Positions 1 to 64,000 of a stretch of 64,000 bases of DNA are shown in pieces. The stretch lies in assembly GCF_002930645.1 (NCBI RefSeq), contig NZ_PSNW01000008.1, positions 1-64,000 of the forward strand. Reading direction: 5' to 3'. The notes below the pieces were generated by a model. It searched no databases. It was given only the letters and a program-made list of their open reading frames with translations, and was not told the DNA's origin. The DNA is from Solimonas fluminis. GTDB lineage: Bacteria; Pseudomonadota; Gammaproteobacteria; Nevskiales; Nevskiaceae. Numbering within the stretch: position 1 is the stretch's first letter; every line of letters starts with the position of its first letter. A program made the position numbers and the translations under genes.

Positions 1-450
1 CTGCAGGCGCAGGTCCCACCACGGCGACATCTGGAACATCGAGCCCAGGCCCAGGCCGACGCCGGCGCCGCTGAGTTCCTCGCCCAGGAAGTCGATCTGG
101 TGCGCGTTGATGCTGCCGATCACGAACGGCCGGATCCCGGCCTTGTCGTTGGCGAAGTACTGCAGCAGGTTGGCGCCCAGCGTCAGCCGCTCGTAGTCGT
201 TCTCCGCCGGCAGGTCCGACACCGTCAGGCTGCTGTAGCCGCCTTCCAGCTCGAAACCCGTGTACCGGCCCAGCGCGCGGCCCACGCTCACCGACCCGGC
301 AACGCCGTTGTCCAGGTTCTCCTTGTCCGCGAACACGCCGCCGATCGACGGCGATACGTACCACCGCTGGTCGTATTTGCCCGCGTCCTGCGCGGACACC
401 GTGGCGCCCCAGAGCAGGCCCGCCGCGGCCAACCATGCAAATTTAGACAT
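1..450 (-). CDS. Outer-membrane beta-barrel protein, N-terminal part (runs off the left edge)
   Basis: The reverse strand reads open for 150 codons from an ATG at 450 to the window edge, with a GGGAG ribosome site just upstream. The first ~20 residues (MSKFAWLAAAGLLWGATVSA) are a Sec signal peptide. The mature part alternates polar and hydrophobic residues with Gly/Tyr-rich strands, as in the eight-stranded OmpA-type barrel family. It probably belongs to the same broad group as the OmpA-family gene at 2784-4619, which lies on the same strand. The C-terminus is missing, so it cannot be told whether a peptidoglycan-binding domain follows. It is divergent from the lipoprotein gene at 677. Confidence 0.75.
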   Translation of the reverse strand, partial: MSKFAWLAAAGLLWGATVSAQDAGKYDQRWYVSPSIGGVFADKENLDNGVAGSVSVGRALGRYTGFELEGGYSSLTVSDLPAENDYERLTLGANLLQYFANDKAGIRPFVIGSINAHQIDFLGEELSGAGVGLGLGSMFQMSPWWDLRLQ

Positions 451-676
451 TCTTAATCTCCCATCCCTGAAAGAGCTGCGGACGCGACTGTACCTTGCCG
501 GGAGTCCCCGCGACGAATTTTTCCGGCGACGCTCGGGCTGCTGTTTGCTACCTGTCGTCAGAAAACCACTTGCGGACACTCAACCGTTCCGGTCAATGGC
601 ATACTATTTTCCATGAACCCGGGGCGCAAACGCCATACGCTTCCGGTGACCCCATCCGTACAGGGAGTGTTTCGAG

Positions 677-1990
677 ATGAAAGGATTGCGTTGGTTGCTG
701 GTGACGAGCGTGCTGGCGATGGCCGGCTGCAACGGCGGGCCCTCGAGCCCCGACTTCCAGCCGGAAACCACGGTTTCGGAGTTCCGCATCACCGGGCCGT
801 CGCCGGCGACCACGGAGCTGGCCTCCCAGTCCCTGCCGGTGGGAACCACCCGGGACGTCCGTGCCCTGGCCACCATCACCACCACGGTGCCTCCCGGTTA
901 TGAAGGCAGTCCCGCTCCCCAGGAGATCGACGGCAAGCTGGTCGTCAAGCTGGAGAACCAGGATGTGACCACCGAGGCCAGCTGGGGCAGTTCGTCCGAA
1001 ACGAACGCCACGGTGGACGGCAACGGGCGCATCACCGGTAAGGCCGTGGGCGGTACCACGGTGACGGCCAGCTACAAGGGCAAGTCCGACACCCTGCCGG
1101 TGACCGTGACCAGCGCCACCCTGGCCGGAGGCTCGGTGGAGTGCATCCGCCCGGTCACCACGGCGAATCCCGCATGCCCCGACAGCGATGTCTACAGCCG
1201 CACCCCGGGTATCGACGTCAGCTTCGAGGCCATCGGCCGCTTCTCCGACGGGCAGCTCTATCGCATCGCCACCCCTCCGCATACGCTCGAGTGGAGCAGC
1301 GACACGCCGACGGTGGCCGCGAATTCCGGGTCGACCAGCAGTAGCTTCCGGACCGACGACGTAGGCTCGGCGGTGATCACCGGCGAGGTCACCGCCGGCG
1401 TCACGCCGCTGCCCAATCCGGCGTCCGCCGATGCCACGCTGAACGTCACGGCGGCCAATGAGTTCTGCGCGACCGAGTTCCTGGCCGCCACGGCCGAGGT
1501 GACGGAATCGCTGTGCATCGGCTGCTCGGTCAACAACAAGGAGAACATCATCGACGGCAACCTGGAGACCTATGCGGACATGAATATCCCGCTGGGCCTG
1601 CTGCTGCTGTCCAACGTCTCGGTCACCGTCGCGAACAAGGCGGGCCAGCCGACGATTCCGGCCGGCAACCCGGTGGGCTTCCTGCTGAGCCGCACCACCA
1701 ACAACATCCTGGCCGCCCAGCTGCTGGGCAGCCTGGAAGTGAGCACGGTGAGCCGCAACGCCAGCGGTGAGCTCGTGGACAACGACGATCCGGCTACCAG
1801 TTCCGAGCTGCTGCGCCTGACCCTGCTGGGCATCCGCCTGCCGGACGATCCGCAGTTCCTGCTGACCACCGGCGCGACGACCCAGGACTACGACGGCGTG
1901 AAGCTGACCTTCCGCGGCGGCCTGCTGTCGCTGCTGGCGGCGGTCAACGTCAACACCGCCTGCTCGCGTGCGCAGGTGACGGAAGAGTAG
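677..1990 (+). CDS. Secreted lipoprotein with a bacterial Ig-like (BIG2-type) domain
   Basis: The 437-residue product starts with a lipoprotein signal peptide whose lipobox LAMAGC places the lipidated cysteine at residue 18. Residues about 110-146 match the BIG2 pattern (NATVDGNGRITG, then GGTTVTASYKG), an Ig-like fold common in surface adhesins. The rest is Thr/Ser/Ala-rich with paired cysteines (about residues 156 and 166, and in a CIGC cluster near 280) that may form disulphides. No catalytic motif is visible. The ATG at 677 has an AGGGAG site about nine bases upstream. The gene is monocistronic, ends in a strong terminator, and faces the OmpA-family gene. An envelope or surface role is an inference from the lipobox and fold. 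Confidence 0.75.
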   Translation: MKGLRWLLVTSVLAMAGCNGGPSSPDFQPETTVSEFRITGPSPATTELASQSLPVGTTRDVRALATITTTVPPGYEGSPAPQEIDGKLVVKLENQDVTTEASWGSSSETNATVDGNGRITGKAVGGTTVTASYKGKSDTLPVTVTSATLAGGSVECIRPVTTANPACPDSDVYSRTPGIDVSFEAIGRFSDGQLYRIATPPHTLEWSSDTPTVAANSGSTSSSFRTDDVGSAVITGEVTAGVTPLPNPASADATLNVTAANEFCATEFLAATAEVTESLCIGCSVNNKENIIDGNLETYADMNIPLGLLLLSNVSVTVANKAGQPTIPAGNPVGFLLSRTTNNILAAQLLGSLEVSTVSRNASGELVDNDDPATSSELLRLTLLGIRLPDDPQFLLTTGATTQDYDGVKLTFRGGLLSLLAAVNVNTACSRAQVTEE

Positions 1991-2010
1991 GTGCAGGACC
2001 GCTTCGAAGA

Positions 2011-2037
2011 AGGGCGCCTCCGGGCGCCCTTTTTTTG
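2011..2037 (+). terminator. Rho-independent terminator of the Ig-like lipoprotein gene
   Basis: AGGGCGCC-TCCG-GGCGCCCT is a perfect 8-bp stem with a 4-base loop, directly followed by seven T residues. It starts 21 bases after the stop codon at 1990. Confidence 0.9.
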
Positions 2038-2130
2038 TCCATCTCCTCATGCGGGGAAATGCGGGAGAGGGGACCTGAGGTGACGACCCCAAGCGTTCGC
2101 CCCGAGCCTGCCGAAGGACGACGCGCTCGG

Positions 2131-2224
2131 GCAGCCATCCATGACGGGATCTTCGCCCATGCATCAACCCCCCGGGACGGCCCTCCACGGCCGCCAGGAA
2201 TACGGAACTCCGTTATGAGTTCCG
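2131..2224. repeat. Dispersed CCATCCATG-type extragenic repeat, copy 1
   Basis: The stretch shares its order of short motifs with 26078-26175: GCCATCCATG followed by CGGGA, then a GGCC-rich CCATGGCC/CCACGGCC block, then GGAACTCC. Both copies are extragenic. It ends in an inverted repeat with arms CGGAACT / AGTTCCG. Confidence 0.5.
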
Positions 2225-2504
2225 CGCGCCGGCGCGCAAACTATTCCCATCGAGCTGAGCACCACGTTGGAATCAACGACCGGGCTCCGGGCATACCGGG
2301 ATCGATCTCATCCACCCGGCCCATGCCCTCGAGGCTTCCCCCGCTTTTCCGCAGCAGGACGATTGCCGGGCTAACCCAGTAGGGCTCTGCCATGCATCTG
2401 CGAACGAGTCCCCGGGTCGCAGCCTGCTGCCGGTGCTCTTTCCCGATACGGTATTGCTGCCCGCCAGCTCCTCTCCACCAGGGGAGCCCGCGCAGCGCTA
2501 GGGG

Positions 2505-2555
2505 TAAAGCCGCGAACAGCGTGGAGGGGCCCCCAGCGCAAGAGCGCTGGGGATC
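2505..2555. repeat. 51-bp direct repeat, copy 1
   Basis: It begins TAAAGCCGCGAACAGCGTGG and ends GCTGGGGATC. Copy 2 at 2598-2648 is identical except for one base, and a degenerate inverted copy lies at 2737-2786. Internally it contains a CCCCAGCGC-AAGA-GCGCTGGGG hairpin. Confidence 0.85.
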
Positions 2556-2597
2556 CTCAGCGTCGTGAGTCGGCGGTTGTAACCCCGGGAACTCCGC

Positions 2598-2648
2598 TAA
2601 AGCCGCGAACAGCGTGGAGGGGCCCCCAGCGCAAGAGCGCAGGGGATC
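2598..2648. repeat. 51-bp direct repeat, copy 2
   Basis: This is a near-identical copy of 2505-2555, 93 bases downstream. The single difference (CAGG for CTGG) weakens the internal hairpin by one pair. Confidence 0.85.
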
Positions 2649-2673
2649 TCCACGCAAGGCTTGGGCGCCGCGC

Positions 2674-2704
2674 AAAGAAAACCCCGCCGGGTTAGGGCGG
2701 GGTT
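2674..2704 (-). terminator. Rho-independent terminator of the OmpA-family gene
   Basis: On the reverse strand AACCCCGCC and GGCGGGGTT form a 9-bp stem with a 7-base loop, followed by a TTTTCTTT tract. It lies about 80 bases after the stop codon at 2784 and is oriented to stop that transcript. Confidence 0.85.
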
Positions 2705-2736
2705 CGGTCATCTGAACCGCAGACTCGCTGCGCTAG

Positions 2737-2786
2737 GATCCCTGGCGCTCTGGCGCCAGGGGCCCTCCACGCGGCTCGCTGCTTTA
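2737..2786. repeat. Inverted, degenerate third copy of the 51-bp repeat, overlapping a stop codon
   Basis: Read on the reverse strand this begins TAAAGC and ends AGGGATC with a GTGGAGGG core, matching the two direct copies at 2505 and 2598 with several substitutions. Its first three bases are the TAA stop codon of the OmpA-family gene, so the repeat element abuts or supplies the end of that reading frame. Confidence 0.65.
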
Positions 2787-4619
2787 CTCAATCACCTTCA
2801 GCTCCACGCGGCGGTTCTCCTCGCGGCCTTCTTCGGTGTCGTTGCTGTCGATCGGGCGGGACTCGCCGTAGCCCACCGGGTTCATGCGCGGGGCTTCGAT
2901 GCCGCGGCCGGCCAGGTAGGTCTTCACCGAATTGGCGCGGCGCTCCGACAGGCCCAGGTTGTAGGCGTCGGTGCCGACGTTGTCGGTGTGGCCTTCCAGG
3001 TCGACCTTGATCGTCGGGTAGGCCTTCAGCGTCTCGGCCACCTCGTTGAGGATCAGCTTGGCCGGCTCGGTCAGGCGGTCGGAGTCGAACTCGAACTTCA
3101 CGCCGCGCAGGATGAAGTTCTTGTCCAGCGCGCAGCCGTTGGCGTCCACGGCCTCGCCCGGGCGGGGCTTGCGGCAGTCGCCGGTCAGGGCGCACCCGTT
3201 GGGCAGGACCTTGGCGCCCGGCGGCGAGCGCGGGCACTCGTCGAGGTAGTCGGGAATGCCGTCACCGTCGGAATCCAGCGGGCAGCCGTCCGGGCCCACG
3301 GCCACGCCCTTCGGCGTCTCCGGGCACTTGTCCATGAAGTCGGGCACGCCGTCCCCATCGGCATCCGCCGCCGGGCAGCCATCCGGGCCGACGATCACGC
3401 CCTTGGGGGTGTTGGGGCACTTGTCGTAGGCGTCGGGGATGCCGTCGCCGTCGCTGTCGATCGGGCAGCCGTCCGGGCCCACCATCACGCCGCGCGGGGT
3501 GCCGGGGCACTTGTCGAGCGAGTCGGGCACGCCGTCGCCATCGGAGTCGGCCGGGCAACCCTTGGCGTCAACCGCGGTGCCCTTGGGGGTGCCGGGGCAC
3601 TTGTCCAGGTAGTCGGGTACGCCGTCGCCGTCGGTATCCACCGGGCAGCCGTCGGAGTACACCGTCACGCCCTTGGGGGTGTTGGGGCACTTGTCCTTGC
3701 GGTCGGGGACGCCGTCGCCATCGCTGTCGGTCGGGGTGCCGCCGAAGCTGCGGCGCAGGCTCACGCCCACGGTCTGCGACTTGTATTCGCTCTCGAGCTT
3801 GGAGGAGGTGAACGATCCATCGGGGGCCGTAGGCGACTGGCCCGAGGCCTCCATGTCATCGCCCACGATGTAGCGGTAGTCGATGGACAGGGTGGTGGCA
3901 TCGCCCAGCACGAAGCCGACACCGGCGCCGGCCTGATAGACCAGGCCGGAAGCCTTGCCCGAGAGCCCGGCGTCATCCAGGTCGAGGTCGGCCTGCTGGA
4001 AACCCGCGCCGACGCCCAGGTAGGGAACGATCGAGGAGCCGAAGTCGAAGTCGTACCAGGCATTGGCCAGCACGCGCAGCGTGCGCACCTTGCCATCGTC
4101 GCTGATCAGGCCCGAACCGGCCGTGGTCTCGACCGACGCCACGTCAATGTCGTTTTCCGAGATCGCGACCGACAGTTCCGGCCGGAAGCCGCCGTCGAAG
4201 AGGTATCCGAGGCTGCCGGCGATGCTGTAGCCGCCATCGAAAGTGACCCGCGCGGGCGCGGCGGGGAGCCGCTGCGTGGTCGAGCCGCCGGGCGTGCCGG
4301 GCGTCACGGTGCCGGGGCCGAGCAGGGTCAGAAGGCAGCCCTGCACGCCGAGGCCGCCGACGACGCCGTTCAGCAGGGGGCCCAGGACCGGAAGGCCGGC
4401 CAGCAGGCACTCCTCGATCTCCTCCTCGGTCGGCGGAGTCGTGGACGTGAGGCTGGTGTTCAGCTTGCCATCCGAATCCTCGATGGAGGAGTACGCGCCG
4501 CTGAGGCCGAAATACCAGCCCGGCTCGTAGGCATTGGCGGAGGTCGAAAGCAGCGCTGCCGCCATCGCTCCAGACATGGCAGCGCCCTTCAGCGCCGCTC
4601 CCAACCGCTTGTTAAACAT
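2784..4619 (-). CDS. OmpA-family outer-membrane protein with six thrombospondin type 3 repeats
   Basis: The 611-residue product has a signal peptide cut after residue 30 (STSANA). A beta-barrel domain follows to about residue 295. Six ~30-residue type 3 repeats (DSDGDGVPD...DKCP...GCP) span about 298-478, and an OmpA C-terminal domain runs from about 500 to the end. The last carries the peptidoglycan-binding pattern GHTDNVGTDAYNLGLSERRA. The acidic repeats are known calcium binders and form a rigid spacer between barrel and cell wall, so a structural or porin-like role is likely. The start at 4619 has a GGGGG stretch upstream. It is much longer than E. coli OmpA because of the repeats, and ends in its own terminator. 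Confidence 0.92.
   Translation of the reverse strand: MFNKRLGAALKGAAMSGAMAAALLSTSANAYEPGWYFGLSGAYSSIEDSDGKLNTSLTSTTPPTEEEIEECLLAGLPVLGPLLNGVVGGLGVQGCLLTLLGPGTVTPGTPGGSTTQRLPAAPARVTFDGGYSIAGSLGYLFDGGFRPELSVAISENDIDVASVETTAGSGLISDDGKVRTLRVLANAWYDFDFGSSIVPYLGVGAGFQQADLDLDDAGLSGKASGLVYQAGAGVGFVLGDATTLSIDYRYIVGDDMEASGQSPTAPDGSFTSSKLESEYKSQTVGVSLRRSFGGTPTDSDGDGVPDRKDKCPNTPKGVTVYSDGCPVDTDGDGVPDYLDKCPGTPKGTAVDAKGCPADSDGDGVPDSLDKCPGTPRGVMVGPDGCPIDSDGDGIPDAYDKCPNTPKGVIVGPDGCPAADADGDGVPDFMDKCPETPKGVAVGPDGCPLDSDGDGIPDYLDECPRSPPGAKVLPNGCALTGDCRKPRPGEAVDANGCALDKNFILRGVKFEFDSDRLTEPAKLILNEVAETLKAYPTIKVDLEGHTDNVGTDAYNLGLSERRANSVKTYLAGRGIEAPRMNPVGYGESRPIDSNDTEEGREENRRVELKVIE
3186..3728 (-). repeat. 90-bp tandem coding repeats (six type 3 calcium-binding repeats)
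   Basis: Six consecutive ~90-base units encode D-x-D-G-D-G-[VI]-P-D followed by KCP-x-TP and a GCP end. Conservation is visible at DNA as well as protein level, so copy number could change by recombination. The last unit is the most diverged (DECPRSPPG). Confidence 0.8.
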
Positions 4620-4749
4620 GTGGCCCCCGGAATTGGATGTATACCGCTCGCGCGATCTTAGCCCGTTCGCGCATGAAGTATCAACGCTATCGCCGTGTCG
4701 GCAGTAGGAATTTTGTCACTACCCAATGTCAGGGACAGGGTTCCCGGCG

Positions 4750-5639
4750 TCAGGGCATGGAAATCCGGCTTACCAGGGTGTCCGCGGGCGGCTGGAGAGG
4801 CCAGTCCCGGTGGTTGAAGACCTGGCCGCTGCGGCGTACGGCATCCAGGCTGGCGGTGTCGATCCGGGCATAGACCCAACCGGGCTCGTCCAGCCGCCCG
4901 GAAGCCAGGACGCCGTCGTCGGGGTGGCCGCGGTCCACCGGGGTATAGATGCCGGCGGCACCGATGTTCACGTCCACCGCAGGGGACCAGGGGGCTTCCC
5001 CCACCAGCGGCGCCTGCACCACGTAGCACTGGTTTTCCAGTGCCCGTGCCTGCGCGCCGATCCGCACGCGGTGGTAGCCCGCCAGGGTGTCGGTGCAGCT
5101 GGGCGCCAGCAGCAGTTCGGCCCCGGCTTCGACCAGGGTGCGGGCGATCAGCGGGAACTCGATGTCGTAGCAGGTGCAGATGCCGATGCGGCCCAGCGCC
5201 GTATCGAAGAGCTTCAGGCCCTTGCCGGCGCCGATGCCCCATTGCTCGCGTTCGAAGCGGGTCATCATCTGCTTGTCCTGGAAATCGGCGCTGCCCTCCG
5301 GCCCGAACAGCCAGGCGCGGTTGCGGTAGCCGCCGTCCTCGCGCACGGGGAAGCTGCCGGCCAGGATGTAGGCCCCCAGTTCCCGGGCCAGGCGGGCATG
5401 CAGGGCGCGCCAGCGCGGGAGCAGGTCCTGCATCGCGGCGATCTGCCCGTGCAGGTCGGCGCGCAGCGCCGGTCCCAGCAGCGAGGCCAGCTCCATGCTG
5501 GCGTATTCGGGAAACACCAGCAGCTTGGCCTGCCGCGCCGCCGCCTCGCGGCACCAGCTGGACAGCTTGTCCTCGAAGGCGTCCCAGTCCGCCAGTTCGC
5601 CGACCGGATACTGCGCCGCCGCCAGGAGATAGCCTTTGC

Positions 5640-5643
<4 letters not shown>
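4750..5643 (-). CDS. Carbon-nitrogen hydrolase (nitrilase superfamily)
   Basis: The 297-residue protein has the full nitrilase-superfamily triad: Glu46 in LLVFPEYAS, Lys124 in FQDKQMM and Cys158 in CTCYDIEFP. The family hydrolyses C-N bonds in amides, nitriles or N-carbamoyl compounds; the substrate is not predictable here. The ATG at 5643 overlaps the TGA of the upstream acetyltransferase in ATGA, so an in-frame extension further upstream is unlikely to be used. It is the last gene of a three-gene operon with a SnoaL-like protein and a GNAT enzyme, a grouping seen in other proteobacteria. The protein is probably cytoplasmic because no signal peptide is seen. Confidence 0.88.
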
Positions 5644-6238
<595 letters not shown>

Positions 6239-6242
<4 letters not shown>

Positions 6243-6643
6243 TGCACCTGCGCCAGCCAGTCCTGCAGGTTGTAGTAGTTGGTCACGCGCGCCACCTTGC
6301 CGTCACGCAGCTCGAAGAAGGCGCCGGCGGGCAGGCGATAGGTCTGGCCGTTGGCTTCGGGCAAGCCGGCATCGGTGGCCAGGTATTCGCCGAGCACGGT
6401 GAACTCGGCCGCGGCGCGGCGCCCGGAGGGCTCCGCCAGCACCACCAGGTCGGCGATCTGCTCACGGTAGCTGCGGTTCATGCGCTGCATGAAGGCCGCG
6501 AAGGCCTCTCGGCCGTGCTCGCGCAGGCCCTGGTTGACGTCATGCACCACGTCCTCGGTCAGCATGCCGAGGAAGGCATCCATGTCGCCGGCGTTGAAGG
6601 CGGCGTAATAGCGTTCGATCAGCTTGCGGGTCTGTTCCGTCAT
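6239..6643 (-). CDS. SnoaL / NTF2-like (ketosteroid isomerase-related) protein
   Basis: The 134-residue product has the NTF2-fold opening (LIERYYAAFNAGDMDAFLGM, LTEDVVHDVN) and a C-terminal strand pair (FFELRDGKVARVTNYYN) characteristic of SnoaL-like proteins. Members act as small-molecule isomerases or hydrolases, or simply bind ligands. It is the first gene of the operon, with ATGA overlap into the GNAT gene. The ATG at 6643 follows a GGAAGCC stretch that could serve as a ribosome site. The substrate is not deducible from sequence. Confidence 0.82.
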
Positions 6644-6697
6644 CTCGGCTTCCTTGCTGGAAACGGAAAGTGTAACCGCTACGGCATGGCGCAGGCC

Positions 6698-7834
6698 CTA
6701 GTATCCCATCTGCTTGGCCGCCAGGTCCTTCATGATCTCCAGCGAACCGCCGCCGATGGTCAGCACCTTGGTCTCGCGGTAGATGCGCTCCACCTTGGCG
6801 CCGCGCAGGTAGCCCGCTCCGCCGAAGATCTGCATCGCCTCGTTGGCCACCCACTCCAGGGAGGTGGTGGCGAAGTTCTTCAGCATGCTCAGTTCCGCCA
6901 CCGGGAACTGCTTCTGGCCGATGCGCCAGGCTGCCATGTCGAGATTGGCCTTCACGGCCTCGTTGCGCGTGCGCATGTCCACCAGCTTGTGGCGGATGAC
7001 CTGGTTGCGGATCAGCGGCTTGCCGAAGGTCTGGCGCTCGCGGGCATAGGCCAGCGATTCCTCGTAGCAGACCTGCGCGAAGGCCCAGGCCTGGGCGGCC
7101 AGCATCAGGCGCTCGTTGTTGAAGTTCATCATGATGGCCATGAACCCGGCATTCTCCGGGCCGATGCGGTTGGCCACCGGCACCCGGCAGTTGTCGAAGT
7201 AGAGCGTCGCCGTGTCCGAGCACCACCAGCCCATCTTGTGCAGGGGCGAGCGCGTCAGTCCCGGGGTGTTTCCCTCGATCACCAGCAGGGAGACGCCGCC
7301 CATGCCGTCGCCGCCGGTGCGCACGGCCGTGGTGATGAAGTCGGCCCGCATGCCCGAGGTGATGAAGGTCTTGGAGCCGTTGACCACGTAGTGGTCGCCG
7401 TCGCGCACGGCCCGGGTGCGGATGTTGGCCACGTCGGAGCCGCCGCCCGGCTCGGTGATGGCCAGCGCCGCGATCTTCTCGCCGGCCAGCACCGGCCGCA
7501 CGAAGCGCTCCTTCTGCTCGGCATTGCCGACATGGGCGACCGGCGGGGTGCCGATGCCGTGGCTCATCAGGCTGGCGATCAGGCCGCCGCTGCCGGCGCG
7601 CGCCAGCTCCTCGGTGACGACGATGCCGTAGAAGGGGTCCACCTCGGCCCCGCCGCAGGCCTCGGGAAAGCCGATCTGCAGCAGGCCGGCCTCCGCCGCC
7701 TTGCGATGCAGTTCTCGAGGCAGCTCCTCGGCGGCTTCCCATTTGTCGATGTTGGGAGCAATCTCCTTCTCGACGAAGCGACGCAGCTGCTGCCGGAAGG
7801 CTTCATGGTCTTCGGTGTAGAACGGATGCTTCAT
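6698..7834 (-). CDS. Acyl-CoA dehydrogenase, long-chain / isovaleryl type
   Basis: The 378-residue FAD enzyme introduces the alpha-beta double bond in acyl-CoA. Signature segments are visible: AITEPGGGSDVANI (FAD/substrate binding, about 125-138) and MQIFGGAGYLRG near the C-terminus. The position that is Glu in medium-chain enzymes reads TIGGGSLEI (no Glu), while NNERLMLA supplies Glu241, the base location used in long-chain and isovaleryl enzymes. The ATG at 7834 has no clear ribosome site and abuts a palindrome at 7835-7850; an in-frame GTG/ATG extension upstream lacks family similarity. It is divergent from the acyl-CoA synthetase, so both may act in one fatty-acid degradation step. Confidence 0.93.
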   Translation of the reverse strand: MKHPFYTEDHEAFRQQLRRFVEKEIAPNIDKWEAAEELPRELHRKAAEAGLLQIGFPEACGGAEVDPFYGIVVTEELARAGSGGLIASLMSHGIGTPPVAHVGNAEQKERFVRPVLAGEKIAALAITEPGGGSDVANIRTRAVRDGDHYVVNGSKTFITSGMRADFITTAVRTGGDGMGGVSLLVIEGNTPGLTRSPLHKMGWWCSDTATLYFDNCRVPVANRIGPENAGFMAIMMNFNNERLMLAAQAWAFAQVCYEESLAYARERQTFGKPLIRNQVIRHKLVDMRTRNEAVKANLDMAAWRIGQKQFPVAELSMLKNFATTSLEWVANEAMQIFGGAGYLRGAKVERIYRETKVLTIGGGSLEIMKDLAAKQMGY

Positions 7835-7850
7835 GGTTATTAATATTACC
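7835..7850. promoter_or_regulatory. Putative operator palindrome next to the acyl-CoA dehydrogenase start
   Basis: GGTTATTAATATTACC is a near-perfect palindrome with the same outer arms (GGTWA, TTACC) as the site at 7927-7942. It directly touches the dehydrogenase start codon. TAATAT inside it could also be a -10 element on the reverse strand. Confidence 0.5.
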
Positions 7851-7926
7851 GCGGAGGCGGTTCCCTGGAGGACAAGGGCTGCACCATAATCTCCGCCCCG
7901 GACGGCGCGCAACCGCGAGACGTTCG

Positions 7927-7942
7927 GTAACAATAATTACCA
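7927..7942. promoter_or_regulatory. Putative operator palindrome upstream of the acyl-CoA synthetase
   Basis: GGTAACAATAATTACC has perfect 5-bp arms GGTAA/TTACC and a 6-base centre. It sits just before the AAGAGGAG ribosome site of the synthetase gene. Two copies of the same palindrome flanking a divergent promoter suggest a shared dimeric repressor, for example of the TetR type. Confidence 0.5.
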
Positions 7943-7954
7943 AGAGGAGTCGAC

Positions 7955-9640
7955 ATGACCGTCATCGACGAATCCCTGCTGCCGCTGAACCGGGTCTACC
8001 ACTGGGAAGCGACGCAACCCCAGGCCGTCTACCTGTCACAGCCGCTCGGCGGCGGCAGGATGCGCGACTACACCTGGGCCGAGGTGGCCGACGAGGCCCG
8101 GCGCATGGCGGCCTACCTGAAGTCCTTCGGCTGGGAGCCGGGTTCGCGCGTGGCGATCCTCTCCAAGAACTGCGCGTGGTGGATCATGTCGGATCTGGCC
8201 ATCTGGATGGCCGGCTACGTCAGCGTGCCGATCTACCCGACGCTGACCTCCGACTCGGTGAAGCAGATCCTGCAGCACAGCGAGTCGCGCGCCTGCTTCG
8301 TCGGCAAGCTGGACGACTGGAACATGATGCGCGCCGGCGTGGTCGGCAGCGCGGTGAAGTGCATCCGCTACCCGCTGTCGCCCGAGGAGAATTTCCCGGA
8401 ATGGGACGACATCGTGGCGAAGACGGCGCCGCTGCCGGGCAATCCGCTGCGCCGGGCCGACGAACTGGCCACCATCGTCTACACCTCCGGCACGACCGGC
8501 ATGCCCAAGGGCGTGATGCACCTGTTCAGCAGCATCGGCTGGTCGGCGCAGTCGCTGCGCCAGCGCTTCGGCAGCAGCCCGGAGGACCGCATGCTGTCCT
8601 ACCTGCCGCTGGCCCACGTCGCCGAGCGCTGGGTGGTGGAGTCCGGCTCGCTCAACGCCGGCAGCCGCGTGTTCTTCGCCGAATCGCTGGAGACCTTCCC
8701 GCAGGACCTGCGCCGCGCAAGGCCCACCGTGTTCATCTCGGTGCCGCGCCTGTGGGTGAAGTTCCAGCAGGGGGTCTACGCGAAGATGCCCAAGGAGAAG
8801 CTGGAGCGCCTGCTGAAGATTCCGCTGATCGGCTCCCTGGTGAAGCGCCGCATCCTCGCGGGCATGGGCCTGGACCGGGTCCGCTTTGCCGGCGGCGGCG
8901 CCGCGCCGATGCCGCCGGACCTGCTGAAGTGGTACCACGGCCTGGGCCTGGAACTGCTCGAGGGCTACGGCATGACCGAGAACTTCGGCTGCTCCCACAG
9001 CAACCTGCCGGGGCAGGGCAAGCCGGGCTATGTCGGCGTGACCTATCCCGGCGTGGAGTGCCGAATCGGCGAGGCGGGCGAGGTGCAGATGCGCTCGCCG
9101 GCGCTGATGACGGGCTACTTCAAGGAGCCGGAGAAGACCCGCGAGACCCTGACCGAGGATGGCTTCCTGCGCACCGGCGACAAGGGTGAGATCGACGCCG
9201 AGGGGCGCCTGCGCATCACCGGCCGGGTGAAGGACCTGTTCAAGACCTCCAAGGGCAAGTACGTGGCGCCGTCGCCGATCGAGGATCGCCTGGTGACGCA
9301 CCCGACCATCGAGGCCTGCTGCGTGGTGGGCGCCAACTATCCGCAGCCGATGGGCATCGTGATGCTGTCGCAGGACGCGGTGAACCACGCCCGCAGCCCG
9401 GCGGAGCGCCAGGCGCTGGCGGCCTCGCTGGGCCAGCACCTGGAGAAGATCAATGCGGAGCTGGACCCGCACGAGCAGATGGACTGCCTGGCAGTGGTGA
9501 CCGAGCAGTGGACGGTGGAGAACGGCTTCATCACGCCGACGCTGAAGGTGAAGCGGCCGGCGATCGAGTGCAACTACGCGAAGTACTTCGATGGCTGGCT
9601 GAGGCAGAAGAAGGCGGTGGTCTGGGCTACCAGTACATGA
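7955..9640 (+). CDS. Long-chain fatty acid--CoA ligase (AMP-binding enzyme)
   Basis: The 561-residue ANL-superfamily enzyme activates a fatty acid via an acyl-AMP to acyl-CoA. The P-loop motif YTSGTTGMPKG lies near residues 176-186, GYGMTE near 337-342, and the hinge region TGDKGEIDAEGRLRITGR and DLFKTSKGKYVAPSPIE near the C-terminus. The last resembles the long-chain (LACS-like) subgroup. The ATG at 7955 follows AAGAGGAG at good spacing. The divergent neighbour is an acyl-CoA dehydrogenase, consistent with sequential action in beta-oxidation. No export signal is seen. Confidence 0.92.
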   Translation: MTVIDESLLPLNRVYHWEATQPQAVYLSQPLGGGRMRDYTWAEVADEARRMAAYLKSFGWEPGSRVAILSKNCAWWIMSDLAIWMAGYVSVPIYPTLTSDSVKQILQHSESRACFVGKLDDWNMMRAGVVGSAVKCIRYPLSPEENFPEWDDIVAKTAPLPGNPLRRADELATIVYTSGTTGMPKGVMHLFSSIGWSAQSLRQRFGSSPEDRMLSYLPLAHVAERWVVESGSLNAGSRVFFAESLETFPQDLRRARPTVFISVPRLWVKFQQGVYAKMPKEKLERLLKIPLIGSLVKRRILAGMGLDRVRFAGGGAAPMPPDLLKWYHGLGLELLEGYGMTENFGCSHSNLPGQGKPGYVGVTYPGVECRIGEAGEVQMRSPALMTGYFKEPEKTRETLTEDGFLRTGDKGEIDAEGRLRITGRVKDLFKTSKGKYVAPSPIEDRLVTHPTIEACCVVGANYPQPMGIVMLSQDAVNHARSPAERQALAASLGQHLEKINAELDPHEQMDCLAVVTEQWTVENGFITPTLKVKRPAIECNYAKYFDGWLRQKKAVVWATST

Positions 9641-9713
9641 GTGGCCGGATGCCATCCATGTACTGGTGGCGGGCGGCCATGGATGGGCAGACCGCTTCCC
9701 CTGGCTATCCTGG

Positions 9714-9792
9714 CCGTTCGTGCTGAGCCTGTCGAAGCAGGAACGGTCCGCGCGCCGATCCGTTCACCCTTCGACAGGCTCAGGGCGAACGG
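9714..9792. repeat. Inverted pair of GAGCCTGTCGAAGG extragenic elements
   Basis: Two 33-base copies (9714-9746 and 9760-9792) face each other, both built from CCGTTCG, CTGAGCCTGTCGAAG and GAACGG with a few mismatches. They can fold into one long hairpin in the spacer between the convergent ligase and oxidoreductase genes and may act as a two-way transcription end. A single copy of the same element lies at 2093-2119. The rest of the 9641-9810 spacer has a CCATCCATG/CCATGGATGG inverted motif and no gene. Confidence 0.75.
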
Positions 9793-9810
9793 ATCGTTGA
9801 GGGGCAGGTT

Positions 9811-10908
9811 TTACTCGGCCACGAACTTCGGCCAGGTCCGCATGTACTCCACGAACTTTTCCCCGAGGCCCTCGCTGCGCAGGTAGTCGGCCGTCACCGG
9901 CGTCCGGACCGGCTGGAACTCGCTGTTGCCGTGCACGAGCTGGGGGAAGTCGTGGTGCAGGATCGCGGAGCGGCCGATGGCGACGAAGTCGGCGCCGGCC
10001 TGCAGGCAGGCCAGGGCTTCCCTGGCGCCGCGGATCTTGCCGGCGGCGCCGATGCGCACCTGGCGCCGGTCGAGGCGGGTGAACCAGGACAGCAGGCTGC
10101 TGCCGTGGTAGGCCTCCTCGTTCGGCTCCTTGAAGGCGTCCCAGAGCGACAGGTCGATGTAGTCGATGCGGCCTTCGCGGCACAGGCGCTCGCTGATCTC
10201 GAGGATCTCGGACAGCTTCTGGCCGAAGCGCTCGGGCGACAGGCGCACGCCGAGGTTGAACTCCGGGCCGCAGCGCTCGCGGATGCCGTCGAGGATGCGG
10301 AACAGCAGGCGGCTGCGGTTCTCCAGCGAGCCGCCGAACTCGTCCTCGCGCTGGTTGAACTCCTCGCTGATGAACTGCGCCACCACGTAGCCATGGGCGC
10401 CATGCACTTCCGCGCCGTCGAAGCCGGCCTTCTGCGCACGCACGGCGGCGGCGATGAAGTCCTCGATCAGCCGCTCGACCTCGGCGTGGCTCAGGGCGCG
10501 GGCGCCCGTCTCGGCGAAGTCCGAGGGGCCCACCGGCTGCAGGCCGTCGTTCAAGTCCTTGGGGGAGCGCACGCCGGCATGGTGCAGCTGCACCGTGGCC
10601 AGGCTGCCCTCCCGCCGGATGGCGGCGGCCAGCCGTGTCAGGCCGGGCAGCTGGCTGTCGTCGGAGATGCCGAGCTGGCCGGGAAAGCCGCGGCCCTGCA
10701 TCTGCACGAAGGCGGCGCAGGTCATGGTCATGCCGAAGCCGCCCTGGGCGCGCTTGACCAACCAGTGGAACTCGTCGTCCGACAGGCTGCCGTCCGCGTG
10801 GCTCTGCAGGTTGGTCAGCGGCGACAGCATCAGGCGATTCTTCATCGCCGGGCCGTGCGCGAAGGAGATCGGGGCAAACAGGTCGGTCACCGGGGCTTTT
10901 CCGTCCAT
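9811..10908 (-). CDS. NADH:flavin oxidoreductase (old yellow enzyme family)
   Basis: The 365-residue TIM-barrel FMN enzyme starts with the family pattern KNRLMLSPLTN. It contains the substrate-binding histidines in EVHGAHGYVVAQFISE and the typical EFGGSLENRSRLLFRI. Such enzymes reduce activated C=C bonds or related substrates with NAD(P)H; the substrate here is unknown. There is no Fe-S cluster extension of the 2,4-dienoyl-CoA reductase type. The ATG at 10908 is two bases after the folD stop codon, so the two are co-transcribed. An in-frame open extension through folD in another frame is not coding. Confidence 0.85.
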   Translation of the reverse strand: MDGKAPVTDLFAPISFAHGPAMKNRLMLSPLTNLQSHADGSLSDDEFHWLVKRAQGGFGMTMTCAAFVQMQGRGFPGQLGISDDSQLPGLTRLAAAIRREGSLATVQLHHAGVRSPKDLNDGLQPVGPSDFAETGARALSHAEVERLIEDFIAAAVRAQKAGFDGAEVHGAHGYVVAQFISEEFNQREDEFGGSLENRSRLLFRILDGIRERCGPEFNLGVRLSPERFGQKLSEILEISERLCREGRIDYIDLSLWDAFKEPNEEAYHGSSLLSWFTRLDRRQVRIGAAGKIRGAREALACLQAGADFVAIGRSAILHHDFPQLVHGNSEFQPVRTPVTADYLRSEGLGEKFVEYMRTWPKFVAE

Positions 10909-10910
10909 GC

Positions 10911-11765
10911 CTACTTCGCCCGCAGCGCGGCCGCTTCCAGGGTGTTCTGCATCAGCATCGCCACGGTCATCGGGCCGACGCCGCCGGGGACCGGGGTGAT
11001 GAAGGCGGCGCGCTCGCGCGCCGCTTCGAACTCCACGTCGCCGCGGAGCTTGCCGTCCGGCATGCGATTGATGCCGATGTCGATCACGGTGGCGCCGGGC
11101 TTGATCCAGGAGCCCTTGACCATCTCGGGCTTGCCCACGGCCACCACCACGATGTCGGCGCGCGCCACCTCGGCGGCGACGTCGGCGGTGAAGCGGTGGC
11201 AGCAGGTGGCGGTGGCACCGGCCAGCATCAGTTCCAGCATCATCGGCCGGCCGACGTGGTTGCTGGCGCCGACGACCACGGCGGTGCGGCGCTTGAAGGG
11301 CTCGTTCACCGACTTCAGCAGCTCGATCACGCCGTAGGGCGTGCAGGGGCGCAGCACCGGCAGGCGCTGGGCCAGGCGGCCGAGGTTGTAGGGGTGGAAG
11401 CCGTCCACGTCCTTGTCCGGGCGGATACGCTCGATCACCGCGGTGGCGTCGATATGGCCGGGCAGGGGCATCTGCACCAGGATGCCGTCGACGCTGTCGT
11501 CCGCGTTGAGCCGGTCGACCTCGGCCAGCAGCTGTTCCTGGGTCACGGAAGGCTCGAAATGCACCGGTACCGAGCGGATGCCCAGGTCCTCGCAACTCTT
11601 GCGCTTGCTGCGCACGTAGACCTGGGAGGCGGGGTCCTCGCCGACCAGCACGGTGGCCAGGGCAGGGGGACGGTGGCCGGCGGCGAGGCGGGCGGCGACG
11701 GCGGCGCCCACGCGCTCGCGGACGGACTGGGCGACGGCTTTGCCGTCAATGAGCTGTGCGGGCAA
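10911..11765 (-). CDS. folD: Bifunctional methylenetetrahydrofolate dehydrogenase / cyclohydrolase
   Basis: FolD interconverts 5,10-methylene- and 10-formyl-tetrahydrofolate with NADP(+). Visible signatures are the catalytic lysine region [14 protein letters not shown], the loop [14 protein letters not shown], the NADP-binding [13 protein letters not shown] and the end VTPVPGG-type segment [17 protein letters not shown] prefer the TTG at 11765 because AGGGA precedes it by seven bases and it gives the normal N-terminus [16 protein letters not shown] at 11804 would add 13 residues but has no ribosome site. It is followed at two bases by the oxidoreductase gene. Upstream sits the 270-bp palindromic element. 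Confidence 0.93.
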
Positions 11766-11810
11766 GAGAATGTCCCTAATGGAGAGGGGTAATGATCGGC
11801 GCACATTCTA

Positions 11811-12080
11811 AGAGCCCGCCCGTGAATAAAGCACGCCAGCGTTGCAGCCAGAAATCGCGCCAAGCTCAGCCGGCCGATGCGCGGTTGGGTGGGCCCCAAT
11901 AAGCAGCGGTCGGCGCCGCGTGGCGCGATTTCCGGCGCAACCCTTCGGGACGGGGCCATTTTCGCGCCCCGCGTTCCCTATCACCCCTCATGTACGTCGA
12001 GTACACCGCGGGTCGATAGGGTTAGCGGGACACGAAAATGGCACGCCGTCGCTGGCGCGCTTTATTCACGGGCGGGCTCT
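11811..12080. mobile_element. MITE-like 270-bp nested palindromic element
   Basis: The ends are a 31-bp terminal inverted repeat (11811-11841 and 12050-12080) with one mismatch, beginning AGAGCCCGCCCGTGAATAAA. Inside are two further stems: 11842-11862 with 11921-11940 (about 20 bp), and GCCATTTTCG (11955-11964) with CGAAAATGGC (12033-12042), the second continued by CCCTATC/GATAGGG. The whole can fold into a multi-branched cruciform. No reading frame of note and no clear target duplication is seen. It fills the folD/ccmA divergent spacer; TAGAAT hexamers lie just outside each end (11804-11809 region reversed, and 12090-12095), so it may affect both promoters. Confidence 0.65.
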
Positions 12081-12105
12081 CAATGCGGCTAGAATTCCGC
12101 GCTTC

Positions 12106-12708
12106 ATGCCGCCACCAAGCCTCCAGCTCGAAATCCGCGATCTCGCCGTCCGGCGCGGTCCGCGCCTGCTGTTCGAAGGCCTGGGCTTCGCGCTGTCCGG
12201 CGGCGAGATCCTGCACCTGCAGGGCGCCAACGGTGCCGGCAAGACCTCGCTGCTGGAGACCCTGGCCGGCCTGCGCCGGCCCGCGGCGGGGCAGGTGCGG
12301 GGCTTGCCGGAAGAGGGCGGGCTGCACTGGCTGGGCCACCGCAACGGCCTGAACCTGAACCTGTCGGTGCTGGAAAACCTCGAATTCTGGTGCGGCCTCA
12401 ATGGCGCCGGAGCCGCGGCCTGCCAGCCGGCGCTGGAGCGCGTCGGCATCTGGAAGCTGCGCCACCGCCTGGTGCGCACGCTCTCGGCCGGCCAGAAGCG
12501 CCGCGCCGCGCTGGCGCGGCTGCTGGCGCAGCGCCGTCCCCTGTGGCTGCTCGACGAGCCCCTGGACGGCCTCGACCGGCAGGGGCTGGAGCTGTTCGCG
12601 CAGTTGCTGGCGGAGCATGCGGCCGGCGGCGGCGGTGCCCTGGTCACCAGCCACCAGCCGCTGCCGGCGGGCCTGGCCGGTGTGCGAATCCTGGTGTTGA
12701 ACCCGTGA
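12106..12708 (+). CDS. ccmA: Haem exporter ATP-binding protein CcmA
   Basis: The 200-residue ABC ATPase powers the CcmABCD complex that releases holo-CcmE during cytochrome c maturation. Walker A (GANGAGKTS), signature (LSAGQKRR) and Walker B (LWLLDEPLDGLD) are all present. The start at 12106 gives the usual CcmA length; an upstream in-frame extension would run through the palindromic element and is rejected. There is no clear ribosome site and a TAGAAT hexamer lies only 10 bases upstream, so the leader may be very short. Its stop overlaps the ccmB GTG start. Confidence 0.93.
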   Translation: MPPPSLQLEIRDLAVRRGPRLLFEGLGFALSGGEILHLQGANGAGKTSLLETLAGLRRPAAGQVRGLPEEGGLHWLGHRNGLNLNLSVLENLEFWCGLNGAGAAACQPALERVGIWKLRHRLVRTLSAGQKRRAALARLLAQRRPLWLLDEPLDGLDRQGLELFAQLLAEHAAGGGGALVTSHQPLPAGLAGVRILVLNP

Positions 12709-13370
12709 ACGTGATCCTGGCCGTCCTGACCCGCGAGCTGCGGCTGGCCCTGCGTTCGCGCATGGACTGGCTGCTGCCGCTGCTGTTCTTCGTGATGGTG
12801 GTGATGCTGTTCGGCCTCGGTGCCCGCCCCAACGACCCGGTGCTGGCGGGCTTCGCCCCCTCGATCCTCTGGGTCGGCGCGCTGCTGTCGATGCTGCTGA
12901 CCCTGGACCGCCTGTTCCGTGCGGACTACGAGGACGGCACGCTGGAGCAGCTGTGCCTGGCCGAGGCGCCGCTGACCCTGACCGTGGCCGCCAAGCTCAC
13001 CGCCCACTGGCTGCTGACCGGCCTGCCGCTGGTGCTGCTGGCCGCGCCGCTGGCGGTGGCCCTGCAGCTTCCCGCCGCAGGCCTGCCGGCCCTGGTGCTG
13101 GGCCTGGCCCTGGGCACGCCCGTGCTGAGCTTCGTCGGCGGTTTCGCCGCCGCGCTGACGGTGGCGCTGCCGCGCGCCGGGCTGCTGCTGCCCCTGCTGG
13201 TGCTGCCGCTGCTGGCGCCGGTGCTGATCTTCGGCGCCGGCGCGGTCCGTGCCGCCCTCGGCGGCCTCGACGCGGCCGCTCCGCTATACTTCCTCGCGGC
13301 GGTGCTGGTGCTCTGCATCACCCTGGTTCCCTGGGCCGCCGCCGCAGCCCTGCGCAACGCCTTCGAATGA
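12705..13370 (+). CDS. ccmB: Haem exporter membrane subunit CcmB
   Basis: The 221-residue protein has about six hydrophobic helices and a cytoplasmic start VLTRELRLALRSRMDW typical of CcmB, the integral membrane partner of CcmA. The GTG at 12705 overlaps the ccmA stop (GTGA), and the end overlaps ccmC (ATGA). It sits in the inner membrane. Length agrees with the family (~220 residues). Confidence 0.93.
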   Translation: MNVILAVLTRELRLALRSRMDWLLPLLFFVMVVMLFGLGARPNDPVLAGFAPSILWVGALLSMLLTLDRLFRADYEDGTLEQLCLAEAPLTLTVAAKLTAHWLLTGLPLVLLAAPLAVALQLPAAGLPALVLGLALGTPVLSFVGGFAAALTVALPRAGLLLPLLVLPLLAPVLIFGAGAVRAALGGLDAAAPLYFLAAVLVLCITLVPWAAAAALRNAFE

Positions 13371-14116
13371 GCTCCTGGACCTGGTTTCACCGGCTGGCTT
13401 CGCCGCCGAGTTTCTTCCGCCTGGCGGACCGCCTGGCGCCCTGGCTGGGCTGGATCGCCCTGGCCCTGCTGGCCTATGGCTGGATCAATGGCCTGTTCTT
13501 TGCGCCAGAGGATTACCAGCAGAAGGATGCCTACCGCATCATCTACGTCCACGTGCCGGCCGCCGCCCTGTCACTGTCGCTCTACGTCGGCATGGCGGTG
13601 GCGGGTTTCGTGGCGCTGGTCTGGCGCATGAAGCTGGCCGAATCGGCACTCATCGCCATCGCGCCCGTCGGCGCCAGCTTCACCGCCCTGGCCCTGGTCA
13701 CCGGCATGCTCTGGGGCAAGCCGATGTGGGGCGCCTACTGGGTCTGGGACGCGCGCCTGACCTCGGAGCTGGTGCTGCTGTTCCTCTACTTCGGCGTGAT
13801 CGGCCTGTGGCAGGCCTTCGAGGACCCCCGCGCCGCCGCCCGTGCCTGTGCCCTGCTGGCCGTGGTGGGCGTGATCAACGTGCCGATCGTGAAGTACTCG
13901 GTGGACTGGTGGAACAGCCTGCACCAGGGTTCCACGATCCTGAAGATGGGCAAGCCCAGCATCACGGCCGCCATGGCCTGGCCGCTGTTCGCCTCGGTGA
14001 TCGGCAGCTATCTGTTTGCCGGGTACGTGATCCTGCGCCGGCTGCAGAACGAACTGCTGCAGCGCGAGGCCGGCACCGCCTGGGTGCGTGAACTGATGGG
14101 AAAGTCCCGTGTCTGA
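13367..14116 (+). CDS. ccmC: Haem exporter/handling protein CcmC
   Basis: The 249-residue polytopic protein of the HHP (haem-handling) family carries the tryptophan-rich WGAYWVWDARLTSELV segment, the haem-presenting WWD motif, flanked by conserved histidines (YVHVPAA and NSLHQGST). It delivers haem to CcmE on the periplasmic side. ATGA overlaps ccmB. There are six predicted membrane helices. Confidence 0.95.
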   Translation: MSSWTWFHRLASPPSFFRLADRLAPWLGWIALALLAYGWINGLFFAPEDYQQKDAYRIIYVHVPAAALSLSLYVGMAVAGFVALVWRMKLAESALIAIAPVGASFTALALVTGMLWGKPMWGAYWVWDARLTSELVLLFLYFGVIGLWQAFEDPRAAARACALLAVVGVINVPIVKYSVDWWNSLHQGSTILKMGKPSITAAMAWPLFASVIGSYLFAGYVILRRLQNELLQREAGTAWVRELMGKSRV

Positions 14117-14252
14117 GACCTTGGCCATGGGGGGGTACGGCCTGTACGTCTGGGGCAGCTTCGGCTGCGGCCTGGCCGTGCTGGCCTGGAATGCGCTGTC
14201 GCCCCGCCTGGCGCGACGTGCATTGATGCGCCAAATGACGGAATCCGAATGA
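14109..14252 (+). CDS. ccmD: Haem exporter small subunit CcmD
   Basis: This 47-codon gene lies between ccmC and ccmE. It starts with GTG at 14109 inside the end of ccmC; ATG at 14127 is an alternative. The product has the classic CcmD pattern MGGYGLYVWGSFGC followed by one membrane helix and a basic end (SPRLARRALMRQM). CcmD stabilises the CcmABC-CcmE complex. The stop overlaps the ccmE ATG (ATGA). Confidence 0.9.
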   Translation: MSETLAMGGYGLYVWGSFGCGLAVLAWNALSPRLARRALMRQMTESE

Positions 14253-14710
14253 CCAAGCGTCAGAAACGAATGGCGGCAGTCGTCCTGCTGCTGGTGGGCC
14301 TGTCCGTGGCCGCCGTGCTGGGCTTCACCGCCTTCAGCAAGAACATGATGTACTTCCAGACGCCCAGCGACATCGCCGCCGGCAAGCTGCCGGAGGGCGC
14401 GCGGATCCGCCTGGGCGGCCTGGTGGAGAAGGGCAGCGTGCAGCGCGGCGACGGGTTGCTGGTGAACTTCAGCGTGGCCGACTGCGAGGCCAGGCTCCCG
14501 GTGCGCTACGAGGGCATCCTGCCGGACCTGTTCCGCGAGGGCCAGGGTATCGTCGCCACCGGCCACATGGACGGCAGGACCTTCGTCGCCGACGAGGTGC
14601 TGGCCAAGCATGACGAGAACTACATGCCGCCGGAGCTGGCCGAGAAGCTGGTGACGCCGGACGGCAAGCACTCCTGCGAGCAGTTCAAGTCGATGGGAGC
14701 CAAGGCATGA
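14249..14710 (+). CDS. ccmE: Cytochrome c-type biogenesis haem chaperone CcmE
   Basis: The 153-residue protein has one N-terminal membrane anchor (about residues 9-27) and an OB-fold periplasmic domain. The haem-binding His121 lies in LAKHDENYMPPE, the conserved HxxxY motif, to which haem is covalently attached before transfer by CcmF/H. It overlaps ccmD and ccmF by four bases. Confidence 0.95.
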   Translation: MTKRQKRMAAVVLLLVGLSVAAVLGFTAFSKNMMYFQTPSDIAAGKLPEGARIRLGGLVEKGSVQRGDGLLVNFSVADCEARLPVRYEGILPDLFREGQGIVATGHMDGRTFVADEVLAKHDENYMPPELAEKLVTPDGKHSCEQFKSMGAKA

Positions 14711-16680
14711 TCCCGGAGATCGGCCACTTCCTGCTGATCCTGGCCCTGGGCGTCGCCGGCCTGCAGTTCCTGCTCCCGTCCTGGGGCGTATGGAAGCGCG
14801 ATGCCCGCGCGATGGCCTTCGGCCAGTCCGCGGCGCAGGTGCAATTCGCGCTGGTGTTCCTGTCCTACCTCTGCCTGACCTGGGCCTTCGTGCAGAAGGA
14901 CTTCTCGGTCACCTACGTCGCCGCCAACTCGCATTCCGAACTGCCGCTGATGTACCGCATCAGCGCGGTCTGGGGAGCGCACGAGGGCTCGCTGCTGCTG
15001 TGGATGCTGATGCTGTCGGGCTGGACCTGCGCGGTGTCGGTGTTCAACCGCCGCCTGCCAGCGGACATCACGGCGACCTGCCTGGCGGTGCTGGGCGCCA
15101 TCGCCGTCGGCTTCCTGTCCTTCATGCTGCTGACCTCCAACCCGTTCGACCGCCATTTCCCGGTGCCGGCCGAGGGCAAGGATCTCAACCCGCTGCTGCA
15201 GGACCCCGGGCTGATCATCCACCCGCCGATGCTCTACATGGGCTACGTCGGCTTCTCGGTGGCCTTCGCCTTCGCCATCGCGGCCCTGGTCTCCGGCCGT
15301 CTTGACGGCGCCTGGGCGCGCTGGACGCGTCCCTGGACCACCACGGCCTGGCTGTTCCTGACCATGGGCATCACCCTGGGCTCCTGGTGGGCCTACCATG
15401 AACTGGGCTGGGGCGGCTGGTGGTTCTGGGACCCGGTCGAGAACGCTTCCTTCATGCCCTGGCTGGTCGGCACGGCGCTGATCCACTCGCTGGCGGTGAC
15501 CGAGAAGCGCGGCCTGCTGAAGTCCTGGACCGTGCTGCTGGCGATCATCGCCTTCTCGCTGTCGCTGCTCGGCACCTTCCTGGTGCGCTCCGGCGTGCTG
15601 GTGTCGGTCCATGCCTTCGCCACCGATCCGGCGCGCGGCGTCTACATCCTCGGTTTCCTGGCGGTGGTGCTGGGCAGCGCCTTCTCGCTCTATGCCTGGC
15701 GCGCGCCGCAGCTCAAGAGCGACGGCGACCTGGTGTTCTTCTCGCGCGAGGGCCTGCTGCTGCTCAACAACGTCTTCCTGGTGGTGGCCGCCGCGGCGGT
15801 GCTGCTGGGTACGCTCTATCCGCTGTTCGTCGACGCCCTGGGCATGGGCAAGATCTCGGTGGGGCCGCCCTACTTCAATGCCGTGTTCATCCCGCTGACG
15901 GCGCCGCTGGCCGCGATCCTCGGCCTGGGCATGGCGGTGGGCTGGAAGCGTGCGAAGTTCGCCGAAGTGGTCCGCCAGCTGCGCTGGCCGGCTGCGCTGG
16001 CGCTGCTGTTGGCTGCCGGCCTGCCGTTCCTGTGGGTGGGCAGCAGCGGCTTCGCGGTGTTCGCCGGCGTGATGCTCGGCTCCTGGGTACTGCTGACCTC
16101 GGTGCACGACCTCTGGGGCCGCGTACGCGCCAAGCGCTCGCTGCTGGCGGGCCTTGCGGCCGTGCCGCGCTGCGTCTGGGGCATGACGGTGGCGCATCTC
16201 GGCCTGGGCCTGTGGGTGCTGGGCGTGGCCTTCGTCAGCCTGCACAGCGTGGAGCGCGACGTGCGCCTGGCGGCCGGCGAGTCGGCCGAGCTGCACGGCT
16301 ACGAGTTCTTCCTGCGCGGCGTGGATCCGGTGCATGGCCCGAACTACGACGCCGACCGCGGCACGGTCGAGGTGACGCGCGAAGGCGCCAGCGTCACGAC
16401 CCTGCATCCCGAGAAGCGTCTCTACCGCGCGCAGCAGAACGTCATGACCGAGGCGGCGGTGGACGAGTCGCCCTTCCGCGATCTCTACGTGGCCCTGGGC
16501 GAGCCCTTCGACAACGGCGACTGGAGCCTGCGCATGTACTACAAGCCGGCGATGCAGCTGGTCTGGTGGGGCGGCTTCGTCATGTTCTTCGGCGGCATCC
16601 TGGCCGCCTCGGACCGCCGCTACCGCCTGGCGAAGCTGGCGCAGGCGCCGGTCTCCGCCGACGGCAAGGTGACGGCCTGA
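14707..16680 (+). CDS. ccmF: Haem lyase CcmF
   Basis: The 657-residue polytopic membrane protein carries the haem-handling motif GWGGWWFWDPVENASFMPWL around residues 233-252 and conserved histidines in PPMLYMG and IHSLAV regions. With CcmH/I it ligates haem to the CXXCH sites of apocytochromes c. It overlaps ccmE by ATGA and touches ccmG by one base (TGATG). Length agrees with E. coli CcmF. Confidence 0.96.
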   Translation: MIPEIGHFLLILALGVAGLQFLLPSWGVWKRDARAMAFGQSAAQVQFALVFLSYLCLTWAFVQKDFSVTYVAANSHSELPLMYRISAVWGAHEGSLLLWMLMLSGWTCAVSVFNRRLPADITATCLAVLGAIAVGFLSFMLLTSNPFDRHFPVPAEGKDLNPLLQDPGLIIHPPMLYMGYVGFSVAFAFAIAALVSGRLDGAWARWTRPWTTTAWLFLTMGITLGSWWAYHELGWGGWWFWDPVENASFMPWLVGTALIHSLAVTEKRGLLKSWTVLLAIIAFSLSLLGTFLVRSGVLVSVHAFATDPARGVYILGFLAVVLGSAFSLYAWRAPQLKSDGDLVFFSREGLLLLNNVFLVVAAAAVLLGTLYPLFVDALGMGKISVGPPYFNAVFIPLTAPLAAILGLGMAVGWKRAKFAEVVRQLRWPAALALLLAAGLPFLWVGSSGFAVFAGVMLGSWVLLTSVHDLWGRVRAKRSLLAGLAAVPRCVWGMTVAHLGLGLWVLGVAFVSLHSVERDVRLAAGESAELHGYEFFLRGVDPVHGPNYDADRGTVEVTREGASVTTLHPEKRLYRAQQNVMTEAAVDESPFRDLYVALGEPFDNGDWSLRMYYKPAMQLVWWGGFVMFFGGILAASDRRYRLAKLAQAPVSADGKVTA

Positions 16681-17195
16681 TGCGCTTCCTGATCCCGGCG
16701 GCCCTGCTGGTCGTCCTGCTGGTGTTCCTCGGCATCGGCCTCAAGCGTGATCCGCGCGAGGTGCCGTCGCCGCTGGTCGGCAAGCCGGCCCCGGCCTTCG
16801 ACCTCGCGCTGCTCGGCGAGCCGCAGCGCTATACCCAGGATGATCTCAAGGGTCGTCCCGTGCTGGTCAACTTCTGGGCCAGCTGGTGCGCCGGCTGCCG
16901 CGTGGAGCACCCGCTGCTGGTGAAGCTGGCGGGCGAGGGCGTCGAGATCGTCGGCATGGATTACAAGGACACCGACGAGGCGGCCCGCCAGTGGCTGCAG
17001 CGGCATGGCAATCCCTACCGCCGCGTCGTCGCCGACGTCCAGGGCACCGCCGGGCTGGACTGGGGGGTCTACGGCGTGCCGGAGACCTTCGTGCTCGACG
17101 CCAACGGCACCATCGTCTACAAGCAGATCGGCCCGATGACCGAGCAGGCCTGGAACGAGAAGATCCGGCCCCTGCTGCAGGGGCCGAAGTCGTGA
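16680..17195 (+). CDS. ccmG: Thiol:disulfide interchange protein CcmG (DsbE)
   Basis: The 171-residue membrane-anchored thioredoxin has an N-terminal helix (about 3-21) and the active site ASWCAGC with Cys70 and Cys73, plus the cis-proline segment YGVPETFVLD. It keeps apocytochrome c cysteines reduced before haem attachment. The start codon overlaps the ccmF stop; its own stop overlaps the ccmH GTG. Confidence 0.94.
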   Translation: MRFLIPAALLVVLLVFLGIGLKRDPREVPSPLVGKPAPAFDLALLGEPQRYTQDDLKGRPVLVNFWASWCAGCRVEHPLLVKLAGEGVEIVGMDYKDTDEAARQWLQRHGNPYRRVVADVQGTAGLDWGVYGVPETFVLDANGTIVYKQIGPMTEQAWNEKIRPLLQGPKS

Positions 17196-17671
17196 GGCTG
17201 GCGCACTGGGGGCTGGCGTTGCTGCTGGCGCTGCCGGTCCTGGCTCCCGCGCAGCCGCCCGATGCGCCGCCCCAGACCGTCCAGGCGACGCTGGATGCCG
17301 GGCAGCAGGAGCGCTATCGCCGCCTGGTCCATGAACTGCGCTGCCTGGTCTGCCAGAACCAGACCATCGCCGATTCCAATGCGCCCCTGGCTCAGGACCT
17401 GCGCTCGCAGGTGGAGCGCCAGATCGCCGAAGGCCGCAGCGACGACGAGATCCGTCACTACATGACCGCCCGCTACGGCGACTTCGTGCTGTACAAGCCG
17501 CCGGTCCAGCGCAACACGGTTTTCCTGTGGGCCGGCCCCTTCCTGCTGCTGCTGGGTGCGCTCGCGATCGCCCTGCGCCAGCTGCTGCGCCGCCGTGACG
17601 CGGCCGCCGCCCCCGCCGCCATGCCGGATCGGCAGGCCCTGCAGAAACTGCTCGACGAGGACCGTCCGTGA
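17192..17671 (+). CDS. ccmH: Cytochrome c maturation protein CcmH (N-terminal, thioredoxin-like unit)
   Basis: The 159-residue product has a signal peptide, the redox motif LRCLVCQNQ (Cys51, Cys54), a soluble helical domain with QIAEGRSDDEIRHYM and YGDFVLYKPP, and a C-terminal membrane helix. It corresponds to CycL/N-terminal CcmH, with the TPR half encoded separately by ccmI downstream. GTG start with GTGA overlap on both sides. Confidence 0.94.
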   Translation: MRLAHWGLALLLALPVLAPAQPPDAPPQTVQATLDAGQQERYRRLVHELRCLVCQNQTIADSNAPLAQDLRSQVERQIAEGRSDDEIRHYMTARYGDFVLYKPPVQRNTVFLWAGPFLLLLGALAIALRQLLRRRDAAAAPAAMPDRQALQKLLDEDRP

Positions 17672-18918
17672 TACCTGCGTACCTGGGCATGGCAGCCCTG
17701 CTGCTGCTGGCCTGCCTGTGGCTGACCCGTCCCTACTGGCGCGCCCCCGGTGCGGCGCTGCTGCGCCGCAAGGCCGCCAACGTCGCCGTCTACCGTTCGC
17801 GCCTGGCCGAGATCGACGCCGAGGCGGAGAGCGGCGTGATCGAAGCGGACGCCGCGGCGCAGCTCAAGGACGAACTGGCGGCGCGCCTGCTGCAGGACGC
17901 CGGGCTTCCGGCGGATGCGCCGGCCGAGAGCGACCGCCGCCGCTGGGGGGCGACCGCCGTGCTGGTCCTGCTGCTGGCGGCCTTCGCCGGCATCTTCTAT
18001 TGGCAGCAGGGCAGCTGGCGTACCCAGGAACTGGTGGCGCTGGCGGCCGCCGACCCGGGGGCGGCGCAGCAGGGGGCCATCAACGAGATGGTGGAGCGGC
18101 TGGCCGCCAAGCTGGAGCAGAATCCGGACGATCTCGAGGGCTGGGCCATGCTCGGCCGCTCGTATTTCATGATGGAGCACTACGCCGACGCCGCCCGCGC
18201 CTACGGCGAGCTCAACAAGCGCCTGCCGCAGCCGGAGGCCGACCTGCTGGTGGCCGAGGGCGAGTCCCTGGGCCTGGCGCGGGACCGCGACCTGCAGGGG
18301 CGGCCGCGGGAACTGTTCCGGCAGGCCCTGAAGCTGGAGCCGGACAACGGCAAGGGCCTGTGGTATGCCGGCCTGGCGGCGGCGCAGGCCAACGAGCTGC
18401 CGGCCGCCCGCGACCATTGGCAGCGCCTGCTCAAGCAGGAACTGCCGCCGGAACTGCGGACGGTGCTGGAAGGGCAACTGGCCCAGCTGGCCCAGGCCCT
18501 GGGCGAGCCGGTCGCCGTGGCGGCGAAAGCCGCTCCCGAAGCGCCGGCGCCCGTGCCGGCAGCGGCCGAAGGCCCGCAGCTGCGCCTCAGGGTGGCCCTT
18601 TCCGCCGAACTGGCAGCCAAGGTGCCGCCGGGCAGCATGCTGTTCGTGTTCGCCAAGGCCGAGCAGGGGCCGCCGATGCCGCTGGCGGTGCAGCGCCTGC
18701 CGGGAGCGAAGCTGCCGCTGGACGTGGTGCTGGACGACAGCATGGCGATGATGCCGCAGCTGAAATTGTCGCAGTTCGACCGCTGGACCGTGACCGCCCG
18801 CATCACCGCCGGCGGCAGCGTGAAGGCCGAATCCGGCGATTGGGAGGGAAGCCGTGCGGTTTCGAGAGTAGAATCCGCACAGCCGATCGCACTGACCATC
18901 GACCGGGTCGTGCCCTGA
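17668..18918 (+). CDS. ccmI: Cytochrome c maturation TPR protein CcmI (CycH)
   Basis: The 416-residue protein starts with a membrane helix, a short cytoplasmic leucine-zipper-like region (VYRSRLAEIDAEAESGVI), a second helix near residue 100, and a periplasmic TPR domain (GWAMLGRSYFMMEHYADA) that holds apocytochrome c for the haem lyase. A C-terminal beta-rich domain follows. The GTG at 17668 overlaps ccmH. It is the last ccm gene; the MaoC-like gene begins 12 bases later and may be co-transcribed. Confidence 0.92.
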   Translation: MIPAYLGMAALLLLACLWLTRPYWRAPGAALLRRKAANVAVYRSRLAEIDAEAESGVIEADAAAQLKDELAARLLQDAGLPADAPAESDRRRWGATAVLVLLLAAFAGIFYWQQGSWRTQELVALAAADPGAAQQGAINEMVERLAAKLEQNPDDLEGWAMLGRSYFMMEHYADAARAYGELNKRLPQPEADLLVAEGESLGLARDRDLQGRPRELFRQALKLEPDNGKGLWYAGLAAAQANELPAARDHWQRLLKQELPPELRTVLEGQLAQLAQALGEPVAVAAKAAPEAPAPVPAAAEGPQLRLRVALSAELAAKVPPGSMLFVFAKAEQGPPMPLAVQRLPGAKLPLDVVLDDSMAMMPQLKLSQFDRWTVTARITAGGSVKAESGDWEGSRAVSRVESAQPIALTIDRVVP

Positions 18919-18930
18919 AGAGATTTTCCC

Positions 18931-19788
18931 TTGCCGATCAATACCATGCTTGAACAGATCCCCTCCGCGCTGCCGCTGCTGCTGAAGGCCGCCGGCACCG
19001 GCCGGCGCAAGCCCGGCCGCGAACCCCAGATTCCCGCCCTGTCCACCGGCATCGCCAGCCTGCGCGCCGATGCCGCCAAGCTGGCGGCCTACTGCCAGGT
19101 CTGCGGCTTCGAGCCCGGCGAGACGCTGCCGATCACCTATCCGGCCGTGCTGGCCAATCCGCTGGCCATGCACCTGATGTCGCAGCCGGAGTTCCCGCTG
19201 CCGATGCTGGGCATCGTCCACGTCCGCAACCTCATCGAGCAGAAGCGTGCGCTGCGCATCGACGAGACCTACGCGGTCAGCGTGCGCACCGGCGGCAGCC
19301 GCCGGGTCAAGGCCGGCCTGGAGTTCGAGCTGGTGATCGAGTTCAGCCTGGAGGGCGAGGTGCTGTACACCTGCACCATGGGCGTCCTGCATCGCATGCC
19401 GGGTCCCAAGCAGGGTGGGGGCAGCCGCCCCGCCGCGCCGCCGGCGCAGCTGGCCGAGTACCTGGCGCTGGACATCCCGGAGAACCAGGGCCGCCGCTAC
19501 GCCGCCGTGTCGGGCGACTACAACCCGATCCATCTCTACACCCCCACCGCCAAGCTGCTGGGCTTCAAGCGCCATATCGCCCATGGCATGTGGTCGCTGG
19601 CGCGCTGCGCCGCGCTGCTGCAGGCGGAGCTGGGCCGCGAGCCGACGGTGCTGGACGTGTCCTTCAAGCAGCCGGTGTTCCTGCCCGCCAAGGTGGCGGT
19701 GAAATACCAGCGCAACGCGGCGGGGCTCGACTTCGCCTTGCTGGCGCGCAGCTCCGACAAGGTCCACCTGGGCGGCTCATTGCGCTGA
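18931..19788 (+). CDS. MaoC-like dehydratase (hot-dog fold enoyl-CoA hydratase 2 type)
   Basis: The 285-residue protein has a C-terminal hydratase 2 motif YAAVSGDYNPIHLY (catalytic Asp and His) around residue 195 and the following LGFKRHIAHGMWSLAR, typical of R-specific enoyl-CoA hydratases. The N-terminal half (about 1-150) is a second, degenerate hot-dog domain. It probably acts on acyl-CoA intermediates. A TTG at 18931 is preceded by GAAGAG at fair spacing; ATG at 18946 is the alternative. It follows ccmI closely but has no known cytochrome role. Confidence 0.85.
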   Translation: MPINTMLEQIPSALPLLLKAAGTGRRKPGREPQIPALSTGIASLRADAAKLAAYCQVCGFEPGETLPITYPAVLANPLAMHLMSQPEFPLPMLGIVHVRNLIEQKRALRIDETYAVSVRTGGSRRVKAGLEFELVIEFSLEGEVLYTCTMGVLHRMPGPKQGGGSRPAAPPAQLAEYLALDIPENQGRRYAAVSGDYNPIHLYTPTAKLLGFKRHIAHGMWSLARCAALLQAELGREPTVLDVSFKQPVFLPAKVAVKYQRNAAGLDFALLARSSDKVHLGGSLR

Positions 19789-19848
19789 GACTTGCGTTAA
19801 AATCAACGTTCAAGCACCGAAAACACAAAGAGATTCCAGGAGTCCTCC

Positions 19849-20757
19849 ATGCGGATCCGCAAAGCTGTCTTCCCTGTTGCCGGCCTCGGTACCCGATTCC
19901 TGCCCGCCACCAAGGCGATCGCCAAGGAAATGCTGCCGATCGTCGACAAGCCCCTGATCCAGTATGCCGTGCAGGAAGCGATCAGCGCCGGTGCCGAGGA
20001 GCTGATCTTCATCACCGGCCGCTCGAAGAATTCCATCATGGATCACTTCGACAAGGCCTACGAGCTGGAAACCGAGCTGGAGCAGCGCGGCAAGGAAAAG
20101 CTGCTGGAGATCGTCCGGGAAGTCTTACCACCGGGCGTGACCTGCATCTACATCCGGCAGGCTGAGGCGCTGGGCCTGGGCCACGCCGTACTCTGCGCCT
20201 GGCCCGCGGTGGGCGACGAGGACTTCTCGGTGATCCTGGCGGACGACCTGATCGACGGCAAGCTGCGTCCCTGCCTGGCGCAGATGCAGCGCGTCTACCA
20301 GGAATACGGCACCAGCGTGATCGCGGTGCAGAAGGTGCCCAAGGACGAAATCTCCAGCTATGGCGTCGTCGAGGTCCAGCCGGTGGCCCCGGGCATGGGC
20401 GAGGTGCGCCGCATCGTCGAGAAGCCGAAGAAGGAAGATGCCCCGAGCGATCTGGCGGTGGTCGGCCGCTACATCCTGACTCCGCGCATCTTCAAGCTGC
20501 TGGAGCGTACCCCGCGCGGCGCCGGCGGCGAGATCCAGCTGACCGATGCGATCAGCATGATGATCCAGGAACAGACGGTGCTGGCCTACGAGTTCGAAGG
20601 CACGCGCTACGACTGCGGCTCGAAGCTGGGCTACCTCAAGGCCAACGTCGAGTACGGCATGAAGCACGCCGACATCGGCGACGAGTTCACCGAGTACCTC
20701 AAAGAAATGTCCGGGGACCTGAATTCCCTGGCGCCCAAGGAAAAGAAGCAAGGCTGA
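19849..20757 (+). CDS. galU: UTP--glucose-1-phosphate uridylyltransferase
   Basis: The 302-residue nucleotidyltransferase makes UDP-glucose for surface polysaccharides. The N-terminal nucleotide-binding signature GLGTRFLPATKAIAKEM and VDKPLIQY is intact, as are AEALGLGHAV and the sugar-binding VGRYILTP and GGEIQLTDAI segments. AGGAGTCC precedes the ATG. A TTAAAAT stretch at 19797-19803 could be its -10 element. Length equals that of other bacterial GalU proteins. Confidence 0.96.
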   Translation: MRIRKAVFPVAGLGTRFLPATKAIAKEMLPIVDKPLIQYAVQEAISAGAEELIFITGRSKNSIMDHFDKAYELETELEQRGKEKLLEIVREVLPPGVTCIYIRQAEALGLGHAVLCAWPAVGDEDFSVILADDLIDGKLRPCLAQMQRVYQEYGTSVIAVQKVPKDEISSYGVVEVQPVAPGMGEVRRIVEKPKKEDAPSDLAVVGRYILTPRIFKLLERTPRGAGGEIQLTDAISMMIQEQTVLAYEFEGTRYDCGSKLGYLKANVEYGMKHADIGDEFTEYLKEMSGDLNSLAPKEKKQG

Positions 20758-20804
20758 CCCCGCGACGCCCTTTGCGCGGAGGAAGGCACATCGAAGGACA
20801 GGAT

Positions 20805-23654
20805 ATGGCGACAAGCAAGTATCAGAGTTTCATCGAATCTTCCTCCATACAGGGTGCCAACGCGCCCTATATCGAGGCGTACTACGAGCAGTTCCTCGAG
20901 GATCCGGATTCGGTCGATCCGGGCTGGCGGGCCTACTTCCGCAACGTGCAGGACCAGAGCGCCCCGCGCGAGATCGCGCACAGCGAGGTGCTGGCGCGCT
21001 TCGAGCGCATGGCGCGTGAGCCGCGCCGCGTCGCCGCCGCCGAGGCGGGCTTCGATGCCCGCGCCGCCGAGAAGCAGGCCGGCGTCCTGCGCCTGATCAA
21101 CTACTACCGCGTACGCGGCCACCAGGTGGCCAAGCTCGACCCGCTGGGCCTGGCCCCGGTCGAGGTGGTGCGCGACCTCGATCCGGCCTTCCACGGCCTG
21201 GGTCCCGAGGACTTCGACACGGTGTTCAACACCGGCTCTCTGGCCGGCCCCGACCGCCTGCCGCTGAAGGACATCATCAAGCTGCTGAAGGCGGTCTACA
21301 CCGACACCATCGGCGCCGAGTACATGTACATCACGGAGACGGCGCAGAAGCGCTGGATCCAGCAGCGCCTCGAGACCACGGCGTTCCAGCCCAAGCTGAC
21401 GCCGGATCGCAAGAAGGAAGTCTTCAAGCAGCTCGTCGCCGCCGAGGGCCTGGAGCGCTACCTGCACAACAAGTACGTCGGCCAGAAGCGCTTCTCGCTG
21501 GAAGGCGGCGACTCGCTGATCCCGGCGCTGGACGAGGTGCTGCACGGCTGTGCGGCGCGCGACGTCGAGGAAGTCGTGATCGGCATGGCCCACCGCGGCC
21601 GCCTCAACGTGCTGGTCAACCTGCTGGGCAAGTCGCCGGCGGACCTGTTCGCCGAGTTCGAGGGCAAGTACTCCGCCGAATCGCTGAGCCGCGCCGGCGA
21701 CGTGAAGTACCACATGGGCTTCTCCACCGACGTCGAGGTGGCCGGCAAGCGCCTGCACCTGGTGCTGGCCTTCAATCCCTCGCACCTGGAAATCGTCAAC
21801 CCGGTGGTGGAGGGCAGCGTCAAGGCGCGCCAGGTGGCGCGTGGCGACGAGATCGGCCAGCGCGTCGTGCCGATCCTGATCCACGGCGATGCCGCGTTCG
21901 CGGGCCAGGGCGTCGTGATGGAGACCCTGCAGCTGTCGCACTCCAAGGGCTACAGCACCGGCGGCACGCTGCACGTGATCGTCAACAACCAGATCGGCTT
22001 CACCACGCCGAACCCGATCGAGGCCGAGCCGGGCCGCGAGGCGCGCACCTCGCGCTACTGCACGGACCTGGCCAAGATGCTGGAAGCTCCCGTATTCCAC
22101 GTGAACGGCGACGATCCGGAGGCCGTGGTCTTCGTGACCCGCCTGGCGATGGACTTCCGCAACGAGTTCCACAAGGACGTCATCGTCGACATCTGCTGCT
22201 ACCGCCGCTGGGGCCACAACGAGGCCGACGAGCCTTCGGTGACCAGCCCGGTGATGTACGAGGCGGTCAAGAAGCACCCGACCACCATGGCCCTCTACGC
22301 CAAGAAGCTGGAGGAGGAGGGGGCCATCACCCGCGGCGATGCCGAGGACCTGACCAAGGCCTACCGCGCCGGCCTCGACAAGGGCGAGAACATCGCCCGC
22401 ATCACGCTGGGCCTGGTGGGCAACAAGCACACGGTCAACTGGGCCAAGTATCGCGAGGGCGGCTGGGATACCCCCACCGACACCTCCGTGACCCGCGACC
22501 AGGTGCAGGCCCTCTCGGGCAAGCTGCTGACGCTGCCGGAAGGCTTCACGCTGCATCCGCGCGTGCAGAAGATCTACGAGGACCGCGCCCGCATGGCGGC
22601 CGGCGAGCTGCCGATGGACTGGGGCTTCGCCGAAACCATGGCCTACGCGGCGAACCTCAACGAAGGCTTCGACGTGCGCCTCTGCGGCCAGGACGTGCAG
22701 CGCGGCACCTTCTTCCACCGCCATGCCACGGTGCACGACTACAAGAACGGCGCGCGCTACACGCCGCTGAAGAACCTGGTTCCCGGCGAGCACCGCTTCT
22801 CAGTCAACGACACGCTGCTGTCGGAAGAAGGCGTGCTCGGCTTCGAATACGGCTATGCCACCACCGACCCGGAAACCCTGGTGGTCTGGGAAGCGCAGTT
22901 CGGCGACTTCGCCAACGGCGCGCAGGTGCTGTTCGACCAGTTCATCGCCTCGGGCTTCTCCAAGTGGGGCCGTCTCTGCGGCCTGAGCGTATTCCTGCCG
23001 CATGGCTACGAGGGCCAGGGCCCGGAGCATTCCTCCGGCCGCCTCGAACGCTGGCTGCAGCTCTGCGCCGAGAACAACCAGCAGGTCTGCGTGCCCTCGA
23101 CGCCGGCGCAGATGTTCCACATGCTGCGTCGCCAGGTGAAGCGCAACTACCGCCTGCCGCTGATCGTGATGACGCCCAAGAGCCTGCTGCGCCATCCGCT
23201 GTCGGTGTCGACGCTGGACGACCTGACCAAGGGCCGTTTCCAGACCGTGATCCAGGAGACCGAGAAGCTCGACGCCGCCAAGGTGACGCGCATCGTGTTC
23301 TGCTCGGGCAAGGTCTACTTCGACCTGTTCCAGGCGCGCGAGAAGGACAAGGCCTACAACATCGCCCTGGTGCGCATCGAACAGCTGTATCCGTTCCCGC
23401 GCGACGGCTTCGAGGAGGCGCTGGCGAAGTATCCCAACGCCAAGGACGTGGTGTGGTGCCAGGAGGAGCCCGAGAACCAGGGCGCCTGGTACCAGATCAA
23501 GCACCGCCTCGCGGCGCACGTGCAGCCGCAGCACCGCCTGCTCTACGTCACCCGCCAGGGCTCGTCGAGCACCGCGGTGGGTTATCTCAAGGTGCACCAG
23601 AAGGAGCAGGAGGAGCTGGTCCGCGCCGCCCTCACTGCCGGCAAGCCCAACTAG
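20805..23654 (+). CDS. sucA: 2-oxoglutarate dehydrogenase E1 component
   Basis: The 949-residue thiamine-diphosphate enzyme decarboxylates 2-oxoglutarate in the TCA cycle and passes the succinyl group to SucB. It shows the N-terminal SucB-binding region, the HRGRLNVL segment, the diphosphate-binding GDDPEAV...DICCYRRWGHNEADEP-type block and the conserved HGYEGQGPEHSSGR. The ATG at 20805 follows AAGGACAGG and gives a normal N-terminus. sucB follows after 54 bases; no lpd is adjacent, but one lies at 30914. Confidence 0.97.
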   Translation: MATSKYQSFIESSSIQGANAPYIEAYYEQFLEDPDSVDPGWRAYFRNVQDQSAPREIAHSEVLARFERMAREPRRVAAAEAGFDARAAEKQAGVLRLINYYRVRGHQVAKLDPLGLAPVEVVRDLDPAFHGLGPEDFDTVFNTGSLAGPDRLPLKDIIKLLKAVYTDTIGAEYMYITETAQKRWIQQRLETTAFQPKLTPDRKKEVFKQLVAAEGLERYLHNKYVGQKRFSLEGGDSLIPALDEVLHGCAARDVEEVVIGMAHRGRLNVLVNLLGKSPADLFAEFEGKYSAESLSRAGDVKYHMGFSTDVEVAGKRLHLVLAFNPSHLEIVNPVVEGSVKARQVARGDEIGQRVVPILIHGDAAFAGQGVVMETLQLSHSKGYSTGGTLHVIVNNQIGFTTPNPIEAEPGREARTSRYCTDLAKMLEAPVFHVNGDDPEAVVFVTRLAMDFRNEFHKDVIVDICCYRRWGHNEADEPSVTSPVMYEAVKKHPTTMALYAKKLEEEGAITRGDAEDLTKAYRAGLDKGENIARITLGLVGNKHTVNWAKYREGGWDTPTDTSVTRDQVQALSGKLLTLPEGFTLHPRVQKIYEDRARMAAGELPMDWGFAETMAYAANLNEGFDVRLCGQDVQRGTFFHRHATVHDYKNGARYTPLKNLVPGEHRFSVNDTLLSEEGVLGFEYGYATTDPETLVVWEAQFGDFANGAQVLFDQFIASGFSKWGRLCGLSVFLPHGYEGQGPEHSSGRLERWLQLCAENNQQVCVPSTPAQMFHMLRRQVKRNYRLPLIVMTPKSLLRHPLSVSTLDDLTKGRFQTVIQETEKLDAAKVTRIVFCSGKVYFDLFQAREKDKAYNIALVRIEQLYPFPRDGFEEALAKYPNAKDVVWCQEEPENQGAWYQIKHRLAAHVQPQHRLLYVTRQGSSSTAVGYLKVHQKEQEELVRAALTAGKPN

Positions 23655-23708
23655 TCGGCTGCCAACCCCAGAACAGAACGAAACAGACATCGCTCCAGGA
23701 AAAGAACA

Positions 23709-24920
<1,212 letters not shown>

Positions 24921-24942
24921 GGCGAGGGTTGGCTGCAACGAC

Positions 24943-24975
24943 ACCGGCCCCCTCCTGGGGGCCGGTTTGTTTTTG
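24943..24975 (+). terminator. Rho-independent terminator after sucB
   Basis: ACCGGCCCCC-TCCT-GGGGGCCGGT is a 10-bp stem with a 4-base loop followed by TTGTTTTT, 22 bases after the sucB stop. Confidence 0.9.
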
Positions 24976-25001
24976 CCGGGGCTGCGGCATACTCGGGGGG
25001 C

Positions 25002-26051
25002 ATGAGCGCCCCGCTGCACAACGACCCGCTGCCCTTCATCACGCTGCCCAACTGGGTCAATGCGGCGGCGCACTGCGGCTTCAACATCCGCCCGATCTTC
25101 GATGAACTGGGCATCCAGACCAACCTGGTGAACCTGGAGGAAGCCACCATCAGCCTGCCGCTGATGGGGCAGGTGATGGAGGCCTGCGTCGAACGCTCGC
25201 GCGAGCAGCACTTTCCCTTCGTGCTGGGCGAGACCTTCGCCTTCGACTACCTGCCGGACCTGGCCACGTTCGTGGCCACCAGCCCGACGCTGCGGCAGGC
25301 CGTGCGCGTGTTCGATTGGGTGCGCACCTTGATCAATCCGATGATCGATGTGCGCCTGGAAGAGGAGGGCGAGCTCGCGCGCCTGGTGCTGGTGCGCGAG
25401 CAGGACCCCGCGGAGCCGGAGGGGCGCATCGGCGCCTACTTCGTGGAGTCGCTGTTTGCCGCCATCATCAAGTTCGGTCGCAGCATCGCCGCCGACCTGG
25501 AAGCCGACGCCGTGCTGCGGCTGCGCTTCGCCGAGCCGCCCTATGCCGCGGTCTATGCGCGCTCCTTCCGCCTGCCGGTACGCTTCTCGCAGCCGCTCAA
25601 TGCCCTGGAGTTCCCGCGCAACCGCCTCGACCAGCCGCTGGCGGGAGGCTTCCCTTCGCTGCACGGCCAGGCCGAGCAGCGCGTCAGTCAGCGCCTGGCC
25701 AAGATGCCGCGCCGCAGCGGCCTGATTGCGGCCGTGGAGGCCGTGTTCGACCAGGAGCCGCGGCTGCTGGGGCAGGGCATCGAGCGCGTCGCGCAGCGGC
25801 TGGACCTGCACCCCCGCACCCTGCAGCGGCGCCTGCACGAAGAGGGCGAGGCCTTCGCCGAGTTGCAGGGGCGGGTGCGCTACCGGCGGGCCCTGCAGGA
25901 CCTGGAAGACCCGAAGCTGGACCTGGAGACGATCAGCGAGCGGCTGGGCTTCTCGGACCGGCGCAGCTTCACACGGGCGTTCACGCGCTGGGCGGGGGCC
26001 TCGCCGAGCGAGTTCCGCAGGCGAGGGGGCGGGAAGCCGCCGTTGGGCTGA
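25002..26051 (+). CDS. AraC-family transcriptional regulator
   Basis: The 349-residue protein has the N-terminal sensing domain of the OruR/ArgR-like AraC subgroup (PF12625-type) and a C-terminal double helix-turn-helix. The latter shows ERVAQRLDLHPRTLQRRLHE and ISERLGFSDRRSFTRAFTRW. Members of this subgroup often control lipid or catabolic genes. The ATG at 25002 lies 27 bases past the sucB terminator and has a GGGGGG stretch upstream. The neighbouring PF10118 hydrolase gene on the same strand is the likely target; this is inferred from position. Confidence 0.88.
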   Translation: MSAPLHNDPLPFITLPNWVNAAAHCGFNIRPIFDELGIQTNLVNLEEATISLPLMGQVMEACVERSREQHFPFVLGETFAFDYLPDLATFVATSPTLRQAVRVFDWVRTLINPMIDVRLEEEGELARLVLVREQDPAEPEGRIGAYFVESLFAAIIKFGRSIAADLEADAVLRLRFAEPPYAAVYARSFRLPVRFSQPLNALEFPRNRLDQPLAGGFPSLHGQAEQRVSQRLAKMPRRSGLIAAVEAVFDQEPRLLGQGIERVAQRLDLHPRTLQRRLHEEGEAFAELQGRVRYRRALQDLEDPKLDLETISERLGFSDRRSFTRAFTRWAGASPSEFRRRGGGKPPLG

Positions 26052-26077
26052 AGCGGGCGCAAAAGCGGGGTGGCCAT

Positions 26078-26175
26078 CCATGGCGGGACCTCCGTTCCCT
26101 GATTGACCCACCATTCCATGGCCGGGCGTCCGGAGAGCTCGGACCGCCCTATGGCCGTCCATGGCCGTCCGAGGA
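26078..26175. repeat. Dispersed CCATCCATG-type extragenic repeat, copy 2
   Basis: The stretch begins GGCCATCCATGGCGGGACCT, continues with CCATTCCATGGCCGGG, and ends with two tandem GGCCGTCCAT/GGCCGTCCG units and GGAACTCC. The order of motifs follows 2131-2224. It lies in the otherwise empty spacer between the AraC gene and the PF10118 gene. Confidence 0.5.
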
Positions 26176-26284
26176 ACTCCCCTCCGCATCTGTCGCGAAA
26201 TGTTCCCTTCCGGTCGTTCAAGGTCATAGTCAACCCCTTGTCCGGACTCCTAAAGTCGGCTCGACGACTCTTCAGGAGATGAAC

Positions 26285-27142
26285 ATGGACGGATCGGCCA
26301 AGGCCATCGTGCCGCGCAAGGGACCCGACTTCGGGCTGGAAGGGGATATCCCCCGGTACTGGTTCGGCGGCGATGCCTTCAAGACACGCTTCTTCGACGC
26401 GATGTCCCTGCTGTTTCCCGAAGGCGAGAAGTTCTTCATCGCCTGCGTGCGCGACTACCGCGACCAGGTGACGGATCCCGAGCTCAAGGCCCAGGTCAAG
26501 GACTTCATGTACCAGGAAGGCCAGCACGGCATCGTCCATACCCAGTTCAACAACCGCCTGAAGGCCCAGGGCATCGAGGTGGACCATATCCTCGACGAGC
26601 AGAAGCGCATCATGTTCGGCGTCTTCCGCAAGTGGCTGCCCAAGGTCTACACCCTGGGCCAGACCGCCGCGGCCGAGCACATGACCGCGCTGATGGCGCA
26701 CGGCTTCTTCTCCGCCGGCCTGATGAAGGATGCCGATCCCCGCATCCGCGCGATGTACGCCTGGCATGCGGTCGAGGAGATCGAGCACAAGGCGGTGGCC
26801 TACGACGTCTTCAAGAAGGTGGCCAAGGGCAGCTGGCTGGTGCGCGTGCTGTCGATGCTGCAGGTGGCGCTGACCTTCCCGCTGCACGTCTTCATGATCA
26901 TGAACCACATGTTCAAGGTGGACGGCGTGCAGAACCGCGGGCGCGTCTGGCTGCGGGGCCTGTGGTGGCTCTATGGGCCGCGCGGCATCTACCCGCGCCT
27001 GCTGCCGCACTTCATGCTGTACTTCATCCCCGGCTTCCATCCCTGGAAGCACGGCGACATGGATATCTACCGGCGCTGGACCGCGGCCTACGACCAGAGC
27101 GGCGATCCCATCAGGGCGGGCGATGTCGTAGCCGCCGGGTGA
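26285..27142 (+). CDS. Predicted metal-dependent hydrolase (PF10118 family)
   Basis: The 285-residue product matches the PF10118 family by its conserved histidine/acid pairs in YQEGQHGIVHTQFN and WHAVEEIEHKAVAYDVF, which resemble a ferritin-like di-metal site. Hydrophobic stretches near residues 185-205 and 235-250 may contact membrane. The precise reaction of the family is not established. AGGAG lies six bases before the ATG at 26285; an ATG at 26279 touches the AGGAG and is unlikely. The AraC-type regulator gene lies upstream on the same strand. Confidence 0.82.
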   Translation: MDGSAKAIVPRKGPDFGLEGDIPRYWFGGDAFKTRFFDAMSLLFPEGEKFFIACVRDYRDQVTDPELKAQVKDFMYQEGQHGIVHTQFNNRLKAQGIEVDHILDEQKRIMFGVFRKWLPKVYTLGQTAAAEHMTALMAHGFFSAGLMKDADPRIRAMYAWHAVEEIEHKAVAYDVFKKVAKGSWLVRVLSMLQVALTFPLHVFMIMNHMFKVDGVQNRGRVWLRGLWWLYGPRGIYPRLLPHFMLYFIPGFHPWKHGDMDIYRRWTAAYDQSGDPIRAGDVVAAG

Positions 27143-27235
27143 GCGCCGCGCTGCGGCGATGCCTGAATGGCATCGCCCGCGTCGCCGAGCTCCCACGCCG
27201 GCGCCGCGCCGGGGTGGCATTGACCGCATTCCGTG

Positions 27236-27258
27236 AAGCCCCGCCGGGGATTTTTCCT
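27236..27258 (+). terminator. Possible weak terminator after the PF10118 gene
   Basis: CCCC-GCC-GGGG followed by ATTTTT forms a short stem with a T tract. Upstream, GCGATGCC-TGAAT-GGCATCGC (27153-27173) is a perfect 8-bp hairpin without a T tract. Either could mark the transcript end. Confidence 0.35.
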
Positions 27259-27344
27259 CCGGTTCCCGGCGGGCGCTCCAATCCGGGCAGGAATGTCGGC
27301 TAGACTTGCGGCCTGGAAAAACCGCAAGGAACTCAGCCCCGTAG

Positions 27345-27965
27345 ATGAGCCTGGACCGGTGGGTGGTATGCGAGCAATGCGATTCGGTCTACACCCGGCG
27401 CCCGCTGCGGCCGGGTGAGGTCGCCGACTGTGCCCGCTGCGGCCACCACCTCTACCGCCATCATCGCTTCGACCTCGAGAGGCTGCTGGCGCTGACCCTG
27501 GCCACGGCGATCGTGTTCGTGATGGCCAACGTTTACCCGGTGGTCGCCCTCAATGCGCAGGGGGCCTACAACGCCGCCACCATCTGGGGGGCGGTGATCG
27601 CCACCTGGGAGTCGGGGGTGGCGCCGGTGGCCTTCATCTCGGCCCTGCTGGTCTTCTTCTTCCCCCTGTCGCAGATCTGCCTGTTCGCCTACGTGCTGCT
27701 GGGCTTGCGCCGCGGCCGGCGGCCGGCGGAGTTCCGCCAGGCCATGCATGCGCTGTCCCTGATGCAGCCCTGGAGCATGGCCGAGGTGTTCATGCTCGGC
27801 ATCCTGGTCGCCATCGTGAAGCTGCACGGCGTGATGACGGTGATCCCGGGCATCGGCCTGTGGAGCTTCGCGATCCTGACGCTGCTGCTGGCGGCGCTGA
27901 CGTCCTACGACCTGCAGGACCTGTGGGATATCGCCGAGGATGTCGAGGCGGGGAGGCCGGCGTGA
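27345..27965 (+). CDS. Paraquat-inducible protein A-like membrane protein (first PqiA unit)
   Basis: The 206-residue protein has a cytoplasmic zinc-ribbon-like pair of CxxC motifs (VCEQC and CARC) and four membrane helices, the unit that occurs twice in E. coli PqiA. Here the two units are separate genes; this is the first. PqiA proteins are inner-membrane partners of PqiB MCE proteins in phospholipid transport between membranes. It overlaps the second unit by four bases (GTGA). Confidence 0.88.
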   Translation: MSLDRWVVCEQCDSVYTRRPLRPGEVADCARCGHHLYRHHRFDLERLLALTLATAIVFVMANVYPVVALNAQGAYNAATIWGAVIATWESGVAPVAFISALLVFFFPLSQICLFAYVLLGLRRGRRPAEFRQAMHALSLMQPWSMAEVFMLGILVAIVKLHGVMTVIPGIGLWSFAILTLLLAALTSYDLQDLWDIAEDVEAGRPA

Positions 27966-28588
27966 GCGGACGCGTCGTCACCGCCGCGGAGATGGGCCTG
28001 ATCGGCTGCCGGCGCTGCGGCCATGTGATGCAGCGCCCGCAGGCGGTCGAAGGCAATTCCTGCGCGCGCTGCGGCGCCGGCCTGCGCTGGCGCAAGCCGC
28101 AGAGCCTGGAACGCTGCTGGGCCTTCCTGATCGCCGCGATGATCCTGTACGTCCCGGCGAACACGATGACCATGATGAAGACCATCAATCCGTTCAACTC
28201 GACGGATGACACCATCATGAGCGGCGTGATCTACCTCTGGGCCGCCGGTACGCCGGAACTGGCGGTGATCGTGTTCGTGGCCAGCGTGATGGTGCCCATC
28301 GGCAAGTTCATCGCCCTGTTGACCCTGCTGGTCAGCGTGCACCGCGGCAGTTCGCGCGACCGCGTCGGCCGTACCCGCCTGTACCGCATCATCGAGAAGA
28401 TCGGCCACTGGTCGATGCTGGACGTGTTCGTGGTGGCCCTGCTGGTGGCGCTGGTGCGCTTCGACCTGTTCGGCCGTGTCGAGGCCGGCGGCGGGGCCAT
28501 CTGCTTCGGCGGAGTGGTGCTGCTGACGATGATGGCCTCGCTGAGCTTCGACCCCCGCCTGATCTGGGATACTCCCGAGAAGACATGA
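27962..28588 (+). CDS. Paraquat-inducible protein A-like membrane protein (second PqiA unit)
   Basis: The 208-residue protein repeats the architecture of its upstream neighbour: CRRC and CARC motifs followed by four membrane helices. The GTG at 27962 overlaps the previous stop, and the end overlaps pqiB by ATGA. Together with the first unit it should form the inner-membrane part of the Pqi transport complex. Confidence 0.88.
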   Translation: MSGRVVTAAEMGLIGCRRCGHVMQRPQAVEGNSCARCGAGLRWRKPQSLERCWAFLIAAMILYVPANTMTMMKTINPFNSTDDTIMSGVIYLWAAGTPELAVIVFVASVMVPIGKFIALLTLLVSVHRGSSRDRVGRTRLYRIIEKIGHWSMLDVFVVALLVALVRFDLFGRVEAGGGAICFGGVVLLTMMASLSFDPRLIWDTPEKT

Positions 28589-30240
28589 CCGACGACGACG
28601 ACGGAGTTCCCGAGCCTGTGGTGCACCGGCCGCCGCGCTGGCGGTTCTCGCTGGTCTGGCTGGTGCCCCTGGTGGCGGCCCTGGTCGGCCTGGGGCTTCT
28701 GGTCCGCACCTGGATGCTGGCCGGGCCGACGATCACCATCGAGTTCAAGACCGCCGAGGGCCTGGAGGAGGGCAAGACCCAGCTGCGCTTCAAGGAGGTG
28801 GTGATCGGCAAGGTGCGCAGCATCGAACTGGCCGAGGACTTCACGCGCGTCAAGGTGACGGTGGACCTGAACAAGGATGCCTCGAGGGCCGCCGTGGCCG
28901 ATTCGCGCTTCTGGATCGTGCGCCCCCGGGCGGACCTCGGCGGCGTGTCGGGCCTCAATACGCTGCTGTCCGGCGCCTACATCGGCGTGGACATCGGCAA
29001 GTCGGCGGAAAGCCAGCGCGCCTTCCAGGGGCTGGAAGTGCCGCCGGCCGTCACCAACGACAGCCAGGGCCGCGGCTTCCGCCTGGCCGCCGCGGACCTG
29101 GGTTCGCTCAACCTGGGCTCGCCGGTCTACTACCGCCGCATCCCGGTCGGGCGCGTGGTGGGCTACGAGCTGGATCCGGACGGCCGGGGCGTCAGCCTGC
29201 AGGTCTTCGTCGATGCGCCCTACGACCGCTTCGTGACGCCCTCCAGCCGCTTCTGGAACGCCAGCGGCGTCGACGTCAATGTCGGGCCGCAGGGCTTCAA
29301 GCTCAACACCCAGTCCCTGGTCAGCGTCATCGCCGGCGGCGTCGCCTTCCAGGCGCCGGACAACGGCGAGCCGCCGGCGGCCGAAGGCCTGCGCTTCCGC
29401 CTCTACAACGACATGGCCGCGGCGATGGCGCCCCAGGACAAGGTCCTGCTGGCCCTGCGCCTGCGCTTCTACCAGTCGGTGCGCGGCCTGGCGGTCGGTG
29501 CTCCGGTGGACTTCCACGGCCTGCAGCTGGGCGAGGTCACGCGGATCGACTTCGAGTACGACGCGGCGCGCCAGCGCTTCGCGGCGGACGTGGGGGCAGT
29601 GATCTATCCGGAGCGGCTGGGCAATGCCTACCTGGCCCTGCGCAGCAAGCTGAGGCAGGCCGACGGCGAGGCGCCGCGGCGGGTGTTCGAGCGGCTGATC
29701 GCACAGAGCCTGCGCGCGCAACTGCGCAGCGGCAACCTGCTCACCGGCCAGCAGTACGTGGCCATGGACTTCCTGCCCAAGGGCGAGCCCACGCTGGCGC
29801 CGCCGCAGGCCGGCGCCCTGGTGGTGCCGACCGTGCCGGGCAGCTTCGACCAGCTGCAGTCGCAGATCGCCAACATCGTCGACAAGATCGAGAAGGTGCC
29901 CTTCGACGAGATCGGCCTGCAGCTGCGCGACAGCCTGGCCGAGGCCAACCAGCTGCTGAAGACGCTCGACGGCCAGGTGGCGCCGGAGATGCGGCAGACC
30001 CTGGAGCAGGCGCGCCAGACGCTGCGCAGCGCCGAGGAGGCGCTGGGGGCCGACGGGCCGATGCAGCAGGACCTGCGCGGCACGCTGGAGTCGGTGGATC
30101 GCGCGGCGCGCTCGCTGCGCGCGCTGACCGAGGGCCTGCAGCGCCATCCTCAGTCGCTGCTGCGCGGCAAGCCGGACGATCCGGTGCTGCTGCGCCTGTC
30201 GCCCCTGCCTCAACAAGGACTGGAGCAGACCCCGCCGTGA
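28585..30240 (+). CDS. pqiB: MCE-domain intermembrane transport protein PqiB
   Basis: The 551-residue protein has one N-terminal membrane helix (about 22-44) and three successive MCE/MlaD domains, starting near residues 49, 165 and 290, each with the pattern G...V.f.G..iG.V. A long helical C-terminal region (about 415-520) follows, which in E. coli forms a needle-like tube to the outer membrane. It mediates lipid movement across the periplasm. It overlaps the PqiA-like gene and pqiC. Confidence 0.93.
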   Translation: MTDDDDGVPEPVVHRPPRWRFSLVWLVPLVAALVGLGLLVRTWMLAGPTITIEFKTAEGLEEGKTQLRFKEVVIGKVRSIELAEDFTRVKVTVDLNKDASRAAVADSRFWIVRPRADLGGVSGLNTLLSGAYIGVDIGKSAESQRAFQGLEVPPAVTNDSQGRGFRLAAADLGSLNLGSPVYYRRIPVGRVVGYELDPDGRGVSLQVFVDAPYDRFVTPSSRFWNASGVDVNVGPQGFKLNTQSLVSVIAGGVAFQAPDNGEPPAAEGLRFRLYNDMAAAMAPQDKVLLALRLRFYQSVRGLAVGAPVDFHGLQLGEVTRIDFEYDAARQRFAADVGAVIYPERLGNAYLALRSKLRQADGEAPRRVFERLIAQSLRAQLRSGNLLTGQQYVAMDFLPKGEPTLAPPQAGALVVPTVPGSFDQLQSQIANIVDKIEKVPFDEIGLQLRDSLAEANQLLKTLDGQVAPEMRQTLEQARQTLRSAEEALGADGPMQQDLRGTLESVDRAARSLRALTEGLQRHPQSLLRGKPDDPVLLRLSPLPQQGLEQTPP

Positions 30241-30824
30241 AGCACGCCCTCCCGCTGACCCTGCTCGCCCTGTGGCTGTCCGGCTGCGCCGCCATGTCGG
30301 CGCCGAACTACTTCACCCTGTCGGCGCCGCCGGCCGCCGCGCCGGCGGGCGCGGCGCGCTGGATCGACGTGCAGGCCGTCTCGGTGCCGCTGCAGGTCGA
30401 CACGCCGCAGCTGGTGGTCCGCCAGGGCGACGCCAGCCTGGCCCTGCTGGAACGCCAGCAGTGGGCTTCGCCCCTGGACGCCGAGATCCGCGGCGCCCTG
30501 GTGGCGGCCCTGGCCGCGCAAGGGCTGCGCGACATCCATGCGCTGCCGCCGCCGCCCGACACGCCGCTGTACCGGCTCAAGCTGGAGCTGCAGGCCTTCG
30601 AGACCATGCCGGGCCGGGCCGTGCGCTGGGAAGGCGTCTGGAGCCTGCGCGGCGCCGGCGGCGCCAAGGCGGCGCTGACCTGCGCCTTCGCGGCCCAGGA
30701 GGCGGTCGGCACGGACACCGCCGGCCTGGTGGCAGGCCATCAGCGCCTGCTGCGCCGCCTGGCCGGGCAGATCGCCATGGCGCTGTCGCCGGGGGCGGCA
30801 TCGGCCTGCCCGGCCGGACTATGA
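30237..30824 (+). CDS. pqiC: PqiC-like lipoprotein (ABC-type transport auxiliary family)
   Basis: The 195-residue protein has a lipobox ALWLSGC with lipidated Cys17 and the family pattern NYFTLSAP followed by a beta-rich domain (VSVPLQVDTPQLVVRQG). PqiC is an outer-membrane lipoprotein that docks the PqiB tube. The GTG at 30237 overlaps the pqiB stop. It is the last gene of the pqi operon. Confidence 0.88.
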   Translation: MKHALPLTLLALWLSGCAAMSAPNYFTLSAPPAAAPAGAARWIDVQAVSVPLQVDTPQLVVRQGDASLALLERQQWASPLDAEIRGALVAALAAQGLRDIHALPPPPDTPLYRLKLELQAFETMPGRAVRWEGVWSLRGAGGAKAALTCAFAAQEAVGTDTAGLVAGHQRLLRRLAGQIAMALSPGAASACPAGL

Positions 30825-30913
30825 GATTCCACCTGCATCCGGACGAAAGCCGCGGTATGGCGCGCAGCGCCGCGCGAACGTTCTAAAATAGCCGCGCCCT
30901 CAAGGAAAAGAAC

Positions 30914-32356
30914 ATGAGCGAACAATACGACGTCGTTGTCATCGGCGGCGGTCCCGCCGGCTACCCCTGCGCGATCCGTGCCTCCCAGCTGGGCTTCAAG
31001 ACGGCCTGCATCGATGCCTGGATCAACAAGGACAGCACCCCGGCCTTCGGCGGCACCTGCCTCAATGCCGGCTGCATCCCCTCCAAGGCCCTGCTGGAAT
31101 CCTCCGAGCTGGTGCACCGTGCCCAGCACGAGTTCGCCAAGCATGGCATCGGCGTGGGCGACGTCAGCGTCGACCTGGCGAAGATGCAGGCGCGCAAGAC
31201 CGAGGTGTCCAAGGCACTCACCGGCGGCATCAAGCAGCTGTTCACCGCCAGCAAGGTCACCGGCCTGTTCGGCACCGGCAAGCTGCTGGGCAACGGCCAG
31301 GTCGAATACAAGTCGCATGACGGCCAGACCCAGGTGCTGAGCGCCAAGCACATCGTCATCGCCACCGGCTCGGAGCCGGTGAACCTGAGCAAGATCGCTC
31401 CCTTCGACGGCGACCGCATCGTCGATTCCTGGGGCGCGCTGGACTTCACCGAGGTGCCCAAGCGCCTGGGCGTGATCGGCGCCGGCGTGATCGGCGTGGA
31501 GCTGGGCAGCGTCTGGTCGCGCCTGGGTGCCAAGGTCACCATCCTGGAGGCGCTGCCGGGCTTCCTGCCGATGGTCGACGCCGCGATCTCCAAGGAGGCC
31601 CTGCGCCACCTGACCAAGCAGGGGCTGGACATCCGCTTCGGCGCCAAGGTGTCGGGCGCCAAGGCCGGCAAGAAGGCCGTGACCGTCGAGTTCGAGCAGG
31701 ACGGCAAGGCCCAGACCGAGGAATTCGACAAGCTGATCGTCGCCGTCGGGCGCCGTCCCAACACCAACGGCCTCAATGCCGAGGCCGTGGGCGTGAAGCT
31801 GACCGAGCGCGGCTTCGTGCAGGTGGATGCGCACTACAAGACCAGCGTGCCGGGCATCTACGCCGTGGGTGACGTCATCGGCGGCGCCATGCTGGCGCAC
31901 AAGGGCATCGAGGAGGGCGTGGCCCTGGCCGAGCAGCTCGCCGGCCACCATACCCAGGTCAACTACAACGCCGTGCCGAGCGTGGTCTACACCGCGCCGG
32001 AAATCGCCTGGGTCGGCCTGTCCGAAGAGCAGGCCAAGGCCGCCGGCCACGAGGTCAAGACCGGCAGCGGCTCCTTCATGGCCAGCGGCCGCGCCAAGGC
32101 CATGGAGCAGGCCGCGGGCACGATCAAGGTGATCTCCGACGCCAAGACCGACCGCATCCTCGGCGTGCATGCCGTGGGCCCGTTCGTGTCCGAACTCATC
32201 GCCGAAGCCGTGGTCGCACTGGAGTTCGCCGCCACCACCGAGGACATCGCGCTGATCATGCATGCGCATCCCTCGCTGTCGGAGACCTTCCACGACGCGA
32301 TCCTGCTCGTCGACGGCCGCGCGGTGCACGCGATCAACAAGCCCAAGCGCGCCTGA
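30914..32356 (+). CDS. lpdA: Dihydrolipoyl dehydrogenase (E3)
   Basis: The 480-residue FAD disulfide oxidoreductase has the N-terminal GGGPAGYPCAIRA dinucleotide motif, the redox pair in GGTCLNAGCIPSKALL (Cys49, Cys54), a central NAD-binding GAGVIGVELGSVW and the C-terminal active-site histidine in MHAHPSLSETFHDA. It reoxidises lipoyl groups of the 2-oxoacid dehydrogenases, presumably including SucAB at 20.8-24.9 kb. AAGGAAAAG precedes the ATG; TAAAAT at about 30885 is a possible -10. It is not in an operon with sucAB. Confidence 0.95.
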   Translation: MSEQYDVVVIGGGPAGYPCAIRASQLGFKTACIDAWINKDSTPAFGGTCLNAGCIPSKALLESSELVHRAQHEFAKHGIGVGDVSVDLAKMQARKTEVSKALTGGIKQLFTASKVTGLFGTGKLLGNGQVEYKSHDGQTQVLSAKHIVIATGSEPVNLSKIAPFDGDRIVDSWGALDFTEVPKRLGVIGAGVIGVELGSVWSRLGAKVTILEALPGFLPMVDAAISKEALRHLTKQGLDIRFGAKVSGAKAGKKAVTVEFEQDGKAQTEEFDKLIVAVGRRPNTNGLNAEAVGVKLTERGFVQVDAHYKTSVPGIYAVGDVIGGAMLAHKGIEEGVALAEQLAGHHTQVNYNAVPSVVYTAPEIAWVGLSEEQAKAAGHEVKTGSGSFMASGRAKAMEQAAGTIKVISDAKTDRILGVHAVGPFVSELIAEAVVALEFAATTEDIALIMHAHPSLSETFHDAILLVDGRAVHAINKPKRA

Positions 32357-32391
32357 GCGGCGCCCCACGATACGAACGAGGAGCGAGAAGA

Positions 32392-32967
32392 GTGAAAGCA
32401 AAGGCAATCATCGGTGCGACCCTGGCCCTGGCGACGCTGCCGGCCGCCGCGGCGACCTTCGACGCCAGCATCGGCGAGGAAGCCGTGCGCGTGGGCCTGG
32501 AAGGCGAGCTGTCGTCGGTCTTCTCCGGCGCCAAGGGCCAGTACGACCTCGGCGCCCTGTGGCGCTCCGAGAACGGCGCCGATGCCTTCGTGCCGCATGT
32601 CGGCGTGCTGCTGACCGGAGACACTGGCGCCCGTGATGCCAAGGTCACGGCCGGCCTGGGCGTGCGCCTGGCCTACATCGACGGCGAGAACAACGAGGGC
32701 GGCGCCGTCGCCCTCGGCGGCCAGGTGGACGTGCGCCTGCCGGGCTTCGAGCGCGTCGCGCTCGGCGCCTATGCCTATGGCGCCCCCGACGTCACCACCT
32801 TCGGTGACACCGACAAGTACTTCGATGTCGGCCTCAGCCTGGGCTACGAGGTGATCAAGGACGCGTCGGTCTATGTGGGCTGGCGCAAGGTGCAGGCCGA
32901 CATCGACGGCGGCGGCGAGATCGAGGCCGACGACGGCTTCAATGTCGGGCTGCGGCTCAATTTCTAA
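32392..32967 (+). CDS. YfaZ-like outer-membrane beta-barrel protein
   Basis: The 191-residue product has a signal peptide (cut after PAAAA) and a beta-rich mature part with alternating hydrophobic residues. It ends in an aromatic residue (VGLRLNF), the outer-membrane assembly signal. The pattern of strands ([39 protein letters not shown]) fits the YfaZ family. The GTG at 32392 follows GAGGAGCGAG. It lies between lpdA and yebC with no obvious functional link. The function is not known. Confidence 0.75.
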
Positions 32968-32984
32968 AGAGGACCGGGGACCAT

Positions 32985-33704
32985 ATGGGGCGGGGCCCAA
33001 GCATCGAAGCGCGCAAGAACGCCACCGACGCGGCGCGCGGCAAGCTGTTCACCAAGTTCATCCGTGAGATCACCGTCGCCGCGCGCACCGGCGGCGGCGA
33101 TCCCAAGGCCAATTCGCGCCTGCGCATCGCCATCGACAAGGCGCTGACCGCGAACATGACCAAGGACACCATCGAGCGCGCCATCAAGCGCGGCTCCGGC
33201 GAGGGCAATGCCGACGCGTTCGAGGAAATCCGCTACGAGGGCTACGGCCCGGGCGGCGTCGCCATCATGGTCGATTGCATGACCGACAACCCCACCCGCA
33301 CCGTGGCGGAAGTCCGGCATGCCTTCAGCAAGTGCGGCGGCAGCATGGGCACCAGCGGTTCGGTGGCCTTCCAGTTCAGCCGCACCGGCCAGATCCTGTT
33401 CGAAACCGGCGGCGACGCGGCGCTGGAGGAGAAGATCCTGGAGCAGGCCCTGGAGGCCGGCGCCGACGACGTGGTCAACCACGACGAGGTCACCGAGGTG
33501 CTGGTGGCGCCGGACGCCTTCGAGGCGGTCAAGGCGGCGCTGGATGCCAAGGGACTCAAGCCGGTGCAGGCCGACATCACCATGCGTCCGGGCAACACCA
33601 GCGCGGTGTCGGGCGAGCAAGCGGCCGCGCTGCAGAAGCTGATCGACATGCTGGAAGATCTGGACGACGTGCAGAAGGTCTACTCGAACGCCGAGTTCGC
33701 GTGA
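32985..33704 (+). CDS. yebC: YebC/PmpR family regulatory protein
   Basis: The 239-residue protein has the family N-terminus ([19 protein letters not shown] then [13 protein letters not shown]) and central [13 protein letters not shown]. YebC proteins act as regulators and are now linked to relief of ribosome stalling. Its stop overlaps the ruvC GTG, the conserved yebC-ruvCAB arrangement. The ATG at 32985 follows AGAGGACCGGGG. Confidence 0.92.
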
Positions 33705-34216
33705 CCGCCACCCGCATCCTCGGCATCGACCCCGGCTCGCGCTACACCGGGTACGGCGTGATCGAGGTGACGGGCGGCAGGAGCCGCCATCTGGCCTGCG
33801 GGCGCATCAACGCCACCGTGGGCGAGATGCCGGAGCGGCTGCTGAAGATCCTGCGGGGCCTCGGCGAGGTCATCGCCGAGTTCCGCCCCGCGGAAGTCGC
33901 GCTGGAAGAGGTCTTCGTCAACAAGAGCGTCTCCAGCGCGCTGGTGCTGGGCCAGGCCCGTGGCGTGGCCATTGTCGCCGCCGCCCAGGCCGGGCTGCCG
34001 CTGGCGGAGTACGCCGCCACCCAGGTCAAGCTGGCCCTGGTCGGCAACGGCCGCGCCGAGAAGCTGCAGGTGCAGCACATGGTCAAGGTGCTGCTGAACC
34101 TGCGCGAGGCCATGGCCGCCGATGCCTCCGACGCCCTGGCGGTGGCGCTGACCCATGCGCATGTGCGTTCCACTAAGATGCGCAGCGGACTCACCCTGAA
34201 CAAAGCCTGGGGATAG
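33701..34216 (+). CDS. ruvC: Holliday junction endonuclease RuvC
   Basis: The 171-residue RNase H-fold resolvase cuts Holliday junctions moved by RuvAB. The metal-binding Asp10 ([13 protein letters not shown]), Glu in ALEEVFVN and C-terminal acidic pair in [15 protein letters not shown] are present. GTG start overlaps yebC; ruvA starts nine bases after the stop. Confidence 0.95.
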
Positions 34217-34225
34217 CAGGACAAC

Positions 34226-34812
34226 ATGATCGGCCGGATCACCGGAAAGCTGGTGCTGAAGCAGCCGCCGCTGCTGCTGGTGGACGTCGGGGGCGTCGGC
34301 TACGAGTTGGAGGCGCCGATGTCCACCTTCTACAAGCTGCCGTCGGTGGGCGAGGGCGTCAGCCTGCATACGCACCTGACGGTACGCGAGGACGCGCACC
34401 TGCTGTTCGCCTTCGCCAGCGCCACCGAGAAGGGCCTGTTCCGCGAACTGATCAAGATCTCCGGCGTCGGCCCCAAGCTGGGACTGGCGATCCTGTCCGG
34501 CGTCAGCGTCGAGGACTTCTGGGAAACCGTGCGCGCCGGCGACGTCGTGCGCCTGACCAAGATCCCCGGCGTCGGCCGCAAGACCGCCGAGCGCCTGGTG
34601 GTGGAGATGCGCGACAAGGCCGGCGGCGTGTCCGAGGCGGCAGGCCTGTCGGCCGCTCCCGTGGTGGGCACCGCGCCGCTGCAGGAGGCCCGCGCCGCGC
34701 TGGCCGCGCTGGGCTACAAGCCGGCCGAGATCCAGCGCTTCACCGAAGCCGTGCACAAGGAAGGCATGACCACCGAGCAGATCATCCAGGAGGCGCTCAA
34801 GCGCGCCGTGCG

Positions 34813-34816
<4 letters not shown>
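34226..34816 (+). CDS. ruvA: Holliday junction branch migration subunit RuvA
   Basis: The 196-residue junction-binding protein has an N-terminal OB fold ([12 protein letters not shown]), two helix-hairpin-helix motifs ([13 protein letters not shown] and [13 protein letters not shown]) and a C-terminal RuvB-contact domain ([15 protein letters not shown]). It overlaps ruvB by ATGA. Confidence 0.96.
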
Positions 34817-35840
<1,024 letters not shown>

Positions 35841-35844
<4 letters not shown>

Positions 35845-36233
35845 ACGAAACCGTCGCCGGCTTCCCGGTTCGCGTCTACTACGAGGATACCGACGCCTCG
35901 GGGGTGGCCTACCACGCCAATTACCTGCGCTGGTTCGAGCGGGCCCGCACCGAGTGGCTGCGGGCCAGGGGCTACGGGCAGGAGCGGCTGCGGCTCGAGG
36001 AGGGGGTGGCGTTCACCGTCTCGACCATCGAGATCGAGTACCGCAAGCCGGCCCGGCTGGACGACGAGCTGCAGGTGCAGACCCGCGTCGCGGAACTTCG
36101 GCGCGCCAGCCTGATCTTTGAACAGTCGCTGCTGCGTGCCGACGGCCAGCTGCTCAGCACCGCCCGGGTGCGCATCGCCTGTGTGGACGCAGCGACCTTT
36201 CGTCCGAAAGCGCTGCCGCCCGGAATCATCTGA
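35841..36233 (+). CDS. ybgC: Acyl-CoA thioesterase YbgC (Tol-Pal associated)
   Basis: The 130-residue hot-dog thioesterase shows the catalytic motif [16 protein letters not shown] with Asp18, as in E. coli YbgC, and [12 protein letters not shown] after it. It hydrolyses acyl-CoA or acyl-ACP and is the conserved first gene of tol-pal clusters. The GTG at 35841 overlaps ruvB. A 150-base spacer separates it from tolQ. Confidence 0.92.
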
Positions 36234-36380
36234 CGGCATCTTCCGCTGCTAGAATTTCCTACGGATCGCGGATTTCTTTGTTATTATTCTGCGATCAACC
36301 AGAACATTTGTTGACATTTACTAACAAGGCCCCGGCCGCCAGGCCCCGGGGCTGTCCGGACCAAGGACAAGGATAATTCC

Positions 36381-37061
<681 letters not shown>

Positions 37062-37071
37062 GGAGCCCGCC

Positions 37072-37496
<425 letters not shown>

Positions 37497-37497
<1 letters not shown>

Positions 37498-38459
37498 TGA
37501 ACAAGCCCCAAACCCGCTACGCGGTTGCGTCGCTCGCCCTGCACGTGTTCGTGTTCGGGGCGCTGATCCTCGGCGCGCTGTTCCACCGCAAGCCGGAGCC
37601 GATGCGCATCATCGAGGCCGCCCTGGTGCAGGGCGGCGGGAAGCAGCAGCCCAATCCCCAGCCGGTGGAGCCCAAGCCGCTGCCGCCGGCTCCCAAGCCC
37701 GAGCCGGAGCCGCCAGCGCCCGAACCCCCGAAGCCCCAGCCGGAGCCGCCCAAGGAGGATCCGGTGAAGAAGGCCGAGGAAAAGGCCAAGGAAGAAGAGA
37801 AGCGCAAGCTCGCCGAGGAGCGCAAGGAAAAGCAGCGCATCCAGGACGAGGAGCGCAAGCTGGAGCAGGCCCGCATCAAGGAAGAGGCCGAGCGCAAGCG
37901 CCAGGAAGAGATCAAGAAGAAGCAGGAAGAGGCGCAGAAGAAGGCCGAGGAAGAGCGCATCCGCAAGGAAGAGGAAAAGCGCAAGCAGGAAGAGGAAAAG
38001 CGCCAGAAGCAGGCCATCGCCGACGATCTCGCGCGCCAGGAGGCGGAGGAGCGCAAGGCGATCGAGGAGGCCCGTGCCCGGCGCGCTGCCGAGGACAAGG
38101 CGCGCCGTGACGCCCTGGCCGCCGCCGCCGCCGCCGAGCAGGCGGCCCGCGATGCCGCCATCATCGGTGCCGCCCAGGCGCAATGGGGCGACCTGATCGC
38201 CGCCCGCGTGCGCAAGTTCTGGCAGCGCCCGCCGGCCAGCGCCGATACCTTCACCTGCGTGGTGGAAGTGAAGATGAATCCGGACGCCTCGGTGGTGAGC
38301 GCCCATGTCGTGCGCAGCTGCGGCACCGCCGCCCTGGACCGCTCGGTGGAGCAGGCGGTGGTCAAGGCCAGCCCGCTGCCGCCGCCGCCGGATCCGCGCG
38401 CCATGCCGCCGGATCGCACCCTCAAGATCAGGTTCTGCCCCACGGCGGGCGGCTGCTAG
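37497..38459 (+). CDS. tolA: Cell envelope integrity protein TolA
   Basis: The 320-residue protein has an N-terminal membrane helix (about 12-30), a Pro-rich stretch and a long Lys/Glu/Ala helical rod (about 85-220). A C-terminal globular domain contains CVVEVKMNPDASVVS and conserved cysteines, and binds TolB/Pal and TolR partners. I chose the ATG at 37497 (TGATG overlap with tolR) over the TTG three bases before. Confidence 0.93.
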
Positions 38460-38500
38460 CCGCCCCGCCGCAAGGGTCTTGGCCCCGGCGCCAGAACTTT

Positions 38501-38528
38501 TTCCCCACGGACAGAGTCACTTGGGGAA
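38501..38528. other. Hairpin in the tolA-tolB spacer
   Basis: TTCCCCA and TGGGGAA form a 7-bp inverted repeat with a 14-base loop in the 146-base gap between tolA and tolB. There is no T tract, so it may be an attenuator, an RNA-stability element or an internal promoter site. Confidence 0.4.
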
Positions 38529-38605
38529 GAACTTTGGCGTAAAGGCCGGTTTTTGAATCACAATATGGTCCGCGGCCCGGTCGGCGCCGCCATTCAAGGT
38601 TGCCC

Positions 38606-39889
38606 ATGACGTTCAAGAAACTGCTTGCCGTACTGCTGGTCCTGGTTGCCGTGCCGGCCCAGGCCGCCCTGGAAATCACCGTCAGCGGCGGCGACGTGGC
38701 GCCCCTGCCGATCGCCCTGGTGCAGTTCCAGCCGACGCCGGAGGTTCCGCTGGACGTGGCCCAGGTGGTGGAGAACGACCTGGTGCGCAGCGGCCGCTTC
38801 AAGGCCCTGCCGCGCGGCGCGATGCCGCAGACCCCGGTCGCGCCGCAGCAGGTGGTCACCGACGGCTGGAAGGCGGCCGGCATCGACAACCTGGTCATCG
38901 GCCAGCTCGGCAAGTCCGCCGACGGCTACTACGCCCGCTTCTTCCTGATCGACACCGTCAGCGGCCAGCAGCTGCTGAGCCACCAGTTCTCGGTCAAGTC
39001 GGTGGCGCAGATGCGCACCGTGGCGCACATGATCGCCGACATGATCTACGAGAAGCTGCTCGGCATTCCGGGCTACTTCAACACCAAGATTGCCTACGTG
39101 GCCGCCAGCGGCTACGGCCCGGCGCGCAACTTCCAGCTGATCGTGTCGGATTCCGACGGCGAGGCGCCGCGCGTGCTGGCCACCTCGCGCGAGCCGATCC
39201 TGTCGCCGGCCTGGGCGCCGGACCGCAAGCAGCTCGCCTTCGTGGGCTACAACCGCGGCCGCTCGGCGGTGATGGTCTACACCCTGGCCACCGGGCAGGT
39301 GCGCACGCTGGTGTCGGAGCCGGGCCTCAACAGCTCGCCGGCCTGGTCGCCGGACGGCAGCAAGATCGCCGTCAGCCTGTCGTTCGAGAACAACCCGGAC
39401 ATCTACGTCATCGACGTGGCCAGCAACAAGCGCCGCCGCCTGACCGACCACTACGGCATCGACACCGAGCCGGCCTGGTCGCCGGACGGCAGCAAGCTGG
39501 TCTTCACCTCCGACCGCGGCGGCCGTCCGCAGATCTACGAGATGGGCGCCGAGGGCGGCGATCCGCGCCGCGTCACCTTCGAGGGCAGCCAGAACGCGCG
39601 CGCCAGCTACTCGCCGGACGGCAAGTCGCTGGCCCTGGTCAACACCGACGGCGGCCGCTGGCGCATCGCGCTGCTGGATCTCGCCAGCGGCGGCCTGAAG
39701 ATTCTCAGCGACGGCCCCCAGGACGAGGGTCCGCAGTTCGCGCCGGGCGGCGCCGTGATCATCTACGCAACGCAGGGACGCGCTGGCGGCGCGGAACTTG
39801 CGACCGTATCCGTCGACGGGCGCATCCGCACGCGCCTGCGCCAGGCGGCCGACATCAAGGAGCCCGCCTGGTCTCCGGTGGTCCGTTAA
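38606..39889 (+). CDS. tolB: Tol-Pal periplasmic beta-propeller TolB
   Basis: The 427-residue protein has a signal peptide (cut after VPAQA), an N-terminal domain and a six-bladed propeller with the repeated SPAWSPDGSKIA-type blades. It binds Pal and peptidoglycan-associated partners. The ATG at 38606 is preceded by AAGG; the TTG two codons earlier is less likely. Confidence 0.95.
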   Translation: MTFKKLLAVLLVLVAVPAQAALEITVSGGDVAPLPIALVQFQPTPEVPLDVAQVVENDLVRSGRFKALPRGAMPQTPVAPQQVVTDGWKAAGIDNLVIGQLGKSADGYYARFFLIDTVSGQQLLSHQFSVKSVAQMRTVAHMIADMIYEKLLGIPGYFNTKIAYVAASGYGPARNFQLIVSDSDGEAPRVLATSREPILSPAWAPDRKQLAFVGYNRGRSAVMVYTLATGQVRTLVSEPGLNSSPAWSPDGSKIAVSLSFENNPDIYVIDVASNKRRRLTDHYGIDTEPAWSPDGSKLVFTSDRGGRPQIYEMGAEGGDPRRVTFEGSQNARASYSPDGKSLALVNTDGGRWRIALLDLASGGLKILSDGPQDEGPQFAPGGAVIIYATQGRAGGAELATVSVDGRIRTRLRQAADIKEPAWSPVVR

Positions 39890-39946
39890 ATTCCGCCATT
39901 CCCTGCTGATAAGCTTCCGCACCTCAAGAACATAGGAGTCACCCCA

Positions 39947-40480
39947 ATGACCAAGAACTTCATCATCGCCGGCGCCCTGGTTGCCGCCCTGGCCGTGGCC
40001 GGCTGCTCCGGCAAGAAGAACGTCAAGCCCGCGGCCCCGGCCGCCGAGCCCTACGGCCAGAGCACCACGCCCTACGGCAGCGAAGGCTACGGCAGCGGCG
40101 CGCCCGCGCAGATCGGCGGCCCCAGCGCCCAGGAAACCGCCGAGCGCGCCCTGAGCAACAACATCGTGTACTTCGAGTACGACAGCACCGTGATCAACTC
40201 GGAAGGCGAGTCGGTCATCGACCGCTATGCCAGCTACCTGCAGGGCAATCCGGCCGCCCGCGTGCGCCTGGAAGGCCACGCCGACGAGCGCGGCACCCCG
40301 GAGTACAACCTGGGCCTGGGCGAGCGCCGCGCCAAGGCCGTGGAGGCCTCCCTGCTGGCCAAGGGCGTGAACGCCAACCAGCTGTCGCTGCTGTCCTACG
40401 GTGAAGAGCGTCCGGCCGTGCCGGGCCACGACGAGGCGAGCTGGGCCCAGAACCGCCGCGTCCAGATCATCCGCCAGTAA
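39947..40480 (+). CDS. pal: Peptidoglycan-associated lipoprotein Pal
   Basis: The 177-residue lipoprotein has the lipobox ALAVAGC (Cys20), a Gly/Tyr/Pro linker and an OmpA-like domain with IVYFEYDS and the peptidoglycan-binding LEGHADERGTPEYNLGLGER. It tethers the outer membrane to the cell wall and is moved by TolA/TolB. AGGAG precedes the ATG. Confidence 0.96.
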   Translation: MTKNFIIAGALVAALAVAGCSGKKNVKPAAPAAEPYGQSTTPYGSEGYGSGAPAQIGGPSAQETAERALSNNIVYFEYDSTVINSEGESVIDRYASYLQGNPAARVRLEGHADERGTPEYNLGLGERRAKAVEASLLAKGVNANQLSLLSYGEERPAVPGHDEASWAQNRRVQIIRQ

Positions 40481-40516
40481 CGCCGCAACCTAAGAAATCC
40501 CCGGGGGAACAGGTCC

Positions 40517-41422
40517 ATGTCCACACGTCGTCTGATTGCTGCTTTCGTCGCTCCCGCCGCGCTGCTGGCCGGCTGTGCCAGCTCCGATTTCGGCGGCAAC
40601 ATCAGCGGCAGCGGAGATGCCCTGTCCCCCGAGGAACGTCGCCTGCAGCGCACGGAGACCAAGGTCGCCGAGCTGTCGCGCCGCCTCGACGCGGTGAACC
40701 TGGCCGGCATGGACCAGGAGAACCAGCGCCTGCGCGACGACATCCGCCAGTTGCGCGGCGAGATGGAGCGCATGCGCTACGACGCCGACCAGCAGCAGCG
40801 CCGCAGCGCCGCCACGGTGGCCGACCTGGACCGCCGCCTGCAGCGCTTCGAGGCCCCCCAGGGCATCATCAACACCGGCAGCGCCCCGACCACGGTGCCT
40901 TCGGCCACGCCGGGGACCTTCACGGCGCCGCCGCCCCCGGTGGTTCCGTCGTCGCCGGCCCTGCCTCCGACCGCCGCTGCGCCCAGCACCAGCGTGCCGG
41001 CCGCCGCCGGCGCCCCGGTGGTGATCTCCTCCGGCAACGGCGCCACGGTGGAAGAGGAGACCGCGTACCTGGCGGCCTTCGACGAATTCAAGAACGGCAA
41101 GTACGACAACGCCATCCGCGGCTTCAAGTCCATGGTGGCGACGTACCCGCAGGGTACCTATGCGCCCAACGCCTATTTCTGGATGGGCGAGATGTACACC
41201 ATCAAGCGCGACTACAAGGCTGCGCTGACCAATTTCCAGACCATCCTGCAGCGCTTCCCGGCCAGCCCCAAGGTGCCGGACGCGATGCTGAAGGTGGGCC
41301 TGACCCAGCTGGAGCTGAAGTCGGATGCCGAGGGTCGCGCGACGCTGCAGCGCGTGATCTCGACCTATCCCAACTCCAATGCCGCCAAGCTCGCGGCGCA
41401 GCGGCTGAACCCGCCGAAGTAA
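40517..41422 (+). CDS. cpoB: Cell division coordinator CpoB (YbgF), apparently lipid-anchored
   Basis: The 301-residue protein has an N-terminal coiled coil (about 40-110, ETKVAELSRRLDAVN onward), a Pro/Thr/Ala linker and a C-terminal TPR domain (YLAAFDEFKNGKYDNAIRGF). CpoB coordinates peptidoglycan synthesis with outer-membrane constriction through TolA and PBP1B. Unlike the soluble E. coli protein its signal sequence ends in a full lipobox ALLAGC (Cys20), so it may be a lipoprotein. It lies 36 bases after pal. Confidence 0.92.
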   Translation: MSTRRLIAAFVAPAALLAGCASSDFGGNISGSGDALSPEERRLQRTETKVAELSRRLDAVNLAGMDQENQRLRDDIRQLRGEMERMRYDADQQQRRSAATVADLDRRLQRFEAPQGIINTGSAPTTVPSATPGTFTAPPPPVVPSSPALPPTAAAPSTSVPAAAGAPVVISSGNGATVEEETAYLAAFDEFKNGKYDNAIRGFKSMVATYPQGTYAPNAYFWMGEMYTIKRDYKAALTNFQTILQRFPASPKVPDAMLKVGLTQLELKSDAEGRATLQRVISTYPNSNAAKLAAQRLNPPK

Positions 41423-41435
41423 GGGGCACCACGCT

Positions 41436-42110
41436 GTGAGCAACACCGCTCCAGGGTCATCACCGGAAGCGGTGCGGCTCAAGATCACGGAGATTTTCCA
41501 CTCGCTGCAGGGGGAGTCCTCCCTGGCCGGCTGGCCGACGGTGTTCGTGCGCCTGACCGGCTGCCCGCTACGCTGCCAGTACTGCGACACCACGTATTCG
41601 TTCTACGGCGGCCAGTACCGCAGCCTGGAGCAGGTCCTGGAGGAAGTGGCCGGCCATGGCGCGCGCCACGTCTGCGTGACCGGCGGCGAGCCCCTGGCGC
41701 AGAAGAGCTGCCTGCCGCTGCTGGAAGCGCTCTGCGATGCCGGCTATGTCGTGTCGCTGGAGACCAGCGGCGCGCTGGATATCGGCGGCGTCGATCCGCG
41801 GGTGATCCGGGTGGTGGACCTGAAGACCCCGGATTCCGGCGAGCAGGGCAGGAACCGCCTGGCCAACATCGAGCTGCTGACGCCCCGGGACGAACTCAAG
41901 TTCGTGCTCTGCTCCCGGGCGGACTACGACTGGGCCCGCGGCATGCTGGCCGAGCACCGCCTGGCCGAGCGCTGCGGCGTGCTGTTCTCGCATGCGCACG
42001 GCCAGCTGGGGGCGCGCGAGCTGGCGGACTGGATCGTGGCGGACCGCCTGCCGGTGCGCTTCCAGACCCAGTTGCACAAGGCCCTCTGGGGCAGCGAGCC
42101 GGGACGATAG
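41436..42110 (+). CDS. queE: 7-carboxy-7-deazaguanine synthase QueE
   Basis: The 224-residue radical SAM enzyme contracts the ring of carboxytetrahydropterin in queuosine synthesis. The Fe-S cysteines are in [12 protein letters not shown] (CX3CX2C) and the SAM-contact region [12 protein letters not shown] follows. The GTG at 41436 lies 13 bases after cpoB. queC follows after eight bases, so both belong to one unit. Confidence 0.94.
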
Positions 42111-42118
42111 GGCCGCAG

Positions 42119-42790
42119 ATGAAGAAGAGAGCCGTCGTACTGCTGTCCGGGGGGCTGGATTCCGCCACCGTGCTGGCGATCGCCCGCGAGCAAGGCTACG
42201 AGAGCTACGCGCTGTCGGTGTCCTACGGGCAGCGCCACGTGGCGGAGCTGCGGGCCGCCGAGCGCGTGGTGAAGGCCCTGGGGGCCGCGGGCCACCAGAC
42301 GCTGCATGTGAACCTGGACGCGGTCGGCGGCTCGTCCCTGACCGACACGAGCATGGCGGTGCCGGAGACGCCCACCACGGGCATTCCCAGCACCTACGTG
42401 CCGGCACGCAACACCTTGTTCCTGTCGATGGCGCTGGGCTGGGCCGAGGTACTGGAGGCGCAGGACCTGTTCATCGGCGTCAATGCCGTGGACTACTCCG
42501 GCTACCCGGACTGCCGCCCGGCCTTCATCGAGGCCTTCGAGAAGCTGGCCGGCGTGGCGACCAAGGCCGGCGTGGAGGGCAGGCCCTTCAGGGTCCACGC
42601 GCCCCTGCTGACGCTGAGCAAGGCCGACATCATCCGCGAGGGCCTGAGGCTGGGCGTGGACTACGGCCTGACCGTGTCCTGCTACCAGGCCGACGAGGCC
42701 GGCCGGGCCTGCGGGCGCTGCGATTCCTGCCGGCTGCGCCGGGAGGGGTTTGCCGCGGCGGGCGTGCCCGATCCGACGCCGTATCGCTAG
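42119..42790 (+). CDS. queC: 7-cyano-7-deazaguanine synthase QueC
   Basis: The 223-residue ATP-dependent enzyme makes preQ0. The PP-loop [10 protein letters not shown] is near residues 10-19, and the zinc site is formed by the C-terminal cysteines in [14 protein letters not shown] plus the upstream Cys in SCYQAD. It follows queE directly. A perfect hairpin ends the unit. Confidence 0.96.
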
Positions 42791-42820
42791 CCGTCATGCC
42801 GGCTTTCGCCGGCATGACGG
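42791..42820. repeat. REP-type palindrome after queC
   Basis: CCGTCATGCCGGC and GCCGGCATGACGG form a perfect 13-bp stem with loop TTTC, starting at the base after the queC stop. It resembles the CGTCATGCCGGC-type repeats found in many proteobacteria and sits between the convergent queC and tRNA genes. Only short T runs follow, so the terminator role is uncertain. Confidence 0.75.
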
Positions 42821-42862
42821 ATTCCTGTTTTCGGTTTGAATCGAAAAACCACCCGGGAAAGC

Positions 42863-42885
42863 AAAAAAGCCCCGCAAGGGGCTTT
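42863..42885 (-). terminator. Terminator of the tRNA-Lys/tRNA-Pro transcript
   Basis: On the reverse strand AAAGCCCC-TTGC-GGGGCTTT is followed by TTTT, 12 bases after the tRNA-Pro 3' end. Confidence 0.9.
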
Positions 42886-42896
42886 GTTCCATGGTT

Positions 42897-42973
42897 TGGT
42901 CGGAGCGACAGGATTCGAACCTGCGACCCCCTGCGCCCAAGGCAGGTGCGCTACCAGGCTGCGCCACACTCCG
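42897..42973 (-). tRNA. tRNA-Pro (anticodon TGG)
   Basis: The 77-base cloverleaf includes an encoded CCA end. The acceptor pairs CGGAGTG with CGCTCCG, the T arm is GCAGGTTCGAATCCTGT, and the anticodon loop is CTTGGGC with TGG. It is downstream of tRNA-Lys on the same strand. Confidence 0.96.
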
Positions 42974-42995
42974 ATACGACTATTGTGCAGCAAGA

Positions 42996-43071
42996 TGGTG
43001 GGTCGTGATGGATTCGAACCATCGACCAACTGGTTAAAAGCCAGCTGCTCTACCGGCTGAGCTAACGACCC
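42996..43071 (-). tRNA. tRNA-Lys (anticodon TTT)
   Basis: The 76-base cloverleaf has acceptor GGGTCGT/ACGACCC, T arm GATGGTTCGAATCCATC, anticodon loop CTTTTAA with TTT and an encoded CCA. It is the first gene of a two-tRNA unit. Confidence 0.96.
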
Positions 43072-43113
43072 CCGGCATGCCTCGCCGCGGCGGGGCCGCT
43101 GCGAGGGCGCGGA

Positions 43114-43142
43114 ATGATACAGCAATCGCTCCGCCGGTTGAA
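43114..43142 (-). promoter_or_regulatory. Candidate promoter of the tRNA-Lys/Pro unit
   Basis: On the reverse strand TTCAAC and TATCAT are 17 bases apart, followed by a GC-rich discriminator (TCCGCGCCC) typical of stringently controlled stable-RNA promoters, about 40 bases before the tRNA. Confidence 0.5.
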
Positions 43143-43158
43143 CCTCGGGGCACGCGGT

Positions 43159-44298
43159 TTATTCGAAGCCGAAGTAGATCGGGTTGGTCAGGCCGACGAA
43201 GCCGCCGTAGAAACCCACCAGCACGGCGGCGGCGGGCGCCTCCGGGGTGCTGCCGCGCACTTCCACGCGGTACCAGCTGCGCTGGCCCGCGGCCGGCCTG
43301 TCCTCGAAGTCCAGCGCCTGCTCGCCGAACAGCCGCCGCTCCAGGAAGGGCTGGCCGTTCTTCAGCACCGTGACGTTGTAGACCGCCAGCGGCCGGGCAC
43401 CGTCGATCTCCAGGCGGAAAGCCACCGGCCGGCCGGCCGCCGGCAGGCTGTCGCCCATCAGGGCTTCGTAGCCGCCGTCGTGGTCGGCATCGGCGGTCAG
43501 GCGCAGGCGTTCCGCCGTGGGGGCGTAACCCACGGCGACGTGGCCGGCCTTCAGGGCCGCGAGCACCGCGGCGGCGGTCGGCGCCTCGGCATAGACCCAG
43601 GTGGTCGGGTTGCCCACGTTCAGTCCCAGCGATTCGATGCCGGTCTGGTGGTGGCAATCGCTGCCGCCGCGGCCGGTGATGCGGCGGCCGCCGCCGATCA
43701 GCTCGTCCCACAGCCGGATCGCACCGCTGTTGTCGGTGGGGAAGGCGTAGAGCGCGTTCCAGACTTCCATGCTGTCGAAGGGCATGTCGAAGCCGAATTC
43801 CCAGGGGTCGCCATTGACCGGATGGTTCACCGACAGGTGCAGGCCCTGGGCATGCGCCTCCGCGGCGATGGCGCGGCCGGCCCCGACGTCGCTGCGGTCG
43901 CGCAGGGCATAGAGGCGCGGATGGTCGAAGGGTTTCGTCCCGAAGATGTTGGCGTGGCCGCGGGCCGTGGTGTACTCGACGCCGTAGAGCAGCACCATCT
44001 TGCCGGACCGGAAGGCGGGATCGTCCCAGGTGGTGAGCCGGCCTTCGACATGGTTGTCGTGGTCGGTGACGGTGAAGAAGCCCATGCCTCGCTCCTCGGC
44101 CACATTCACCAGCTCCGCCATCGGGTTGTCGGCGGCATCGTCGCTGTGGTCCGAGTGCAGGTGCAGGTCGCCGCTGAGCCAGGTGCCGGGGCGCGGCCCG
44201 GCGGGGGGGTCGGCGGGCGCCTCGTCGCGGCTGTCCGAACAGGCCGAAAGCAGCGACAGCAGGGCTGCCGCGGTGAGTGCTGCGAAGGACCGGCGCAT
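43159..44298 (-). CDS. PHP-type metallophosphoesterase lipoprotein (CehA/McbA family)
   Basis: The 379-residue protein has the lipobox SLLSAC (Cys20) and a PHP domain with metal-binding motifs GDLHLHSDHS (about 41-50), TVTDHDNH, SVNHP and GGSDCHHQT. The C-terminal ~120 residues form a beta-rich domain. CehA/McbA proteins are PHP hydrolases, one of which cleaves carbamate esters; others act on phosphoesters. It is probably exported and anchored to a membrane. The ATG at 44298 has GGAAG six bases upstream; longer in-frame starts would bury the signal peptide. A sulfatase gene lies upstream on the same strand. Confidence 0.85.
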   Translation of the reverse strand: MRRSFAALTAAALLSLLSACSDSRDEAPADPPAGPRPGTWLSGDLHLHSDHSDDAADNPMAELVNVAEERGMGFFTVTDHDNHVEGRLTTWDDPAFRSGKMVLLYGVEYTTARGHANIFGTKPFDHPRLYALRDRSDVGAGRAIAAEAHAQGLHLSVNHPVNGDPWEFGFDMPFDSMEVWNALYAFPTDNSGAIRLWDELIGGGRRITGRGGSDCHHQTGIESLGLNVGNPTTWVYAEAPTAAAVLAALKAGHVAVGYAPTAERLRLTADADHDGGYEALMGDSLPAAGRPVAFRLEIDGARPLAVYNVTVLKNGQPFLERRLFGEQALDFEDRPAAGQRSWYRVEVRGSTPEAPAAAVLVGFYGGFVGLTNPIYFGFE

Positions 44299-44389
44299 AT
44301 CCGCTTCCATCCAAAGAATCCAGGATGGCGGCATCTTGTTTCAGGAAGTCGCGATCCGGCATCCCCGGGCCGGCCGAGGGCCGATTTTC

Positions 44390-46126
44390 CTAGCGCTGCA
44401 GCGGCGGCAGGGCCACGCCCACGCGTTCGACGTAGGCGTCCCAGTCCGCCAGCAGGCCGTCGAAGATCTCGCTGTACCCGTCGGCGGGCGCAGGCATGGC
44501 GATGCTGCCGACGCCGCGCCGCGCCAGCACGGTGGTCTCGCCGCGATCCTGCTCGACGTTGAACAGCAGCCAGTCCTGGTCGGCCAGCAGGCCGCCGGCA
44601 AAGGGCAGGGCATCGGTGCGCGTGATCTTCCAGGGGCCGCGGCGGACATAGCGGTGGTTGTAGACCTCGCCGACGAAGGCCGTGTCGGCCGCATGGGCCG
44701 CGGCCGCCTCGCCGCGGAGCAGCGGCAGCAGCGAGCGTCCTTCCAGCGGCGCGACCTCGCGTCCGGCGTACTGCGTACCGGGATCGCCGATGCCGGCCAG
44801 TTCAAGGATGGTCGGCGCCAGGTCCAGCGCCGAGGCCAGGGCATGCACCTGGCGGTTGCCGTTGCGCTCGCGCGGCAGCTTCAGCAGCGTGGGCGAGGAG
44901 ATGCCGCCCTCGGCGGTGAAGCCCTTGAACTGGCGGAACGGTGCCGAGCCGACCTCTCCCCAGCCGACGCTGTGATACAGGAAGGAGCCCTGCTTGCCGT
45001 AGTTCTCCAGCGAGTTGTCGAGGAAGCCATCGGGAGGCGTGGGATAGCCGTTGCCGTCGGCGCCGTTGTCCGACAGGAATACCACCAGGGTGTTGTCGTA
45101 ACGGCCGATGCGCTGGAGGTAGGCGAGCAGGCGGCCGACGTTGTGGTCCAGGTTTTCCACCATGCCGGCGAACACTTCCATGTTGCGGGCCTCCTGCTGG
45201 CGTTCCTGCGGCAGCAGCAACTCCCAGGGCCGATGGATGATCGGCCCGGGAATGCCGTAGCTCAGGGTTCCGGCGGGACTGCCCGGATGTGCCTGGAAGT
45301 CCTGCGGGATCAGCCCCAGCGCCTTCTGCCGGGCGATGCGGGCATCGCGGACCGCGGCATAGCCGGCGTCGTAGGCGCCGCGGTAGCGCTCCAGGTAGTC
45401 GTCGGGCGCCTGCACCGGCCAGTGCGGTGCCTGTACCGGCAGGTAGAGCAGGAAGGGCTTGCCGTCGCGCCGTTGCGCATCGACGTACTCGATCAGCTTG
45501 TCGACATAGTGATCGGTGCTGAACTTGCCCGGCGGAATGGCGGCCGGCTGGCCATCCTCGAACACCACCGGATCGGCGGAGTTCTCCTTGCCGGCGACCG
45601 GGCCGAAGTTGTTGGCGTAGCCCAGCAGGCCGTCGAGGGCGAAGGAGCGCTCGAAGCCCCAATGCTCGGGACCCTGCGTGCCCAGGTGCCACTTGCCGGC
45701 CATGTAGGTGTGGTAGCCGGCGTCACGCAGCAGTTGCGCGAAGGTCCGGGCCTTGTCGTTGAAGCCGCCTTCGTAGCCGGGCTTGCCGTTCTGGTAGGGC
45801 AGCTTCAGGTCGACCAGGCTGCCCACGCCGACGAGGTGGTGATCGGCGCCGGTGAGCAGGTTGGCGCGCGTGGTGGAGCAGAGCTGCGTGACATGGAAGT
45901 TGCCGAGCACCTGGCCCTCGCGTGCCAGCGCATCCAGGCTGGGCGTGCGGATCTCGCTGCCGAACGCGCCGATGTCGGAGTAGCCGAGGTCGTCGGCAAG
46001 GATCACGACGATGTCCGGGCGCCCCGCGGCCGGGTCGGGCGTGCTGGAGGAGCCGCAGGCCGCGAGCAGGAGGCCGCCGCAGGCCGGCGCCAGGAACCGA
46101 ACGATTGGGAGAAAACGCAGCGTCAT
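44390..46126 (-). CDS. Arylsulfatase-like lipoprotein with a variant CxTxR active-site motif
   Basis: The 578-residue sulfatase-family protein has a lipobox LLLAAC (Cys24), the metal-binding ILADDLGYSD (Asp45, Asp46), AGKWHLG and a C-terminal subdomain. The activating signature reads CSTTRANLLTG at residues 83-93: the cysteine to be converted to formylglycine and the arginine are present, but the usual proline two positions on is threonine. The substrate would be a sulfate (or phosphate) ester outside the cytoplasm. No sulfatase-maturating enzyme gene is seen in the window. It is on the same strand as the PHP-type lipoprotein gene. Confidence 0.88.
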   Translation of the reverse strand: MTLRFLPIVRFLAPACGGLLLAACGSSSTPDPAAGRPDIVVILADDLGYSDIGAFGSEIRTPSLDALAREGQVLGNFHVTQLCSTTRANLLTGADHHLVGVGSLVDLKLPYQNGKPGYEGGFNDKARTFAQLLRDAGYHTYMAGKWHLGTQGPEHWGFERSFALDGLLGYANNFGPVAGKENSADPVVFEDGQPAAIPPGKFSTDHYVDKLIEYVDAQRRDGKPFLLYLPVQAPHWPVQAPDDYLERYRGAYDAGYAAVRDARIARQKALGLIPQDFQAHPGSPAGTLSYGIPGPIIHRPWELLLPQERQQEARNMEVFAGMVENLDHNVGRLLAYLQRIGRYDNTLVVFLSDNGADGNGYPTPPDGFLDNSLENYGKQGSFLYHSVGWGEVGSAPFRQFKGFTAEGGISSPTLLKLPRERNGNRQVHALASALDLAPTILELAGIGDPGTQYAGREVAPLEGRSLLPLLRGEAAAAHAADTAFVGEVYNHRYVRRGPWKITRTDALPFAGGLLADQDWLLFNVEQDRGETTVLARRGVGSIAMPAPADGYSEIFDGLLADWDAYVERVGVALPPLQR

Positions 46127-46197
46127 GCCCGCCCCTGTGAGAGGCGCGGAGCTTAGGCGGCTGCATTAATGCTTCAAAGGAATATCGCGTAATTTCC

Positions 46198-46995
46198 TTA
46201 TGCCCTGGTCTGCTGTCCGCGCGTGGCGATGACCGGATGCTGCCAGCCCGGCGGCTGCAGCAGCGCGGCGTCGATGCCGAAGACCCGATGCAGGGTTTGC
46301 GGCTGCAGGACATCCGCCGGCCGGCCCGAGGCGGCGACTTCGCCGTCGTGGAGCAGGGTGACGCGGTCGGCGTGCGCCAGGGCCAGGTTGGGGTCGTGCA
46401 GTACCACGGCCACGCCATTGCCCTGGCCGGCGAAGCGCCGGGCGGCGTCCAGGCAGGCATGCTGGTGCGCCAGGTCCAGGTTCGCGGTGGGTTCGTCCAG
46501 CAGCAGGTAGCGCGGCCCTTCGGCCTGCGGCTCCCAGACCTGGGCAAGCACGCGCGCCAGCTGTACGCGCCGGCGTTCGCCGCCGGACAGGCCGGTGTAG
46601 CGCCGCCCCCAGAGCGCGGCTACGCCGGCGGCCGCCAGGGCCTCGCGCAGCAGTTCCTGCTCGCGTGGCGGCGCATGGCGCGGGCAGGGCAGGCGGCCCA
46701 GGGCCACCACCTCCTCCACCAGGAAGCCGAAGCCGAGCTGCTCATCCTGCGGCAGCACCGCGCGGCGGCGCGCCAGGGCGGCGGGCGTCCATTGCGGCAG
46801 CGGCCTGCCGTCGAGCGACAGCTCGCCGCGCGTGCCGCGCAGTTCGCCGGCGAGCAGCTTCAGCAGCGTGGATTTGCCGGCGCCGTTGGGCCCCAGGATC
46901 GCATGCACTTCACCGGGCTCGATCCGGATCGAGGCCCGGCGCAGCAGGGCGCGGCCGGCGCTGTCGTAGCCCGCATCGGTCGCGAGCAGGCTCAC
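46198..46995 (-). CDS. hmuV: Haemin ABC transporter ATP-binding protein HmuV
   Basis: The 265-residue ATPase has Walker A (LGPNGAGKSTLL), signature (LSGGERRRVQLAR), Walker B (RYLLLDEPTANLD) and H-loop (VLHDPNLALAH) of the HmuV/BtuD type. It energises haem import with the HmuU permease. The GTG at 46995 overlaps the hmuU stop (GTGA). The periplasmic binding protein hmuT is not present between hemP and hmuU. Confidence 0.9.
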   Translation of the reverse strand: MSLLATDAGYDSAGRALLRRASIRIEPGEVHAILGPNGAGKSTLLKLLAGELRGTRGELSLDGRPLPQWTPAALARRRAVLPQDEQLGFGFLVEEVVALGRLPCPRHAPPREQELLREALAAAGVAALWGRRYTGLSGGERRRVQLARVLAQVWEPQAEGPRYLLLDEPTANLDLAHQHACLDAARRFAGQGNGVAVVLHDPNLALAHADRVTLLHDGEVAASGRPADVLQPQTLHRVFGIDAALLQPPGWQHPVIATRGQQTRA

Positions 46996-48029
46996 AACAA
47001 CTCCGCCCGCCGCCGCAGGCCCAGCAGCAGGAGCAGGAAGAAGGGGCCGCCGATCAGCGTGGTGATGACGCCGATGGCCAGTTCCGCCGGTGCCAGCAGC
47101 GTGCGCGCCAGCACGTCGGCCAGCGTCAGCAACAGGGCGCCGAGCAGGGCCGATGCGGGCAGCAGGAAGCGATGGCCGGGGCCGGCCCAGAGGCGGATCA
47201 GGTGCGGTGTCACCAGGCCGATGAAGCCGATGATGCCGCTCACGGCGACGGCCACGGACACCGACAGCACCACCAGCAGCAGCAGCCGGCGCTTCAGGGC
47301 TTCCACGTCCACGCCCAGGTGGCTGGCCTCGGCCTCGCCCAGCAGCAGCGCATCGAGCGCGCGAGCATCGCGGATCATCAGCGCGACCGAGACGACCAGC
47401 AGCGGCGCGGCGACGGCAATCTCGTCCCAGCCGGCCTTACCCAGTGATCCGAACATCCAGAACATCGCCGTGCGCAGCGCCAGGTCATCCGCCAGCTGCG
47501 CCAGGAAGCCGATGCCGGCGCCGGTCACGGCGTTCACCGCCAGGCCGCCGAGCAGCAGGGTGCCGATGCGGGTATGGCCGTCGACGCGGGCCAGCCCGGC
47601 CACCAGCAGGGCCGCCAGGCTGCCGCCGAGGAACGCTGCCAGGGGCAGCGCGGCCAGGCTCGCGCGTTCCGCCAGCAGCGGCAGGCTCGCGCCCAGCACG
47701 ATCACGCCGACGGCGCCCAGCGCCGCGCCGCCGGAGATGCCCGCCAGGCCGGGTTCGGCCAGGGGATTGCGGAACAGCCCCTGCATCGTCGCCCCCGCGC
47801 AGGCCAGCGCGCTGCCCACCAGCAGGGCCAGCACCAGCCGCGGCAGGCGCAACTGCAGCACCGTGGCGGCCTCGTAGTCCTGAAGATCCGCGTCCAGGGG
47901 CAGGCCCAGGGCCGCCAGGATCTTGGAGGCCGGCAGCGGCAAGGGGCCGTTGGCCAGCGCCATCCAGGCCGCCAGCAGCAAGGCCAGGCCCAGGGCCAGC
48001 AGGAGGGGAAGGTGGGGGAGCCGTTTCAC
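46992..48029 (-). CDS. hmuU: Haemin ABC transporter permease HmuU (FecCD family)
   Basis: The ~345-residue polytopic protein has the FecCD signatures LRLPRLVLALLVGSALA, MQGLFRNPLAEPGLAGISGGA and GFIGLVTPHLIRL (the ATPase-coupling loop). It forms the inner-membrane channel for haem or a siderophore. The start is uncertain: GTG at 48029 gives a normal N-terminus, a TTG at 48056 adds nine residues, and neither has a good ribosome site. It overlaps hmuV. Confidence 0.88.
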   Translation of the reverse strand: MKRLPHLPLLLALGLALLLAAWMALANGPLPLPASKILAALGLPLDADLQDYEAATVLQLRLPRLVLALLVGSALACAGATMQGLFRNPLAEPGLAGISGGAALGAVGVIVLGASLPLLAERASLAALPLAAFLGGSLAALLVAGLARVDGHTRIGTLLLGGLAVNAVTGAGIGFLAQLADDLALRTAMFWMFGSLGKAGWDEIAVAAPLLVVSVALMIRDARALDALLLGEAEASHLGVDVEALKRRLLLLVVLSVSVAVAVSGIIGFIGLVTPHLIRLWAGPGHRFLLPASALLGALLLTLADVLARTLLAPAELAIGVITTLIGGPFFLLLLLGLRRRAELL

Positions 48030-48056
48030 GGCGGGAGAGACGATGGCATCCCGCAA

Positions 48057-48370
48057 GAATATCGGATGAGGGCTGGCGGCGGCGCTCTGCCGGCCCGTCT
48101 GCTGCGGGAGAGGCGATCCGCCGTGCCGTGGCGATGGATCGATGTCGTCGCCTGCGGCGCATCACCGGTCGCCCCGCGGGGGCGCCGAGGTCGCGCCATC
48201 GACGGCGCGGCGAACCTTCCGGCGTCACCAAGCGGTGCTTGGAAAAAGGTTCGCCGCTCACGACGCCTGCGTTTAGCTCCGGGAGAGGGGTGGGCGGGGC
48301 GCAGGCGCCGTGAGGGCGAGAGGGAGACGCGGGCGCCGGGGCTTCCTTGGCCCGGACCCGCTGCGGGTCG
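48057..48370. other. Non-coding gap between hemP and hmuU
   Basis: The 314 bases where hmuT would be expected in many genomes contain no frame resembling a periplasmic binding protein. The only structure seen is the hairpin at 48207-48257. The gap may be a remnant of a lost gene or a regulatory spacer. Confidence 0.6.
48207..48257. repeat. Perfect 12-bp inverted repeat with inner stem
   Basis: GCGGCGAACCTT (48207-48218) and AAGGTTCGCCGC (48246-48257) are exact complements. Inside them CCAAG-CGGTG-CTTGG forms a second 5-bp stem. It lies in the hemP-hmuU gap and may be an extragenic repeat or a partial terminator. Confidence 0.7.
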
Positions 48371-48562
48371 TTATTTGTTGAGGATCAGCTTGTCGTTGCG
48401 GGTCAGGCGCAGGCGATACTCCTGGCCCTGGTGCTCGATCACCAGCTCGTGCGTGCCGCGGAACAGGTCTTCGCTCTTCAGGCGGGGCACGACGTTGCGC
48501 ACGACCGTGGTGGTCTGCGCGCGGCGGGGAAGGGGAAGGCTCAGCGTGTTCAGGCTCTGCAT
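48371..48562 (-). CDS. hemP: Haemin uptake protein HemP
   Basis: The 63-residue protein matches the HemP/HmuP family: conserved RLKSEDLFRGTHELVIEHQG and a YRLRLTRNDKLILNK end. In related bacteria HemP is a small activator of haem receptor genes under low iron. I chose the ATG at 48562, which gives the family length; a frame extension upstream would cover the Fur box. A Fur box lies 36 bases upstream, and hmuUV follow after 314 bases. Confidence 0.92.
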   Translation of the reverse strand: MQSLNTLSLPLPRRAQTTTVVRNVVPRLKSEDLFRGTHELVIEHQGQEYRLRLTRNDKLILNK

Positions 48563-48597
48563 GGCGAAAACCTCGTGGCGTTGGTCAGCGGTGATTC

Positions 48598-48618
48598 GAA
48601 TGATAATGATTCGCATTA
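48598..48618. promoter_or_regulatory. Fur box upstream of hemP
   Basis: GAATGATAATGATTC is an almost perfect palindrome followed by GCATTA, fitting the overlapping 7-1-7 Fur consensus (TGATAAT-G-ATTcgCA). It lies just upstream of the hemP start, so iron-repressed expression of the haem uptake genes is expected. Confidence 0.8.
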
Positions 48619-48727
48619 ACGTGTCAAGCCCCGGCCCAGAAGTTTTTGGCATGAGCTTCTGCACAGGCGCTTGGCCGTTTTTCCGGCACCGGATTTTTCC
48701 AGGCCACTGCTATACTTATGGGCTTGG

Positions 48728-48812
48728 GCGAGAGTGGCGGAATTGGTAGACGCAACAGGTTTAGGTCTTGTCGCCGTCAGGCGTGCGAGTTCGAGTCTCG
48801 CCTTTCGCACCA
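48728..48812 (+). tRNA. tRNA-Leu (anticodon TAG)
   Basis: The 85-base class II cloverleaf has acceptor GCGAGAG/CTTTCGC, anticodon loop TTTAGGT with TAG, a long variable arm (TCGCCGTCAGGCGT), T arm GCGAGTTCGAGTCTCGC and encoded CCA. A TATACT -10 element lies 12 bases upstream at 48711-48716. Confidence 0.96.
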
Positions 48813-48851
48813 TCAAATCAATAAACAGTATTTCCAATCAGAGCGATATCC

Positions 48852-50177
48852 ATGGAAGTTAAAGTTGAGGCATCGAGCGGTCTGCGTCGTGAAATGCGTG
48901 TGGTCGTTCCGGCCGAGCGCGTCTCGAAGGCCGTCGACGAGCGCCTGAAGCGCTTCGCCAGCCGCGCCAAGCTGCCGGGCTTCCGCCCTGGCAAGGCGCC
49001 GTTCAAGGTCATCCAGCAGCAGTACGGCGAGTCGGCGCGCCTCGATGCGATCTCCGACATCGTCAACCAGACCTACCCGGAAGCCGTGAACCAGGCCGGC
49101 GTCAACCCGGCCGGCGCGCCCAAGATCGACATCACCGCCGAGAAGTCCGGCGAGGCGCTGGAGTACGTGGCGCACTTCGAGGTCTATCCGGAAATCAGCC
49201 TCAACCCGCTGTCGCAGCTGAAGATCGAGCGCCCGGTGGTGGAAGTGGGCGAGGCCGACGTGGAGCGCCTGGTGCAGAACCTGCGCAAGGCGCGCCGCAC
49301 GCTGGAAACCAAGACCGGCCCGGCCGCCAAGGGTGACGTCGCGACGCTGGATTTCCTCGGCACGCTCGAGGGCGAAGCCTTCCAGGGCGGCGAGGGCAAG
49401 GACGTGACGATCGAGCTGGGTTCCTCGCAGTTCCTGCCGGACCTGGAGAACGGCATCGTCGGGCATGCCGCCGGCGAGCAGTTCTCGGTCGACGTAGCCT
49501 TCCCGGAGGACTACCGCGCCGAGAACCTCAAGGGCAAGACCGCGCAGTTCGCGGTGACGCTCAAGGAAGTGAAGGAGCCGGTGCTGCCGGCGATCGACGA
49601 GGCCTTCCTCAAGCTGCACTCGGTGGAAGAGGGTGCGGGCGAGGCCGGCCTGCGCGCCAAGTGCCGCACGGCGCTGGAGAAGGAGCGCGACAAGGGTGTG
49701 CGCAACCAGCTCAAGGGCCAGGTCCTGGAGCAGCTGCTCGCCGCCAACCCGGTGGAGATTCCGCAGGCCCTGATCGCGCAGGAGATCCCTCGCCTGCGCG
49801 AGGAAGCGGTGTCGCGCATGAACATGGCCAACGTGCCGAAGGACAAGCACGCCGAGCTGCTGCCGGACGCGCTGTTCGAACAGCAGGCGCAGAAGCGCGT
49901 GGCGCTGGGCCTGCTGATCGGCGAGGTGATCAAGACCCAGAAGGTGCAGCTCGACACGTCCCGCGTCGACCAGGCGCTGGAGGAGATGGCCGCCGACTAC
50001 GAGCAGCCGGAGCAGGTCAAGGCCTATTACCGCAGCCGTCCGGAGATGCTCCAGGGCCTGCGCGCCATGGTGCTGGAAGACCAGGTGGTGGATACCCTGA
50101 TTTCCGGCGTCACCCCTACGGACAAGACGCTTTCTCTCGACGAGCTCTTGAATCCGCAGCGTCCGGCCCAAGGCTAA
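48852..50177 (+). CDS. tig: Trigger factor (ribosome-associated peptidyl-prolyl isomerase)
   Basis: The 441-residue chaperone has the ribosome-binding tail motif GFRPGKAPFKVIQQ near residues 42-56, an FKBP-type isomerase domain (about 150-240, GDVATLDFLGTLEG) and a helical C-terminal cradle. It acts on nascent chains. The order tig-clpP-clpX is conserved. It lies 39 bases after tRNA-Leu and may share its transcript. Confidence 0.96.
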   Translation: MEVKVEASSGLRREMRVVVPAERVSKAVDERLKRFASRAKLPGFRPGKAPFKVIQQQYGESARLDAISDIVNQTYPEAVNQAGVNPAGAPKIDITAEKSGEALEYVAHFEVYPEISLNPLSQLKIERPVVEVGEADVERLVQNLRKARRTLETKTGPAAKGDVATLDFLGTLEGEAFQGGEGKDVTIELGSSQFLPDLENGIVGHAAGEQFSVDVAFPEDYRAENLKGKTAQFAVTLKEVKEPVLPAIDEAFLKLHSVEEGAGEAGLRAKCRTALEKERDKGVRNQLKGQVLEQLLAANPVEIPQALIAQEIPRLREEAVSRMNMANVPKDKHAELLPDALFEQQAQKRVALGLLIGEVIKTQKVQLDTSRVDQALEEMAADYEQPEQVKAYYRSRPEMLQGLRAMVLEDQVVDTLISGVTPTDKTLSLDELLNPQRPAQG

Positions 50178-50193
50178 GGAAAGCAGCATCCAG

Positions 50194-50221
50194 GCCGCCG
50201 GGGCTTTCGCGCCCCGGCGGC
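50194..50221. other. GC hairpin between tig and clpP
   Basis: GCCGCCGGGGC and GCCCCGGCGGC form a perfect 11-bp stem with loop TTTCGC. No T tract follows, so it may attenuate or protect the message instead of ending it. Confidence 0.6.
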
Positions 50222-50255
50222 GCCCTCGATAATCAAAACGATTCAGGAAGGTTCA

Positions 50256-50870
50256 ATGGATAACCAGACCCTCGCCCAGCTTGTCCCGATGGTGGTGGAG
50301 CAGACCGCCCGGGGTGAGCGTGCCTTCGACATCTACTCGCGCCTGCTGAAGGAGCGCATCGTGTTCGTCGTGGGCCCGATCGAGGACCACATGGCGAACC
50401 TGATCGTGGCGCAGCTGCTGTTCCTGGAGTCCGAGAACCCGGACAAGGACATCCACCTGTACATCAACTCGCCGGGCGGCGTGGTCACCGCCGGCCTGTC
50501 GATCTACGACACCATGCGCTTCATCAAGCCGGACGTGGCCACCATGTGCATCGGCCAGGCGGCCAGCATGGGGGCCTTCCTGTTGTCGGCCGGCGCCAAG
50601 GGCAAGCGTTTCGCATTGCCGAATGCACGGGTCATGATCCACCAGCCCTCGGGCGGCGCCCAGGGCCAGGCCACGGATATCGAGATCCAGGCCCGCGAGA
50701 TCCTGTATCTGCGCGAAAAACTGAACAAATTGATGGCTGAACACACCGGCCAGCCGCTGGAGAAGATCGCCCGCGATGTCGAGCGCGACTACTTCCTGAA
50801 CGCCGAGCAGGCGAAGGACTACGGCCTGATCGACCAGATCTTCACCCAGCGGGGCGAAATCGGCCGCTAA
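50256..50870 (+). CDS. clpP: ATP-dependent Clp protease proteolytic subunit
   Basis: The 204-residue serine peptidase has the catalytic triad Ser104 ([10 protein letters not shown]), His129 (VMIHQPSGG) and Asp178 (VERDYFLN) and the oxyanion loop [10 protein letters not shown]. It forms the double-ring chamber fed by ClpX. AGGAAGG precedes the ATG. clpX follows after 92 bases with its own possible promoter. Confidence 0.97.
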
Positions 50871-50894
50871 GCGGTTCAGCGTCTGTCACGGGTT

Positions 50895-50922
50895 TTGCAG
50901 CTAAAAGGCACTGTGCTATACA
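50895..50922 (+). promoter_or_regulatory. Candidate sigma70-type promoter of clpX
   Basis: TTGCAG and TATACA are separated by 16 bases and end 40 bases before the clpX ATG. Confidence 0.45.
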
Positions 50923-50962
50923 GGTGTCACCGGGCCGTCACGAGCCCGGCAGAGGAAGTGAG

Positions 50963-52228
50963 ATGACGAACGAGACACGGAGCGGCGCACACAACGGACG
51001 GGTCCTTTATTGCTCTTTCTGCGGCAAGAGCGAGCACGAGGTCCGTAAGCTGATTGCCGGCCCGTCGGTGTACATCTGCGACGAATGCGTCGACCTGTGC
51101 AACGACATCATCCGTGAGGAAGTGCACGCCAAGCCCAGCACCAAGGGCCTGCCCAAGCCGCAGGAAATCCGGGCGGTGCTGGACGAGTACGTGATCGGCC
51201 AGGAAACGGCCAAGAAGATCCTCTCGGTTGCCGTCTACAACCACTACAAGCGCCTGTCGGTGAAGGGCTCGCAGGACGGCGTGGAAATCGCCAAGTCCAA
51301 CATCCTGCTGATCGGCCCCACCGGCTCGGGCAAGACCCTGCTGGCCGAGACCCTGGCACGCCTGCTGGACGTGCCCTTCGCGATCGCCGATGCCACCACG
51401 CTGACCGAAGCCGGCTATGTCGGCGAGGACGTGGAGAACATCATCGCGCGCCTGCTGCAGAAGTGCGACTACGACGTCGAGAAGGCCCAGCGCGGCATCG
51501 TCTACATCGACGAGATCGACAAGATTTCGCGCAAGTCGGAAAACCCGTCGATCACCCGCGACGTCTCGGGCGAGGGCGTGCAGCAGGCCCTGCTCAAGCT
51601 GGTGGAAGGAACCATCGCCAGCGTGCCGCCGCAGGGCGGCCGCAAGCATCCGCAGCAGGAGTTCCTGCAGGTCAACACGGCCAGCATCCTGTTCATCTGC
51701 GGCGGCGCCTTCGCCGGCCTGGACAAGGTGATCCAGAACCGCACCGTCAAGGCGGGCATCGGCTTCCAGGCCGAGGTCAAGAGCCAGGACGATTCCAAGG
51801 CGATCAACGAGCTCTACTCCAAGGTGGAGCCGGACGACCTGATCCGCTTCGGCCTGATCCCGGAGTTCGTCGGCCGCCTGCCGGTCCTGGCGGTGCTCGA
51901 GGAGCTGGACGAGAAGGCCCTGATGTCGATCCTCAAGGAGCCGAAGAACGCCCTGGTCAAGCAGTACTCCAAGCTGTTCCAGATGGAAGGCGTGACCCTG
52001 GAGTTCCGCGAGGACGCCCTGCGGGCGATCTCCCGGCGCGCCAAGGAGCGCAAGACCGGTGCCCGCGGCCTGCGCACGATCATGGAGAACATCCTCCTCG
52101 ACGTGATGTACGACCTGCCGTCGATGACCAACGTCAGCAAGGTGGTGGTCGACGACGCGGTGGTGCGTGGCGAGGCCAAGCCCTTCATCGTCTACGAGAA
52201 CAGCGAAGCAAAGAATTCGGCGGCTTGA
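50963..52228 (+). CDS. clpX: ATP-dependent Clp protease ATP-binding subunit ClpX
   Basis: The 421-residue AAA+ unfoldase has an N-terminal C4 zinc domain (CSFCGKSE and [10 protein letters not shown]; Cys17, 20, 39, 42), Walker A ([11 protein letters not shown]), Walker B ([11 protein letters not shown]), the [20 protein letters not shown] pore region and the IGF-like ClpP contact ([10 protein letters not shown]). The ATG at 50963 follows AGAGGAAGTGAG. A strong terminator follows. Confidence 0.97.
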
Positions 52229-52248
52229 CCGTTGCCGATGCAGCAGGA

Positions 52249-52277
52249 AAAAGGCCCCGCTTGCGGGGCCTTTTTTT
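52249..52277 (+). terminator. Terminator after clpX
   Basis: AAAGGCCCCGC-TT-GCGGGGCCTTT is followed by a run of T residues. The A-rich 5' flank lets it also work for the opposing NlpC/P60 gene. Confidence 0.92.
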
Positions 52278-52281
52278 GTGC

Positions 52282-52839
52282 TCAGAGAATGCGCCGCGCG
52301 GCGACCAGGCGTCGGCTCCAGCTCGGATTGAGCGGCGTCATCACAACCTTGCCCTCCCGGGGCGAGGCATGAAGGATGTGGCCGTTGTCCATGTAGATGG
52401 CCACGTGCAGGGTGCGGCCCTGCCAGCGGTAGAACAGCAGGTCGCCCTTGCGCAGCTCGGAGAGTGCGACCGGCTCGCCGAGCAGGATCTGCTCCCGGGT
52501 GGTCCGCGGCAGGTCCATGCCGACGGCGCCGTAGATGCGTTGCACCAGCAGCGAGCAGTCCACGGCGGAGCTCTTGCGGCTGCCCAGCTTGTAGCGGGTG
52601 CCGAGCATCGACATCGCTCCCAGCATCACGCGCTGCGCTTCCAGTTGGTCGAGCAGTGGGGCAGGGCTGCCGGGAGGCAGGGGGTACTGCACGGCATGCT
52701 CGAGCCGGCCGCCATGAGGGCGCTTGCCCGGCCCATGGTGCTTGGCGGAGGCCAGCACCGCGGCCGGATGGCTGGCCATCGCCGCGCCCAGCGAGAGCAT
52801 CAGGGCCGCGGCGCGTCCGCGAAGCAGCAGATGTCGCAT
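52282..52839 (-). CDS. NlpC/P60 family cell-wall hydrolase
   Basis: The 185-residue protein has a signal peptide (MRHLLLRGRAAALMLSLG onward) and a C-terminal NlpC/P60 domain with the catalytic cysteine in AVDCSLLVQRIYG, the histidine in LHVAIYMDNG and the usual DLPRTTREQ and LRKGDLLFY segments. Such enzymes cut peptide stems of peptidoglycan in the periplasm. The ATG at 52839 has AAGGA upstream. It is convergent with clpX and shares its terminator. Confidence 0.9.
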   Translation of the reverse strand: MRHLLLRGRAAALMLSLGAAMASHPAAVLASAKHHGPGKRPHGGRLEHAVQYPLPPGSPAPLLDQLEAQRVMLGAMSMLGTRYKLGSRKSSAVDCSLLVQRIYGAVGMDLPRTTREQILLGEPVALSELRKGDLLFYRWQGRTLHVAIYMDNGHILHASPREGKVVMTPLNPSWSRRLVAARRIL

Positions 52840-52961
52840 GCGAGAGTCCTTTTTCAGGAAGGTTTGGCTCGACTGCATCCGTCTCAAGGCTAGTCCCGTG
52901 GGCATGAAATGACCAGTTATGCGGCGGATTTTCCTCCTGCATCAAAAAGCTGCAAAAAACT

Positions 52962-52990
52962 CTTCCCAAACCCTTAACGGTCTGTATAAT
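52962..52990 (+). promoter_or_regulatory. Promoter of the tRNA-Ala/tRNA-Glu unit
   Basis: A consensus -10 TATAAT (52985-52990) is followed by the GC-rich discriminator GCGCGCC; the -35 (CTTCCC) is weak. This is the usual form of stringently controlled stable-RNA promoters. Confidence 0.6.
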
Positions 52991-53023
52991 GCGCGCCTCA
53001 CCGAATGCGGTTGTTCGTGATTC

Positions 53024-53099
<76 letters not shown>

Positions 53100-53168
53100 A
53101 ATTTACTGTCGGGGCGTTGTTTTTGACGAACCGGCGAATGTCCTGGCGACATTCAAGTTTTCTGCCTC

Positions 53169-53244
53169 GTCCCCATCGTCTAGAGGCCTAGGACACCACC
53201 CTTTCACGGTGATTACCGGGGTTCGAATCCCCGTGGGGACGCCA
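53169..53244 (+). tRNA. tRNA-Glu (anticodon TTC), integration target
   Basis: The 76-base cloverleaf has acceptor GTCCCCA/TGGGGAC, anticodon loop CTTTCAC with TTC, T arm CGGGGTTCGAATCCCCG and encoded CCA end GCCA. An integrase gene starts 156 bases downstream, so its 3' half is the likely attachment site and may belong to the element side of the junction. Confidence 0.95.
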
Positions 53245-53277
53245 CATTTAGTTCCACGGCATGCCGTGATGACTCCT

Positions 53278-53303
53278 AAGCCCGCGTAATTGCGGGCTTT
53301 TTG
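53278..53303 (+). terminator. Terminator after tRNA-Glu
   Basis: AAGCCCGC-GTAATT-GCGGGCTT is followed by TTTG, 34 bases after the tRNA. Confidence 0.88.
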
Positions 53304-53399
53304 TTTGCGCTAACGTCCACGATGTTCCTAGCCATACCGTTGACTGCTGGCCCCTATTCGGGGTCAAGATAGGGGTCAGCGGAGGTTTTAGGGGTCAGC

Positions 53400-54662
53400 A
53401 TGCGACGGATTAGGGAGTTAACAGACCGGGAGTGCCGCGAAGCGCGCCCCCGGGAGAAGCTGTACAAGATGTTCGACGGGCGCGGCCTCTACCTAGAGGT
53501 GGGGCCGTCCGGGCGCAAGGCCTGGTGGCTCAAGTTCCTGGTGGGGAAGAAAGACTCCAGAGTTTCCCTCGGCGAATACCCCTCAACCAGCTTGGCGAGG
53601 GCTCGCATACTTCGCGAAGAACATCGCCGGCGCTTACGCGAAGAGGGTGTAACCCCCAGCCAGCACAAGCGGCGCGAGGCGCTGGCGCGCCAGGTTGCAG
53701 CCGCCAACACCTTCGAAGCTGTAGCCAGGGAGTGGATTGAGGTCCGCACCGTCGACTGGGCGCCCAAGACGGCTTCGACGGTTACAACCCGCCTGGAGCA
53801 GAACCTGTTCGGTGACCTTGGCGCGCGGCCGATCGCTCAAATTTCGGTGGCCGAGCTACGCGCCGCACTCCTGAAAGTTGAGGCTCGCGGCACCTTGGTG
53901 CTGGTGAAAAAGCTGAGGCAATACGCCGATGCTGTGTTCGAGTTCGGCAGGGGGACGGATCGCTGCGTCGACAACCCGGCCCAGCGACTAAAACGGACGC
54001 TGAAAACCCCTCAGGAGCGCCACCACCCCGCCATATTGGACCCCATCAGGCTCGGCGAACTTCTGCGCGACATCGACGGTTACCGCGGCACAGCGGTGGT
54101 TCGCTCCGCTTTCCGCTTGGCGCCGCTCGTTTTCGTTCGGCCCGGGGAATTACGCCAAGCCGAGTGGAAGCACATTGATTTACAGGAAGCCGTTTGGCGA
54201 ATCCCGCCTGGCGAAATGAAGAAAAGGAATGGCTACGTCATTCCGCTGTCGCTCCAAGCGCTGGCAATTCTGCGCGAAATTCAGCCATTTTCGGGGCGCG
54301 GGCGTTATGTCTTCCCATCGATTCGGGGCCAGGATCGCCCTATGTCCGAAAACACCATCAACGCGGCGCTGCGGTCGTTGGGGTATACCAAGGACGAGAT
54401 GACCGGGCACGGGTTTAGAACCATCGCCTGCACCTTTCTCAACGAGGAGGGCACTTGGAATCGGGACGCCATCGAGCGGCAACTTTCTCATACGGAAAGG
54501 GACACTGTTCGGGACGCCTATAACCGCGCGGAATACATCAACGAGCGCCGGCGCATGATGCAAGCTTGGGCAGACTGCGTAGATCAACTCGCTCAACGAA
54601 GGCCTAAGCCGGACGCCGCGAATGAGGTGCCGCCGGTCCAGGAGACTGCGGATGCTGCCTGA
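53400..54662 (+). CDS. Tyrosine-type integrase (P4-like)
   Basis: The 420-residue protein has an N-terminal arm-binding domain of the DUF4102 type (LYLEVGPSGRKAWWLKF), a SAM-like core-binding domain (about 100-190) and a catalytic domain. The catalytic domain shows Arg in RPGELRQAEW, HGFRT, LSHTERD and the nucleophilic tyrosine in YNRAEYI. It integrates DNA at tRNA genes. The ATG at 53400 lies within a GGGGTCAGC-rich stretch (TAGGGGTCAGCGG and TAGGGGTCAGC, two direct repeats upstream that could be arm sites). The next gene overlaps its end by 11 bases. Confidence 0.94.
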   Translation: MRRIRELTDRECREARPREKLYKMFDGRGLYLEVGPSGRKAWWLKFLVGKKDSRVSLGEYPSTSLARARILREEHRRRLREEGVTPSQHKRREALARQVAAANTFEAVAREWIEVRTVDWAPKTASTVTTRLEQNLFGDLGARPIAQISVAELRAALLKVEARGTLVLVKKLRQYADAVFEFGRGTDRCVDNPAQRLKRTLKTPQERHHPAILDPIRLGELLRDIDGYRGTAVVRSAFRLAPLVFVRPGELRQAEWKHIDLQEAVWRIPPGEMKKRNGYVIPLSLQALAILREIQPFSGRGRYVFPSIRGQDRPMSENTINAALRSLGYTKDEMTGHGFRTIACTFLNEEGTWNRDAIERQLSHTERDTVRDAYNRAEYINERRRMMQAWADCVDQLAQRRPKPDAANEVPPVQETADAA

Positions 54663-55158
54663 CTGGCGGCGCTCTGGATTCCCACCAGAGGATGAGGCTC
54701 TCATAGACCAGATAGAAGCAGAGCTCGGCGCGGCTAGAACCGAGTGGTCAGCAGAAGTCTGGGGGCGGGTTGTCGAGTTCCTGCTGTCTGCGAGGGAAGG
54801 GCGGGCGCTCCAGGCGAAGCGGGCCGCTCTGCGGCGTAAACGCGGTCGCCCGAAGAAGCCGCCGGGGTTGCTTGAGCCCCTTCAACAAGACCGTCTCACT
54901 CCGCAGGAGTGGCTGGATTGGTTTGATGGTTGGCGAGAGTTGGCGCAGACACCACCGGACAATTCCCCCGTCGCGAAAGAGGTCCCCAAAATGACGGTCG
55001 CAGATGTAGCGCGCCTGATCGCGGTATTCTCTCTCCGGCGCCATCTTTCAGACGGAAGGGCGATGGAACCTGCAGAGATTCATATCGAAAAGCTCGCCAA
55101 AAAAATTGAGGGGGAGTACGCCGCCATGGAAAGGGCCTCTAGCACACCTTCAAGTTGA
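54652..55158 (+). CDS. Unknown protein with AT-hook-like motif
   Basis: The 168-residue protein is not recognised. Residues near 60-72 (RRKRGRPKKPPG) form an AT-hook-like basic motif with a GRP core, which suggests minor-groove DNA binding. The rest is mainly helical and acidic/basic mixed. The ATG at 54652 has GGAG at good spacing and overlaps the integrase end by 11 bases, so it is translated from the same message. Possible roles are excisionase helper or nucleoid-associated factor; both are speculative. Confidence 0.6.
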   Translation: MLPDWRRSGFPPEDEALIDQIEAELGAARTEWSAEVWGRVVEFLLSAREGRALQAKRAALRRKRGRPKKPPGLLEPLQQDRLTPQEWLDWFDGWRELAQTPPDNSPVAKEVPKMTVADVARLIAVFSLRRHLSDGRAMEPAEIHIEKLAKKIEGEYAAMERASSTPSS

Positions 55159-55256
55159 AGAGTAGAGCAAAAAATCAGGCGTTTTTTCTCTGGTGACCCC
55201 GGTATGGGGCGGCTACATATTGCTGAGCATCCACTTACAGCCACCAGGATGCAGGC

Positions 55257-55460
55257 ATGTCCACCAGTCAGTTGCAGATTCTTTCCCGGCGTGAGGTAGA
55301 GGTTCTCACTAGCCTGTCACGCTCCACCTTGTACGCCCTCGTGGGCCGGGGTGAGTTTCCCACTCCGATTCGCCTTCTTCCGACCCGGTCTGTCGGTTGG
55401 AGCAAAGAGGAGGTGGAGGAATGGATCCGAGCTCGCATGGCCGGCCGCGGCCATGGGTAA
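55257..55460 (+). CDS. AlpA-family helix-turn-helix regulator / excisionase-like
   Basis: The 67-residue protein shows the AlpA pattern: ILSRREVEVLTSLSRSTLYA (helix-turn-helix), FPTPIRL and VGWSKEEVEEWIRAR. AlpA-type proteins activate integrase or serve as directionality factors in P4-like elements. AGGAT lies upstream of the ATG at 55257. The following Rep-like gene starts eight bases before its end. Confidence 0.85.
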   Translation: MSTSQLQILSRREVEVLTSLSRSTLYALVGRGEFPTPIRLLPTRSVGWSKEEVEEWIRARMAGRGHG

Positions 55461-55962
55461 GCCAGTAACCACAGCGGCTGCAGCAAGGCCCGTGGCGAAG
55501 CTGTCATACGAAATTGCCGGTAATGTTTATTCAGCGCAGATGCTCCGCGCGTGGGTGGACTTTCTGGTCGATACAGACCTGCCGATTTTCGCCACCCTAA
55601 CATTCCGTCGACCGGTGACCCAGCGGACCGCGCTGCGCAGTTTCCGGGAGATGATCGACTTCACGAACCGCAAGCTCTACGGCACGCGATGCTGGAAGAA
55701 GCCGAACCTGCTATTGCGCTGGGCGGTGGTGGTGGAGCGAGGTGTCGAGGGGCTGCTGCATGTCCATGCGCTCCTGGATGCCCCAGAACGCGATCTTGTC
55801 CTTGCCACGCGCCACCTTGAGCGCGTTTGGCGCAAGTACCAGGGTATCGCGCAAATTGGGCCTGTCAGGTCGTCGGAGCGCTGCGTTCGCTATCTCTGCA
55901 AAACCCTGCCGCAAGACGGGCAGGTTGAGCTCAGTCGCAACCTGAAGAAGTTTCCCAAGTAA
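55453..55962 (+). CDS. Small HUH-type replication initiator-like protein
   Basis: The 169-residue protein contains the three landmarks of rolling-circle Rep proteins in order: FATLTF at 46-51 (motif 1), LLHVHALLD with the H-V-H metal pair at 103-105 (motif 2), and RYLCK with Tyr147 and Lys150 (motif 3, Y-x-x-K). It lacks a helicase domain, so a host helicase would be needed. The ATG at 55453 overlaps the AlpA-like gene. Its family could not be named; replication or mobilisation of the excised element is inferred. Confidence 0.6.
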   Translation: MGKPVTTAAAARPVAKLSYEIAGNVYSAQMLRAWVDFLVDTDLPIFATLTFRRPVTQRTALRSFREMIDFTNRKLYGTRCWKKPNLLLRWAVVVERGVEGLLHVHALLDAPERDLVLATRHLERVWRKYQGIAQIGPVRSSERCVRYLCKTLPQDGQVELSRNLKKFPK

Positions 55963-56125
55963 GTCCCGCGCCCTGTCGGCGCAAGCTCCCGAGCGCTAGA
56001 CGCGGGGGGGCTTCGGGACAGCGCGTGTGCGAGATTTATCTCGCGCTTGTCTGTAGTCCTGTCTGAAACCCAGGATTTCGGCGGATCCGGGTAGCCGTAG
56101 GCGCCTGTGCGCCGCAGCGTCGAGG

Positions 56126-56467
56126 TCACCAGAGCCTGGCGACGACTGTGCCAACAATCTGCATCGCGGAGCCGGCGAAGATGCAGAGTAATCCCGCCAC
56201 CGTTAGCTCCTTCACATGCCGCTGGAAGAAGCTGTTCTGCACATACTCGGTGTATATGACTGCGACCGCACCTTTCATTTTCTCCTGCATTTCATCGCCG
56301 CTTTCAAGGTGCTCTGCGCTGCAGGGGTTGTGCCCGCTAAGTGTGCATAGTGCTTCTTGGGTTTTCAGTAGTGATTGATAAATGTCGCGCCCAGCTAAAA
56401 AAAGGAGAAAAGTTCCACCAACAATGACGACGGTGCCCAAAATGGATAGCCAGTCTTGCAGCAGCAT
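56126..56467 (-). CDS. Small unknown membrane protein
   Basis: The 113-residue protein has two hydrophobic segments: about residues 7-26 (ILGTVVIVGGTFLLFLAG) and 90-110 (LTVAGLLCIFAGSAMQIVGT). A soluble, partly acidic loop with two cysteines lies between them. No family is recognised. The ATG at 56467 has GGGGGCT upstream. It stands alone on the reverse strand between the Rep-like gene and a spacer. Confidence 0.55.
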   Translation of the reverse strand: MLLQDWLSILGTVVIVGGTFLLFLAGRDIYQSLLKTQEALCTLSGHNPCSAEHLESGDEMQEKMKGAVAVIYTEYVQNSFFQRHVKELTVAGLLCIFAGSAMQIVGTVVARLW

Positions 56468-56653
56468 GTAGCCCCCGTTTGTTCTTCTGAGCTATGGGAA
56501 GGATACGGTAGGAGTCACGGAGTGTTCAGTGACAACTCCCTGCGTAGTGTGCGGGTGGAATCGTTGGCTCCTGTCGCGACCGTGCTGTGGCGGCCACGCG
56601 AGGGTTTCGAAATGGTTTCGAAAGGGTTGGCCCAACCTTGTTGGAGGCCCCTG

Positions 56654-56707
56654 TAAGCCCCTCTAAAGCCCCTCTAAAGCCCCTCTAAAGCCCCTTCAAA
56701 GCCCTTC
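56654..56707. repeat. Tandem 11-bp repeat array
   Basis: Five units of TAAAGCCCCTC or close variants occur in a row (one 10-base, three 11-base, one diverged). They lie in the 296-base non-coding spacer 56468-56763, where nothing else is seen apart from repeated GGTTTCGAAATGG-like bits. They could be iterons. Confidence 0.8.
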
Positions 56708-56763
56708 CAGGACTGGGTGGCGCCGTTCACGCCACCTGATATGCACGCCACCACGTCCGCCCA

Positions 56764-56955
56764 TCAGGCGCTGGATGTCGGTGTGCTCTTTCGCTTTTTT
56801 ATCGCCTCTTTGACGTGTTCAGGTGTCACCGAATCCCAGTAGGCGCGCTCTTCTTCGGAATACTTACGAGGAGGGCGGCAGTCATAGCCATCGTAGAGGT
56901 CTGGACGCTCAGCCGGGCTCGGCATCTTCGATTTGCATTTTGCTTGGTCAACCAT
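56764..56955 (-). CDS. Small unknown hydrophilic protein
   Basis: The 63-residue product (begins MVDQAKCKSKMPSPAERPDL, then YDGYDCRPPRKYSEEERAYW) has two cysteines and a charged C-terminus. No family is recognised. GGGAG lies five bases before the ATG at 56955; an ATG 21 bases further upstream has no ribosome site. Confidence 0.5.
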   Translation of the reverse strand: MVDQAKCKSKMPSPAERPDLYDGYDCRPPRKYSEEERAYWDSVTPEHVKEAIKKRKSTPTSSA

Positions 56956-57057
56956 TTTTTCTCCCGTGTGCGCCATGAAGGCTTGCCCAAAGACTTGGCC
57001 GAAGCCTTCCCGAAAGCCTTGCAGGAAGCCCAGCGGCTCTGCTCTGCGGATTTTTAC

Positions 57058-58377
57058 TTACCCTTGGCACGCCGCGCCTCCGGAAACCTTGTTCAATTTG
57101 ACCTTGTACGTTAGCGGTGAATTGGGTGGGATGCGGGGAAGCGCGCCCCGTGACCCGAAGGCCAGTGCGGCGGGGATGCGGGCTTCATAGCTGCCACCTT
57201 CGCGCATTTTCTGGAGGGCTGAGACCCAGCCGCGCAATTGGTGTCCGGCTAGGCGTGAATTCGCGGCATCGACGGTTTCAACAACTGACCCATCATCGAG
57301 CACCAGGGTGTAGGAAACATTGACGGTGCTGGTTGGCGTTGGCGCGCACCCTGTGCCTGGTTCCAGCGTCGTCACCTGGACTGCATCTTCGTCTCGGGGT
57401 GCCGCAGGTGATCCGGCGATAACGGGTGCGGCCTGGGGCTGCGCCGGTGCCGCCGCGCCGCCCTGCTCAGCGTAGGACTCGCAGTAGGTTGGGAGGGAGT
57501 TCGCAGCGGCCAAGTCGCTGAACTCCGCTCGCGTCTTGAGGGTGCATAGACGCTTTCCACGGAATGTGGCGAATTCGATCTTTCTGGGCATCTTGAAGAC
57601 GGCGCCAGTGACTAGTTGCGCCTCAGTTTGGGTGATTTTGTACATGGCTGCGCCCTGGGGGGCGGCCTCGACCTTGCCACCTACGGCACGCCCCAGTTGG
57701 ACAACTACGTCATCGTAGACGCAGCACGGATTCACTATCGCTTTATCGACAAGGTTGAAGGTCAGGTCCTTGATGTTCGCCGACCAAGTCGCACTTGAGG
57801 TGTTCTTGAGGGAGACATAAACCCCATTTCTCGGGTGCGCCGCGACGGCGATGATGGTGCCGCCGAACTGGCCGGCGAAGAATTGTTCTTCGGGCTGTTC
57901 CCCGAGCATTTTCTCTACGTTGGCGACCGACAGATATCCCCCCTCTTTGAAGCACTCCTCCGCCACGTCAAAGGGAGCCCCGTCGGCTGTCTTCGCACCA
58001 AAAGTGGCGAGTACGGCGGCCTCCATGTCCCGGGTGGTTAGTTTCGGCCACCGGGCCTTGTTGCCGTCCATGTCCTTCCAGAGTGCATCCAGCACATGGC
58101 CGGGCATGTAGCCTTGCTTGCGGCCGCGCGCGGCCTCCTGAGCAACGGCAATCATCTGCACGCATCGCTGCCGGTTATTTTCTTCATCCTGGGCCTTGAT
58201 TGTCGCGGCGCTGGGGGGCGATGCCGCGGCAAGCAGCGGGGGCATTGGAGCGCTCCCTGCGGCAGATTGAGGGGCTGGCGGGGGTGGCCGGGGCGAGCCC
58301 TCTATCAGGGTCAGCGCAAGCATGCCTATCCCAACAATCACCGCGCCCGCCGCGACGAATGTCCCTGTCTTCTTCAT
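57058..58377 (-). CDS. Exported protein with C-terminal FKBP-type peptidyl-prolyl isomerase domain
   Basis: The 439-residue protein has an N-terminal hydrophobic segment (about 7-25, anchor or signal), a Pro/Ala linker and an unrecognised middle domain with several cysteines (about 60-310). A C-terminal FKBP fold follows (about 345-432) with VSYTLVLDDGSVVE, GWVSALQKMREGG, IPAALAFGSRG and IPPNSPLTYKVKL. Aromatic active-site residues are partly replaced, so isomerase activity is uncertain. It is presumably periplasmic. It follows a small BamE-like gene on the same strand. FKBP proteins are unusual cargo for such elements. Confidence 0.75.
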   Translation of the reverse strand: MKKTGTFVAAGAVIVGIGMLALTLIEGSPRPPPPAPQSAAGSAPMPPLLAAASPPSAATIKAQDEENNRQRCVQMIAVAQEAARGRKQGYMPGHVLDALWKDMDGNKARWPKLTTRDMEAAVLATFGAKTADGAPFDVAEECFKEGGYLSVANVEKMLGEQPEEQFFAGQFGGTIIAVAAHPRNGVYVSLKNTSSATWSANIKDLTFNLVDKAIVNPCCVYDDVVVQLGRAVGGKVEAAPQGAAMYKITQTEAQLVTGAVFKMPRKIEFATFRGKRLCTLKTRAEFSDLAAANSLPTYCESYAEQGGAAAPAQPQAAPVIAGSPAAPRDEDAVQVTTLEPGTGCAPTPTSTVNVSYTLVLDDGSVVETVDAANSRLAGHQLRGWVSALQKMREGGSYEARIPAALAFGSRGALPRIPPNSPLTYKVKLNKVSGGAACQG

Positions 58378-58474
58378 TTACTACCCCCGGAGATGTGAAT
58401 GGCGCGGGCGCCTGCTGCGCAGAGCGTCCGCAGGCCGTAGTAGACAGAGCCGACGGCGTGACCCGGCCCCCGCG

Positions 58475-58807
58475 CTAGTCGGAAAAGAGAACGTCGGAAA
58501 CCCGGATGCCCTCAAACACGACTCGGGCAGTTTCCGCCTTTCCCGTAATGGGGTTGTAGGTGCGGCCCATATACCTCCAGTAGTCCGTGCCGGACACGGT
58601 AGTAGTGGCGTCAGGCCTTCCGGCGATAGACAGGACCTCTTCATAGGTCTTGCCGATCAGCGGGGCAGCGAATTCATCACGAGTGACAGTGGGCTGGGTA
58701 TGGCCGGCGTTGTTGCCTTTGATGTTGACGCCAATGAGCAGGCCAATCCCTAGGAAGATCGCGCACAGCACCATGACAGCCCAGACGTTAATTCCTGTCG
58801 CCTGCAT
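58475..58807 (-). CDS. Small membrane-anchored protein with SmpA/BamE-like domain
   Basis: The 110-residue product has one N-terminal membrane helix (about 9-28). A soluble domain follows with the SmpA/BamE-like opening PLIGKTYEEVLSIAGRPDAT, then WRYMGRTYN and a VFEGIRVSDVLF strand. Such small domains act as protein-protein modules in the envelope. AAGGAG precedes the ATG at 58807 at eight bases. It is the first gene of a reverse-strand pair with the FKBP protein and divergent from the XRE regulator. Confidence 0.6.
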   Translation of the reverse strand: MQATGINVWAVMVLCAIFLGIGLLIGVNIKGNNAGHTQPTVTRDEFAAPLIGKTYEEVLSIAGRPDATTTVSGTDYWRYMGRTYNPITGKAETARVVFEGIRVSDVLFSD

Positions 58808-58872
58808 CCGAATATCTCCTTAGGCCCGGCAAGCTGAAAACTCCTAGTGCATATGATACTCATAGCCCGTGG

Positions 58873-58883
58873 TTCCTTAGGAA
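58873..58883. promoter_or_regulatory. Putative XRE operator palindrome
   Basis: TTCCTTAGGAA is a palindrome with 5-bp arms, and TTCCTATGG follows at 58889 as a half-site. Both lie in the divergent spacer between the BamE-like gene and the XRE gene, where an autoregulator would bind. Confidence 0.45.
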
Positions 58884-58904
58884 GCAAATTCCTATGGTCT
58901 GGGC

Positions 58905-59159
58905 ATGCAGAAGCGGCCCGACCTCATTGCTCTTGGACGAAAAATCCGCGCCGTCCGCGAGGACAAGGGGTTTTCCCAGGAAGGGTTTTCGGTTGAGGTC
59001 GGTCTTGACCGTGCCTACTACGGTGGGATTGAAAGGGGCGAGCGCAATGTTGCTGCGGTCAATCTCATGAAGATGGCACAGGCCCTTCAGGTGGAAGTTG
59101 GGGAGTTGTTCCCCGCGCTTGATGAGCTGGCCGCCCTTTCCAAGCGACGGACCAAGTAA
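58905..59159 (+). CDS. XRE-family transcriptional regulator
   Basis: The 84-residue protein is a single Cro/C1-type helix-turn-helix: LGRKIRAVREDKGFSQEGFS, VGLDRAYYGGIERGERNVAA, LMKMAQALQVEVGELF. It lacks a sensing domain. It may repress the divergent BamE-like/FKBP pair or its own gene. The ATG at 58905 has no strong ribosome site. Confidence 0.88.
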   Translation: MQKRPDLIALGRKIRAVREDKGFSQEGFSVEVGLDRAYYGGIERGERNVAAVNLMKMAQALQVEVGELFPALDELAALSKRRTK

Positions 59160-59230
59160 CGCCCGTTTGCGCTAACAGTGCCGACACGCTGATTTTTACC
59201 CTCAAGACGGGTTGGATCGGACTCGGCGGA

Positions 59231-59314
59231 GTTTTGCCGAGAAAATCTGAGAGGTTTTGCCGGAATTAGGCATTACTCTAACTCGTTGTAATGCAGATGA
59301 TTTCTGTTTTGCCG
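59231..59314. repeat. Three direct GTTTTGCCG repeats
   Basis: GTTTTGCCG occurs at 59231, 59254 and 59306 in the 250-base spacer upstream of the STAS-like gene. The first two are 23 bases apart. They may be protein-binding sites. Confidence 0.45.
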
Positions 59315-59375
59315 GCGTTATCTCGCCACGTAACTTTCCCCTGAATACCTCTGGACAGCGCAGATCAAGGGGCGT

Positions 59376-59400
59376 AATCTCACTTCATTCACGTGAGATT
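59376..59400. promoter_or_regulatory. Inverted repeat before the STAS-like gene
   Basis: AATCTCAC and GTGAGATT are perfect 8-bp arms separated by nine bases, ending 10 bases before the ATG at 59411. It could be an operator, possibly for the gene's own winged-helix product. Confidence 0.55.
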
Positions 59401-59410
59401 GGTTAGTGTC

Positions 59411-59989
59411 ATGAAGTTATCCATTCATCAACTGGTAGGCGGTAAGGAGGTCTTGGCGGGTGCAGGGCCGGGCGCCGCTCTGCTTGCGCAACTCGTGGCT
59501 GTACGTCCTGAAGTTGCGGGGCCAGTGGTGATGCACTTGGACTTCAGCGGCATCGATGTAGCTACGTCGAGCTACCTTAGAGAAAGCGTGCTTGCGTTTC
59601 GAGACTACTGCCGGATGGGGTCATCCGAGGTGTACCCCGTTTGCGCCAACCTCTCCAGCGATATCGAAGAGGAACTCAAGGTGCTTTTGGCCCAGCGCGG
59701 CGATGCCCTGGCTGCATGTGATTTAGGGCCGGAAGGGCTGGCGGAAAATGCGCGGGTTATCGGAGTCCTGGAAGAGAAGCAGAGAGAAGCGCTGCAACTG
59801 GTCATCAATGCTGGGGCTGCAGACGCCCCCACGCTTGCCCGCCAGCAGGGAGCGGACGTGAAAGTGGGTACCACGGCTTGGAATAACAGACTGACGGCAC
59901 TCGCTCGCAAGTCACTGCTGGTTTGCCGCCCGGCTGGGCGTTCAATGCAGTTCAGTCCTGTGCTGAGAGGTATGTCATATGGGCCTTGA
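59411..59989 (+). CDS. STAS-like protein with C-terminal winged helix
   Basis: The 192-residue protein has a STAS-like (DUF4325-type) domain at about 38-100, recognised by MHLDFSGIDVATSSYLRESV. A predicted winged helix spans about 120-185 (EKQREALQLVINAG, AWNNRLTALARKSLLV, GRSMQFSPVL). STAS domains pair with GHKL ATPases in anti-sigma/anti-anti-sigma switches, and a GHKL ATPase gene lies at 61460-62251. I chose ATG 59411; a GTG at 59393 would place the start inside the inverted repeat. It overlaps the next gene by 11 bases. Confidence 0.6.
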   Translation: MKLSIHQLVGGKEVLAGAGPGAALLAQLVAVRPEVAGPVVMHLDFSGIDVATSSYLRESVLAFRDYCRMGSSEVYPVCANLSSDIEEELKVLLAQRGDALAACDLGPEGLAENARVIGVLEEKQREALQLVINAGAADAPTLARQQGADVKVGTTAWNNRLTALARKSLLVCRPAGRSMQFSPVLRGMSYGP

Positions 59990-60329
59990 TTTCATTCGGA
60001 AGCGCGCGGGTAGTTTCAAGAAGGCCTGGCTGCGGGGAAGCGAGGAGCTCGCCAGGAACGACCTGCTCACGCGCCACCCGGAATGCCAGTCGCGCACGGT
60101 TGTCGCTGACCTGGGCGATGAATGTGGCGCCTCAGTAGGCCAGCGTGTTGTCCTGGAGGCCGCCGGCGGCAGGTTGCTGCTGTACCGCGGTCACGCGCGA
60201 ATCGGCGCAATCGCGCGGCCGCCAGCGGACTTGGCGTCGGCGATCGCGAGCAACGGCGGCGTAGCTCTCGGTGAAATCACCCAACTCAACCACTTCAGCG
60301 GGACGGCGGACGTATGCGTCTTAAGGTAG
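59979..60329 (+). CDS. Unknown 116-residue protein of the STAS operon
   Basis: The product has a basic, helical start (MGLDFIRKRAGSFKKAWLRG), two cysteines near 36 and 49, and a beta-rich centre (RVVLEAAGGRLLLYRGHARI). No family is recognised. It overlaps both neighbours (11 and 16 bases), indicating tight translational coupling with the STAS-like and cysteine-rich genes. Confidence 0.55.
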   Translation: MGLDFIRKRAGSFKKAWLRGSEELARNDLLTRHPECQSRTVVADLGDECGASVGQRVVLEAAGGRLLLYRGHARIGAIARPPADLASAIASNGGVALGEITQLNHFSGTADVCVLR

Positions 60330-61453
60330 TAAACCGGCAGCTTCCTGACTCCGAGCCGAGTTCGCCGCGGCGAGAGCGCCGCCTTTGGCATGTAGCGAAT
60401 GAGGGAATGATGCCGATGGGCTGCGGGGCCTGCCCGGATAGCTCTCTGTGTGGCGGCTTGCAGATCAACGACAAAATCTTCGATTGCGGAAGTTTCTGCC
60501 GGTGCCCTGATCCCGCTGCATGCGACACGGTATGTAGAGCTCGACCGGAGCACTATGTTGCGCGCCGTAGCGAGGTCTTTGGATTCGACTTGGCGAATGT
60601 GCCCCGCTGTGAGGCTGTAGCGTCCATCAAGGCCCCCAGCTACATCCCCATGCTCATGCATGGGTCTCGTAGATCAACCCCGCTTAAGCTGGATGCGGTG
60701 GCCGTTCCCCTTGCTGAACTGCTGGACAGGCGGAGCGGGGCGCACCGCTTCGGCAGCCGTGCGGAGCTATATGATCATTTCATGCTCGATGATCTTACCG
60801 CCGTGATTGCTTCGGGCACGGATGAGGACAAAAGCATCGAGCGCGTTTGGGGGCTGAAAGACCCTGCGGCTTTCGCGAAAACCCTCATGAATATGGGGGT
60901 ATCGGCTGTCACGTCACCCAACTTCAGCTTGTTCAACGATGTCCCGCGTTGGGACAACCTCTACAACATGAAGAGGATCGCTCTCTGCTGGCAGCAATTT
61001 CAAAGTGCCGGCTTGCATTCACTACTTCACGTGAACGCACGGACCGATCAGGATTGGAATCGCTGGATCGAATTCATCGAGGCGCGCCCAGAAATCTCTG
61101 GCGTGGCATTTGAATTCGGCACGGGTGCAGGGGCACAGTCTAGGGAAGGCTGGCACCGCGACCAGCTTTGCCGCCTGGCGCAGTCCATTTCCAGGCCATT
61201 AGAACTTTACGTGCGCGGCGGGCTTCAAGTGCTGGGCGAGCTTAGGACCGCGTTTGGTAACGCCAATATTAAGATGATCGACAGCCGCCCCTTCATGAAA
61301 GCAATGCACCGCCAGGCGGGGGAAATCGCGGCAAGCGGTAAGTTGGAGTGGACGCCGGCGCCAACGGCCTTCGGCCAGGAACTTGACGACCTGCTGGCGT
61401 TGAATATCTTCCAGTGCCGGCTTGACGTGCTCCAAGGCACGCGCAGGAAGTAA
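60314..61453 (+). CDS. Unknown cysteine-rich protein, third gene of the STAS operon
   Basis: The 379-residue protein has eight cysteines between residues 37 and 74 (CGACPDSSLC, then DCGSFCRCPDPAACDTVC), a spacing that could hold an Fe-S cluster or zinc. The rest alternates helices and strands like a barrel enzyme (VSAVTSPNFSLFNDVP, LHSLLHVNARTDQDWNRW, GVAFEFGTG, LELYVRGGLQVLG). No known family could be named. It starts 16 bases inside the previous gene and ends six bases before the convergent GHKL ATPase gene, with no terminator between them. Confidence 0.55.
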   Translation: MRLKVVNRQLPDSEPSSPRRERRLWHVANEGMMPMGCGACPDSSLCGGLQINDKIFDCGSFCRCPDPAACDTVCRARPEHYVARRSEVFGFDLANVPRCEAVASIKAPSYIPMLMHGSRRSTPLKLDAVAVPLAELLDRRSGAHRFGSRAELYDHFMLDDLTAVIASGTDEDKSIERVWGLKDPAAFAKTLMNMGVSAVTSPNFSLFNDVPRWDNLYNMKRIALCWQQFQSAGLHSLLHVNARTDQDWNRWIEFIEARPEISGVAFEFGTGAGAQSREGWHRDQLCRLAQSISRPLELYVRGGLQVLGELRTAFGNANIKMIDSRPFMKAMHRQAGEIAASGKLEWTPAPTAFGQELDDLLALNIFQCRLDVLQGTRRK

Positions 61454-61459
61454 GGCTCG

Positions 61460-62251
61460 TTACCCGGGGTTCCTGCAAGTTATCGAAGTGACGAATCCAG
61501 GCAGGTTCGCCCGCTGTTGTACCCTCGCCATGGCTAAGTCCGGGCTCTGCCCATCGATTACCAGGACGTGGTCCCCACTCCTGAAACGCAGCATGCCCAT
61601 CAAGTTGGCAAGGCCCACGAAGATGGGCCGGAATCCGCAGCCGCGTTGGGCGGAGCGCCCATATCGCGATACGCCGTCTTGGAGAGCAAACTGAAGTGCA
61701 TCTCCAGCATCCTTTAGGTCGGCGTAGTCGGGGCAGCTTTTAAGGCTATTTAAAATGCCAACGCCTGCATCGGCCACCACAAACTCGAACTCGTTGTTGC
61801 CTGCACGGTACCCTACGTAGCCGGTATCGACCGCTTGGCTGTGCAGATGAATGTTGTCTTCCAACTCGCCTATTGCACCTACCAGTTGCTGCGCCACCCT
61901 TTTGTGTATACCGGCCTTTTCTGCGGCTCGCTGTGCCCAAACAAGAAACTCAGTCCATTTTAGGTCGGCAGAGGGATCAGTGCGAGGCGTAACGAAGTAT
62001 GCCCCCACTTGGTCCGTGATCAATTTCCCCCGTGCATGCTTCTCAAAAAAAGGGGCTGCCGCTGTCCTCGCGGGGCACGGGGCAATGGAATCCAGGGTGG
62101 GTAAACTCGCTACGCCACCGGTCTTCATCAGCGCCAACTCCACTAGCGGCCCTAGTTCATTTGCCTCAAAGCGCATGCTACGAAGATCAACAGCCCGGCC
62201 CTTTGATAGGGCAAGTGCTAGATCATCAAGCAAGCTGAAATTTAGCAGCAT
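61460..62251 (-). CDS. GHKL-fold (histidine kinase-like) ATPase protein
   Basis: The 263-residue protein has Bergerat-fold ATP-binding motifs: N box ELEDNIHLHS (Glu129, Asn133), G1 VADAGVGILNSL (Asp161) and G2 SAQRGCGFRPIF. No phospho-acceptor histidine domain or receiver is seen. The N-terminal ~100 residues are unrecognised. It could be an RsbW/SpoIIAB-like kinase or a GHKL switch protein, with the convergent STAS-like protein as a possible partner. It starts 28 bases after the 474-residue gene on the same strand. Confidence 0.7.
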   Translation of the reverse strand: MLLNFSLLDDLALALSKGRAVDLRSMRFEANELGPLVELALMKTGGVASLPTLDSIAPCPARTAAAPFFEKHARGKLITDQVGAYFVTPRTDPSADLKWTEFLVWAQRAAEKAGIHKRVAQQLVGAIGELEDNIHLHSQAVDTGYVGYRAGNNEFEFVVADAGVGILNSLKSCPDYADLKDAGDALQFALQDGVSRYGRSAQRGCGFRPIFVGLANLMGMLRFRSGDHVLVIDGQSPDLAMARVQQRANLPGFVTSITCRNPG

Positions 62252-62278
62252 GCGGTGCGTTATCGAGAAGAGCGGCCT

Positions 62279-63703
62279 CTAGTCAAGGAGGCGCTTTTGC
62301 TCCTTGCTGCTGGAGCTCGTCTTCTTTTTGCTTGAACTGGAAGCGCTCTCTTCAGCAACCGCGCGCACTCGCTCTGCTATGTGCGGCCATAGCAGATTCG
62401 CCAATGTCGCCGCGAGTGCATTGTCCACCGGCGGAGAGGTGGATGCTTTCGTGGCGGGCTTTTGATCATGTTCCACGGTGCGGGTGTCGCCTGCATCAGC
62501 CAAGGCGATAGATATGTTCACCCCAGGATATAGGGCTACCGTTCCAATGCGCTGCTGCTTGAGCTTTAGATGAACCAAAGGGTCCCGAAGTCCAGGATCC
62601 ACCAGCACCACAGCTTCGTCTACAGCAATGTCTGCCGCTGGGGGTTCGTCTAACCGCAAAGTACGAGTTAATTCTCTCGCTACTAGCCTTCCTAGTCCGT
62701 CGAATCCGGAAGTCCATGTCACCTGTTCGCCTATTCCGCCGATGGTATAGGCCCAAGCAAGAATTTCCGGCCACCGCCTAGCCTCTCTTTCGGCCAAGCT
62801 AAGGCTAGGCGCACCACCTGCGGCTACCGTCGAGAGATAACCAGCCGCTAGTGCAAGCAACATTCTTTGCGAAAGATTTTCCTCGCCATCCAATTGTTTG
62901 AGCAGCTTGTCGTAAATTCGGAGACGTCTTTCCGCTGTCAACTGATGAAGTATCGCGATTTCGTCAGCTTCCGGAAGCATCCCCATCAACGGCTGTGCGA
63001 ATTCCAACGCCTCAAATTCGCGGTTATTCGATCGGCCTCGTGCCAGGCCTCTTAAAGCATCAATGGCGCGGAAGGTTTCCGGGGATCGTGGTGAGCTGGA
63101 TTCTTGAGATAACGCCATCAGCACCTGCCATATAGGAGCAAGTGCTGAAATGAGCCGCTGACTTGCCGGCTCACGAGGACGTAGCAGCCTGTTCGCGGCG
63201 TCAAACCGCCCCAGAACATCCTCAATCGAAACTCTTCCCCATAGCGCTGCGGTACGCGCTACGGCAAAAGTTCTTGTGCCCAAGCAAGCGGGCAATTTCA
63301 ATGTGCGCAGAGGACGCTCGCCCAGCAGCAGCGCCTCTGCAATTACCAAGCCAGACCAAGCAGCCTCGAATCCCCCAAGATCGGCTTCGCGAGACGTAGG
63401 GGTGGTTTTTTGGAACTGCTCAACGGTTAAGTAGTGGCACCAAGATGTAAGGGGAGATAGCTCATTGCGCGTTTGAGCAAAGCGCCCGAACAGCCTTCGC
63501 AAATCCTCTTGTCGTGCCACTACCGCAAGAGGTTGTGCAACTTCTCGATGAGAATTTTCTCGCCAAAGGACGCCAGTCCTACCCGCGTCGATCCGAATGT
63601 TGGCTTCTCTTTTTATCCATTGAGAGCCTGGAATGGCATGACCGATGGTGACGTCGTTCAGTTCGTCATCATCGACAACTCGAAAGAGATACGTGTAATT
63701 CAT
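62279..63703 (-). CDS. Unknown 474-residue protein between helicase and GHKL ATPase
   Basis: No family is recognised. The protein is mainly helical and has a low-complexity Ser/Lys tail (SASSSSKKKTSSSSKEQKR). The region about 360-420 has beta strands (AADIAVDEAVVLVDPGLRDP, IGTVALYPGVNISIALADAG). The ATG at 63703 is three bases after the helicase stop, so translation is coupled. An adaptor or effector role in the same system is inferred only from position. Confidence 0.6.
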   Translation of the reverse strand: MNYTYLFRVVDDDELNDVTIGHAIPGSQWIKREANIRIDAGRTGVLWRENSHREVAQPLAVVARQEDLRRLFGRFAQTRNELSPLTSWCHYLTVEQFQKTTPTSREADLGGFEAAWSGLVIAEALLLGERPLRTLKLPACLGTRTFAVARTAALWGRVSIEDVLGRFDAANRLLRPREPASQRLISALAPIWQVLMALSQESSSPRSPETFRAIDALRGLARGRSNNREFEALEFAQPLMGMLPEADEIAILHQLTAERRLRIYDKLLKQLDGEENLSQRMLLALAAGYLSTVAAGGAPSLSLAEREARRWPEILAWAYTIGGIGEQVTWTSGFDGLGRLVARELTRTLRLDEPPAADIAVDEAVVLVDPGLRDPLVHLKLKQQRIGTVALYPGVNISIALADAGDTRTVEHDQKPATKASTSPPVDNALAATLANLLWPHIAERVRAVAEESASSSSKKKTSSSSKEQKRLLD

Positions 63704-63706
63704 TGG

Positions 63707-64000
63707 CTACCAGTCCGGCTTCGTTTTCTTTGAGTAGGATCCAGCGATTTCCTGCGGCACAACGCTTGTGAAGCGAATATCCAAACTGGTCTTTGCTCGG
63801 GTCACGACAGTGTAGTAATGCTCAGGAGTGTGGTACCTCATGAGGTCATCTGCAAAGAGCCAATGAACCGCGCGAAATTCAAGCCCCTTGCACCCCTGGA
63901 CAGTCACAATGTTAATGGGGCGATCCGCATCGAACTCAGGACTGTAGTAGTCGTCGTCCTCATCGGGGTCCCATGCGCGGATGACTTTAGATTTTCCTTG
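63707..64000 (-). CDS. Superfamily 1 helicase (UvrD/PcrA-like), C-terminal end
   Basis: The last 97 residues of a gene that enters from the right edge are seen. They contain motif V (VTVQGCKGLEFRAVHW) and motif VI (YYTVVTRAKTSLDI) of UvrD-type DNA helicases, where the arginine contacts ATP. The upstream residues (PDEDDDYYSPEFDADRPI) are an acidic insert. The Walker A part is outside the window. It leads the reverse-strand operon with the 474-residue protein and GHKL ATPase. Confidence 0.75.
   Translation of the reverse strand, partial: QGKSKVIRAWDPDEDDDYYSPEFDADRPINIVTVQGCKGLEFRAVHWLFADDLMRYHTPEHYYTVVTRAKTSLDIRFTSVVPQEIAGSYSKKTKPDW

Follow-up and report, generated by a model that had tools for sequence, protein, structure and literature searches.

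A probable CapK/CapS-related four-gene control cassette beside a candidate defence operon on an integrative element of Solimonas fluminis

A GHKL kinase and a STAS protein that is its target make up the regulatory pairs SpoIIAA/SpoIIAB and RsbV/RsbW. A related arrangement, CapK and CapS, is described in PMC13373217 (EMBO J 2026), where SpoIIAA/SpoIIAB is also discussed, as a kinase/repressor pair through which DNA damage lifts the repression of neighbouring immune operons; the N-terminus of CapK carries HTH and STAS domains with an ssDNA-contacting aromatic residue. The same paper presents VapKSC, in which a STAS protein accompanies a CapK-like kinase without the HTH domain, as well as CapW/BrxR and CapH+CapP, small regulators that lie beside unrelated immune operons and answer to ssDNA. 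The locus compared here with these systems lies in the first 64,000 nucleotides of a Solimonas fluminis contig (NZ_PSNW01000008.1), a stretch that we call the window.

The window genes of interest form two convergent sets separated by 6 bases (61454-61459): STAS, 116-aa and cysteine-rich genes on the plus strand, each overlapping the next, and GHKL, 474-aa and helicase genes on the minus strand, where the operon of the last two extends beyond the window edge to a gene for a Hanks-type Ser/Thr kinase. The 198-aa open reading frame of the STAS gene opens at GTG 59393, but the ATG at 59411 is the likelier start. The first-pass annotation of this DNA had described two tightly packed convergent sets with this 6-base gap, located in a tRNA-Glu element. 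The gene coordinates were confirmed, and the position of the region on an integrative element is supported by the integrase gene adjoining tRNA-Glu and by the 15-bp repeat of the tRNA 3' end, whose right copy was found at contig position 66426-66440 (blastn-short E 0.004).

Table 1. Coordinates of the features discussed; window positions unless marked as contig positions.
Feature	Position	Strand	Evidence or remark
tRNA-Glu	53169-53244		
tRNA-Glu 3' end, left copy of the 15-bp repeat bounding the element	53230-53244	+	
Tyrosine integrase of the element	53400-54662	+	Pfam Phage_integrase 1.7e-18
Perfect palindrome AATCTCAC-N9-GTGAGATT, predicted operator of the cassette	59376-59400	none	
STAS-winged-helix protein, CapS-like repressor candidate, 192 aa	59411-59989	+	profile matches to CapS
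116-aa protein, possible HIRAN-like small barrel	59979-60329	+	fold match
Eight-cysteine DUF4417-like protein, predicted TIM barrel, nearest folds TGT/DpdA	60314-61453	+	
GHKL kinase-like protein, CapK-like over the kinase domain	61460-62251	-	Pfam HATPase_c_2 E 0.0024
474-aa protein, third gene of the partner operon	62279-63703	-	
SF1 helicase, 3' part in the window	63707-64000	-	whole gene contig 63707-64885
Hanks-type Ser/Thr kinase	contig 64886-66250, outside the window	- (operon)	

Related loci were collected using the DUF4417-like gene as the search query. The STAS, 116-aa, DUF4417-like and GHKL genes were all present in 50 of the 51 loci uncut after the DUF4417-like gene, the 116-aa gene was found in 53/53 loci, and the 116-aa and DUF4417-like genes always lay downstream of STAS in the collected loci. 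Of 398 genomes, the DUF4417-like profile matched 5; the STAS profile matched these 5 as well and gave one weak match besides. Relative to the STAS operon, the GHKL gene was convergent in 27 of 47 loci, as it is in the window, co-directional and downstream in 18 and upstream in 2. One locus from Euzebya (L011) contained a distant DUF4417 gene without the other three cassette genes; it was dropped before counting, as were L004 (on the same contig as L016), L042, L050, L055 and loci that were cut or lacked the gene concerned, and the rows dropped differ between the counts (partner scan, operator, dyad, DNA similarity and tree). The conserved unit is this set of four genes, which is best read as a portable set with a predicted kinase and a predicted DNA-binding repressor at its core.

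Judging from profile comparisons, the window STAS protein is homologous to CapS and the GHKL protein to CapK over the kinase domain, which bears out the initial suggestion that the two are regulatory partners. The profile built from 49 STAS proteins aligned with PDB entries 9z71 and 9z72 (E 0.0033 and 0.0039) over positions 3-170 and 3-172 of 186, that is, over nearly its whole length, and it also matched two CapS proteins. The serine aligned with the CapS phosphosite, Ser54, was invariant in 49/49 STAS proteins; in the window it is Ser60 of the 198-aa reading frame and Ser54 when counted from ATG 59411. The winged helix of the STAS protein contains very conserved residues. For GHKL, the profile matched three CapK proteins over the kinase domain, the matches beginning at profile positions 88, 125 and 130, and residues E129, N133, D161, G163 and G165 were invariant in 48/48 sequences, the conserved residues, including the asparagine, being the same as those of CapK. 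A STAS target and a GHKL kinase are also what the cassette has in common with SpoIIAA/SpoIIAB and RsbV/RsbW, but here the STAS protein has a DNA-binding domain of its own and the set includes no sigma factor. In sequence profile comparison the N-terminal part of GHKL gave no alignment with the HTH-STAS region of CapK, and a CapK-like kinase lacking an HTH match beside a STAS protein recalls VapKSC as described in PMC13373217, from which the cassette differs in that its STAS protein carries a winged helix.

The predicted operator of the window, which the first-pass annotation did not mention, is a perfect palindrome of two 8-base arms around a 9-base spacer, placed directly ahead of the STAS start. 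When up to 2 mismatches in 12 positions were allowed, TCTCAC-N8/9-GTGAGA was found before STAS in 28 of 48 loci, compared with 0.5 expected from random positions in the same loci. On the partner side the operator was not enriched, either in its wide form with up to 3 mismatches (5/43 loci, 4.5 expected) or in its narrow form with up to 2 (5/43 loci, 2.0 expected). A dyad scan of 48 GHKL-side regions gave nothing above shuffles at word lengths 4 and 5, and two-locus words at length 6. CapKS, as described in PMC13373217, likewise has a palindrome at the STAS promoter; its TTAA half-sites lie at both the capS and the partner promoters, whereas the cassette carries TCTCAC-N9-GTGAGA at its own promoter and, unlike CapKS, shows no operator enrichment at partner promoters. 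The gene order also differs, since capK is followed immediately by capS while in most loci the cassette GHKL gene converges on the STAS operon or lies downstream of it.

The 116-aa and DUF4417-like proteins are additional to the CapKS pair of that description. The predicted structure of the 116-aa protein (pLDDT 78.7, pTM 0.60) had as its best Foldseek match 3k2y, with a probability of 0.97 but an E value of 0.18 (0.87-0.97 and 0.18-0.73 over its four chains), and 3k2y itself matches the profile of HIRAN, a domain also found in HLTF, at 2e-14. Pfam HIRAN (PF08797) matched 0/44 members of the 116-aa family at E 0.1, and assignment by Pfam was dropped; hhalign gave a weak colinear match to the HIRAN profile with E 0.0054 and a probability of 6.7% (other pairs, 0.26-0.76). 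Taken from the model, the fold is weakly suggested to be HIRAN-like. As for the eight-cysteine protein, Pfam DUF4417 (PF14386) scored 26.8 bits against the window sequence, below the curated cut-off of 28.9, and matched 5/20 relatives at E 0.1. Its predicted structure (pLDDT 84.7, pTM 0.87) found tRNA-guanine transglycosylase (TGT, 1.3e-5) and the DNA preQ0 insertase DpdA (2.9e-5) as best Foldseek matches. The TGT/DpdA rows ranged from E 1.3e-5 to 1.8e-4 with TM-scores of 0.32-0.46, and other TIM barrels (4lsb, 4iqd, 1to3) also ranked. Comparison of the DUF4417-like profile with TGT gave no match, so TGT identity was rejected at the profile level and the putative TGT/DpdA-like assignment is one of fold only; the cysteine cluster at the N-terminus distinguishes the protein from both enzymes. 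In viral contigs, the single-protein search with the DUF4417-like sequence returned none and the alignment search one locus.

Of the 52 listed loci, 24 had a recognised defence gene or system next to GHKL, amounting to eleven kinds of defence gene; partners at loci other than the window were Kiwa, Gabija, Hachiman, pAgo, SIR2-HerA, Mokosh, BREX and restriction genes. Locus L020, from Ensifer sp. BR816, pairs the cassette with Kiwa, and L023 pairs it with Gabija. No partner was identified in the other 28 loci, in several cases because the contig stops there. The control, 74 proteins from distant regions (the longest of 75, about 2000 aa, had been left out), gave no PADLOC match at 1e-20. The defence context proposed for the locus was supported. 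Defence genes were also frequent on the STAS side (AbiE, RT/retron-type and SduA matches), and part of the association between cassette and defence is therefore explained by island clustering. The flank neighbour scans covered proteins of at least 90 aa within 5 kb, without near-copy loci and, where a partner had already been assigned, without the genes on the GHKL side. Between loci with similar cassettes, DNA similarity mostly started at the STAS promoter and stopped where the partner changed: where two loci shared a partner it extended across that partner (Kiwa in 6 pairs, Hachiman in 3), and it stopped at GHKL or at most 373 bp past it in 74/74 pairs with different named partners, the medians and extremes of the similarity ends being taken over all 74. 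On the tree, at least four label changes were counted for Kiwa, at least three for Gabija and at least two for Hachiman. The cassette has been exchanged between defence partners. It adjoins diverse immune operons as CapKS does, although Kiwa, Gabija, Hachiman and pAgo are absent from the CapKS partner list given in section 7 of PMC13373217; CapW/BrxR and CapH+CapP, as described there, are similarly placed but belong to different protein families and differ in mechanism.

In the window, the kinase, helicase and 474-aa genes constitute an operon separate from the cassette. Tight packing and the 6-base convergent gap would favour the view of the first-pass annotation that the plus- and minus-strand sets act together as one six-gene defence system. 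This view we rule out, because the kinase-helicase-third gene arrangement occurs without the cassette, at L120 and L121 on two plasmids, one of them from Cupriavidus, with no cassette gene in the fetched regions, and the cassette has other partners, its plus-strand set and GHKL lying beside eleven other defence kinds; the other scanned loci contained no homologue of the window 474-aa, helicase or kinase protein at 1e-10. The co-occurrence check that had been proposed thus found the plus-strand set and the helicase, 474-aa and kinase relatives apart. The original division of the genes into two sets was right in separating the plus-strand trio from the helicase and 474-aa genes, but it had placed GHKL with the latter, whereas GHKL belongs with the trio and the helicase, 474-aa and kinase genes are the partner. 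When ten sequences were compared, the 474-aa protein gave a weak match (E 8e-6) to the third gene of a Rhizobium leguminosarum operon. Searches for 474-aa relatives gave none on plasmids and none in the other 99 of 100 genomes, the C-terminal 165 aa of the kinase gave none on plasmids and none in the other 288 of 289 genomes, and no kinase relatives were seen in viral contigs. That no nameable system fits, as had been stated, was upheld: the best PADLOC match of the five complete window genes had E 0.031, helicase and kinase matched family-level models only, and no known system was matched as a whole. Gabija was considered for the helicase, which has partial GajB matches (best model C3a187, 3.4e-19), and rejected, there being no full-length GajB and no GajA-type gene in the minus-strand operon. 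The three genes may form a defence operon and are treated here as a candidate.

Taken together, we think it fairly probable that the window holds a portable CapK/CapS-related four-gene control cassette and, attached to it, a distinct operon of three genes that is a candidate for defence. The STAS-winged-helix protein would bind the TCTCAC-N9-GTGAGA palindrome and repress the promoter of the cassette itself; once a danger signal arrives, which as for CapK would most likely be DNA-damage products, GHKL would phosphorylate the invariant STAS serine, the repressor dimer would separate, and derepression of the cassette would arm the system next to it. As dedicated subunits for signal input or coupling, the perhaps HIRAN-like 116-aa protein and the TGT/DpdA-like cysteine-rich protein may replace the CapK HTH-STAS part not found in this GHKL. 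It is unlikely that the four genes are instead a self-contained defence or stress system whose STAS/GHKL pair controls its own operon only, with the 116-aa and DUF4417-like proteins as effectors on nucleic acid or nucleobases and the neighbouring defence systems as fellow passengers in islands. Conservation of the palindrome at the cassette's own promoter without enrichment at the partner's, the constant position of the two genes behind STAS and the defence genes on both flanks are in keeping with it, but the single DNA block that unites the cassette with Kiwa or Hachiman and ends at the partner end, and the repeated independent association with the same partner kinds on the tree, speak against it. 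We regard as improbable a control by contact like that of VapKSC, in which STAS, once bound, would keep either the partner or the DUF4417-like protein from acting and phosphorylation by GHKL would free the target, with no transcriptional control of the partner. Such control has a published precedent in a STAS protein with a CapK-like kinase (PMC13373217, section 13) and would agree with partner promoters that lack operator enrichment; it would, however, leave the very conserved winged helix and the palindrome at the own promoter unaccounted for and require one STAS family to bind many unrelated partners, and no VapC-like gene, nor any Pfam PIN match, was present among the window, kinase and helicase proteins scanned. 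That the cassette regulates excision or transfer of the mobile element, and not defence, is very improbable: the window copy does lie on a tRNA-Glu element, and several relatives are plasmid-borne or have recombinase genes next to them, but no common mobility gene adjoins the cassette, the most widely shared non-defence neighbour clusters occur in at most 7 loci, and the similarity blocks link the cassette with defence systems.

How bacteria silence costly or suicidal immune systems and trigger them in time is a question to which CapKS offers one kinase/repressor answer (2026), and the cassette is a homologous but distinct four-gene version of CapKS with two further conserved parts. It provides DUF4417 with a testable context. 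On a less probable reading, the cassette would be a plug-in device for arming bacterial immunity in general. DNA ends would be read by a HIRAN-like protein, and nucleobases read or altered by a TGT/DpdA-like enzyme with its cysteine cluster; both would feed a phosphorylation switch of the CapK/CapS type, and the whole would be swapped among about ten antiviral kinds, marking kinase-helicase-474 in the window as an unrecognised antiviral system. The boundaries at which the cassette is exchanged are sharp, so the slot of its partner lends itself to use as a search tool, and unnamed genes in that slot, such as kinase-helicase-474, are candidate new systems.

The genes of the window locus, which the first-pass annotation had read as one six-gene system, were confirmed as described, the two convergent sets being separated by 6 bases. 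Four of them, encoding a STAS-winged-helix protein, a 116-aa protein, an eight-cysteine DUF4417-like protein and a GHKL ATPase, were considered here as a cassette, and the gene or system beside its GHKL end as its partner. With the cysteine-rich protein as query, tblastn against plasmids returned 32 records (8 of them at 80% query coverage or more), and pattern scans with an eight-sequence alignment returned 44 loci from one genome per species (84,980) and 1 locus from viral contigs, although relatives lacking the pattern escape such scans. After gene calling and profile scans of the ORFs, the census comprised 53 loci (L numbers), the window included; L004 and L016 belong to a single contig, L041 and L042 are identical across the compared stretch, and L011 was excluded (a distant DUF4417 gene alone). 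The 116-aa gene was found in 53/53 loci, the STAS gene in 52 (it is absent from L047) and the GHKL gene in 51, both exceptions falling on the L004/L016 contig, which ends just past the DUF4417-like gene. All four genes were present in 50 of the 51 uncut loci, the DUF4417-like gene by construction. As an independent check, 398 genomes of the phylum were scanned: the DUF4417-like profile matched 5, and the STAS profile the identical 5 plus one weak partial match. STAS was detected in 19 of the 20 genomes known to have the cassette, the exception being the genome of L047. The order STAS, about 116 aa, DUF4417 was maintained in 6/6 plasmid records inspected from the 8 with high coverage. Hits H9-H31 of the plasmid search were 23 Streptomyces plasmid records with distant DUF4417 proteins (22-25% identity).

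A partner was assigned when PADLOC recognised it or when it was homologous to a PADLOC-scanned protein. In this way 24 of 52 loci, several of which are cut, had an identified one, the window being among the remaining 28. L006 (by annotation) and L055 (by homology) carry DUF499-type genes and are outside this count. In L028 and L056, further genes intervene between the cassette and Kiwa. No PADLOC family was matched at 1e-20 by a control set of 74 proteins, which were drawn from 19 distant 20-kb regions in genomes that carry the cassette. Sixty further GHKL-side proteins matched 52 PADLOC families and 84 STAS-side proteins matched 107 (25 families each among the matches listed), totals that are not counts of systems because PADLOC has many models per family. 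The STAS side is likewise rich in defence genes.

Features of the window locus and its element, of the collected loci, and partners found beside the cassette
Feature	Sequence or loci	Position	Remarks
tRNA-Glu 3' end	window	53230-53244	
REP_ORF2-G2P protein	window	55351-55962	Pfam 6.2e-7, above cut-off
FKBP-domain protein	window	57058-58377	439-aa cargo protein of the element; domain at C-terminus (7.4e-13)
XRE-type HTH protein	window	58905-59159	small; STAS side of cassette
Predicted operator	window	59376-59400	perfect 8+8 copy, ten bases upstream of STAS ATG
Hanks-type Ser/Thr kinase gene	contig, past window	64886-66250	beyond the helicase
Copy of tRNA-Glu 3' end	contig, past window	66426-66440	15 bp, E 0.004
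GHKL gene	L005, L007 (plasmids)	9204-10103 in each	wrong strand in public annotation; antisense called hypothetical protein
267-aa gene	L021	12179-12982	between cassette and Hachiman; weak PADLOC matches (5e-4); relatives in L029, L031
Kinase-helicase-third gene operon	L120 (R. leguminosarum plasmid)	1641-9518	divergent from adjoining Hachiman pair (HamA 7e-131)
Kiwa	L005, L013, L020, L028, L032, L056	GHKL side	
Hachiman	L021, L027, L029, L031	GHKL side	
HamB-like gene	L046	GHKL side	
Gabija	L007, L023, L025, L052	GHKL side	
pAgo	L036, L040	GHKL side	
SIR2-pAgo	L038	GHKL side	
SIR2-HerA	L034	GHKL side	
Mokosh	L009	GHKL side	
Type III restriction	L043	GHKL side	
BrxL/PglZ	L044	GHKL side	one other gene before
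Type IIG	L019	GHKL side	
AbiEii	L047	GHKL side	second gene

Comparison of the DNA of 45 loci, with L046 counted as Hachiman, yielded 162 pairs similar across at least half of the cassette. In the 74 pairs with different named partners, similarity reached at most 373 bp beyond the GHKL gene, the largest reach, among the matches listed, involving L028. Among the 14 pairs sharing a named partner, it stopped close to where Kiwa (6) or Hachiman (3) ends, continued past the partner in L023/L025 and L036/L040, and ended within the cassette in the remaining 3 (L028 versus other Kiwa loci). For L014/L043, a pair with an unnamed partner, it extended 603 bp beyond GHKL. The left boundary usually lay about 10-80 bp upstream of the STAS start and, in more diverged pairs, within the cassette; it lay farther out, at 972 bp in L036/L040, at 1.6 kb in L023/L029 and beyond 300 bp in two pairs whose partner is unnamed. 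In a quick tree of 47 cassettes, with L046 and L047 outside the labelled rows, the Kiwa label must change at least 4 times, that of Gabija at least 3 and that of Hachiman at least 2, the deep joins being unsure because of the long branches of L053, L054, L012 and the window. A 203-aa relative of the 267-aa gene of the Hachiman loci precedes Kiwa in L028, where it looks like the leftover of a partner exchange.

The STAS profile (49 proteins) aligned nearly end to end with PDB entries 9z71 and 9z72 (E 0.0033 and 0.0039), which we infer to be the CapS structures of PMC13373217. In that paper, the STAS-winged-helix protein CapS acts as a repressor and CapK is an ssDNA-activated GHKL kinase; once phosphorylated at Ser54, CapS leaves DNA and the neighbouring immune operon is derepressed. 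A plasmid search with this CapS gave 43 records, and inspection of five provided three CapK and two CapS proteins for comparison. Both CapS proteins were matched by the STAS profile (2e-13 and 3e-8) and all three CapK proteins by the GHKL profile (3e-15 to 7e-13, the kinase domain alone being covered), all E-values being for five sequences. A serine invariant in 49/49 cassette STAS proteins aligns with CapS Ser54, the second serine of a DSSF motif, and the GHKL motif residues were unchanged in 48/48 sequences. Gene order and operator differ from those of CapKS, so that the cassette is not a member by the features given in PMC13373217, which has no mention of DUF4417, cysteine or Gabija. The cassette is a homologous variant of CapKS, and we expect it to work alike. 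No other paper is apparently devoted to it in the literature searched, which omits most subscription papers; DUF4417 occurs in three papers of that literature, in one of which, PMC12704722, the passages deal with ParB fusions in phages, and DUF4325 occurs in two.

A blind dyad search upstream of STAS retrieved TCAC-N9-GTGA in 23/49 loci (maximum of 4 in ten shuffles), and TCTCAC-N8/9-GTGAGA, with up to 2 mismatches in 12, preceded STAS in 28/48 loci against 0.5 expected from random positions within the same loci. Overlap of the right arm of this palindrome with the ribosome-binding region is possible and could account for part of the conservation but not for the left arm. On the partner side the sequence was not enriched, either in its wide form (up to 3 mismatches; 5/43 loci versus 4.5 expected) or in its narrow form (up to 2 mismatches; 5/43 versus 2.0), and this counts against a plain copy of the CapKS scheme. 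The promoters ahead of the partner operon in L021 and L029 carry zero-spaced half-sites, TCACGTGA, which recall the narrow and wide sites of CapS and may be due to chance, given 5 near matches in 43 loci for 2.0 expected.

For the DUF4417-like protein a good structural model was predicted (pLDDT 84.7, pTM 0.87), and its best 50 PDB matches were mostly tRNA-guanine transglycosylases (TGT), with a few other TIM barrels. E-values against TGT/DpdA ranged from 1.3e-5 to 1.8e-4 (TM 0.32-0.46), the DNA preQ0 insertase DpdA ranking sixth; sequence profiles did not find the TGT link. Seven of the eight N-terminal cysteines are invariant across 45 sequences and the eighth, C62, almost so, a conservation that suggests a metal or iron-sulphur site. 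The model of the 116-aa protein was weaker (pLDDT 78.7, pTM 0.60) and its top match was 3k2y (probability 0.97 but E 0.18), which itself matches a HIRAN profile at 2e-14. HIRAN domains bind 3' ssDNA ends. Profile to profile, the 116-aa family and HIRAN were colinear (E 0.0054 but probability 6.7%; four other pairs 0.26-0.76), and Pfam HIRAN matched none of 44 family members. A role as a DNA-end sensor, which HIRAN-type binding would suit, is a lead for this protein.

The repeated tRNA-Glu end would give the element a length of some 13.2 kb, in which the integrase and the genes of interest lie at opposite ends. The REP_ORF2-G2P match indicates that it may include a phage- or plasmid-like replication initiator; the XRE-type protein may regulate the element, and the FKBP-domain protein has no evident role in the cassette. 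Past the kinase gene lie genes that were read by eye as a MarR-type regulator and an efflux pump. Kinase, helicase and third gene occur in the same order on R. leguminosarum and Cupriavidus plasmids, and the cassette genes were absent from the 15-kb stretches fetched around those operons. In a ten-sequence comparison with the plasmid proteins, the window kinase domain showed 33% identity (about 1e-33), the helicase 27% and 30% (1e-40 and 7e-42), and the 474-aa protein E-values of 8e-6 and 0.016 against the third genes. For the C-terminal part of the kinase no relative was detected in a plasmid search or in the other 288 of 289 genomes, and the operon had no whole-system PADLOC match. Since it occupies the partner slot of the cassette, we take the kinase-helicase-474-aa operon as a candidate and predict that it is a defence operon.
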